This document shows positions 1 through 45,983 of a DNA stretch of 45,983 nucleotides, piece by piece. A program made the translations under genes and the position numbers. The stretch comes from Chromera velia (Eukaryota > Sar > Chromeraceae), in NCBI GenBank assembly GCA_018398765.1, contig JAHBMJ010005729.1, forward strand, positions 21,688 through 67,670, read 5' to 3'. The number at the start of each line of letters is the position of its first letter. The first letter of the stretch is position 1. The notes below the pieces were generated by a model. The model was not told the origin of the DNA, did no database searches, and saw only the letters and a program-made list of their open reading frames with translations.

Positions 1-802
1 CGACGTGGGCAGGAACGAACTGGAAGCCCCAACCCCCACACCCCCTCCTGCTCCTGCCGCATGATTTTGCGGAGGATGCCCGTGTGAAGCTTGTGCGCTC
101 GCATCGCGCGCGACAAGGAGGGCTTCACCCGCACCCCCTCCTCCTGCTGCGGTGCCAACCTGTCCCGACGAACCATGCAAAGAAAGAGAAGAATACGAAA
201 CGGAGTCCACAGAGGTGACAGCAGCATTTGCCGTCCCCATATTAATATTAATATTCCTCTCATCGGCTGTTGTCTCCTGCGACAGAAGACGGCCCCCCTC
301 TGACGCCACCAGCCCGCTGCTTACATTCCCATTCCCATTCACGACCCCTACTCCGTTCCCACCATGTATGCTCACGCCCACACCCCCGCTAGGTTGGCGT
401 TGTAGTGACGCGAGGGGGCGCACAGATGGGGGAGGTGGCGGCGGGCGGTCCCTTTTCGGGGACGGCCCGCCGCCCCCCACAGGGGGTGAGTGGCCCTGCA
501 CATTTGTGACTGCTGAGTTCGTTTGACCCGACGCCGTTGGAGACGAAGAAGGGGCCCCCCACTGGGAAGAATGGGAAGGGGGGGGCCTCCCATTGTTGTT
601 CGTGCCGTTGCTTTCCTTTTCCCCCCCATTCCCCCCCCTTTCCCTGAGTAGGCTCAGGTCTTTGTCCTTGTCCCCCCTCCCTTCCCTCTCCTCCTCCTCT
701 CTTTCCCTCTCCCATTCTTCTTCCAACTCAGCCTGCTGCTGCTGGGACTGCAGAAGAGAGGACGAGGACAGCAAATTCAATCCCGACTCTATGTCCTTCA
801 AC
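1..802 (-). CDS. Exon 4 of CCCH protein (coiled-coil and low-complexity region, partial)
   Basis: Begins after TCTGTCTGTCTGCAG at 803 and is open for the whole 802 bp to the edge. Residues: KLKDIESGLNLL, a QQQQ and Glu/Arg-rich stretch, then a long Gly/Pro/Ser/Asn region with NININ and PPPPPP runs. I checked the homopolymer runs codon by codon; the frame stays open only in the phase predicted from exon 3. No domain recognised in this part. Confidence 0.78.
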
Positions 803-2532
803 CTGCAGACAGACAGACAGACAGACAATTGAGCCAGCCTGTCGAACAGATATCTATCAGGAACAGAACTTGCAAGGTGCAGGCAGGAACAATGGGGGAT
901 TTTGTGCACCCAGAAAGAAAGAACCTTCCTTCCTTCAAGGTACCTCTGCCTCCCTCCGATTCGGAGAAAGCCGGACAGACAGTGCACTGCCCCTCCATCC
1001 ATCCATCCATCCATCCATCCATGTTCCCTTAAGGCCTCCACTCAGATCTCCCCCTTCCCTCCCATCCTTTTCTTTCTTCCTGATTTCTTTCTTTCTTTCT
1101 TTCTTCCTTTCTGACTTCCCTCTCCTGTTCTCTCTTTTTTTCTTTCTTTCTTTCTTCCTTCCTTTCTGACTTCCCTCTCCTGTTCTCTCTTTTTTTCTTT
1201 CTTTTTTTCTTTCTTTCTTTCTTCCTTTCTTTCTTTCTGACTTCCCTCAAAAGCAGGAAGGAAGGAATGCAGACTGCCAGGAGGGGGCACACGAATGAAT
1301 GAATGAATGAATGAATGGATAAATAAATGAATGCGCGCACACATACGAATGAAATGGAGGGACGGAAGGAAGCGAAGGAGCTAGAACGTGAACAGAAGCG
1401 AAAAAGGAAGGAAGGAAGATGGTAGGAAGAGCCACAAGAGAATAAGAGGAGGGGGAAGAGGACGGGAGAAAAATAAGGGCAGACGGACTATACACTTGAC
1501 CAGCTGGCTTACTTGGCAGTTCCAAGTTCGTGGACTCCGTGTGTATTTATTTTCGTACATTTATTTGTATGAAAATAAATACACACATTTGACCAGCTGG
1601 CTTACTTGGCAGTTCGAAGTTCGTGGACTCCGTGTGCGTATTTGCACCGGTCCCCCATGATGCAGCAGCCTGCATGCATGGATACAGACAGATGTACATA
1701 CAATACACGCACACACATGCGTGCGCCGTGCGCGTGCCTGAGATCTCTCTTTTCTGCTTATCCCTATGCATCCTTCCGACTCTTTCTCTCCCTCACGCAT
1801 CTGCGGATCCGCCTTTTTGCCCTTTGCTTCCGGGAGTGCGCTCGGAACAATGTTTATGGCCCGGAAAGCGAAGCTGAGAGGGCACTTAACAAAAATTGCA
1901 CCCCCCCAGACCACACGGATGGCTGCGTCCGACGTTTACAGGAAGATCTGACGCACGCCAAGCTCGGCCCCGGAAAGATAATTCAGCTGAGGAGGCACTT
2001 TCCAAATTTAAAGCAGGGGCAACAAGAAATAAATTTCGCTTTCCGGGCCATTCGCACGGAGTGCGTCAGATTTTCAATCAGAAGGCACGTCACACGATCG
2101 CAAGCAAGCAAGCTGCCTAGGCGCATCCGATCTTGTAGGTAAATGAATGATTAAAGAAGCCATGCAGCCAAGCGACCAGCCATGCAGAGAGGAAGCCTGC
2201 CTGCCCACCTTTCTGCCACATGAAGCACAGAGCCGTTTTATAGGATCCCGCAAGAGACCGCAGCTCTTCCTCCCCGTGGGCGAATGGGCAGCTCTCGGCA
2301 TTGCAATGGCCCTCAAGAAAGTTTGGACACATTTTTGTCTGCATGAAGACACGAAAAACAATTCATACTTTGCAGAAAGAAGACTGAATTGAATGATCTG
2401 ACCATGCGAGCAGAAAAGAACAGAGGCTTGCGAGAGGGAAACTTCGATTGATGGAAGCCTTTTCCTTCTGTGCAGACAAGACAGACAGACAGACAGACAG
2501 GCAGACAGGCAGGTCGAGTGAGTGCGAACGCA

Positions 2533-2567
<35 letters not shown>

Positions 2568-2649
2568 GGAGGAAGAAAGGAAGAAAGGAGGAAAGGAAGG
2601 AAGAAAAAAATAAACAAAGGAAGAAAGGAAGAAAGAAAGAAAGAAAGGA

Positions 2650-2680
<31 letters not shown>

Positions 2681-2731
2681 CGAGAGAGAGAAAGAGAAAG
2701 AAAGAAAGAAAGAAAGGAAGAAAGGGAGGAA

Positions 2732-2764
<33 letters not shown>

Positions 2765-2771
2765 GAAGGAA

Positions 2772-2809
<38 letters not shown>

Positions 2810-2859
2810 ACGAAAAGAAAGAAAGAAAGAAAGAAAGCGAGAGAGAGAAAGAGAGAGAG

Positions 2860-2897
<38 letters not shown>

Positions 2898-2907
2898 GAA
2901 GAAAGAA

Positions 2908-2943
<36 letters not shown>

Positions 2944-2948
2944 ACGAA

Positions 2949-2980
<32 letters not shown>

Positions 2981-3134
2981 AAAAAAAAAAGAAAAGAAAG
3001 AAAGAAAAAAAAAAGAAAAGAAAGAGAGGAAGGAAGGAAGGGACGAAGGAAGGAAGGAAGAAAAGAAAGAAAAGAAAGAAAGAAAGAAAGAAAGAGAAAG
3101 AGAGAGAAAGAGAGAGAAAGAGAGAGAAAGAGAG

Positions 3135-3168
<34 letters not shown>

Positions 3169-3251
3169 GAAGGAAGAAAGGAAGAAAGGAAGAAAGGAAG
3201 AAAGGAAGAAAGAAAGAAAGAAAGAAAGAAAGGAAGAAAGGAAGAAAGAAA

Positions 3252-3283
<32 letters not shown>

Positions 3284-3317
3284 AGAAAGAAAAGAAAGAA
3301 AGAAAGAAAGAAAGAAA

Positions 3318-3355
<38 letters not shown>

Positions 3356-3466
3356 AGGAAAGGAAGGAAGGAAGGAAGAAAGAAAGAAAGAAAGAAAGAA
3401 AGGGAAGGAAGGAAGGAAGGAAGAAAGGAAGGAAGAAAGGAAGGAAGAAAGGAAGGAAGAAAGGAA

Positions 3467-3504
<38 letters not shown>

Positions 3505-3505
3505 A

Positions 3506-3553
<48 letters not shown>

Positions 3554-3752
3554 AAAGAAAGAAAAGAAAGAAAGAGAGGAAGGAAGGAAGGAAGGAAGGA
3601 TGGGGAAGAAAAAACGAAGGAAGGCAAATAAGAGAGGAGATCACGGAAACGCGGAAACGCTCGAGAGAGAAGAAAAAGGAAGTGCACTCTCCCACGTGAG
3701 CTCTTCAGATTAAACTGAACAAAGCAGGACAAAGGCCGCTTCCTGAGGCAGC

Positions 3753-3786
<34 letters not shown>

Positions 3787-4563
3787 GACAGACAGACGGA
3801 CACGCCCACACTCGCACACGTGGCAGGAGGCGACGGGGACTTACGCACCTTTTTCAAGTCCGGCGCGGCACGCAGCTGCAGAAAGAGAGCAGAAGGGAAG
3901 AGAAACGCAAACCTTCACTGTTTGCTGTCTCACGTACACCAACCACCAAGCAAGATGTCCGGACATGAGCCGACAATGCGTAGTAGCACGTTGGTGGGGG
4001 AGGAGGGGAGACCGTCAGACTGGCGCGGATGGTGACAAAGGGGGGAGAGCTGAACCGACACAGACCACACAAGAGAGAGAAGAACGAGACAGAGAGGAAG
4101 GAGAAAGAGGCGGGGAAAGGGACGAGGACGGATTGAACTGGTGCACACACTTAAGCGGGTGGAAAGCAACAGAGCAGAAAAAAGAAAGTTGAGCTGGAGA
4201 TGCGCACGCAGAGAACAGTCAGCGGTGAAAGCCCACAGACCCAGGGAAGAGTGAGAGAATAAGGGGAAGAGGCTGCAGGGGTACATGCAGGACCGAAGCT
4301 ACAGACGGGTGAGGAGGAAACAAAGGGAGGAAGGAAGAAGGAAGAGAAATCACACAGAAGTCGTGAAGGCACAACGAGCAAACGAGATCGAAGAAAGGCA
4401 GGTATGCAGGAGGACCAAAGAGCTGCTTGAGAGAAGAGCATGATGCGTTGGTCAAAGCCGGTTGGCTTACCTCTCCCACTTCGTGAGCAAACGTACAGTG
4501 GGATCCCCTTGTGCATCGGCCCTCTTGAAAGAAACGACACATCTTGGTCTTAAAGCATTGCAT
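1..4563 (-). CDS. CCCH-type zinc-finger protein, three fingers (3' end beyond window)
   Basis: Spliced from four exons: 4563-4471, 2338-2209, 1669-1606 and 802-1, all joining in phase and open to the window edge (at least 363 residues). Start chosen at the ATG at 4563, just before the first finger. Finger 1 is C9-x7-C17-x5-C23-x3-H27 (FAH), finger 2 C35-x7-C43-x4-C48-x3-H52, finger 3 C69-x7-C77-x5-C83-x3-H87; finger 3 is split by intron 2, so the intron placement is strongly supported. Each finger starts with or follows a KTK/TKM-like lead and ends in F/YAH, as in eukaryotic RNA-binding CCCH proteins that act in mRNA turnover or translation; the target here is unknown. After the fingers come a Gln/Glu/Arg-rich likely coiled coil and then a low-complexity Pro/Gly/Ser/Asn region. 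Donors are GTAAGC or GTGGGC; acceptors end in TGCAG. Transcribed divergently from the Dim1-like gene. Confidence 0.88.
803..1605 (-). other. Intron 3 of the CCCH gene
   Basis: Holds a duplicated exon 3 end with a hairpin (1496-1636), a GAAT run near 1290-1330, CTTT/TTCC microsatellite at about 1087-1243 and an ATCC run at about 996-1022. No coding sequence seen. Confidence 0.75.
1087..1243. repeat. TTTC microsatellite, internally duplicated
   Basis: Runs of TTTC/TTCC/TTTT. A block ending in CTGACTTCCCTC recurs at about 1110, 1167 and 1239, so the tract grew partly by segment duplication rather than slippage alone. Confidence 0.85.
1496..1636. mobile_element. Hairpin element with 48-bp flanking direct repeats
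   Basis: Copies at 1496-1543 and 1589-1636 differ at one position. The 45-bp core between them is an inverted repeat with arms TGTGTATTTATTTTC and GAAAATAAATACACA. The repeats contain the end of CCCH exon 3 plus its donor. Confidence 0.75.
1606..1669 (-). CDS. Exon 3 of CCCH protein (second half of finger 3)
   Basis: 64 bp between the acceptor ATGCATGCAG (ending 1670) and a GTAAGC donor at 1605. Completes finger 3 with GCCIMGDRCKYAHG, then VHELRTAK. Its 3' part and its donor are duplicated at 1496-1543 on the far side of a hairpin element, so two copies of the 5' splice site lie 93 bp apart. Failure to splice at the first copy would reach an in-frame TAA. Confidence 0.85.
1946..2071. mobile_element. 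Degraded inverted-repeat element (ATCTGACGCAC ends)
   Basis: Arms at 1946-1977 and 2039-2071 are imperfect inverted repeats of about 32 bp, beginning ATCTGACGCAC and ending GTGCGTCAGAT. A diverged direct repeat starting CCCGGAAAG lies at about 1860 and 1969. It sits in intron 2 of the CCCH gene. It resembles the other GACGCAC-ended elements in this window but is older and less regular. Confidence 0.5.
2209..2338 (-). CDS. Exon 2 of CCCH protein (finger 2 and half of finger 3)
   Basis: Acceptor TCATGCAG ends at 2339; donor GTGGGC begins at 2208. Encodes TKMCPNFLEGHC, the rest of finger 2, a GEEELRS linker and the first Cys of finger 3. Ends in phase 1. Confidence 0.87.
2531..3599. repeat. Long GAAA/GGAA purine tract in CCCH intron 1
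   Basis: About 1.07 kb of almost uninterrupted purines on the plus strand (GAAA with GGAA, GAGA and AAAA interruptions). It gives very long meaningless reading frames on both strands (Lys/Glu/Arg, or Phe/Leu/Ser). It lies wholly within the 2,132-bp intron 1 (2339-4470). Confidence 0.95.
3752..3783. repeat. CA dinucleotide repeat
   Basis: About 16 CA units within CCCH intron 1. Confidence 0.95.
4471..4563 (-). CDS. Exon 1 of CCCH protein (finger 1)
   Basis: 31 codons from ATG to a GTAAGC donor at 4470. It encodes the complete first CCCH finger, followed by HEVGE. Phase 0 at its 3' end. An untranslated exon upstream cannot be excluded. Confidence 0.85.
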
Positions 4564-5609
4564 TATGAAGCCGGCAGAAGCGGGCACAGACAAAAGCAGT
4601 ACAGATGCACAGGGAATACACAAAACATGTACTGCATCCAGCGTCTTTCAGCTATCCAGATGCGCCACTCTTTCTTACAATGTTGTCCACCATGTTAGCA
4701 GTCTCCTTGATTGACGTTGCCGCTGCATGGGCCACGGCACAAAATAATCGATCGAAAGACAGAAGATGAGATTCTGGGAGCCGGCAAAGACACGCGTGAT
4801 GAGGCAAATGAGTAGAGGCGCAGTGTCAGAATGTGCCCTTTACTTCAATCCATGAGAAACCGGTACTTTTCATCTCTTGTCAGATCAGAGATCGACTGCA
4901 GTCATCAATAAGGTTTCTGAATGGTTTCTGACTTGCATGAAATTGTCGCTCCAAACACGCGGCGGCGCGCTTTACAATCATGCATGATCGAGGGCCCGCG
5001 CCGCGGCGCCGCGCGGTCTGGCCGGCGCGGCCGCCCGATTGAAGGCGCGCCGCATCATTGAGGCAGGCGGCCACTATAGCTGCACACAAGCCAGCTGAGC
5101 CTGGTACTGCTGTATAGAGTCACGATCCCCACGGTTCTCTCGAGAAGCTGACATGCAGTTGTGCTGGCATACTAAATAGCTGTGAGTCCCATTTAAGGGA
5201 GCAGGACCTGCGGAATGCATAGATGGATTTTGTTTGTCTGCTGCCGGCGAGGACTGATCATCTTTTGAGTCCATCGCTTTTCTTTTCTTCCGTCTACACG
5301 CCGACTCACGCCGGTGTCCAGACACTTTTTGACTATTTGGAATACATGCAGCAGTTGCAGCTTGTTTCCCTTTCCGTTTGCAGAGCTGTGACTCAAGACA
5401 TCTCATTGCGTCCGTTCGGTGCCTTCCCGTTGCAAGCCGTCTCCGTACGTCTCTCCGGCAGACTCGGGACTTCCGCCTGCCTTTGACGAAGGGTTTCAGC
5501 GGCAGACTCAGTGTCCCCGCGTTTACACTGAATTTCTCTGACTGCACTTCCGCAACAAAAGCCCCCCGTGCTTTGGCTGACCCAAAAGTGCACGCAGCAA
5601 TCTCACTGG
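4564..5609. promoter_or_regulatory. Divergent intergenic region with GC-rich core
   Basis: About 1 kb between the start of the CCCH gene (minus) and the Dim1-like gene (plus). Positions 4960-5060 are strongly GC-rich with GCGCGCC and GGCCGGCGCGGCCGCC and many CpG, unlike the surroundings; this suits a shared promoter. No TATA box is convincing. An open frame on the minus strand (5742-5074) and a strong acceptor-like TTCCATTCTACAG ending at about 5723 mean the 5' structure of the Dim1-like gene is not settled. Confidence 0.45.
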
Positions 5610-6253
5610 ATGTGTTCGAGATGCCGTCTCCGTCTCCAGCCGCAGCTCTTCTCCATTTCTCCTCCTTCTTCTTCGGGGCCGCTGACCGCGTTGGCGTCTC
5701 CGCCTGCTTCTCTTCCATTCTACAGTGTTTGTACTTCCACAAAGGGCAGTGTCCGAAATTTCGGGGCCCTGGGTCACCTGGGCGCGCCTGCTGCCGGGTT
5801 CTACCTGAGGAAAGAATTAGGGCAGCACCTGCTGACCAACGAGGGCGTGCTGGACAAGATCGTGGCGGCGTGTGATGTCAAGTCCAGTGACACGGTGCTG
5901 GAGATTGGGCCAGGGACGGGAAATTTGACTGTGCGTCTGCTTCCTTTAGCTCGGAAGGTTGTGGCACTGGACGTGGACAGACGGATGATCAGTGAGGTAC
6001 AGGGTCGAGCGGTTTCTCTGGGGTTCCGCAATTTGGAGGCACAGCAGCGGGACGCCCTCCGATCTCCCCTGGGTCGATTTGACATTTGCACGGGCAACAT
6101 GCCGTACCAGATTTCGTCCCCGTTTCTCCTCAAGTTACTGGCGCACCGGGCGCCCTGGAGAGTCGCGGTTTTGATGTTCCAGAAGGAATTTGCAGAGCGG
6201 CTCCTCGCAGTGCCTGGGTACAGAAACTACAGCAGACTGGCAGTAAATACAAG
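5610..6253 (+). CDS. Exon 1 of Dim1-like gene (SAM-binding core)
   Basis: Carries the Rossmann-fold core, motif I and motif IV, and ends ...YSRLAVNTR before a GTCGGT donor at 6254. The ATG at 5610 is the first in-frame Met of this open stretch; translation from a later exon start near 5724 is the alternative. Confidence 0.75.
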
Positions 6254-6933
6254 GTCGGTTGGTTTCCTTCTCTTTCTCTCTGTATGTGTGTATGCATGTA
6301 CGTGTGTATGTATGTATGTATGTAATGGTGCGTACAGTGAACGTAAGGCCGGTGGACAGCCCAACAAGCCCCCTTGCATCTTTTTGTGAGAATCTGCTTC
6401 CTGCTTCTGGGTTGGAGTTTTGGTTTCTGTATCTAAGCCATGATATCAGCTGAGTCGATCGTGTGGGCTCTGATGTTTTCTCTCCCTTTGTATTCTCTCT
6501 CTTTCTCTCTCTCTGCCTGTGACACACACACACACTCTCTCNCCCCCCCTCTCTCTCTCTCTCTCTCTCTCCCTCCCTCCTCTCTCTCTCTGTGTGTGTG
6601 TGTGTGTGTGTGTTGCAGGCTGTTCTGCAAGGTTCTTCCCATCTGTCTTGTGCGGCCGGGAAGTTTCTCCCCCGCCCCCCAGGTTCAGTCGCTCGTCGTC
6701 AGGATAGAGCCCCGAGAGAGGCCGAGAGGACTGGACTTTCTGGAGTGGGAGGGCATGACGCGACTGCTGTTCAGGAGGAAGCGGAGACAGATGCACTCAA
6801 TCTTCCTCAGCCCCAACGTGGTCCGAATGCTGGACTCCAACTACAGAACGTGGTGCTCCCTCCAGGGAAGAGCGCCCGTCCTCAAACCGATGAAGGTCAG
6901 TCAGCTGGTCAGATACCTGCCTCTCTCTCTCTC

Positions 6934-6998
<65 letters not shown>

Positions 6999-8109
6999 TC
7001 GTACGTACGTGTGGGTGGGTGTGGGTGTGGGTGTGGGTGTGGGTGTGTGGGTGGATGTGTTGGTGGGTGGGTGGCTGGATGGGTGAGAGAGGGAGAGAGG
7101 GAGTGAGTGAGAGAAGGGGGGGATGGAGAGAGGGACAGAGAGTTTGTTTGTTTGAGATATAAAGTGTACATTGAAATGGATAGAGGAGGATCCTGTTGCG
7201 TTGCGTTTTGACTCTTGTCTTACGGGCTCTGACACTCATCTCAATGCATTGCCCACACAGTGTCTACATGTGCTCGTGTGTCTGTATGTGTGTGTGTATG
7301 TATGTATGTATGTATGTATTGTATGTATGTATGAAGGAATGAATGTGTGTTTGTTTGTGTGTGTGTGTGTGTGCCTTTAGGCTCTTGTGAGGGAGGCACT
7401 GAACGACAGCGGCATTGCCCACAAAGTTCCTGTGCTGACGGAGGCCGAAGAATTCTTCAAGCTCCTTGCGGCGTTCCACAGGAAAGGCCTCAGGTTCGAT
7501 CGTGCATTCATGCCTCGATCAGAGGACCCGGAAGAGAGGAGGGCAATGCCGGTGTCTGTGTTTATTTTCATACAGAGTTCATTTATTTATTTTTTACTCT
7601 GTATGCATGCAGGTTCGTGAATGTCTCAGAGGACCCGGAAGAGAGGAGGGCAATGTCGGTGTCAAGAGTTTGCAGGCGCGTGGCGCCTCCAGGAGGTGCG
7701 CAAGGGAAGGGGGGGGGTTGGACTGGGAGTTTACAGAATTCTTTATACATACATACAAAAATACATACATACATACATGCATATTCTGTATGAAAGTAAA
7801 TGCAGGTGCGCAAGGGAAGGGGGGGGTTGGACTGGGAGTTTGCATTTACTTTCATACAGAATTCTTGATACATACATACATACATGCATATTCTGTATGA
7901 AAGAAAATGCAGATGCGCAAGGGAAGGGGGGGGTTGGACTGGGAGAAGAAGAAGACGAAGACGACGAAGAGGAAGAAGAGGAAGACGAAGAAGATCGGCT
8001 TGGCGCATGGGAGACTGTAGAGGATGGTCGGTCGTCTTTTGTGGTTTCTTTGTTTCTCTGTTTCTTCGTTTCTTTCTGTTTTTTTTTTTTTTAAGCAAAG
8101 GTCGCTTGA
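5610..8109 (+). CDS. DIM1: Dim1/KsgA-family rRNA adenine N6,N6-dimethyltransferase
   Basis: Likely methylates the two adjacent adenines near the 3' end of small-subunit rRNA, using S-adenosylmethionine. Exons 5610-6253, 6619-6895, 7381-7493, 7613-7695, 7913-8026 and 8096-8109 join in phase (414 codons plus stop). GQHLLTNEG is at about residues 71-79, SAM motif I VLEIGPGTGNLT at 96-107, and the catalytic motif IV is NMPYQISSPF at 163 (family NLPY). FSPAPQVQSLVVRIEP and the C-terminal RRKRRQMHSIF...NYRTWC match eukaryotic Dim1 better than bacterial KsgA. The Dim1 body ends at FHRKGLRF; an unusual acidic tail follows. The first 60 residues are Ser/Pro/Leu-rich and could be an organelle-targeting peptide, or the true first exon may lie upstream. 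The last three introns except the final one derive from hairpin insertions. Confidence 0.85.
6519..6612. repeat. CA/TC/TG dinucleotide tract with an ambiguous base
   Basis: A run of CA, then CT, then TG units in intron 1 of the Dim1-like gene. Position 6542 is an N. The TG run directly precedes the acceptor. Confidence 0.95.
6619..6895 (+). CDS. Exon 2 of Dim1-like gene
   Basis: Acceptor is a TG run then TTGCAG; donor is GTCAGTCAG. Encodes LFCKVLPICLV, the PAPQV-SLVVRIEP signature and the Dim1 C-terminal helical region. Phase is consistent at both ends. Confidence 0.85.
6921..7080. repeat. TG / GGGTG microsatellite
   Basis: CT run, then about 30 TG units, then GGGTGT and GGTGGGTGG variants, in intron 2 of the Dim1-like gene. 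A TATG run follows at about 7285-7335. Confidence 0.95.
7381..7493 (+). CDS. Exon 3 of Dim1-like gene (end of the conserved body)
   Basis: Acceptor TGCCTTTAG ends at 7380. Encodes ALVREALNDSG through AFHRKGLR, matching the final helix of Dim1 proteins. The 3' boundary AG|GTTCG is repeated at 7611, where it becomes the next acceptor. Confidence 0.82.
7494..7663 (+). mobile_element. Introner-like insertion 1 in the Dim1-like gene
   Basis: A 38-bp exon segment at 7519-7556 is repeated at 7626-7663 (one mismatch); weaker similarity extends back to GTTCG at 7494 and 7613. The core at about 7557-7612 has arms TACAGAGT and ACTCTGTA and ends in ATGCATGCAG. Removing 7494-7612 (119 bp) restores the frame. 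Confidence 0.72.
7613..8109 (+). CDS. Exons 4-6 of Dim1-like gene (acidic C-terminal tail)
   Basis: Exon 4 (7613-7695) encodes FVNVSEDPEERR...RVAPPG. Exon 5 (7913-8026) encodes AQGKGGVGLG then an acidic run with EEEDEDDEEEE and LGAWETVED. A GTCGGT donor at 8027 and a T-run acceptor ending TTTTAAG at 8095 give a last exon of KVA and a TGA stop at 8107. Without that splice the frame continues as a Phe-rich stretch to a stop at 8092, which looks like intron. The tail is not part of the usual Dim1 family length. Confidence 0.6.
7696..7945 (+). mobile_element. Two tandem introner-like insertions in the Dim1-like gene
   Basis: A 33-34-bp segment with a G-rich centre occurs three times (7696-7729, 7806-7838, 7913-7945), separated by hairpin cores of 76 and 74 bp. 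The second core has 22-bp arms with one mismatch (ends TGCATTTACTTTC and GAAAGAAAATGCA). Each core ends AAATGCAG. Removing 7696-7912 as an intron joins GGA G|AT GCG in frame. Confidence 0.75.
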
Positions 8110-8414
8110 GTGAAACGCAGAGGGGCTGTACAGAGACTGAAAGGGAAAGCTGTTGAACCTCTCCACCTTCGTTGCTAGCATCTTTCCCCGCTCCGTGAAG
8201 CCTGCGTTTTATGCTGCGGTAAAGATTTCAGACAACATGCAGTTTCTTTCCGCACCTGCGTCAATGGGATTGCATCCATCAACGGTTTCAATGGATTGTC
8301 CTCGGTTTCTTTCCTTTGTTTCGTTTCTGAATTGCCGAATACGTGCGTACAGGAATAGCAAATTCTCGAGTCTAGGGCAGTGTTTATGTTGGACTGTAGG
8401 CGGCTGTCTCTTTC
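8110..8414. other. Downstream flank of Dim1-like gene
   Basis: Probable 3' UTR or spacer. No gene or repeat recognised before the 77-bp array begins. Confidence 0.5.
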
Positions 8415-9573
8415 TGAGCGGTTGCGTTGTTCGTGTTTTTTCTTTTTCTTCTCCGTCCTTTGATTCCTTTGCGTGTGTGTTTTCTGTATGGTGAACTGCT
8501 GCGTTCTTCGTGCTCTTTCTTTTTCTTCTCCATCCTTTGATTCCTTTGCGTGTGCGTTTTCTGTATGGTTGACTGCTGCGTTCTTCGTGTTTTTTCTTTT
8601 CTTCTCCATCCTTTGATTCCTTTGCGTGTGTGTTTTCTGTATGGTGAACTGCTGCGTTCTTCGTGCTCTTTCTTTTTCTTCTCCATCCTTTGATTCCTTT
8701 GCGTGTGTGTTTTCTGCATGGTGAACTGCTGCGTTCTTCGTGCTCTTTCTTGTTTTCTCCATCCTTTGATTCCTTTGCGTGTGTGTTTTCTGTATGGTGA
8801 ACTGCTGCGTTCTTCGTGTTCTTTCTTTTCTTCTCCATGCTTTGATTCCTTTGCGTGTGTGTTCTCTGTATGGTGAACTGCTGCGTTCTTCGTGCTCTTT
8901 CTTTTTCTTCTCCATCCTTTGATTCCTTTGCGTGTGTGTTTTCTGTATGGTGAACTGCTGCGTTCTTCGTGTTCTTTCTTTTCTTCTCCATGCTTTGATT
9001 CCTTTGCGTGTGTGTTTTCTGTATGGTGAACTGCTGCGTTCTTCGTGTTCTTTCTTTTTCTTCTCCATCCTTTGATTCCTTTGCGTGTGTGTTTTCTGTA
9101 TGGTGAACTGCTGCGTTCTTCGTGCTCTTTCTTTTTCTTCTCCATCCTTTGATTCCTTTGCGTGTGTGTTTTCTGTATGGTGAACTGCTGCGTTCTTCGT
9201 GTTCTTTCTTTTTCTTCTCCATCCTTTGATTCCTTTGCGTGTGTGTTTTCTGTATGGTGAACTGCTGCGTTCTTCGTGTTCTTTCTTTTTCTTCTCCATC
9301 CTTTGATTCCTTTGCGTGTGTGTTTTCTGTATGGTGAACTGCTGCGTTCTTCGTGCTCTTTCTTTTTCTTCTCCATCCTTTGATTCCTTTGCGTGTGTGT
9401 TTTCTGTATGGTGAACTGCTGCGTTCTTCGAGCTCTTTCTTTTTTTCTCCATCCTTTGATTCCTTTGCGTGTGTGTTTTCTGTATGGTGAACTGCTGCGT
9501 TCTTCGTGTTCTTTCTTTTTCTTCTCCATCCTTTGATTCCTTTGCGTGTGTGTTTTCTGTATGGCTAACTGTG
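8415..9573. repeat. 77-bp tandem repeat, 15 copies
   Basis: The anchor TGATTCCTTTGCG occurs at 8461, 8538, 8614, 8691, 8767, 8843, 8920, 8996, 9073, 9150, 9227, 9304, 9381, 9457 and 9534, giving spacings of 76 or 77 bp. Copies are nearly identical. On the minus strand the unit has no stop codon in any frame, so long reading frames exist in all three; this alone does not show that it is coding. Confidence 0.95.
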
Positions 9574-11050
9574 TGTTCTCTGTATGTTTAATTGAAGCAG
9601 AAAATGGTGACTTCTTTTTTGTTCGGCGAAAGGCCTCCACGAGGGGTGTCGGAGTCTTTGGAGGAGACGGGGAATTCTTTTCGGCACGTAGCAGCGAGCC
9701 TACTAGTGACACAAGAGGGGGCGGGGGGCTTCTCGAACCTCCGCTTGAATTGCAATCTCGCTCGTCTTCTTTGGATTGGACAAAAATTGCATCATCGGCC
9801 CACTGTGAAGGAGGTGAGCACAACTATGAAGAGCAAATCGAACAAGAATGGCGTATCGGAAGTTAAAAGCAGTTATGTTTAAATGTATATTTATGGGCTT
9901 TAACGACTTTTGTTCAATTCAATCAGGGTACAAGCTTATAACATAATGATAACAAACTAGATAACAAAGTTGAGTTGGTTTAATTACTAGTATATTGAGT
10001 TGGTTTAATTACTAGTATATCTACATAGTTTTTGCAACTTTCTGGTATAGGTTTTTATATTCTTGGGCTTTACACTAGGTTTGACACTAGGTTTTGCACT
10101 ATACCAATATTTATTGAAAGTCAAGAACCTGGTCAAAAGCGATCATCATCATCATACGCCATCGCTATCAGCCTATTTCTAGGCTTCTAGCGTTTAGCGG
10201 CAATGCACGAGGCAGTTTTGTTTGATCCTACAACAGCGTTAAATGATGATTGAGGGTTTTTTCATACATGCCGCGTCCCCATTTATGAGGGGCGGATCTA
10301 ACCTAGTTTATCGATTTGTTCTGTCCTAAGACTACCAGCGATGAAAATAGGCGGGACTTCGATCACCCTGATACAGCTGATCAATCGCGGCTTCATAACA
10401 GGTTGAACAATCAAAACAGAGAGAAAAGAGACAGAGGGGATGCAGGGTAGAACCTTTAAGACACTTCAGTTCTTTTATTGAAAAAAGGCTACCCTTTTAA
10501 TCAGAAAGACCTTAATTGTGCAGAGGTACTACAGCATCCCGCACGTCTTCTATCCCTTCAAAGAACTCCTGCTTAAATTAAATCAAATTCACTAAAGCAC
10601 TCTGGATACTCTCTTTTAAACTCAAAACTAATCTAACTTTTCGACTGTCAAATGCTAGGTTAAATACATAGTTTTTATTATATTATTAATCGATGAGGAG
10701 TGATCGATTTTGGTAAAAGCACTGATCTCATTTAATCTCATTCAAAAAAAAAAATAGAAAAGAAGTTTTAAAATTTTTTTTTTATCATAAGATGATTAAA
10801 AGGTTTGTATTCATTGCAACGAATAATGCTAGAGGTACTGCTTCCCACCTCAGGGGTTGCTAATCGATCAACCGTCTAAAAGATCCACACACTCACACCG
10901 TTGACTGCAGAGGCTATCTGCTGATTCAATGTACCTATAGAATAGAATTGAGGCGGTTAAAGCCTAGGTCAAAGCTAAAGAGCCACTACAGTAACTTAGG
11001 CTGTGGCCAATATACCAGTATATTACTGGATACTAGACTGGATTCAAGTT
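9574..11050. other. AT-rich unique segment, no gene recognised
   Basis: From about 9870 the base composition drops to clearly AT-rich with long A/T runs (for example 10740-10790). A short duplicated unit containing GAGTTGGTTTAATTACTAG lies at about 9971-10020. Weak open frames on the plus strand (9546-9882) match nothing I recognise. Probably old transposon or spacer DNA. Confidence 0.5.
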
Positions 11051-11925
11051 CACACTTGTTTCTTTCAAATGAGGCCAACCGGTATGCTTGCAAACCACTG
11101 CAATTCTAGCTGTCTCTTCTACCTTCAAAGTGCGTACCCACGTGCAGGTCAACCGGTGTACGGCAGTCGAGAGGCATGCCACCTGTGCAACCAAAGACGG
11201 CAGGCAGAGCTTCATAGCGATTTACAAGCAAAGACACCCCCTGCAGAGTAGAAAGCACACTTGTCTCTTTCAAATGATGCCAACCAGTATGCTTGCAAAC
11301 CACTGTAATTCTAGCTGTCTCTTCTACCTTCAAAGTGCGTACCCAAGTGCAGGTCAACCGGTGTACGGCAGTCGAGAGGCACGCCACTTGTGCAACTAAA
11401 GACGGCAGGTAGAGCTTCATAGCGATTTGCAAGCAAAGACACCCCCTGCAGAGTGGAAAGCACACTTGTCTCTTTCAAATGAGGCCAACCAGTATGCTTG
11501 CAAACCACTGCAATTCTAGCTGTCTCTTCCACCTTCAAAGTGCGTACCCAAGTGCAGGTCTGACTCAACCGGTGTACGGCAGTCGAGAGGCACGCCACCT
11601 GTGCAACCAAAGACGGCAGGCAGAGCTTCATAGCGATTTGCAAGCAAAAACACCCCCTGCAGAGTGGAAAACACACTTGTCTCTCTCAAATGAGGCCAAC
11701 CAGTATGCTTGCAAACCACTGCAATTCTAGCTGTCTCTTCTACCTTCAAAGTGCGTACCCAAGTCCAGGTCTGACTCAACTGGTGTACGGCAGTCGAGAG
11801 GCACGCCACCTGTGCAACCAAAGACGGCAGGAAGAGCTTCATAGCGATTTGCAAGCAAAGACACCCCCTGCAGAGTGGAAAGCACACTTGTCTCTTTCAA
11901 ACGAGGCCAACCAGTATGCTTGCAC
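11051..11925. repeat. 205-211-bp satellite, about four copies
   Basis: Units begin CACACTTGT at 11051, 11256, 11461, 11672 and 11883 (the last truncated). The third and fourth are 6 bp longer by a TGACTC insertion. The array ends where GCTTGCA runs into CAGTCTCTGCTTG of the next satellite. Confidence 0.95.
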
Positions 11926-14900
11926 AGTCTCTGCTTGGAATTATACCACACAATCTGTCTTGATCAGACGCCAGTCTGCATCTTCTGCCATACCACTACA
12001 TACCACCAAGTTGTATCTTGACAGTAGCTGGAATGTGGTCGAGTCCCACTGCCTGGTGCATGACTTCAGTGGCTTTGCTTGTCCGAATGAGTCAAAGCGC
12101 CGAGCCTGCATCCACACACAAGACGCAACACAGTCTCTGCTTACTCTTCTGATGCTTAGAATACCGCACAATCTGTCTCGATCAGACGCTAGTATTCTGC
12201 ATCTTCTGTCATACCACTACATACCACCCAGTTGCATCTATCGTAGCTATACTGTGGTCGAGTCCCACTGCCGGGTGCATGACTTCAGCGCACTTCAGCG
12301 GCTTTGCTTGTCCGAATGAGTCGAAGCGCCGAGCCTGCATCCACACACAAGACGTACCACAGTCTCTGCTGTTCTTCTAATGCTCAGAATGCCACACAAT
12401 CTGTCTCGATCAGACGCTATTCTGCATCATATGTCATAGGACAGAGTTGCATCTAGACAGTAGCTGGATTATGGTCGAGTGCCACTGCTGGGTGCATGAT
12501 TTCAGCGGCTTTGCTTGTCCGAATGAGTCGAAGCGCCGAGCCTGTATCCACACACAAGACGCAATACAGTCTCTGCTTGCTCTTCTGATGCTCAGAATAC
12601 CACACAATCTGTCTCGATCAGACGCCAGTCTGCATCTTCTACCATACCACTACATAAAACTACCCAGTTGCATCTAGACAGTAGCTGGATTGTGGTCGAG
12701 TGCCACTGCCGGGTGCATGACGTCAGCGGCTTTGCTTGTCCAAATGAGTCGAAGCGCCGAGCCTACATCCGCAAACAAGACGCAACACAGTCTTCGTTTG
12801 CTCGTCTGATGCTTAGAATACCACACAATCTGTCTCGATCAGACGCCAGTCTGCATCTTCTGCCATACCACTACATGATACCACCCAGTTGCATCTAGAC
12901 AGTAGCTGGATTGTGGTCGACTCCCACTGCCAGGTGCATGACGTCAGCGGCTTAAAGTTTGCTTGTCCGAATGAGTTGAAGCGCCAAGCCTGCATCCGCA
13001 AACAAGATGCAACACAGTCTTTGTTTGCTCGTCTGATGCTCAGAATACTACACAATCTATCTCGATCAGACGCCAGTCTGCATCTTCTGCCATACCACTA
13101 CATGATACCACCCAGTTGCATCTAGACAGTAGCTGGATTGTGGTCGAGTCCCACTGCCGGGTGCATGACGTCAGCGGCTTTGCTTGTCCGAATGAGTCGA
13201 AGCACCGAGCCTGCATCCGCAAACAAGACGCAACACAGTCTTTGTTTGCTCTTCTGATGCTCAGAATACCACACAATCTGTCTTGAGCAGACGCTAGTAT
13301 TCTGCATCATATGTCATAGTACACAGTTGCAATTACAGTACCTATACTGTGGTCGAGTGCCACTGCCGGGTGCATAACTTCAGAGGACTTCAGCGGCTTT
13401 GCTTGTCCGAATGAGTTGAAGCGCCGAGCCTGCATCCACACACAAGACGCAAAAAAGTCTTTGTGTGCTCGTCTAATGCTCAGAATACCATACAATCTGT
13501 CTCGATCAGATGCCAGTCTGCATCTTCTGCCATACCACTACATACCACCCAGTTGCAATTACAGTACCTATACTATGGTCGAGTGCTACTGCCGGGTGCA
13601 TGACTTCAGCGGCTTTGCTTGTCCGAATGAGTCGAAGCGCCGAGCCTGCATCCACACACAAAACGCAACACAGTCTCTGCTTGCTCTTCTGATGCTCGGA
13701 ATACCATACAATCTGTCTCGATCAGACGCCAGTCTGCATCTTCTGCCATACCACTGCATACCACCCAGTTGCATCTTGATAGTAGCTGGACTGTGGTCGA
13801 GTCCCACTGCCGGGTGCATGACGTCAGCGGCTTTGCTTGTCCGAATGAGTCGAAACGCCAAGCCTGCATCCACACACAAGATGCAACACAGTCTCTGCTT
13901 GCTCTTCTGATGCTTAGAATACCGCACAATCTGTCTCGATTAGACGCTAGTATTCTGCATCTTCTGCCATACCACTACATACCACCCAGTGGCATCTATC
14001 ATAGCTATATTGTGGTCGAGTCCCACTGCCGGGTGCATGACTTCAGCACACTTCAGCGGCTTTGCTTGCCGAATGAGTCGAAGCGCCGAGCCTGCATCCA
14101 CACACAAGACGCAATACAGTCTCTGCTTGTTCTTCTGATGCTTAGAATACTAGACAATCTGTCTCGATCAGATGCTATTCTGCATCATATGTCATAGTAC
14201 ACAGTTGCAATTACAGTACCTATACTGCGGTCGAGTGCCACTGCCGGGTGCATGACTTCAGTGGACTTCAGCGGCTTTGCTTGTCCAAATGAGTCGAAGC
14301 GCCGAGCCTATATCCACACACAAGACGCAATACAGTCTCTGCTTGCTCTTTTGATGCTCAGAATACCACACAATCTATCTCAATCAGACGCTATTCTGCA
14401 TCTTCTGCCATACCACTACATGATACCACCCAGTTGCATCTAGACAGTAGCTGGATTGTGGTCGAGTCCCACTGCCGGTTGCATGACGTCAGCGGCTTTG
14501 CTTGTCCAAATGAGTCGAAGCACCGAGCCTGCATCCCCAAACAAGATGCAACACACTCTTTGTTTGCTCTTCTGATGCTCAGAATACCACACAATCTGTC
14601 TTGAGCAGACGCTAGTATTCTGCATCATATGTCATAGTACACAGTTGCAATTACAGTACCTATACTGTGGTCGAGTCCCACTGCCGGGTGCATAACTTCA
14701 GCGGACTTCAGCGGCTTTGCTTGTCCGAATGAGTCGAAGCGCCGAGCCTGCATCCACACACAAGACGCAAAACAGTCTCTGCTTGCTCTTCTGATGCTCA
14801 GAATACCACACAATCTGTCTCAATTAGACGCTAGTATTCTGCATCTTCTGCCATACCACTATATACCACCCAGTTGCAATTACAGTACCTATACTACGGT

Positions 14901-17900
14901 CGAGTGCCACTGCCGGGTGCATGACTTCAGCGGCTTTGCTTGTCCGAATGAGTCGAAGTACCGAGCCTACATCCACACACAAGAGGCAATAGAGTCTCTG
15001 CTTGCTCTTCTGATGCTCAGAATACCATACAATCTGTCTTGAGCAGACGCTAGTATTCTACATCATATGTCATAGTACACAGTTGCAATTACAGTACCTA
15101 TACTGTGGTCGAGTCCCACTGCCGGGTGCATAACTTCAGCGGACTTCAGCGGCTTTGCTTGTCCGAATGAGTCGAAGCGCCGAGCCTGCATCCACACACA
15201 AGACGCAAAACAGTCTCTGCTTGCTCTTCTGATGCTCAGAATACCACACAATCTGTCTCGATTAGACGCCAGTCTACATCTTCTGCTATACCACTGCATA
15301 CCACCCAGTTGCATCTTGACAGTAGCTGGAATGTGGTCGAGTCCCACTGCCGGGTGCATGACTTCAGCGGCTTTGCTTGTCCGAATGAGTCGAAGCGCCA
15401 AGCCTGCATCCACACACAAGACGCAACACAGTCTCTGCTTGTTCTTCTGATGCTCAGAATACCGCACAATCTGTCTCGATTAGACGCTAGTATTCTGCAT
15501 CTTCTGCCATACCACTACATACCACCCAGTTGCATCTATCGTAGCTATACTGTGGTCGAGTCCCACTGCCGGGTGCATGACTTCAGTGCACTTCAGCGGC
15601 TTTGCTTGTCCGAATGAGTCGAAGCGCCAAGCCTGTATCCACACACAAGACGCAACACAGTCTCTGCTTGTTCTTCTGATGCTCAGAATACCGCACAATC
15701 TGTCTCGATTAGACGCTAGTATTCTGTATCTTCTGCCATACCACTACATACCACCCAGTGGCATCTATCGTAGCTATACTGTGGTCGAGTCCTACTGCCG
15801 GGTGCATGACTTCAGCGCACTTCAGCGGCTTTGCTTGTCCGAATGAGTCGAAGCACCGAGCCTGCATCCATGCACAAGATGCAACACAGTCTCTGCTTGT
15901 TCTTCTGATGCTCAGAATACTGCATAATCTGTCTCGATCAGACGCTATTCTGCATCATATGTCATAATATACAGTTGCAATTACAGTACCTATACTGCGG
16001 TCGAGTCCTACTGCCGGGTGCATGACTTCAGCGGCTTTGCTTGTCCGAATGAGTCGAAGCGCCGAGCCTGCATCCACACACAAGACGCAACACAGTCTCT
16101 GCTTGCTCTTCTGATGCTCAGAATACCACACAATCTGTCTCGATTAGACGCTATTCTGCATCTTCTGCCATACCACCACATGATACCACCCAGTTGTATC
16201 TAGACAGTAGCTGGATTGTGATCGAGTGCTACTGCCGGGTACATGACGTCAGCGGCTTTGCTTGTCCGAATGAGTCGAAGCGCCGAGCCTGCATCCGCAA
16301 ACAAGACGCAACACAGTCTTTGCTTGCTCATCTAATGCTCAGAATACCACACAATCTGTCTCGATCAGACGCCAGTCTGCATTTTCTGCCATACCACTAC
16401 ATAATACCACCCAGTTGGATCTAGACAGTAGCTGAATTGTGGTCGAGTGCCACTGCCGGGTGCATGTTCGCGTCTTTGCTTGTCCGAATGAGTCGAAGCA
16501 CCGAGCCTGCATCCCCAAACAAGATGCAACACCTAGACGCAACACAGTCTTTGCTTGCTCGTCTGATGCTCAGAATACCACACAATCTGTCTCGATCAGA
16601 CGCCAGTCTGCATCTTCTGCCATACCACTACATGATACCACCCAGTTGCATCTAGACAGTAGCTGGATTGTGGTCGAGTCCCACTGCCGGGTGCATAACG
16701 TCAGCGGCTTAAAGTTTGCTTGTCCGAATGAGTCGAAGCGCCGAGCCTGCATCCGTAAAAAAGACGCAACACAGTCTTTGTTTGCTCTTCTGATGCTCAG
16801 AATACTGCACAATCTGTCTTGAGCAGACGCTAGTACACTGCATCATCTGTCATACTAACCAGTTGCAGCTATGGTCGAGTCCCAGTGCCCGGTGCATGAC
16901 TTCAGCGGCTTTGCTTGTCCGAATGAGTCGAAGCGCCGAGCCTGCATCCGCAAACAAGACACAACACAGTCTTCGTTTGCTCGTTTGATGCTCAGAATAC
17001 CGCACAATCTGTCTCGATCAGACGCCAGTCTGCATCTTCTGCCATACCACTACATGATACCACCCAAATGGATCTAGACAGTAGCTGGATTGTGGTCGAG
17101 TGCCACTGCCGGGTGCATGTTCGCGTCTTTGCTTGTCCGAACGAGTCGAAGCACCGAGCCTGCATCCCCAAACAAGATGCAACACCTAGATGCAACACAG
17201 TCTTTGCTTGCTCGTCTGATGCTCAGAATACCACACAATCTGTCTCGATCAGACGCCAGTCTGCATCTTCTGCCATACCACTACATGATACCACCCAGTT
17301 GCATCTAGACAGTAGCTGGACAGTGGTCGAGTCCCACTGCCGGGTGCATGACGTCAGCGGCTTAAAGTTTGCTTGTCCGAATGAGTCGAAGCGCCGAGCC
17401 TGCATCCACACACAAGACGCAACACAGTCTTTGCTTGCTCGTCTGATGCTCAGTATACTAGACAATCTGTCTCGATCAGACGCTAGTCTGCATCTTCTGT
17501 CATACCACTACATACCACCCAATTGCAATTACAGTACCTATACTGTGGTCGAGTGCCACTGCCGGGTGCATGACTTCAGCGGCTTTGCTTGTCCGAATGA
17601 GTCAAAGCGCCGAGCCTGCATCCCACTGCATCCACACAGAAGACATAATACAGTCTCTGCTTGCTCTTTTTGGATACTCAGAATACCACACAATCTGTCT
17701 CAATCAGATGCCAATCTGCATCTTCTGCCATAGCACTGCATACCACCCAGTTGCATCTTGACAGTAGCTGGAATGTGGTCGAGTCCCACTGCCAGGTGCA
17801 TGATTTCAGCGGCTTTGCTTATCCAAATGAGTCGAAGCACCGAGCCTGCATCCACATACAAGATGCAACATAGTCTCTGCTTGTTCTTCTCATGCTCAGA

Positions 17901-20900
17901 ATACCGCACAATCTGTCTCGATCAGATGCTAGTATTCTGCATCTTCTGCTATACCACTACATACCACCCAGTTGCATCTATCATAGCTATACTGTGGTCG
18001 AGTGCCACTGCCGGGTGCATGACTTCAGCAGACTTCAGCGGCTTTGCTTGTCCGAATGAGTCGAAGCGCCGAGCGTGCATCCACACACAAGACGCAACAC
18101 AGTCTTTGTTTGCTCGTCTGATGCTCAGAATACTGTACAATCTGTCTTAAGCAGACGCTAGCACACTGCATCATCTATCATACTAACCAGTTGCAGCTAT
18201 GGTCGAGTCCTACTGCCGGGTGCATGACTTCAGCGGCTTTGCTTGTCCAAATGAGTCGAAGCGCCGAGCCTGCATCCGCAAACAAGACACAACACAGTCT
18301 TCGTTTGCTCGTCTGATACTCAGAATACCACACAATCTGTCTCGATCAGACGCCAGTCTGCATCTTCTGCCATAACACTACATGATACCACCCAGTTAGA
18401 TCTAGACAGTAGCTGGATTGTGGTCGAGTGCCACTGCCGGATGTATGTTCGCGTCTTTGCTTGTCCGAATGAGTCGAAGCACCGAGCCTGCATCCCTAAA
18501 CAAGATGCAATACCTAGACGCAACACAGTCTTTGCTTGCTCGTCTGATGCTCAGAATACCACACAATCTGTCTCGATCAGACGCCAGTCTGTATCTTCTG
18601 CCATACTACTACATGATACCACCCAGTTGCATCTAGACAGTAGCTGGACAGTGGTCGAGTCCCACTGCCGGGTGCATGACGTCAGCGGCTTAAAGTTTGC
18701 TTGTCCGAATGAGTCGAAGCGCCGAGCCTGCATTTGCAAACAAGACGCAACACAGTCTTTGTGTGCTCGTCTGATTCTCAGTATACTAAACAATCTGTCT
18801 CGATTAGACGCCAGTCTGCATCTTCTGTCATACCACTACATACCACCCAGTTGCAATTACAGTACCTATACTGTGGTCGAGTCCTACTGCCAGGTGCATG
18901 ACTTCAGCGGCTTTGCTTATCCGAATGAGTCGAAGCGCCGAGCCTGCATCTCGCTGCATCTACACAGAAGACGTAATACAGTCTCTGCTTGCTCTAGAAT
19001 ACCACACAATCTGTCTCGATCAGATGCCAATCTGCATCTTCTGCCATAGCACTGCATACCACCCAGTTGCATCTTGACAGTAGCTGGAATGTGGTCGAGT
19101 CCCACTGCCGGGTGCATGATTTCAGCGGCTTTGCTTGTCCGAATGAGTTGAAGCGCCGAGCCTGCATCCACACACAAGACGCAACATAGTTTCTGCTTGT
19201 TCTTCTGATGCTCAGAATACCGCACAATCTGTCTCGATCAGATACTAGTATTCTGCATCTTCTGCTATACCACTACATACCACCCAGTTGCATCTATCAT
19301 AGCTATACTGTGGTCGAGTGCCACTGCCGCGTGCATGACTTCAGCAGACTTCAGCGGCTTTGCTTGTCCGAATGAGTCGAAGCGCCGAGTCTGCATCCAC
19401 ACACAAGACGCAACACAGTAACACTGTCTCTGCTTATTCTTCTGATGCTTAGAATACCACACAATCTGTCTCGATCAGACGCCAGTCTGCATCTTCTGCC
19501 ATACCACTACATGATACCACCCAGTTGCATCTAGACAGTAGCTGGATTGTGGTCGAGTCCCACTGCCGGGTGCATGACGTCAGCGGCTTAAAGTTTGCTT
19601 GTCCGAATGAGTCGAAGCGCCGAGCCTGCATCCGTAAAAAAGACGCAACACAGTCTTTGTTTGCTCTTCTGATGCTCAGAATACCGCACAATCTGTCTCG
19701 ATCAGACGCCAGTCTGCATCTTCTGCCATACCACTACATAAAACCACCCAGTTGCATCTAGACAGTAGCTGGATTGTGGTCGAGTCCCACTGCCGGGTGC
19801 ATGACGTCAGCGGCTTTGCTTGTCCGAATGAGTCGAAGCGCCGAGCCTGCATCCGCAAACAAGACGCAACACAGTCTTTGCTTGCTCTTCTGATGCTCAG
19901 AATACCACACAATCTGTCTCGATCAGACGCCAGTCTGCATCTTCTGCCATACCACTACATACCACCCAGTTGCATCTAGACAGTAGCTGGATTGTGGTCG
20001 AGTCCCACTGCCGGGTGCATGACGTCAGCGGCTTTGCTTGTCCAAATGAGTCGAAGCACTGAGCCTGCATCCGCAAACAAGACGCAACACAGTCTTTGCT
20101 TGCTTTTCTGATGCTCAGAATACCGCACAATCTGTCTCGATCAGACGCTAGTATTCTGCATCTTCTGTCATACCACTACATACCACCCAGTGGCATCTTT
20201 CGTAGCTATACTGTGGTCGAGTGCCACTGCCGGGTGCATGACGTCAGCGGCTTTGCTTGTCCGAATGAGTCGAAGCGCCGAGTCTGCATCTTCTGCCATA
20301 CAAGACGCACCACAGTCTCTGCTTGCTCTTCTGATGCTCAGAATACCATACAATCTGTCTCGATCAGACGCTATTCTGCATCTTCTGCCATACCACTACA
20401 TGATACCACCCAGTTGCATCTAGACAGTAGCTGGATTGTGGTCGAGTGCCACTGCCGGGTGCATGACGTCAGCGGCTTTGCTTGTCCGAATGAGTCGAAG
20501 CGCCGAGCCTGCATCCGCAAACAAGACGCAACACAGTCTTTGTTTGCTCATCTGATGCTCAGAATACCACACAATCTGTCTCGATCAGACGCCAGTCTGC
20601 ATCTTCTGCCATACCACTACATGATACCACCCAGTTGCATCTAGACAGTAGCTGGATTGTGGTCGAGTGCCACTGCCGGGTGCATGACGTCAGCGGCTTT
20701 GCTTGTCCGAATGAGTCGAAGCGCCGAGCCTGCATCCGCAAACAAGATGCAACACAGTCTTTGTTTGCTCGTCTGATGCTCAGAATACTACACAATCTGT
20801 CTCGATCAGACGCCAGTCTGCATCTTCTGCCATACCACTACATGATACCACCCAGTTGCATCCAGCCAGTAGCTGGACTGTGGTCGAGTCCCACTGCCGG

Positions 20901-21444
20901 GTGCATAACGTCAGCGGCTTAAAGTTTGCTTGTCCGAATGAGTCGAAGCACCGAGCTTGCATCCGTAAACAAGACGCAACACAGTCTTTGCTTGCTCGTC
21001 TAATGCTCAGAATACCACACAATCTGTCTTGAGCAGACGCTAGTATTCTGTATCATCTGTCAAACCAACCAGTTGCAGCTATGGTCGAGTGCCACTGCCG
21101 GGTGTATGAATTCAGCGGCTTTGCTTGTCCGAATGAGTCAAAGCGCCAAGCCTGCATCCACACACAAGACGCAACACAGTGACACTGTCTCTGCTTGCTC
21201 TTCTGATGCTCAGAATACCACACAATCTGTCTCGATCAGACGCCAGTCTGCATCTTCTGCCATACCACTACATACTACCCAGTTGCATCTGTACAGTAGC
21301 TGGATTGTGGTCGAGTCCCACTGCCGGGTGCATGACTTCAGCGGCTTTGCTTGTCCAAATGAGTTGAAGCGCCGAGCCTGCATCTGCAAACAAGACGCAA
21401 CACAGTCTCTGCTTGTTCTTCTGATGCTCAGAATACCACACAAT
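11926..21444. repeat. About 221-bp satellite, 43 copies with higher-order structure
   Basis: The anchor GCTTGTCC (or a one-base variant) occurs 43 times from about 12077 to 21347, mostly 205-240 bp apart. Units contain TCTGTCTCGATCAGACG, CATACCACTACAT and GGTCGAGTCCCACTGCC. Indel variants (extra TTAAAGT, a GTTCGCG form, a doubled ACTTCAG, a CACCTAGACGC insertion) recur at regular multi-unit intervals. The short 60-80-codon frames on both strands are by-products. Confidence 0.96.
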
Positions 21445-23663
21445 GGGGGGGTTGGCGTTCTCATCTGCAAGGTTTGAGGGCGACTGATGCTAAAGAGGTG
21501 GGAAAGGCTCATAATCAGTAGCAGAAGGGGTGCTCCTTCCCTCAGAAGCCTTTGGAGGAGGCTCATCTTCTGGTTTAAAGTTGTTCTTTGTCTCTTCGTC
21601 TCCTTCAATTCATCAGAACTGGACAAATTCTCATCGTTGGAGACCTGTTATTAAAACAGGAGGACTCCGACTGCTAGAGGAGCGGGGGAGGCATGCCCTC
21701 CTCCCCCCCCAAGTTTGGTCAGCATCCCTAACCATCCCGGCGGTAGTGGTGGTTTTCTCCTTTAAAAAACTTTTAAAAAGTCTTAGTTAAGTCTAGAACG
21801 AAGTTGTTTAATTTAAACATACCTATCTATTATTAGATTCATTAAAATATTATCACATGTACAAGATATCTGCCAATCAAATTCATCTAAAAGATAATCT
21901 TAAAATAAATATATTTAATCTCATGTTGAGATTGCATTGGATGTGTAATACCTAGTGTAATACCGATTTTAAGAATTTGAAATTGACCTAAAAATTCACA
22001 CTAGAGTTTTACAGCTAGGGAGAAAAGGTTAGGAGGCTGTATAAGGCATATAATTATTATATATATAATTTAATTGTAGCAGCTTACAAACAATTTAAAA
22101 AAAAACAGATGATTTTGCCTCTTATACACCCCACTGTCGCTCTACAGTTAGCCCTGCTATAAAGCTTACAAGGTACACAAGGTTTTATTTACAAATTTTT
22201 ATGCAGTATAGAGTTCTTCTAGGAGTTTTTCTGTACTACATTATATTTTATATACAAAGAGTGTTTCAGTTATTTTCAGTGTTCTACCTGCTGAAAAATT
22301 AAGAACTATACCAGAATCGCGTGCAAATGTATGCACAAATTATTGATTAATATATATTTGAGAATGTATTTGTTTCTTACGATCTGTTTTCCCCTCTTCC
22401 AAGCGATTATTGAATTGTTTGCAATTCAAAACATCGGCTTCCTTTATTGAGGTGATGCAGTCTCTGTCGAAAAAATGTCAGCTCCATCACCCCAGTGGTG
22501 GTAGTCAAATATGTACGGACGGATTGAACAGATTTTATTTAGCAGGAAATTGCGGCACTCTGTTTCGTATTGGGTATCCAGAATTAATCCGTCTCTGCAG
22601 CACGTATACTTCTCCGCGGTGGCCCTCTTTCTTTCTTTCTTTTTTTGTTTCCCTTGCATGCTCTTCCTTTCTTTTCCACCGCCTCTCTTCACCCCCCTCC
22701 TTTATTTGCTGCTTGGCTGATCAAGAACACGCCTGTATGCAAAGAGAGGAGCTAGAGGAAAGAAGGGAGGGAACAAAGTTCTTCGATCAATCTGCACGGG
22801 CCGGCCGGGCTTCTGTTTGGTTTTCAAAATCAGAAATTGTTTCGATTCTCTCTCTGCTTAATTCAACAAAGTGAAGGAAGGCCTCTCTTTGACTTTCGCT
22901 GTCTGCAAAGAACTTGCTCTTTCCCTTTCTACAAACGATCTTCTAAGAATCCTTGTTTCCGAAAATCTTCGACTCTTCTCGAATTCCGTTGTACGCCAGC
23001 TCGCCCCTCTTCCAGACAAGAGGAGGGTGCGACGTAACAAAGTAGTTAACTGCATGGGGGGGTACCCCTGCAGAACCCATCTCTCTCGTCTCGGTTCCCT
23101 CCCTACTTCACGATTTTGGTTCTTCTTTTCTGGTCGCTCGTTCAACACCTGCAGAACTTGTTCCCTTTCTTTTCCCCCAGTTGACTCAGCTTCCTCTATT
23201 TCTTTGTTCGTTGCTTCCTTCTTGCTTCTCATTGATCAAAAAGAGGTACGTCGCAATTGGCAAGGAAGGAAGGAAGGGAGGAGGAAGACTCCCTCCCCTC
23301 CTTAATTCCTTTTTCTATCTTCACACACGCCTACGGACTGCACAACGGAGTGACCTCTTTGAGAGGTCGGAGAGAGCAGACAGGCACGGTAAGGAGGGAG
23401 GAAGGGGTGTGAAGGGAGGAAGAGGGGTAAAGGAGAAACGGAATGAAGGGGAGGAGGGAAGGAAATGCAAAAAAAGAAGATATATTAATAAATAAATTTG
23501 CAAGATCGATGAAGTGGAGGAATGATGATTGATTGATTGATGGATGAGACGATCTCTCCGTCCCTGGCCGAGTCATCATCCAGACAAATACAGAAAGACA
23601 GACAGACAGCCTGTCATGCTCCCTTCCCTCCTCCCTCCCTCCCTCCCTCCCTCAGGCTCATCA
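21445..23663. other. Unique spacer, AT-rich then mixed, no gene recognised
   Basis: 21790-22400 is AT-rich (TATATATAATT, ATTAAAATATTATC). 22400-23640 has normal composition with short TTTC, GGAA and GATT runs; frames at 22410-22874 (plus) and 23232-22858 (minus) match nothing I know. The final part contains a CTCC run at about 23620-23653 and would include the 3' UTR of the giant minus-strand gene. Confidence 0.5.
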
Positions 23664-23717
23664 TCAACCGGTAATGTTGGTCAGGAAGAGTGCGTCGTAG
23701 TCAGTCTCGGGGTCCAA
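23664..23717 (-). CDS. Terminal exon of the giant gene
   Basis: After acceptor GCATGCAG at 23718 comes [17 protein letters not shown] and a TGA stop, in the phase left by the preceding exon. Short acidic C-terminus. Confidence 0.65.
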
Positions 23718-23954
23718 CTGCATGCATCGAGGGATCCATCCATCCGTCCATCCGTCCATCCGTCCATCCGTCCATCCGTCCATCCATCCATCCTTCCATC
23801 CATCCGTCCATCCGTCCATCCATCCATCCGTCCATCCGTCCATCCATCCATCCGTCCATCCGTCCATCCATCCATCCGTCCATTTATCCGTCCATCCATC
23901 CGTCCATCCATCCGTCCATCCGTCCATCCATCCGTCCATCCATCCATCCATCCG

Positions 23955-24017
<63 letters not shown>

Positions 24018-24206
24018 GTCCATCCATCCATCTATCCATCCATCCGTCCATCCATCCATCCATCCGTCCATCCATCCATCCATCCGTCCATCCGTCCATC
24101 CATCCGTCCATCCGTCCATCCATCCGTCCATCCGTCCATCCCTCCATCCGTCCATCCGTCCATCCCTCCATCCATCCGTCCATCCATCCATCCATCCATC
24201 CGTCCG

Positions 24207-24237
<31 letters not shown>

Positions 24238-24462
24238 GTCCATCCGTCCATCCGTCCATCCGTCCATCCGTCCATCCATTCATCCATCCATCAGTCCATC
24301 CGTCCATCTTCCATCCATCAGTCCATCCGTCCATCCATCCATCCGTCCATCCATCCATCCGTCCATCCGTCCATCCATCCATCCGTCCATCCATCCATCC
24401 GTCCATCTGTCCATCCGTCCATCCATCCATCCATCCATCCATCCATCCATGCGTCCATCCGT

Positions 24463-24496
<34 letters not shown>

Positions 24497-27400
24497 GTCC
24501 ATCCGTCCATCAGTCAATCCGTCCATCCATCCATCCTTCCATCCACCCGTCCGATTCGCCCCGTCTTTCCTTCCACTCATCTTCTGGCACCTTCTCTTTA
24601 AGTCGAAGGCCGCCCAAAACACATACGCACACACTCACAGACGTGCAGCTGCACATGCACAGAAATACAGATGGGATGAACCCTTGACTGACTGACTGAC
24701 TGACTGACTGACTCACCCCATCCATTTCGTTGGCCTTCCTTCTCTTGAAGTCGAAGGCACCCGGGAACAGCTGCGCGAGTCTGTCGAGTCGGTGTGTTCG
24801 GAGGGCCCGCTGGATGACCACAGCGAGGATATATGCAAAGACGAACGGCCGGATACCGAACTCAAACACCAGAGCAATCACACCCGACCAGATGAAGTCA
24901 CCGGCGTCGCGTGAATTCCAGTTTTGTTTGAAACAGAACCACATCAGATACCTGCATTCATGCGCGCATTCATTCGTGTATGCTTGGATGCGCAGCCGCA
25001 CTTATGCATCCTGTCAATGGAATTCTTATCCTGCATGACAGTGCTCAGTACAATCATAACCCATGCATGCGGAAAGGGGCAGAACGCCAACAGCAAACAG
25101 TAGAGGAGAGGCAAGCAAGGATCAGAGAAGCGATCGATGATGGAAGCAGCCAGCGAGGACAGTCGACTGACTGCTCATGAGTGGGATCAGAGGGAAGGAA
25201 GACAGCAACCACACACACACACAAAATACGTACAGATGCAAGAGATTCAGACAAAGCCAGACAGATGGAAAGACAGACATGAATGTGTGCATATAGTTAG
25301 ATGCATGCGTATGTACGGACCAACCAACCATCCGAATGCCGCGGTGATGAGGCCGAACCAGATATAGCCGGCCAGGGTTCTCCTCTGAGTCCTCTTCAGC
25401 CACTGCTTCGTCTCGTCTACTTTGATCAGAGCGGGGGCGTCCTTCCGACACCACACCTGCATGCATTCATTTTCATACAAACACATTCAAATACATGTAT
25501 GAAAATGAATACTTTGATCAGAGCGGGGGCGTCCTTCCGACACCACACCTGCATGCATGCATGCAGCGCCACTCACCCACCTCACTCACATTCATTCAGT
25601 GCAGGATGCTGGGCAAGGCAGACGTCGGAGGAGAGTTGTTTCATTCAAAAAGAAAAGGGCAGCGAAGAAGCTCCAGGCATCGTATCACGGTGAAATCAGA
25701 GGTAAATCAGAGTCCTTTCTCCTGTCTCTCTGTCTGTCTCTGTTCTTCTTAGACGGCGTGAAGAAACTTCAAAACGTTCCCATACAGAAGAATGGCGGGA
25801 AGGAGGAGAAACAATTCAGGGGGGGAAGAATGGACTCGTAGAGACACGACTCTACGACTTCGTTTTGATTTCCAAATAGACAGAAAGGATTACAAAGAAT
25901 TCAGTCACCGCCTGCCTTTGCTATGTGAAAGCTCAAAGAAAGCACTCAAAAATACTTTCCTTCCCTCCCACCTGCAATTCGTGCACCTTGTGGCTTCGGA
26001 CAAGTCCCTTCAACCTAGGCAGGTAGGGGGTTTTGCGTCTCCAGAAAGTGTCGACGAAGAGGAAGAAGGGGTGATGGAGGATGCAGGCGAGGAAGAGACC
26101 CAAGACCACCCGGAGAGAGAGGACGAATGTGCCCAGTTCAGTGCCGTCAAGGGAGACTTGGAAGAAGACCATCCCAAGTGGAGGTTCGACTGTGAACTCC
26201 CACAGAAGAATGCACAGAGAGAACACCGCAATGGTCCAGGACATGAACCACAAAACCCATCTCTGGAGCATTCTGCGGGTCGGCGTGGGGTCCATCACCC
26301 TCATCAGAGGGTAGTCCCTCTTCAGAATTTCCACATACAGCCGATGGAAGGACCAGCTGGCAAACTCGAGACGGTCCATCGCGTCGTCAACGGCCCGTCG
26401 GGCTACGGGATCGTTCTTCAAAATCTTCAACTGCCGAACGATCTCTTCTGAGAAGGCCTCGGCAGTCGTCAGCTTCCCGCTGACTAGGGACCACCCGACA
26501 GGCATGCCGGCCTGCTGCTCTGCGTGGCTGACGTGCAGACGGTTCTTTTTTCCCGACCCGTTCGGAAGCAAAGTGCATGGGACTATTGCCAGCATTGCGG
26601 CAGTGTAGTTTCGGCAGGGGAGCACCTCCACCACCCCCCATTTGAGGATGTCAATCTCGACAGTGAAAGTCCCCCCTGCCACTCCACACTCGAGGACAAT
26701 CGTGCGGTTGGTCGTCTTCTTCCCCCAATTCTCGGGAGGCTTCTCTGGAACTTCCCCGTCCTTCCCGTACTTTCCGACGTGCTCTGAGTTGGGGTCGAAT
26801 TTTCTCCTTGTGAACAAATTCAGAAAGCCGGTGGACTTTCGTGACATTCTCCCGCCCTCTCCGTTCTCATCTCTGAGGTATGCATTGATGATGAAGTGTA
26901 ACGGAAGGGTGACGGCGGCCTGGGGCTGGCCGGATGCGTTGAAGCGATGGAGCTTCGTGCCGTGGTCCGCGTATTTCCCCTGTGCCCCAAAGAGCTCCCT
27001 GATTTCCGGGGGGAGGGTTGCTGTGGCTGCAGACACAAGACTTCCCTGTGAGGGGGTCGCTCTGAAAACGGCGTAGGGGTCGACGGGTCGTGTATCGACA
27101 GGGGTGTCGTCATCGGAGGAGAGGTCATCGGACTCGTCTTCGTCGTCTTCTTCTTCTTTTTCGGAGTCTGAGTCTGAGTCTGAATCGCTCCCCTTCTTCT
27201 TCTTCTTGCCCCCTTTTTTCTTTCCTTTCTTTTTCTTCTTGTCAGAATCGTCTGAATCTGAATCGTCGGAGTCGGAATCAGAGTCGCTGTCACTATCCTT
27301 TTTCTTTCCCTTCTTACCACCCTTCGCCCCCTTCCCCTTCTTCTTGTTTTTCTTTTTCTTGTCGGAGTCATCAGAATCGTCAGAATCGTCGTCCGAATCA

Positions 27401-30400
27401 TCATCAGAATCGCTGTCACTGCCCTTCTTTTTCCCCTTCTTCTTGCCGCCCTTTGCGCCTTTTCCTTTCTTTTTATTCTTCTTTTTCTTGTCGAAGTCAT
27501 CAGAATCGTCAGAATCGTCGTCCGAATCATCGTCTGATTCATCATCAGAATCGCTGTCACTGCCCTTCTTTTTCCCTTTCTTTTTACCGCCCTTCGCGCC
27601 TTTTCCTTTCTTTTTGTTCTTCTTTTTCTTGTCATCGGAATCGTCAGAATCGTCGTCTGAGTCGTCATCAGAGTCATCATCTGAATCAGAATCCTCTTTG
27701 CCCTTCTTCTTGCCTCCCTTGGCTGCTCCCTTGCCTTTCTTGTTTTTCTTTTTGGCACCCGAATCATCGCTGGAGTCACTTAGATCATCGCTGTCGCTGT
27801 CACTGAGGTCATCCAAGTCCGAATCTTCTTCGTCTTTTTTCTTCCCCCCCTTGGCCTTTCCCTTCGCTTGTTTTCCCTTTTTCTTGCTTGACGCCTCACT
27901 GGACTTACTCAAGTCATCACTTTCATCACTGTCGTCACTGAGGTCGTCCGAGTCTGAATCTTCTGAATCCTCCGTCTTTCTTTTTGCAGCAGCGGCTTTG
28001 GCTTTGGCTTTGGGCTTTCCTTTCTTTTTGTTGGACCCATCGCTCGAGTCGCTCAAATCATCTGAGTCGCTGTCACTAAGGTCATCGGAATCTGAGTCTT
28101 CTGCGTCTTTCTTCTTGGAGGCAGCCTTTGCCTTGGCGTTGGGCTTTTCTTTCTTCTTCTTGCCCCCCGACTCATCGCTCGAGTCGCTCAGATCGTCAGA
28201 ATCACTCAGAGCCTCAGACCCTAGTCCCCTCTCAGACCCACCCCTGGTCTCTGGAGACCCAGGGCGGGAGTCGACACCTTCAGTGGGGTTGGAGGTCAGG
28301 GACTTCTTCTGGTTGGCAAACAAAACCTTCTGGGCGGCAAAAGGAACCAGGATCCCCCCTGTGCGCCTCTTCTCTCCTGTGTCGCCCATTCCTTTCTTTC
28401 CATTCCCACCGCTGCCCTCGCTGTCGGATCCGAAAAGGTCCTCTTCATCGTCCTCCTCGACGTCGAGAGCTTCGAAGCACAAGGGCTCAAACTGCAAGCA
28501 AGCACTCGTTCATGTAAATGTTCATGCAATCGGTCGAATCGATCAGTGGATCACTGCACGCACGTGCTTTGGCAGACTGCAGTGAATGGAGGAGGGAGCA
28601 AAAAGGCGCTCCTTGCTGGAGCTGTGATGGCATGCATCGGCAGTGAGCAGCAGGAAGGAAGGAAGAAAGAGTGAGTCCATTCGACAAACAGATCACGTCT
28701 TCGTTCTTCATTGCAGCGATGCATTCATGTTCCTCAGGTGAGTTTGCATGTGAACAGACAGACAGACAGACGTCCTTTGTTTGTGATCTCATGCAGTGAA
28801 GATGATTGGAGCTCAATACAGCTACTTGATTGATTGTCTTGTCTACCTTTTTCTCTTCGGAAAGATGAGATGAAGGCAGCATGATGGCCTTTGCAATACG
28901 TCAGTCAGGAAACAGAACCAAACTCCAACGAAGACAATATTGATAGTATACTGACTGCCTGACTGACCAAAACGCTCTTGTCCGTGAGGCGAATGACGAA
29001 GACGACAGGCTCATGCAGGCGCTCACTTCCTAGGTCGTCCATTGGAGTGACGATGTCCGCCTTGGTGGCGATTCTGGTCAGGTTCTCGTACAGCTTCTTG
29101 TTGCGTTTGTGGAGGTCTCCATCTTCGTTGGACTTCTCCACCGCGAGGGGGGAGAAGAACGCCGTACCCTGCACTGCCACCTTCGTCTTAGCCAGACTCG
29201 AGGAGACAACCTGATTGTTCCATCCAAAGTCCATCTCATCAACTGCCTCCAGCCTGTCCAGGTCGGTCCCGGAAAGCCGTTTTTCGGTCCCGGCATCTTC
29301 CTCATCAGCAGCCATCATGCCCCCCATCTCACTCTCACCCTCAGGCTGACGCATCCCCTCTTCTATGTGAATGCCCATCTCCCCCTCCTGGAACGACGCA
29401 CGGCCCCCGGAGGCCTTCCGTCGTATTTTCGGCAGCTGACTCTCGGAGAATCCAAAACTCCGAAAACTGCCACTCGCAAGAGAAGCCTCATCTGCTATGT
29501 CGTCCTCCCCTATGCCCAGCCGCGCCGCCATCTCGAGATGCCGAGTCGCGTCGGCAATGGCCCGACCGTCCGAGTCGTCCGATTCTTCTGCGCTGATTTC
29601 GGATTGGACTGTATGGGCCTTGGAGAGCCCTGTCTCTGTTTTCATAAGGGGAGACGGCTCTGGCTTCTTTCGCATGGGACTCTTTCCTCTGAAGAACAAT
29701 GCCATCTGTTGTTCGTCATCCTCGTCGTCCTCCTCCCTCTTTTCTGCTTCTGCAGCCTCCCGACGGTGAGCAGAGGACCGCCTCCTTGTCGTCGGAATTA
29801 CCGGAAGGGGTGCGGTTCCCTGTTTCTGCAGCTGCTTTCTGCTCTCTGACGTGTTTGGCTTTGTGTTTGCTGACTTGCCCTTTTCCGCTTCCTTTCTTTC
29901 CCTTCTCTCTTCTGCCGTCTCTCCAAAGACGCTGCCTTCACGGGAATCTGCAGCAGTCTCGAAAACCATCTCCTCCCCCTCTCCCTCTTCATACTCACCT
30001 GAGACATCGGGGGCTGCAGGGAGACCGGAAGGAAGGCCAGAAGATTTGGCAGAGGCAGAGGCAGCAGCCTCGCCCTGCTCATTAGAGCTCGCTGCTGCTG
30101 CTACTGTGTCAGGAAGGTCATCTCGACTTGCGAAAACGGGTTCCTCCTGGATCAGTCGTTCCAGCTCTGCTGCAGAGATCCCCGGTAGACCCCCCTCCTC
30201 CTCGGCCTCCTCCTCGTCTGCTCGCATCTTCTCTCCCTCCTCGTCCAGACAGAAGAGAGGAACTCTAGAATTCTCCCTCGGCATGCTGCCAGGAATGTCC
30301 GCTTCCTCCTCAAATTGAGTCTCGAGGGTGAGAGCCTTGATGCGGCCCAGCATGCGAGTGGGGGAAAGAGACCCGCGGGACTGCGGAGGGGCCTCTGTGG

Positions 30401-33400
30401 GCTGTTCTACGATACTCTGAGGGGTGGTTGGCCGCTTGGCTGTTGGGCTCTGGTCCTCTTCCACCAGCATGCCGGGGGCAGGGGGGGGCTCAGTCGGCTG
30501 CTGAGCCTCAATAATGTCTGCGTAGCGGTTCCACTTCTTCCAGGACCGCGCGGCGGCGGACCCGGGCATACTGTTCGGGAGGGTCTCCTCTTCCCCCCTC
30601 CATGCTTCGGGGTTCGAGAGGGGGAACGCCTGTCTGCAGGCGAGGAGACACTCGACAAGTCTCTGGTGGAGACGGTAGACCTCGTCGATCCCACTCAGGA
30701 GAATTGACGCACGCACAAACAGGAGGTTCCCCGCGAGCTCTACCCGAGACTGCTCCTTCATCCCCGGGAGAGTCGGGTGGTATTGACCCGAAAAGAATCC
30801 CTCCCGGGGCGTCTGGCCGATGGCCCCGATGACCAGTCGGTGCACCAAAACGTGGCCTTTCGGGACCTTCTCGGGTCTATCCAGGTCCTGCCACACCCTT
30901 TTCTGCCTCCAGTCGTAGTGGTGGGAGGTGTCCAGTTTCATCAATTTGAGAATCTCCGCGACTGGCCCCCCCTTCTTGAGGGCGGTATCGACGTTCACGA
31001 GGTGAGTGGTCAGTTTGGGAGAAATCACGGGCTTCCAGTGGGAGGAGCCGGGGCCTAGAGGCACGACCATATTACCAAAGGGAATCGAGAGCCCTTGCCA
31101 TCCTTGCTCGAGCGACCCGTCTGCCGCTACAGGGAGGGCGCGGGTGCTTCTCTCAGGACCGAAGAGCATTCCTCTGTCAGTCACATACAGAGACGCACCG
31201 CCTGCATCGGCAGGCATTGCACTCACATTGGCACCCTCCAGTCCCCCCATCTCCTGAGAGAACCACTCGGAGAGATTCGTTTCGTCTGGACGGAACTCTG
31301 CCGGAAGGCGACGACACGTAATCCCCACAACTGCCTGGTGGGGCTCCCATCGGGGGGTCGCCTCCACCGCTGCAACGATGGCAGTGATGCTGCCCCGTCG
31401 CCGCTTTGATTTGGCAGCCGCGAGGCGACGCCATTTTTGACCGATACGCGCTGCTGCTCTGTGCATTTCGTGTCTTCGTTCACGTGCGTGCAGATCCAGG
31501 GCTGCCTCCAGCTCACCTGCCTCGTAGACTCCCTTGATATAATTTTTTTTCTGCTGTTGTTTCTTTTCCTTTTTCGTTTCTGCACGACTCTTCTCGAGCA
31601 GGGCCACCCTCCTTGCAACCTCTCTGAGAGACCTCAAGTCTGCAACCACGTTGTTTTCTTTGTTGAGCTTCGAGCGGTTTCCGCAAGAGCAGCCACAGCA
31701 GACGAAGCACAGACGTCTGCACGGAAAACAGGCGAGGAACCTAACGACGTTCCCGCAGGCAGTGACAGGCTCTCCCTGCTGTGTCCTCTTGATGAGCTTC
31801 TCGTTGTTCAGATATCGGTTGATGAGCCAATTTTCATCACCCTCTCCTGAGTTCTGGTCATGGAAAAATGCCCTGCATACAGACAGAAAAACATCCGCGT
31901 GTATTTGTTTGTGTACAGTGCAGAAATATCATTTCGAGGCAATGACTGGCGCCGCTTTCTGTCTGTTGAGATGGCTACCGGAACAGAGAAAAAAGAAACA
32001 AATGTCTTCGTACTAGAGCCACGGAAACACGAAAGGACCCCTGGAGGCCCATTGACGCACGCAAAATTTGGTCAACAAATGCGTGCGTCAATAAATGTCT
32101 TCGTACTAGAGCCACGGAAACACGAAAGGACCCCTGGAGGCCTGGCCATTGTGGGCTCTTCGCATGGGATGTGTTTCGAAAAAAAGTTCCAACTTAATTC
32201 TCATGGGTGTACAGACGCACGTTGCCCACTGAATGGGCAGAAGAACAATCACTCATTCAATTAAAAACGCAGCAGGACCACCGACACCGGCAGATTCCTT
32301 CCTTTCCTTTTTTCTTTCTTTCTTTCTTTCTTTCCTTCCTTCCTTCCTTCCTTCCTTCTTTCTTTCTTTCTTTCTTTCTTTCTTTCAAAGGACCGACTGA
32401 CTGACAATGTTCCGATTCCAAGGAGGAGCAGCAAAATCGCGATGAGGAGGAACATCGCGGGGTTTGCTGCAAGTGCAACGAGGTCCTTTGGCTTCGCTCT
32501 CTGTGTCTCCTCTTCCTCCTCCGGGACCTTTTCTGCCGTTGCCCCGGCAGTGATGACGGAGGCGGCGTCGGTAGTCGTCGTGGTCACCTCCGCAGTTCCC
32601 GTCACCTGGATGGACCCGAAATCCGTCAGGTGCTGCGTCAGACACCTCAGGGGACCGTCAGTAGTCACTTGAGTGGCCGTGGTGACGCCTGTGGTGCTCC
32701 AGTTGCCTGTACCCAACTCTCCTGCTGTGGAGTCCCAGAAAGCGCATGTCTGCTCGATGGGCTCGTTGTTTGTGTTGTACGTGACGGCAACGCGGGTGAC
32801 AGGAACGTACATTTCGATGAGCACTGTGGTGGGCAGACTGATGGTAATCTCCTGGTCGCATCTGTACAGCGTGATACCCGACCCTGCAGATTGGGAACTG
32901 AGGGCGCTTGAGTAATAATGGGTATTTCGAGGATGGGAGGTGAAGGAAACAGCAGTGAGGTAAATGGGGGACTGGTCATTGCAGGTCGCGGACGTGGTTG
33001 ATCTGGCCGGCAGGTATCCACTCAACCGTGGCAGTCGTATGCTCAGGCCCGTAGTTGTGTCTGCCATCTCGACGACTGATCCTGTCAGCGAAGTCTCGGA
33101 CAGAGTCCTGGCAACTAAGGTGAGGCTACCAGAGGTGAGGGTCTGCGTGGCAGAGCCTGTAGTCAAGTTTCGCACCAGAAGCCTCGCAGCTTGCTGGGCT
33201 GCTTCCACAATGGAGTCGGCAGCCGAGAGAGCAGAATTGGAGATCGTCAGGCTGTCGCTATCGAGATCACATGCAACTTTGTACTCGGGAGTGCCGGTCG
33301 TGTTCAGAGTCCGGTTGGAGCACGTTGTGTTCACCCTGGCATCGTCAAACGTGTATTTGTTGAAAGTTGAGAGGGAAGTCGAGAGACCGGAGAGGACGGA

Positions 33401-34595
33401 GGCGAAGGTCGTGAGGCTGTCAGTAGAGATGGAATCAAAAGATGAGTGCCCGAGAGTGGCGAGGCTCTTTACAGATGTTCCAAGCTGCAGCCAAAAGAAA
33501 AGAGCGTACAAGCAACATTAAGAAGAGATCATCTTCAAGAGGTCGTGGACACATGTCCTTCCTGCCTGAAGTCTCTGAAGGAATGCAACTTTCTTTACCT
33601 ATTTGTTGGTTTCATCGATAGGTTGGTTCTCTTTTTTGTTGCTTTTGTTTGTTTGATGCATCTGTCGACGGTTCTGGGATGATCATCTCTTGATTGACTT
33701 TGTCGTCTGAGTGTGTGGATGGATTGACGCAAAGATTCCGCAGCTGCTGCATGGCGATGCTTTCCTTCTTTGCACGAAATCAAATGAATCGATCGATCGA
33801 TGAATCCATTCATTTACTTTCATACAGAATTCTGCATGTACTTCATATAGAAAAAGAATTCTATATGAACGTAAATGCACGGAAAAGAATCGAACGATCG
33901 ATCGATGAATCCATTCATTCGCCGTCTTTGTCCCTGAAGCGACGGAAAGAAAGATTGTAGACATACCCATCCATCTCATTCACCCTGCTCAAGAAGTCCT
34001 TGCATCCGCGTCAAACCAGCCAAACAAATCATTCATTTAAACACACATTCATGCACTGACCGACCGACCGACTGACTGACTGACCCTACTGAGGTATTCT
34101 CCGTTGGTGACTGAGTCGTTGTTCCTTGACGCCCTCGCGTCCCCTGTGAGGGTGAGTGCCGAGACAGATCGGTCAATTGCCCGCCAGGAGGCCTGTGCGG
34201 CCTGTGCGAGGGCGAGGAACTCATCCGCCGACGGGTTCGAGGCCGAGTGGGTCGACAGGGCTCCCTCCGCCAGGGTGAGGGTAGAGCTGGCCAGGTTCAT
34301 GTACGAGTCAAAGAGGGTGCTGGCTGCGGAATCCTGGTTGCTCAGGGTCGTTGTGTCGAGTGTTGTGCTCTCCAAAGCGCTGTCCATTGAAATGAGATAT
34401 CTGCATGCAATTATGTATCATCGAGGGCTCGTTGGATGGAGAGGACAAAAGAGAGAAAGAAAAGAGAAATTGAGTGCGCACGGCTAGCTCGAGGGGCAAG
34501 CAGGCATTCTCCGTGCTTCTTCAAAAACGACCTCGAAAGAATGTAGAAATAAAAAGGGACCGCTCATGGTTTGCTACCGGTGTTTTTGGAAGAGG

Positions 34596-34640
<45 letters not shown>

Positions 34641-37600
34641 AGAGAGAGAGACGGACAGGAAGACAGACATGACAGACAGACTGACGCCGCAATCTCGCTC
34701 CTTGTTTTTGAGTCCACGGAGCTTGCCCACAGAGCCGTGTCGGTCTCCAGAGTGGACACCGTCGGAGTCGTGCCGCTCGTCACGAGGAACGCAGCGGAGG
34801 TTGCGGAGGCCGTGGCGCCGAGAGAATCCCGAACTCTCCCGATTGCCTGGCAGTACACGTTGCTCGAACTTCCCTGCATCCATGCGGGCAAGCAAAGATC
34901 AAGATGGAGGGGGGATCAATCCATCACTTGATGACTGCAAGGTGCTTCTGCATGGGAGGGGACTAGCTGACTAGGTGGAGGGAGATGCTGTGAGGAATAC
35001 CAGATGCAACCTTGGATCCATGCATGGTGTACATAGAGAGATGTATGGCAGGCACACCCTCTCCTGATTTGATTCTGAGATCAGAAAATACCTTTTCTCA
35101 TGTCTTTGCTGAAACCTCTCTGACTACATGGAGAATCACCAACCATGCAGCACAAGAAACTGACTGACTGACCTGAGGGACTTTTGTCTCCAAACGGCTC
35201 CCTCCTTCCGTGTAGCCCTGCAGCATCGTCGTGCTGACCCCCGAGACGTCTGTCGTTGCTCCCGTGCTGGTGTCCACAGTGACCTCCTTCAGCTCAAAAG
35301 AATACTCTAGAGCGACACCGGAGTCGTCGTCGATCCAACTGCACGCACGCAGGCAGAAACGCAACCAACTCACTCACTCACTCACTCACTCAGTCGACAG
35401 ATCGACAGACACAGTCATTGCAGTGACACGAAAGTATTTCTCTGTCCTCCACAAGAACACCATGCAGAGTCCTCGTGAAACCGATACGATTTCTGTCTCT
35501 CTTTCTCACACTGATTCACTCAGTCACTCATCAGACATTTGCTCGCAGTACTCCTCAGCCAACTACCCACGTATCCAACTACTCAACCACCCACTCACTC
35601 GTTCATGCATGCAACGACTCACGCAAGCCCCCCAAGGGTCATCTCACGAGAAAAAATGAAGGGCCGCTCGCGCAGGGGAGAATGCACAATCGTTCCTTCG
35701 AATGGAAAAGAAAACTACTTGGGGGGGGGTCAAGGAGCTCCAGCCTAGCTGCTGCACTGACTCGCAGACTCTACGTCCGATTGCCACAACAATGCATTGA
35801 CTCACTAACGGACTGACTCTGTTTGAAGGAAGGTAAAAAAGGTGGAGAAGAAAACGCCCGACAGAGGGGAGACCACCACGGTGCCCCCGGTGGGTTTCCC
35901 GTCTATTTGCAGCACTTCGCTCATCGCTGCCGGTTTGAAGATGTGCCACCTCCAGTCAGTGTCTGTGCTGCTGCTGTACATGTTCAGTCCCACTGTGAAC
36001 ACCCTCCCCAGCATTTCCGTCACCACAGACGAGGGCACGGTACCGGTGTAATACGCGACCGCGTGTTTCCCGCTTTCGCTCTCCACAGCGCCGAAGGGGG
36101 CAGAGGCGCTCGTCAGGCTGACAGTGGTGGTCTTGGAGAGAACTGAGTAGTCAGACAGGTAGCCAACCTGAAGGCACACGAGAAGAAAAAAAGAGAAGGA
36201 AAAGCAGGTACATTTACTCCCCCCCCAATGTCTGCAAGAGAGCTGCGACGATCATCGACGGACAGACGAAGCGACAGGACATATATACGCGCGCAAAAAA
36301 GAGAGAGGAAACCCAATCGGAGGGACAAAAAACGCTCCGGTCTCAACATCACCTGTGGCAGGTGCCTGTCATTCCATGTTCGTGATTACGTATATAGCAA
36401 ATTTTCATGCTCGTTTATACATGCTTTTGCACTATGCTTTTTTTTTCTCAGCTGCAACGGACGCCTTCCTGACCTGTTCTGCGTCGAGGGTATAGAAGGC
36501 ATCTATGTTCGCCGTCTCTGCGAATGTGTACACCTCCAGCTGGGGACTTACACTTGGCTGCACGCATGCATGCAGTTGTTTATGTATATATTACATAGAT
36601 ATTTTTTCATACAGAATTACATTGAAGTGAATGTGTACACCTCCAGCTGGGGACTCACACTTGGCTGCACGCATGCATTCAGTTGTTTACATTTGAAGTG
36701 AAGTGGGAGTATTTGGTGCATGGAGATGGTCAGAGAGTGCTTGCAGTTGCATGCACTCGTCTTCTTCCTTCATCTTCAAACCACGCAGATGCAAGCAAGA
36801 ATGTGAGTTGGGGAATGTGGAGCAGTCAGAAAGAAAGAAAAAAAAAAGAAAAAGAATGTGAGTTGGGGAACGTCGAGCAGTCAGAAAGAAAAAAAAAAAA
36901 AAGAATGTGAGTTGGGGAACGTCGAGCAGTCAGAAAGAAAGAAAAAAAAAAAGAATGTGAGTTGGGGAGCAGTCAGAAAGAAAGAAAAAAAAAAAAGAAT
37001 GTGAGGTGGGGAACGTCGAGCAGTCAGAAAGCAGCAGACAAGGAAGAAAATGGCGAACAGAGCGACCGAAGAAAATCATCTTAGACAAGTATTCGGCTTC
37101 CTCCAGTACCTTTGCACGCGTTCTGATTGACTCTGGAATTCCAAAAAGAATGAGGGACAGAGAGAGACAAACAAAGACACTCCCGCCCGCCAAAAGAATG
37201 ACACAGCAGAAAAGTGAGATAAAGAAATCAACTGACTGACATTGCAGTGGGAATTCGTGCCCCCTGTCGGGACCTGAGTGACAAAAGTGAAGTCAATGTC
37301 GAGGTCCTCAGGGAACTCCTCGACCGTCTGTGTCTGCAGCACCGTGCCCACAGAGACCGTCCTGCTCGCATCCACAGAGTAGACCGCAGCACCAATCGAC
37401 GCAGCACCTGAGTCAGTCGTTTTTGAGCTCGGTCGCAGCTCGATGGTTGTGGTTGTGTTCACTGCACTTCCCGTCTCCGTCGCTGCCCCCCCGAAGTCCG
37501 ACGCAATGTGGGTTCCTCCCGGAGTCATGACGGTGATTGTGAACCTGTAGAGCTGGCCTGCAAAGAAGCTGTTCGCAGCAACTTCCAGAGTGCCGTTGAT

Positions 37601-40600
37601 CAGCTGGGTGGTCATGGAGGCCAGAACGAGAGTCGGACACCCAGTGGAGGTCTCCTGCCGTGCTTTCGTGAAGTCCGTGGAGGAGTAAGCGATCGCCTCG
37701 CACTCAAAAAAGTACTCCAGAGGACCCTGGGTGCCGTACCGAGAGGGGTACAGGGAGGCCAGCTCGGCGTTGGGGTCCACGCTGAAGCTCGCGTCGATGA
37801 TTGTTGGGCAGAAAATGGAAGGGGTCACGGGAGCGACCACCATCGGGACAGCGGCGGACGACGCGAAGGCTCCGATTGTGACTGTGAACGTTGTGGAAGC
37901 AACGTTGGAGGCCACGGCTGGGTCTAGGTGACTGAAGTAGGCCTTCGCGGTGAAGGTCACAGTCGAGCTCTGAGGGAAAACTCCCGGGGGGAGAAGAATC
38001 GTGTTGGGGGATTTGTCTAGGTCGCGTGTGGAGACGACTGACGTCGCGTCTGTCCCGGAATTGAGATCCACTGTCCATGCGACTGTAATTGCTGTTTGGG
38101 CGCTTGGAATTGAAGAGCAAAGAGATGAGGTGGTGGGACTTCGGACTGCAATGGCGATGTGGATCTCCTCATTGGGGGAGGAGAGAGCAATGGAGGAGGA
38201 CCCGGAAAGCGGAATTGTGGCCTCAATGACGGGAAGATTCTCTGTCGGACGCACAGTGATACTCTTCGTGTTGCTAACCGCCTGGTATCCGAATATGTTC
38301 TTGACGGTTGCAGTGAACTCAACGGAGCCCCCTCCAGCAAATGCGGCGTCGCCCACAACGAGGGCCCACTCTGTGTCTGTCAAGGAGAACTGAAGCTTGG
38401 ACCTGTCGTCCACACCGGATGCTGCGGAAAGCGCGAATGTGAGGGTGGAGGGACACGTAAAAATCGTTCCCCCCGTGTCCTTGCAGACCCCGGCCCAGTC
38501 GACGTTCACCGGGTCCCTCCCACCCAGACCCGAACCGTCGACGACCGCCTTCACGTGCAAGGCGATGCACTCGCCTGCGTCTGTGAGAGGCCCTCTCAGC
38601 GTGACGGTCATCGAATATGCAGATTCTGCGACCTGGAGGGGAAACTCCACAGAGTCCCCCACGTTCGCCGAGTGGGTCCACCGCCGCTCGTAGATCGAGT
38701 AGGGGATCCACACAATCGCGTTGAAATTCTGCACCGAAGAACCGTGGAACGTCAGGGCATCCCCTGGTTGAATCAGACGGAAAGGAAGGGAGGGCAGCGT
38801 CCCCAACCGGATCAAAAGCGATCGTTTGGTCATCCAACGGCATTGAGCGCCCACCCCCAGACGAGTGAGCGTGGAGGTCTCGAAAAACGTGACCGTAGAA
38901 TCCGTCTCCGAGACGGCGTTGGAGCAGGCCCCCCACGCGGTTGCGTTCATGGCCTCCGTGGCCTGTTCCTCGTCGGTGCTCGCAGTGAGTGTGATGAAGG
39001 TGGTCTTTTGAATCGCCACGTCTGCATTGAATTGGACGATCATCTCCGATAGTGATGCGTCGGTGAATCTGACTGCCCTTGTGTAGTAGTTACGTGTGCT
39101 CGGGGCGGGGGTTTCAATGCCTTCGCAGATGATCAGGGCGTCGAACGGGAAGGTCGCTGTGAGGGTGGCGTCTGTCTTGCTGTTCGTGTCGATGTAGTCC
39201 TTCAGATCGTACGCGCACCCGTACCGAGTGTACACAGCGTCGCTCGACGCTGTGCACTTGTAGAAACATCGGGTCAAAGCAGCAACTCCGGGATTGTCTG
39301 CGCCTCCCGACTCGCAGAAGTTCAAGTCGCTCGGCAGAAGTGCCACTGCTGTGGATCGTGCAAAGCTGCAGTACCGATTGCAGTCTGCGAGGGGGGGGAA
39401 GCTGCCGTCCTCTCTGCAGCTCCATCCGTCCTCCACCTGACAAAGGGCCGAGCACCCATCCCCGTTGGCGGTGTTCCCGTCCTCACACTCTTCTCCTGGG
39501 GACCAGAACCCGTCGCCGCACAGGGGCCGTTGGCAGACCGTCCCCGTCATGTTGGTGTTTATGAACAGGTCAAGGTATCCCAGGTCCTCCCTGCAAGCAC
39601 ACGAGTGTCCCGTGGGAGTGTCCCGACAAACCGCTTGAGTCGCGCACGTGCTGGCAGCTGCGCAGGTCTGGGTGCCCCCCGATTCTGCATGCATGCATGC
39701 AATGCCATCAGACTGATGAAGTACATGAACGCAAAGAAGGAAGGCAGTACATCAATATTGGCACTTGAAACGAATACAAGAAGGAAGGCACGAGGCCCTT
39801 TGAGGGAAAGCTGAGCCTTTAAAAACAGATGGACGGACCTTCCAAAACGGAAGCCGATGAAAAAAAAAGGGGGAGGCCAATCCAATCCACATAAACAATA
39901 CGTGATATCAATAAGGAGAAGAAGAAAGCCTACTGACCTTCACAGACAGGAATCGAGGCTTGATAGAAGAACGACTGCCCGGACAGAGGGTTGTTCGGAT
40001 CATTGGAGCTGTAGTCGTACACCCCCGTGCAGGTGAAAGAAGGCGCTGCAGTGCCAGAGAGGGTGCCGCTACTGCAGCTGAAAGTGATGGTCGACGCTTC
40101 CGCCGTCGTGGCGGTTGCAGGCTCAGTGCCCGACGAGGTTCTCTGCAGCCCCTCCGACAGGCCTTCCGGTGTGGTCGCGAACGAATTCCACTTATCGTTC
40201 GTGTCCTGAAGCGAACAATAAGGGTCGCTGTGCGTCGTCGCAACGCAATAGCAGTTCACTGCGGCTGCGGTGTACGTGTGTGAGAAGGAGGTGCTGCAAC
40301 TGGCGTCTGCCGTCACCGCTGCTGCACAGGCGGAGATGGTCACGGCTGTACCCGACGTCACTCCGGACGGCTGCGTTGTCGCACCGCTGCATTTGGCCCC
40401 GGCCTTTCTGAGGATGATCGTGGAGTCGCAGGTGGCGGCTGCAGATAGATTGGCATTTTTGATGATAGGAAGATAAACGTCAATTCTTTTTGAAAGAAAT
40501 CTATTGTGCAAAACATCATTCTGACTCAAGGCTTCTTTCTGAAAACTTTCCCATGGATCCTCCCTCCTCGCGGGGCCGTGTGGATCGACCCTTTGGCTTA

Positions 40601-43600
40601 ATTGGGTAGCTGCTGAAAGAAGGAAGGAAGAATGCGATGCGAAGCTTTCTTTCAAAACGAGAAGAAGACGAGCGGGAGCATAAGCATGCATTCCTCAAGC
40701 CAAACGAAAGAAAGACAAGAAAGAAAAGACACAATCCATGGGAACCATTTGGCAGTCTTCATGCTGTCATTGACCAACCCTGCATGCGTCAATTAATTAA
40801 CAGAACATTTGCCAATTGTCCTTGCGTGCGTCAATTACTTCATGCTGCCATTGACGGACCCGAAATGACAGGAGAGGACTCTGTGAAGACGATGTCGGAG
40901 GCTCCGTATGCAGTGCCGTTGCAGGTGACGTCCTTCTCGAGGTACGACTTTTCGAATCTGAACGAGTATCCGGGGTTTGCGAGGAGGTAGACCTGACCTG
41001 AGGCCCCCACGGACATCGTGCTGCCAGTGGAGAAACCGATTCCCTCATAATTCGACAAAGCGGCCAGAGAGGGGGACACCAGATCGCAGGGTTGCTCTGC
41101 AGACAGACAGAAAGAGCAAAAAGAAGAAGAAGAAGAAGAAGAAGACGACAGTGAAAATACGAAACCCAGGAAGAGGATAAAACGAAAAATACGGCAGAGG
41201 CATTCTCTGTAGAGAAACGAATCTGCCTTCCATCAAGAGAAGACGCAAGACGATTACAGATTGTGAGATAAAGAAAGGCACTGACTGACCAATGCAAGAC
41301 GGTGTCACTCCGAGTGTAGGTTGGTAGATGTACTCCCTGTAGTTCCGAGTGTCTGAGGGGTCGAGGAGGCACTGGAACTGGAAGGATTGGGTCTCCGCAC
41401 CGTCGTAGAATGCGAAGCCGGGGTCGCATGAAAGGCTCTCCGTGTTGGCAGCATTCGGCAGGGCGGTGGGGAGATCCGAGGAAAAAGTCACATTCGCGAG
41501 GGTGGCAGCCAGCTCAGCGTGAGTGCAGGTGTCGACTGCAGTTGTTGGGTTGGGGGGGGAACTTTTGCAGCAACAGACGAATGATGGCAAAGACACAGCG
41601 AAAGAAAAAGTGTGTCGGAGGTACAAACAAACGGAAGGGAAAAGGAGGGTAAGTGACTTACTTACAGCTCGATCGAGGGAGATAAGAGACGAGGGGGGCA
41701 TGCGAGAACCGAAACGAAAGGGGAGAAAGAAGGAAAACAGTGACTGCCTGTGACACGCATATCTGTTCGCCACTCACCGACTGTGCAAGAAGGAGGTTCT
41801 AGTCGCCAGAAATATTCCGTCTCCCCTGCGGCAAAGCTATCAGCAGCTGCGCACAGAGCGGACGCGTTCACTTGTGTTTCCCCTCTGTCCCCATTCTCAA
41901 ACCTGTATCCGTAAGCGCACTGGAAGCTTATCGTTGTCTCGGAAGTCCCGTGGCTGACAAAGACGCTGTCCGAAGCGCTGTACCCTGCCACGGCTGTGGC
42001 TCGGGTGTCTCCGCCTGTCGAGACGCTCAGCTGCAAAGAAGAAAAGAATTAATTAAGGGAAAACGACAGAAATATATATAATCAAAAAGAGATAGACGCT
42101 CCCAAAGTCGCACTGCTCTACTGGTCGAAAAAGACATCTGAATTTCCACCCAAATTTCGTCTTAATTTGGAAAAGCTTGTCAGACAAACTAACAAGGCAT
42201 CCTTTTTGCGTCGCATTGCCAAGTGACTCGCTAAAGAGGTTTCATCATAATCAAGACCTTCGCATCCCACAAAAAGAAGACAAGGTGAACAAAGACGCAC
42301 AGACAAACCAACCTGCGGTCTCATGGTGTCCATGTTGAGGGCAAATGAGTTCACGTTCCTGTCTGCAGTGAAGCTCAGGCACTCGGTTGCGTTGGTACAC
42401 TGGCAGTCTCCAGTGGAGTTATTGTACCAGAAGAGCCCATCTGCGCATGTGGCACTGTTACTCTGCACGTACGCTGCGCAGGCCGTCACGTTATCGAATG
42501 CGGAGCCGTGGGCTGCCGTGAGATCGCCGTTCTGAGTTCCTGGAGAACATTTCTGGTGCTGGCCTATCATCACGGCACCCGACGCCGCGCAGTTCTGGCC
42601 GCCAGCCACTGCAAAGAGAGGAAGGAGAGAGGACGAAAGGTCTCACGAGGGGGCCGGGACGGCGAGAAAGTCGATTCGTCATGAGCATCACAATGGAAAG
42701 AGAAGGTGGGATCTAGATCGCGTTGGGATATTCTTGTGTAGCACAGGGATAGCTGTGTGGCCTCACAGGACAAAGGTACAAACCAAGAAACAGAAGAATC
42801 GATTTTAAGGCTGCATGGACACTTGAATTGAAACAACCTCCCAATGATTTCCCTTCACTTACCGACGCATAGGGGCTTTCTGCCTTTGTACGTGGCCTCC
42901 CCCGGCAGGTCCCCTGTGCAGTTGAAGTCCACCCCCTGATTGCCCGACCCCTGTGTGCTCACGAACCCGCCCTCGCATGCGTAGGTGAAGGAGGCAGTCA
43001 CGCCGAGCGAGGCGCTCCCGCCAGATGTCTGGAGAGATACCGTCGCGTTGTCGCTCTGCACCCACGAGACGCTGTCTGCACACGTCATGGCTGCACAGAG
43101 AAGAGAGAGGAAAAAGAGAGAGAGAGCGTTCCACACACACATCTACCCATGAGTTCGCCATCAATGTACAAATGGCCAACTGAGCCTTGTTTTTTCTTTC
43201 CCATCCAACGAAAAAGATCACGTGTCTCTTCTTCACCTTTTCGTGCACGTCCTTTGGGAGGAAATAGGAAGGATCACCTAAGGCAACTAACTGTCCATGA
43301 TCTTGATCTGCTTCGCTGTTGTGTAACAAAAACCGACTCTCTCTCTCTCTTTCTCTCTCTGTGTCTCTCTTTCTCTCTCTCTTTCTGTCTGCCTCCCTGT
43401 GTCAGTGCTAGAAAATTCCAAAAAAAAAAGGAAATTCCTGACAGGGACAGAAGGAGACAAAAAGGGGTGGGTCATTTTGATGCCCCTCATGGACATCCGG
43501 AAAGAAGCGTTTATGTTGAGACAGTTGTATTCACTCGGTTCCGTTCTTTTGGGAAGAACTGACCGGAGCACGCCGTGCCGTCCCCTGAGTAGCCGTTGTT

Positions 43601-43688
43601 GCAGGTGCAGGTGAAGCTGCTCGTAGTGTCCGTGCAGTACCCGTCGGTGTGGCAGTTGTGGAGGCCCAGCGTGCACTCATCGAGTCCT

Positions 43689-43728
<40 letters not shown>

Positions 43729-45367
43729 ATCCACAAATATTTTTGTGATCATACAGGGCATACAGGCAATTATAGGCAGGCACGCACATGCCGATGGACG
43801 CGGACACACGTGTACACGAGCCACGACTAAACAAACACTTTTTTTTTCGGGAGACAGAAGGACGAGCTGAATGATTCAGTAAGGACAGGAATATCTGAGC
43901 GACAGGAGAATATCCAGACCATTGAAAAGGACACAGCCAGGCACACCAGACTCGAGAAAGCACCTGCACTATCACAAACACAAGCATGCACAGTACATGC
44001 ATGCAGATAGAAGGAGGGAGAGACCGACGGACCCACCACAGGGCGAGTGGTCCCACATCATCGTGATCACGTCAAGAGTCGCGCCCACGCACTGCTTCAC
44101 GTTCCTCCCGAGGTCCACGACTGCATGCATCAGATGCATGGATGGATGCATAGACAGAGACACACAGAGCAAGAGATATAGTGAAGGTCAAAAGACATTG
44201 TGCAGACATTAATTGTGCATGGGGACATCTGTAGACCGGGTAGGTCAGTTCGCATGAAAAACAGAGAGAGAGGGAGGGAGAAACGAAAGAAGAAAAGAAA
44301 AGAAGAGAGTAGGAAAAATAAAAAAAGGATTTGTCGAAATAACGTTTCTTATCGAGGCACTCACCGCTCCAGTTGTCTCCTATTGTGGCGTCGGTGGAGC
44401 CGATGCTTGTCGTTGCGCCATTTCCCAGCTGACCCAGCCCTCCGTACCCCCCTGCCGTATTCATTTTTGTTTGTTTGTGTATGTCGATCGATCCTCAAAT
44501 ACATGCATGCATGCATGCATGGTTTGCATACGTACTTTCAAATTTATGGTGCTTCATTCAGGTATTGCCAATCTGTCGGCAAATTGCGATTCCATTCTTC
44601 GGCAGGGCACGTTAACGTATTCTAGAAGCCACCCATACAAGAGACAGACGTTGAAGATTCTTCGAAAGACGGGAGAGACTTCGCTTAGCGAAACGCGATG
44701 TGCGAGATGAAGAAGAAAACAGGCATCGATCCATTCCAGTACTGACTGACTGACTCACTGAGTACTCACTGACTCACTGACTCACTACTCACTGACTCAC
44801 TGACTCACTGAGTGACTGACTGACTGACTGACAGCATTTTAGTTCGGTGTTGCCATCCAGAGCTGCGCAGGTGTGGTGGGCCTGGGAGGCAGAGAAGAGC
44901 CTGAGGGGCCATCGGCTGGTCCCAAAGTTCACTGCCACAGCGCTCGCCATGGGGAGGTAGGAAGACCCCCCACCGACCGCGGTGTTGGTCACCGCGGAGC
45001 CCTGCAGGGAGAGGGGCGGTGATGTTTCCGTTTTATGAGCTTTGTTGTGGGAGGGCCAATCTGATCCTTCCTTCCTATGTGTCGCAGCAGTCGATCGAAG
45101 CACAGTCGCTCCTCTTGATCGATCGTACCGTTTTCTCAGCAATCTTCCTTTGAGATCAGCAGCGTCTGATCATTCTAAAGATACCTGCTGTCCTGACAAC
45201 CTCACACAAGGCGAAAAATAAAAAACAATTAACGGATCCAAAGAAGTCTCTCGATGTCATCTCTCTGCAGGCAGGCTCACCATTCCGAAAGGATCCGGAG
45301 TGTTGCTGCCCAAATTCTCGATCGATCCCCAACACTTCACATAGGGAGAAGCGGAAGATGTCTTGTC
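23664..45367 (-). CDS. Giant REJ/GAIN-GPS multi-pass membrane protein (5' end beyond window)
   Basis: Twenty-three exons: 45367-45281, 45001-44833, 44451-44365, 44120-44037, 43686-43564, 43090-42863, 42608-42313, 42030-41778, 41535-41290, 41096-40860, 40438-39938, 39684-37241, 36557-36474, 36167-35818, 35338-35173, 34873-34686, 34400-34085, 33484-32406, 31872-28968, 28491-25972, 25456-25329, 24951-24717, 23717-23664. They total 12,780 bases, 4,259 residues plus a stop, with every junction in phase. Order: RCC1-like blades, EGF, sushi-like and Cys-rich modules, DUF4215, REJ-like region, helical GAIN part, GPS motif, first membrane span, a long cytosolic region including a Ser/Asp/Lys tract, then about four or five more spans. 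This resembles polycystin-1/PKDREJ-type and adhesion-type receptors, which act at the cell surface. No PLAT domain or channel pore was recognised. It could be annotated as more than one gene, but phase continuity argues for one. Confidence 0.82.
23735..24553. repeat. TGGA/CGGA minisatellite filling the last intron
   Basis: About 820 bp of CCATCCAT and CCATCCGT units. All frames are open, giving Ile-His-Pro-Ser or Met-Asp-Gly-Trp strings, but it lies between a good donor (24716) and the terminal-exon acceptor (23718). Confidence 0.95.
24601..24640 (-). other. Partial copy of the penultimate exon's 3' end
   Basis: Minus-strand GCCTTCGACTTAAAGAGAAGG matches the exon end at about 24740-24760 with one mismatch, then diverges. 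It lies about 80 bp into the intron, with a GTGCAGCTGCAC palindrome between the copies. Confidence 0.55.
24717..24951 (-). CDS. Penultimate exon with membrane span(s)
   Basis: Continues as [11 protein letters not shown], then [20 protein letters not shown], one long or two short hydrophobic segments, then a basic cytosolic stretch ([23 protein letters not shown]). Acceptor GAATGCAG; donor GTGAGTCAGTCAGTC. Confidence 0.8.
25329..25456 (-). CDS. Exon with membrane span (start)
   Basis: 42 codons plus 2 bases. Encodes [13 protein letters not shown]... and the first half of a span ([12 protein letters not shown]), split by a GTTGGTTGG donor at 25328 so that TG|G restores Trp. The acceptor side is duplicated 92 bp upstream (25543-25548); using that copy would shift the frame, so the proximal acceptor is chosen. 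Confidence 0.75.
25418..25558. mobile_element. Hairpin element with 49-bp flanking direct repeats
   Basis: Copies 25418-25466 and 25510-25558 are identical. They contain the acceptor and first 39 bases of an exon of the giant gene. The 43-bp core has arms TTCATTTTCATACA and TGTATGAAAATGAA. Confidence 0.78.
25972..28491 (-). CDS. Ser/Asp/Lys repeat exon with two membrane spans
   Basis: 840 residues in one exon. About 27110-28240 encodes repeating blocks of SDSDSDD and KKKKGKKK (a polyampholyte, unit roughly 40-45 residues). After that come a folded segment ([34 protein letters not shown]) and two hydrophobic spans ([19 protein letters not shown] and [19 protein letters not shown]). The acidic/basic tract is likely cytosolic. 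Phase 0 at both ends. Confidence 0.82.
28968..31872 (-). CDS. Large cytosolic exon after membrane span 1
   Basis: 969 residues. It starts with a Cys cluster ([19 protein letters not shown]) close to the membrane that could be palmitoylated, then a basic helical region ([19 protein letters not shown]). A folded-looking middle follows ([36 protein letters not shown]), then a long acidic, Ser/Glu-rich low-complexity region with [11 protein letters not shown]. No family recognised; a PLAT domain was looked for and not seen. Confidence 0.8.
32000..32142. mobile_element. Hairpin element with 50-bp flanking direct repeats
   Basis: Copies 32000-32049 and 32093-32142 are identical. The 43-bp core is an inverted repeat with ends ATTGACGCACGC and GCGTGCGTCAAT. 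It lies inside the intron after the GPS exon. Confidence 0.8.
32305..32395. repeat. TTTC/TTCC microsatellite
   Basis: A pyrimidine run directly downstream of the GPS exon donor on the minus strand. Confidence 0.95.
32406..33484 (-). CDS. GAIN/GPS exon and first membrane span
   Basis: Encodes the end of the GAIN domain, the GPS motif (about 32765-32600: [24 protein letters not shown]) and a membrane span ([18 protein letters not shown]). The HL|T autoproteolysis tripeptide is intact. Of the four usual GPS Cys only the first and third remain: the second is Val (STTGV) and the fourth is Thr (CLTQH). [11 protein letters not shown] linker lies between motif and membrane. Ends in a GTCAGTCAGTC donor at 32405. 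Confidence 0.85.
33787..33919. mobile_element. Hairpin element with about 30-bp flanking repeats
   Basis: A repeat with GATCGATCGATGAATCCATT occurs at 33787-33814 and 33888-33919 (the second has a 4-bp insertion). The core has arms CATTTACTTTCATACAGAA and TTCTATATGAACGTAAATG. Located in the intron before the GPS exon. Confidence 0.72.
34085..36557 (-). CDS. Exons leading into the GAIN domain
   Basis: Five exons (36557-36474, 36167-35818, 35338-35173, 34873-34686, 34400-34085). The small 84-bp exon encodes [12 protein letters not shown]... and is confirmed by phase on both sides; its acceptor region is duplicated in the preceding intron. The last two exons are Ala/Ser/Leu-rich and likely helical ([25 protein letters not shown]), as expected of the GAIN helical subdomain. 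Confidence 0.72.
36522..36689. mobile_element. Introner-like element with 61-bp flanking repeats
   Basis: Copies at 36522-36582 and 36629-36689 have two mismatches. The repeat covers the acceptor and the first part of the 84-bp exon. The 46-bp core contains TTTTTTCATACAGAATTA, a one-sided match to the shared end motif, with a weak inverted repeat. Confidence 0.68.
36799..37030. repeat. 44-55-bp tandem repeat, five copies
   Basis: Units begin GAATGTGAG at 36799, 36854, 36903, 36953 and 36997, each with GTCGAGCAGTCAGAAAG and an A-rich tail of variable length. Intronic. Confidence 0.92.
37241..39684 (-). CDS. DUF4215 and REJ-like exon
   Basis: An 815-residue exon. It opens with an EGF-like stretch ([15 protein letters not shown]), then [16 protein letters not shown] followed by GDGCSALC, a clear DUF4215 (Myxococcus Cys-rich repeat) signature at about 39525-39400. 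The remainder is beta-rich and Ser/Thr-rich; [36 protein letters not shown] and [12 protein letters not shown] in order fit a REJ (receptor for egg jelly) domain at about 37810-37500. Donor GTCAGTCAG. Confidence 0.75.
39938..40438 (-). CDS. Cys-rich ectodomain exon
   Basis: Encodes 167 residues starting [10 protein letters not shown], with [14 protein letters not shown] and [10 protein letters not shown], ending SIPVCE. Two sushi-like halves are possible; no confident family match. Confidence 0.65.
40757..40855. mobile_element. GACGCAC-type element with 18-bp flanking repeats
   Basis: CTTCATGCTGYCATTGAC flanks a 63-bp core containing two copies of GCRTGCGTCAATTA in direct orientation. It lies just inside an intron, 4 bp past the donor of the 41096-40860 exon. 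Confidence 0.55.
40860..43090 (-). CDS. Exons encoding sushi-like and Cys-rich modules
   Basis: Five exons (43090-42863, 42608-42313, 42030-41778, 41535-41290, 41096-40860). Most encode 75-99 residues with a start Cys, a YxC or FxC near the middle and a PxC end (for example FTYACEGGF ... [15 protein letters not shown] ... [14 protein letters not shown] ... TPSC), resembling CCP/sushi modules. The 42608-42313 exon is different, with eight Cys and CQCTNATEC. Potential N-glycosylation sites are common. Domain names are by pattern only. Confidence 0.65.
43564..43686 (-). CDS. EGF-like domain exon
   Basis: One exon encodes a complete EGF module of the calcium-binding kind: [12 protein letters not shown], then [15 protein letters not shown] and GYSGDGTAC, six Cys in the EGF spacing with the DEC start and aromatic-Gly end. 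Preceded by a GT-run acceptor, followed by a GTCAGT donor. Confidence 0.88.
43689..43722. repeat. CA repeat at an acceptor
   Basis: On the minus strand this is a GT run leading directly into GTGCAG before the EGF exon. Confidence 0.93.
44037..45367 (-). CDS. Exons encoding RCC1-like repeats
   Basis: Four exons (45367-45281, 45001-44833, 44451-44365, 44120-44037). Two units with the RCC1_2 signature are visible: YVKCWGS near the start, and [16 protein letters not shown] followed by [11 protein letters not shown] across the 44833/44451 junction, where the Trp codon is split T|GG. A DNWSVVDLG turn follows. RCC1 blades form a beta-propeller, probably extracellular here; more blades are expected beyond the right edge. 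Confidence 0.75.
44734..44832. repeat. ACTG/ACTC repeat beginning at a donor
   Basis: About 100 bp of GTCA and GTGA units on the minus strand, starting at the GTCAGTCAGTCAGTC donor of the RCC1-like exon 45001-44833. Confidence 0.9.
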
Positions 45368-45450
45368 CTGCAGACACGAAAGGGTAAGGAAGTAATGTGT
45401 CGGTGGGTCGGCCATTGCAATAGTCATTCAGCAGCCGATCGTCCACGAGT

Positions 45451-45983
45451 GAACCCGGGTGCACAGCAACGACACAGACAGAACCCGGGTGCACAGCAAC
45501 GACACAGACAGAACCCGGGTGCACAGCAACGACACAGACAGAACCCGGGTGCACAGCAACGACACAGACAGAACCCGGGTGCACAGCAACGACACAGACA
45601 GAACCCGGGTGCACAGCAACGACACAGACAGAACCCGGGTGCACAGCAACGACACAGACAGAACCCGGGTGCACAGCAACGACACAGACAGAACCCGGGT
45701 GCACAGCAACGACACAGACAGAACCCGGGTGCACAGCAACGACACAGACAGAACCCGGGTGCACAGCAACGACACAGACAGAACCCGGGTGCACAGCAAC
45801 GACACAGACAGAACCCGGGTGCACAGCAACGACACAGACAGAACCCGGGTGCACAGCAACGACACAGACAGAACCCGGGTGCACAGCAACGACACAGACA
45901 GAACCCGGGTGCACAGCAACGACACAGACAGAACCCGGGTGCACAGCAACGACACAGACAGAACCCGGGTGCACAGCAACGAC
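45451..45983. repeat. Perfect 30-bp minisatellite, at least 17.8 copies
   Basis: The unit contains ACCCGGGTGCACAGC and repeats without a single change from 45451 to the window edge. It lies 83 bp upstream (minus strand) of the acceptor of the first exon seen in the giant gene, so it is probably intronic. Frames through it are open, giving 10-residue repeats, but do not match the exon phase requirement. Confidence 0.95.

What the first reader, a model, noticed from the sequence alone, without database searches (positions are those of the whole stretch)
7494..7945. Three hairpin insertions turned one Dim1 coding segment into new introns
In the tail of the Dim1-like gene, exon sequence is repeated at 7519/7626 and three times at 7696/7806/7913, each copy separated by a 55-76-bp hairpin core ending in ATGCAG. 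Cutting 7494-7612 and 7696-7912 rejoins the frame (CAG|GTTCG and GGAG|ATGCG). The donor of each intron comes from one copy of the repeat; the acceptor is formed where the core meets the next copy. This is the logic of introner elements, but the duplicated flank is 33-38 bp or more, and two insertions are stacked at one site. Introners are known from several protists; this form with long flank duplications is, as far as I know, not standard.
Basis: partly seen in the sequence, partly recalled or inferred. Interest (0 to 1): 0.9.

Follow-up and report, generated by a model that had tools for sequence, protein, structure and literature searches.

The report
Hairpin inserts that become new introns
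In the alga Chromera velia, tiny hairpin-shaped repeated sequences sit inside genes between two copies of about 40 bases of the target, and the duplication supplies splice sites, so that in at least one gene the inserts are cut out of the messenger RNA as new introns.

Summary
The window is Chromera velia CCMP2878. Two introns of its Dim1-like gene (7494-7612, 7696-7912) consist wholly of duplicated exon sequence plus core. A deposited C. velia protein (sources include the MMETSP transcriptome; contig of 1,891 bases against a gene of about 4.25 kb) reads exactly the predicted splice product. The core belongs to a family with 656 exact 16-mer hits in the genome, control 0. In a sample taken in contig order, 64 of 70 testable sites have the core between long locus-specific direct repeats, against 37 of 730 random places. 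At 53 of 68 analysed sites one core lies strictly between two copies: repeats 19-68 bp, median 40. An unrelated hairpin family does the same in 5 of 5 complete copies held. The repeats are enriched for donor sites. Corrections: site 2 is best read as one insertion plus tandem duplication, and its middle core no longer folds. Best reading: an introner-like element with unusually long, variable target duplications. How it moves is unknown; no strain lacking the inserts was available.

The parts
5610..9863 (+). Dim1-like rRNA adenine dimethyltransferase gene (coding part) that carries both new introns; exons about 5610-6253, 6619-6895, 7381-7493, 7613-7695, 7913-8026, 9601-9863
   Evidence: tblastn of P0001 to the window; best database hit is C. 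velia CCMP2878; intron edges read from sequence
7494..7612 (+). intron of site 1, 119 nt, GTTCGATC...ATGCATGCAG; consists wholly of first repeat copy plus core
   Evidence: P0001 reads ...RKGLRFVNVSEDPEERR..., i.e. splicing at exactly these bases
7491..7556 (+). site 1, first copy of the duplicated exon segment (intronic from 7494), 12 nt longer inside
7557..7609 (+). site 1 hairpin core; folds, z = -3.6 (7557-7612 folded)
7610..7663 (+). site 1, second copy, 54 nt; all but its first CAG is exon
7696..7912 (+). intron of site 2, 217 nt, GTGCGCAA...GAAAATGCAG; holds two [repeat + core] units
   Evidence: P0001 reads ...APPGDAQGKGGVGLGEEE..., i.e. splicing GGAG|GTGCGC to TGCAG|ATGCGC
7694..7729 (+). 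site 2, repeat copy 1; exonic up to 7695, then supplies donor AG|GTGCGC
7730..7803 (+). site 2, core A: left arm lacks 8 nt, no longer folds (z = +0.28 for 7734-7805)
7804..7838 (+). site 2, repeat copy 2 (intronic)
7839..7910 (+). site 2, core B: stable hairpin (-24.8 kcal/mol, z = -7.6 for 7839-7912)
7911..7945 (+). site 2, repeat copy 3; exonic after its AG (splice junction 7912/7913)
32000..32142 (.). insertion of an unrelated second hairpin family (core 32052-32091) between two identical 50-bp repeats

Best explanation
A short non-autonomous hairpin element (arms around TTTACTTTCATACAGAATTC, insert mostly 50-75 nt) inserts at a staggered break whose two nicks lie roughly 20-70 nt apart. 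Filling in duplicates the target (median 40 bp) on both sides. The duplicated stretch can carry splice signals. If it is exonic and contains AG|GT, splicing from GT in copy 1 to AG at the core/copy-2 join removes core plus one copy and restores the coding sequence: a new intron. This is the case at both Dim1 sites. If it spans an existing exon/intron edge, the core falls into a longer intron. Later, [repeat + core] units can expand in tandem, as at 7696-7912. Shown: structure, genome-wide recurrence, and the Dim1 splice product as a deposited protein whose sources include a transcriptome. Inferred: the staggered break and fill-in, the order of events, and that insertion rather than duplication in place created each site. 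Unknown: the enzyme.
For: Both Dim1 introns consist only of repeat and core, and P0001 equals the spliced reading. Core family: 656 exact 16-mer hits, control 0. Sampled sites: 64 of 70 with long repeats against 37 of 730 random places; 5 of the other 6 show weaker repeats of 19-29 bp by eye. At 53 of 68 analysed sites one core lies strictly between two copies, with no further arm within 120 bp outside: repeats 19-68 bp, median 40, sd 11.5, identity median 97%, 13 of 53 perfect. Copy 1 holds a strong donor motif at 20 of 53 of these sites against 11.6% of 1,153 nearby windows (p = 9e-7), and donor or TGCAG at 33 of 53 against 26.5% (p = 5e-8) (on 58 sites agrees). At 13 of them a donor cut lies 0-11 nt inside the repeat edge. 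Silent insertion at an existing donor: L007, where deposited protein P0121 joins ...NYVQ to IELVRR, skipping core and second copy, and L067. Second hairpin family: 5 of 5 complete copies held, with repeats of 29-53 bp.
Against: No strain or species without the inserts could be examined; the paralogue's C-terminal exons were not found. Only the two Dim1 introns are shown to be new introns; L011 and L035, which looked exonic, have existing introns on closer reading, and for L063 I found no splicing pair. No autonomous element was noticed, but none was searched for. Insert ends are ragged: 0-28 nt outside CTTTCATACAG at 83 ends; 18 of 53 inserts have one good arm and 1 has none; both are unlike a classical transposon. 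One of 70 sites (L037) has only an 8-bp repeat. At 8 further sites the donor motif lies 15-42 nt inside the repeat, not near its edge. Pyrimidine-tract acceptors are not enriched (5 of 58 against 10%). P0121 has no transcriptome source named and may be a gene model.
Confidence: 0.77

Rival explanations
1. Intron gain by tandem duplication of an exon segment containing AGGT (the known tandem-genomic-duplication route); the hairpin only happened to lie in, or trigger, the duplicated unit.
For: Both Dim1 donors sit at AG|GT duplicated in tandem, the logic described in PMC3443670 (passages). True tandem units exist at site 2, and 10 of 68 analysed sites have repeats that contain core sequence.
Against: Duplication of [flank + core] leaves a core after every copy; 53 of 68 sites have one core strictly between two copies. 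Two unrelated core families show it. Among repeats of this geometry in the held loci and window, 83 of 213 lacked the first family's motif; many of those are window satellites and tandem arrays and two are the second hairpin family, so core-free duplications exist but I did not classify each one.
Confidence: 0.12
2. Retroposition: a small hairpin RNA is copied into a nicked target by a LINE- or Penelope-type reverse transcriptase (target-primed), with the second nick far away. A subtype of the best explanation.
For: Variable duplication length (sd 11.5), truncated inserts (18 of 53 one-armed) and ragged ends resemble target-primed insertion. Entamoeba SINE1, thought to be mobilised by a LINE, has TSDs mostly 18-24 bp long in its young class (PMC2996970, passages).
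Against: No tail noticed, no reverse transcriptase looked for, and 34 of 53 inserts have both arms.
Confidence: 0.3
3. Cut-and-paste MITE of a DDE-type transposase with an unusually long stagger. Also a subtype of the best explanation.
For: Palindromic arms; 72 of 177 introner families have TIRs and 49 of 130 have TSDs (PMC9860276, passages). Bacterial IS1202-group elements reach TSDs of 16-28 bp (PMC10132070, passages).
Against: Such transposases give nearly constant TSD length and fixed ends (recalled general knowledge); here 19-68 bp and ragged ends.
Confidence: 0.2
4. Assembly artefact: repeats are unmerged contig overlaps; the velvet k-mer was 71 (PMC4501334, passages) and the single-unit repeats are at most 68 bp.
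For: Upper length limit just below k.
Against: 40 of 53 repeat pairs differ in sequence, and the deposited Dim1 protein uses the copy that differs from the intronic one. An overlap error would not place the same core family between the copies again and again.
Confidence: 0.03

Closest known systems
Introners / introner elements (Gozashti et al. 2022, PMC9860276; passages seen)
   Same: Dispersed family of short elements, in part with inverted ends, that create introns; in some families the donor is recruited from the target duplication and the acceptor is carried by the element; mostly no change in mRNA length.
   Different: The passage gives 3-9 bp repeats for previously characterised families; here 19-68 bp. 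'Chromera' does not occur in its main text. Ends ragged; many sites here at existing splice junctions.
Amoebophrya introner elements (PMC7789003; passages seen)
   Same: Alveolate hairpin introns with inverted repeats (8-20 nt) and direct repeats at the borders.
   Different: Direct repeats 3-5 nt there; many non-canonical splice sites there, GT-AG here at Dim1.
Daphnia new introns from staggered-break repair (PMC4202315; passages seen)
   Same: Insert flanked by direct repeats of exon ends, read as staggered double-strand break repair.
   Different: Those repeats are 4-12 bp; here a dispersed family of palindromic cores with shared sequence and longer repeats.
Intron gain by tandem genomic duplication at AGGT (review PMC3443670, passages; PMC4974935, search listing only)
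   Same: Duplicated AG|GT provides both splice sites.
   Different: Here a dispersed repeated core lies between the copies.
Entamoeba EhSINE1 (PMC2996970, passages) and IS1202-group insertion sequences (PMC10132070, passages)
   Same: Unusually long target duplications.
   Different: Mostly 18-24 bp and 16-28 bp; unrelated elements, no intron formation in the passages read.

Membership tests
Introner | Similar sequence dispersed at many loci of one genome | tested here: met
   656 exact 16-mer hits, control 0; 73 site entries from the first 100 hits
Introner | Element creates spliced introns | tested here: met
   Dim1 sites only: P0001 equals the spliced reading
Introner | Creates introns at many loci | tested here: inconclusive
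   Several sites lie at existing splice junctions; no third new intron proven
Introner | Presence/absence between relatives at orthologous positions | not testable with these tools
   No relatives held for this genome; paralogue exons not found
MITE (TIR DNA transposon) | Terminal inverted repeats | tested here: met
   34 of 53 inserts with both arms, 18 with one, 1 with none
MITE (TIR DNA transposon) | Short target duplication of fixed length | tested here: not met
   19-68 bp, sd 11.5
MITE (TIR DNA transposon) | Fixed element ends | tested here: not met
   0-28 nt beyond CTTTCATACAG at 83 ends
MITE (TIR DNA transposon) | Autonomous partner with the same ends | not tested
   No dedicated search was made
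Intron from tandem exon duplication | Adjacent copies without a dispersed foreign core between | tested here: not met
   One core strictly between two copies at 53 of 68 analysed sites

The most novel reading that the evidence does not exclude
C. velia has an insertion machinery, shared by at least two unrelated hairpin families, that opens genes at or near splice junctions with nicks about 40 nt apart and inserts tiny palindromes. By duplicating whole splice sites it makes nearly any hit on an exon edge, or on an exonic AG|GT, silent: a route of intron gain and intron lengthening distinct from known introners with short duplications.
Probability: 0.4. Interest if true: 0.87.

Novelty: new variant of a known kind. 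Interest (0 to 1): 0.78.

Why it matters
How introns arise is a long-standing open question, and recent gains with readable scars are rare. Here many sites (extrapolating from the sample, hundreds) keep both scars, repeat and core, some with identical repeats, in a free-living relative of malaria parasites. Long duplications explain in a simple way why an insertion can be harmless, and they make the insertion chemistry testable from sequence. The same scars at existing splice junctions would also show how introns grow.

Tried and rejected
Three insertions at Dim1: for site 2 I prefer one insertion and tandem duplication. New-intron reading of L011 and L035: taken up from open frames, dropped when downstream exons pointed to existing introns; the identity of those two genes (cysteine protease, outer-arm docking coiled coil) is recalled, not from a call, as are the names succinate dehydrogenase for L067 (Pfam says FAD_binding_2) and PRORP for L007 (P0121 is named PROP1-like PPR protein). 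L063 (ArabFuran-catal): looks exonic, no splicing pair found by eye. Codon-model gene finding: too weak to classify sites. Rfam on 7300-8100: 9 matches, all below gathering scores, taken as chance. Pfam on 28 chosen peptides: 5 above cut-off (FAD_binding_2, ArabFuran-catal, Pkinase, EGF types, Gpi1), 4 only weaker hits, 19 none. Peptide search with the C-terminal piece alone: nothing. Paralogous empty site: exons not found.

Literature: statements on what is not in print rest on the searches and 71 of the held open-access library. Roy et al. 2023 (dinoflagellate introners) was seen only in a reference list. Supplements of PMC9860276 were not read, so C. velia may be listed there.

Rows dropped before counts: of 73 site entries 3 were untestable (two at locus ends, one running into N). 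Of the 70, two with repeat score under 14 (L037, L069) were left out, leaving 68; of these 10 have repeats over 68 bp that contain core and 5 have a further arm nearby, leaving 53. Searches used the 58 before the last step. In one search the L089 copy is the same site as L100 and is counted once. I did not inspect the 37 high-scoring null places; their scores up to 138 suggest tandem arrays.

On checking I recounted: a draft had said that 58 of 68 sites have a core strictly between two copies; it is 53. Confidence went from 0.78 to 0.77 for that. Exon edges of the gene were corrected by a few bases.

Full report
Identity of the window. The window is part of a 177.8-Mb, 4,040-contig genome. The Dim1-like gene's best hit is C. 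velia CCMP2878 protein P0001, 498 aa, identical to my 327-aa reading except where I had left out a 22-aa exon piece and at the last residues, where I had read into an intron. Its sources are jgi, uniref, mmetsp, eukprot and metaclust, and its one contig is 1,891 bases long. The coding part spans 5610-9863, so that contig cannot be the genomic locus; that it is cDNA is my inference.

The finding itself. Repeats and cores are as described. Intron 7494-7612 is the first copy of a 54-nt exon segment (66 nt in the first copy) plus a core. Intron 7696-7912 is two [repeat + core] units. P0001 reads GLRFVNVSEDPEERR and APPGDAQGKGGVGLGEEE, the products of exactly these two removals. Vitrella and the C. 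velia paralogue read HFVNV and HFLNV at the place of RFVNV (P0010, P0007), so copy 2 keeps the older exon and copy 1 is the drifting one. Donors of three other introns in this gene are GTCGGT or GTCAGT; the two new ones are GTTCGA and GTGCGC, as expected if they were recruited from exon.

Folding. Core B folds strongly (z -7.6), core 1 moderately (z -3.6), core A not (z +0.28). Core A lacks 8 nt of its left arm (sequence). The units of site 2 are 97% identical over 78 nt, which points to tandem duplication of one insertion.

Genome-wide. A DNA search with the finding gave 78 matches, a lower bound since only 40 of 102 candidates were scored; the 7 other loci it returned hold a core between repeats of 29-54 bp. 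The arm 16-mer CTTTCATACAGAATTC occurs 656 times, reversed control 0. From the first 100 listed places I had 73 site entries, 70 testable. Of these, 64 have a repeat score of 18 or more; 37 of 730 random places in the same loci do. Of the other 6, five show weaker repeats (19-29 bp) and L037 only 8 bp. Of 68 sites with score 14 or more, 53 have one core strictly between two copies, 5 have a further arm nearby, and 10 have repeats that contain core. For the 53: repeat 19-68 bp, median 40, mean 39.9, sd 11.5; 13 identical; insert 30-97 nt, median 62; 34 with both arms, 18 with one, 1 with none. Insert ends vary: 0-28 nt outside CTTTCATACAG at 83 ends of the 58 sites before the last filter.

A second family. 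A different core, TTGACGCACGCA...TGCGTGCGTCAA, lies at 32052-32091 between two identical 50-bp repeats. A search for a longer exact word found 4 places. In the loci held and the window, 5 of 5 distinct complete copies have repeats of 29-53 bp (window, L099, L100, L101, L102). Long duplication therefore seems to belong to the insertion process rather than to one element; five copies are few. A wider count was not possible.

Where they land. In the 53 sites, repeat copy 1 contains a strong donor motif at 20 against 11.6% of 1,153 nearby windows of equal length (p 9e-7), TGCAG at 20 against 16.7% (p 2e-4), either at 33 against 26.5% (p 5e-8). On 58 sites the picture is the same, and pyrimidine-tract acceptors show no excess, 5 of 58 against 10%. 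A looser first test gave a weaker contrast (any splice motif 29 of 58 against 28%). TGCAG may be inflated because core ends resemble TGCA; the donor figure is not affected by that. The windows overlap, so the p values are rough. At 13 of 58 sites a donor cut lies 0-11 nt inside the repeat edge, with most of the repeat on the exon side; at 8 further sites it lies 15-42 nt inside. Worked examples: in L067 the exon ends ...NWKSQ|GTCGGT at the repeat edge, and the next exon (VLNHKNGKDEIVPG) starts about 370 nt beyond the second copy, so this intron seems older than the insert. In L007 the deposited protein P0121 joins ...NYVQ to IELVRR, skipping core and second copy. So two outcomes exist: new introns (shown for Dim1) and longer old introns. 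Whether junctions are preferred targets or merely survive selection is open.

Mechanism. One core strictly between two copies, divergent copies, ragged ends and variable length fit insertion at a break with distant nicks followed by fill-in. They fit less well a fixed-stagger transposase or plain tandem duplication. Target-primed reverse transcription and end-joining capture both remain possible. The enzyme is unknown and was not searched for.

Comparison. Introners are the closest kind: PMC9860276 (passages) describes 3-9 bp TSDs in earlier families, TIRs, and donor recruitment from the TSD. Amoebophrya introners have 3-5 nt direct repeats (PMC7789003 passages), Daphnia new introns 4-12 bp (PMC4202315 passages), 213 introns in one survey 4-30 bp, mean 11.4 (PMC11782384 passages). 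Long TSDs exist elsewhere, but shorter than the median here. In the held library the only paper holding Chromera with introner, or Chromera velia with miniature inverted-repeat, was the Amoebophrya paper, whose passages seen name Chromera in other contexts.

Verdict. Real; the Dim1 splice product is a deposited protein; genome-wide; and a new variant of introner-like intron gain with long variable target duplications.

Noticed in passing
window 32000-32142: Second hairpin family (TTGACGCACGCA arms) between two identical 50-bp repeats; the same family in L099, L100, L101, L102.
   Followed up: partly
window about 40750-40865: Two right-arm copies of the second hairpin family near imperfect repeats of about 25 bp (CTTCATGCTGYCATTGAC).
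   Followed up: no
window 8423-9579: 77-bp tandem array of about 15 copies inside the long intron of the same gene (about 8027-9600).
   Followed up: no
window 11943-21044: Satellite-like array, about 221-bp unit, about 41 copies, 77% matches.
   Followed up: no
L011 about 1466-1860: Both ends of what looks like one intron (donor side and acceptor side) carry separate insertions of the first hairpin family.
   Followed up: partly
L030 (C67 near 23492-23705), L039 (C90 near 37534-38061), L071, L079: Tandem arrays with three or more core arms, suggesting that units expand after insertion.
   Followed up: partly
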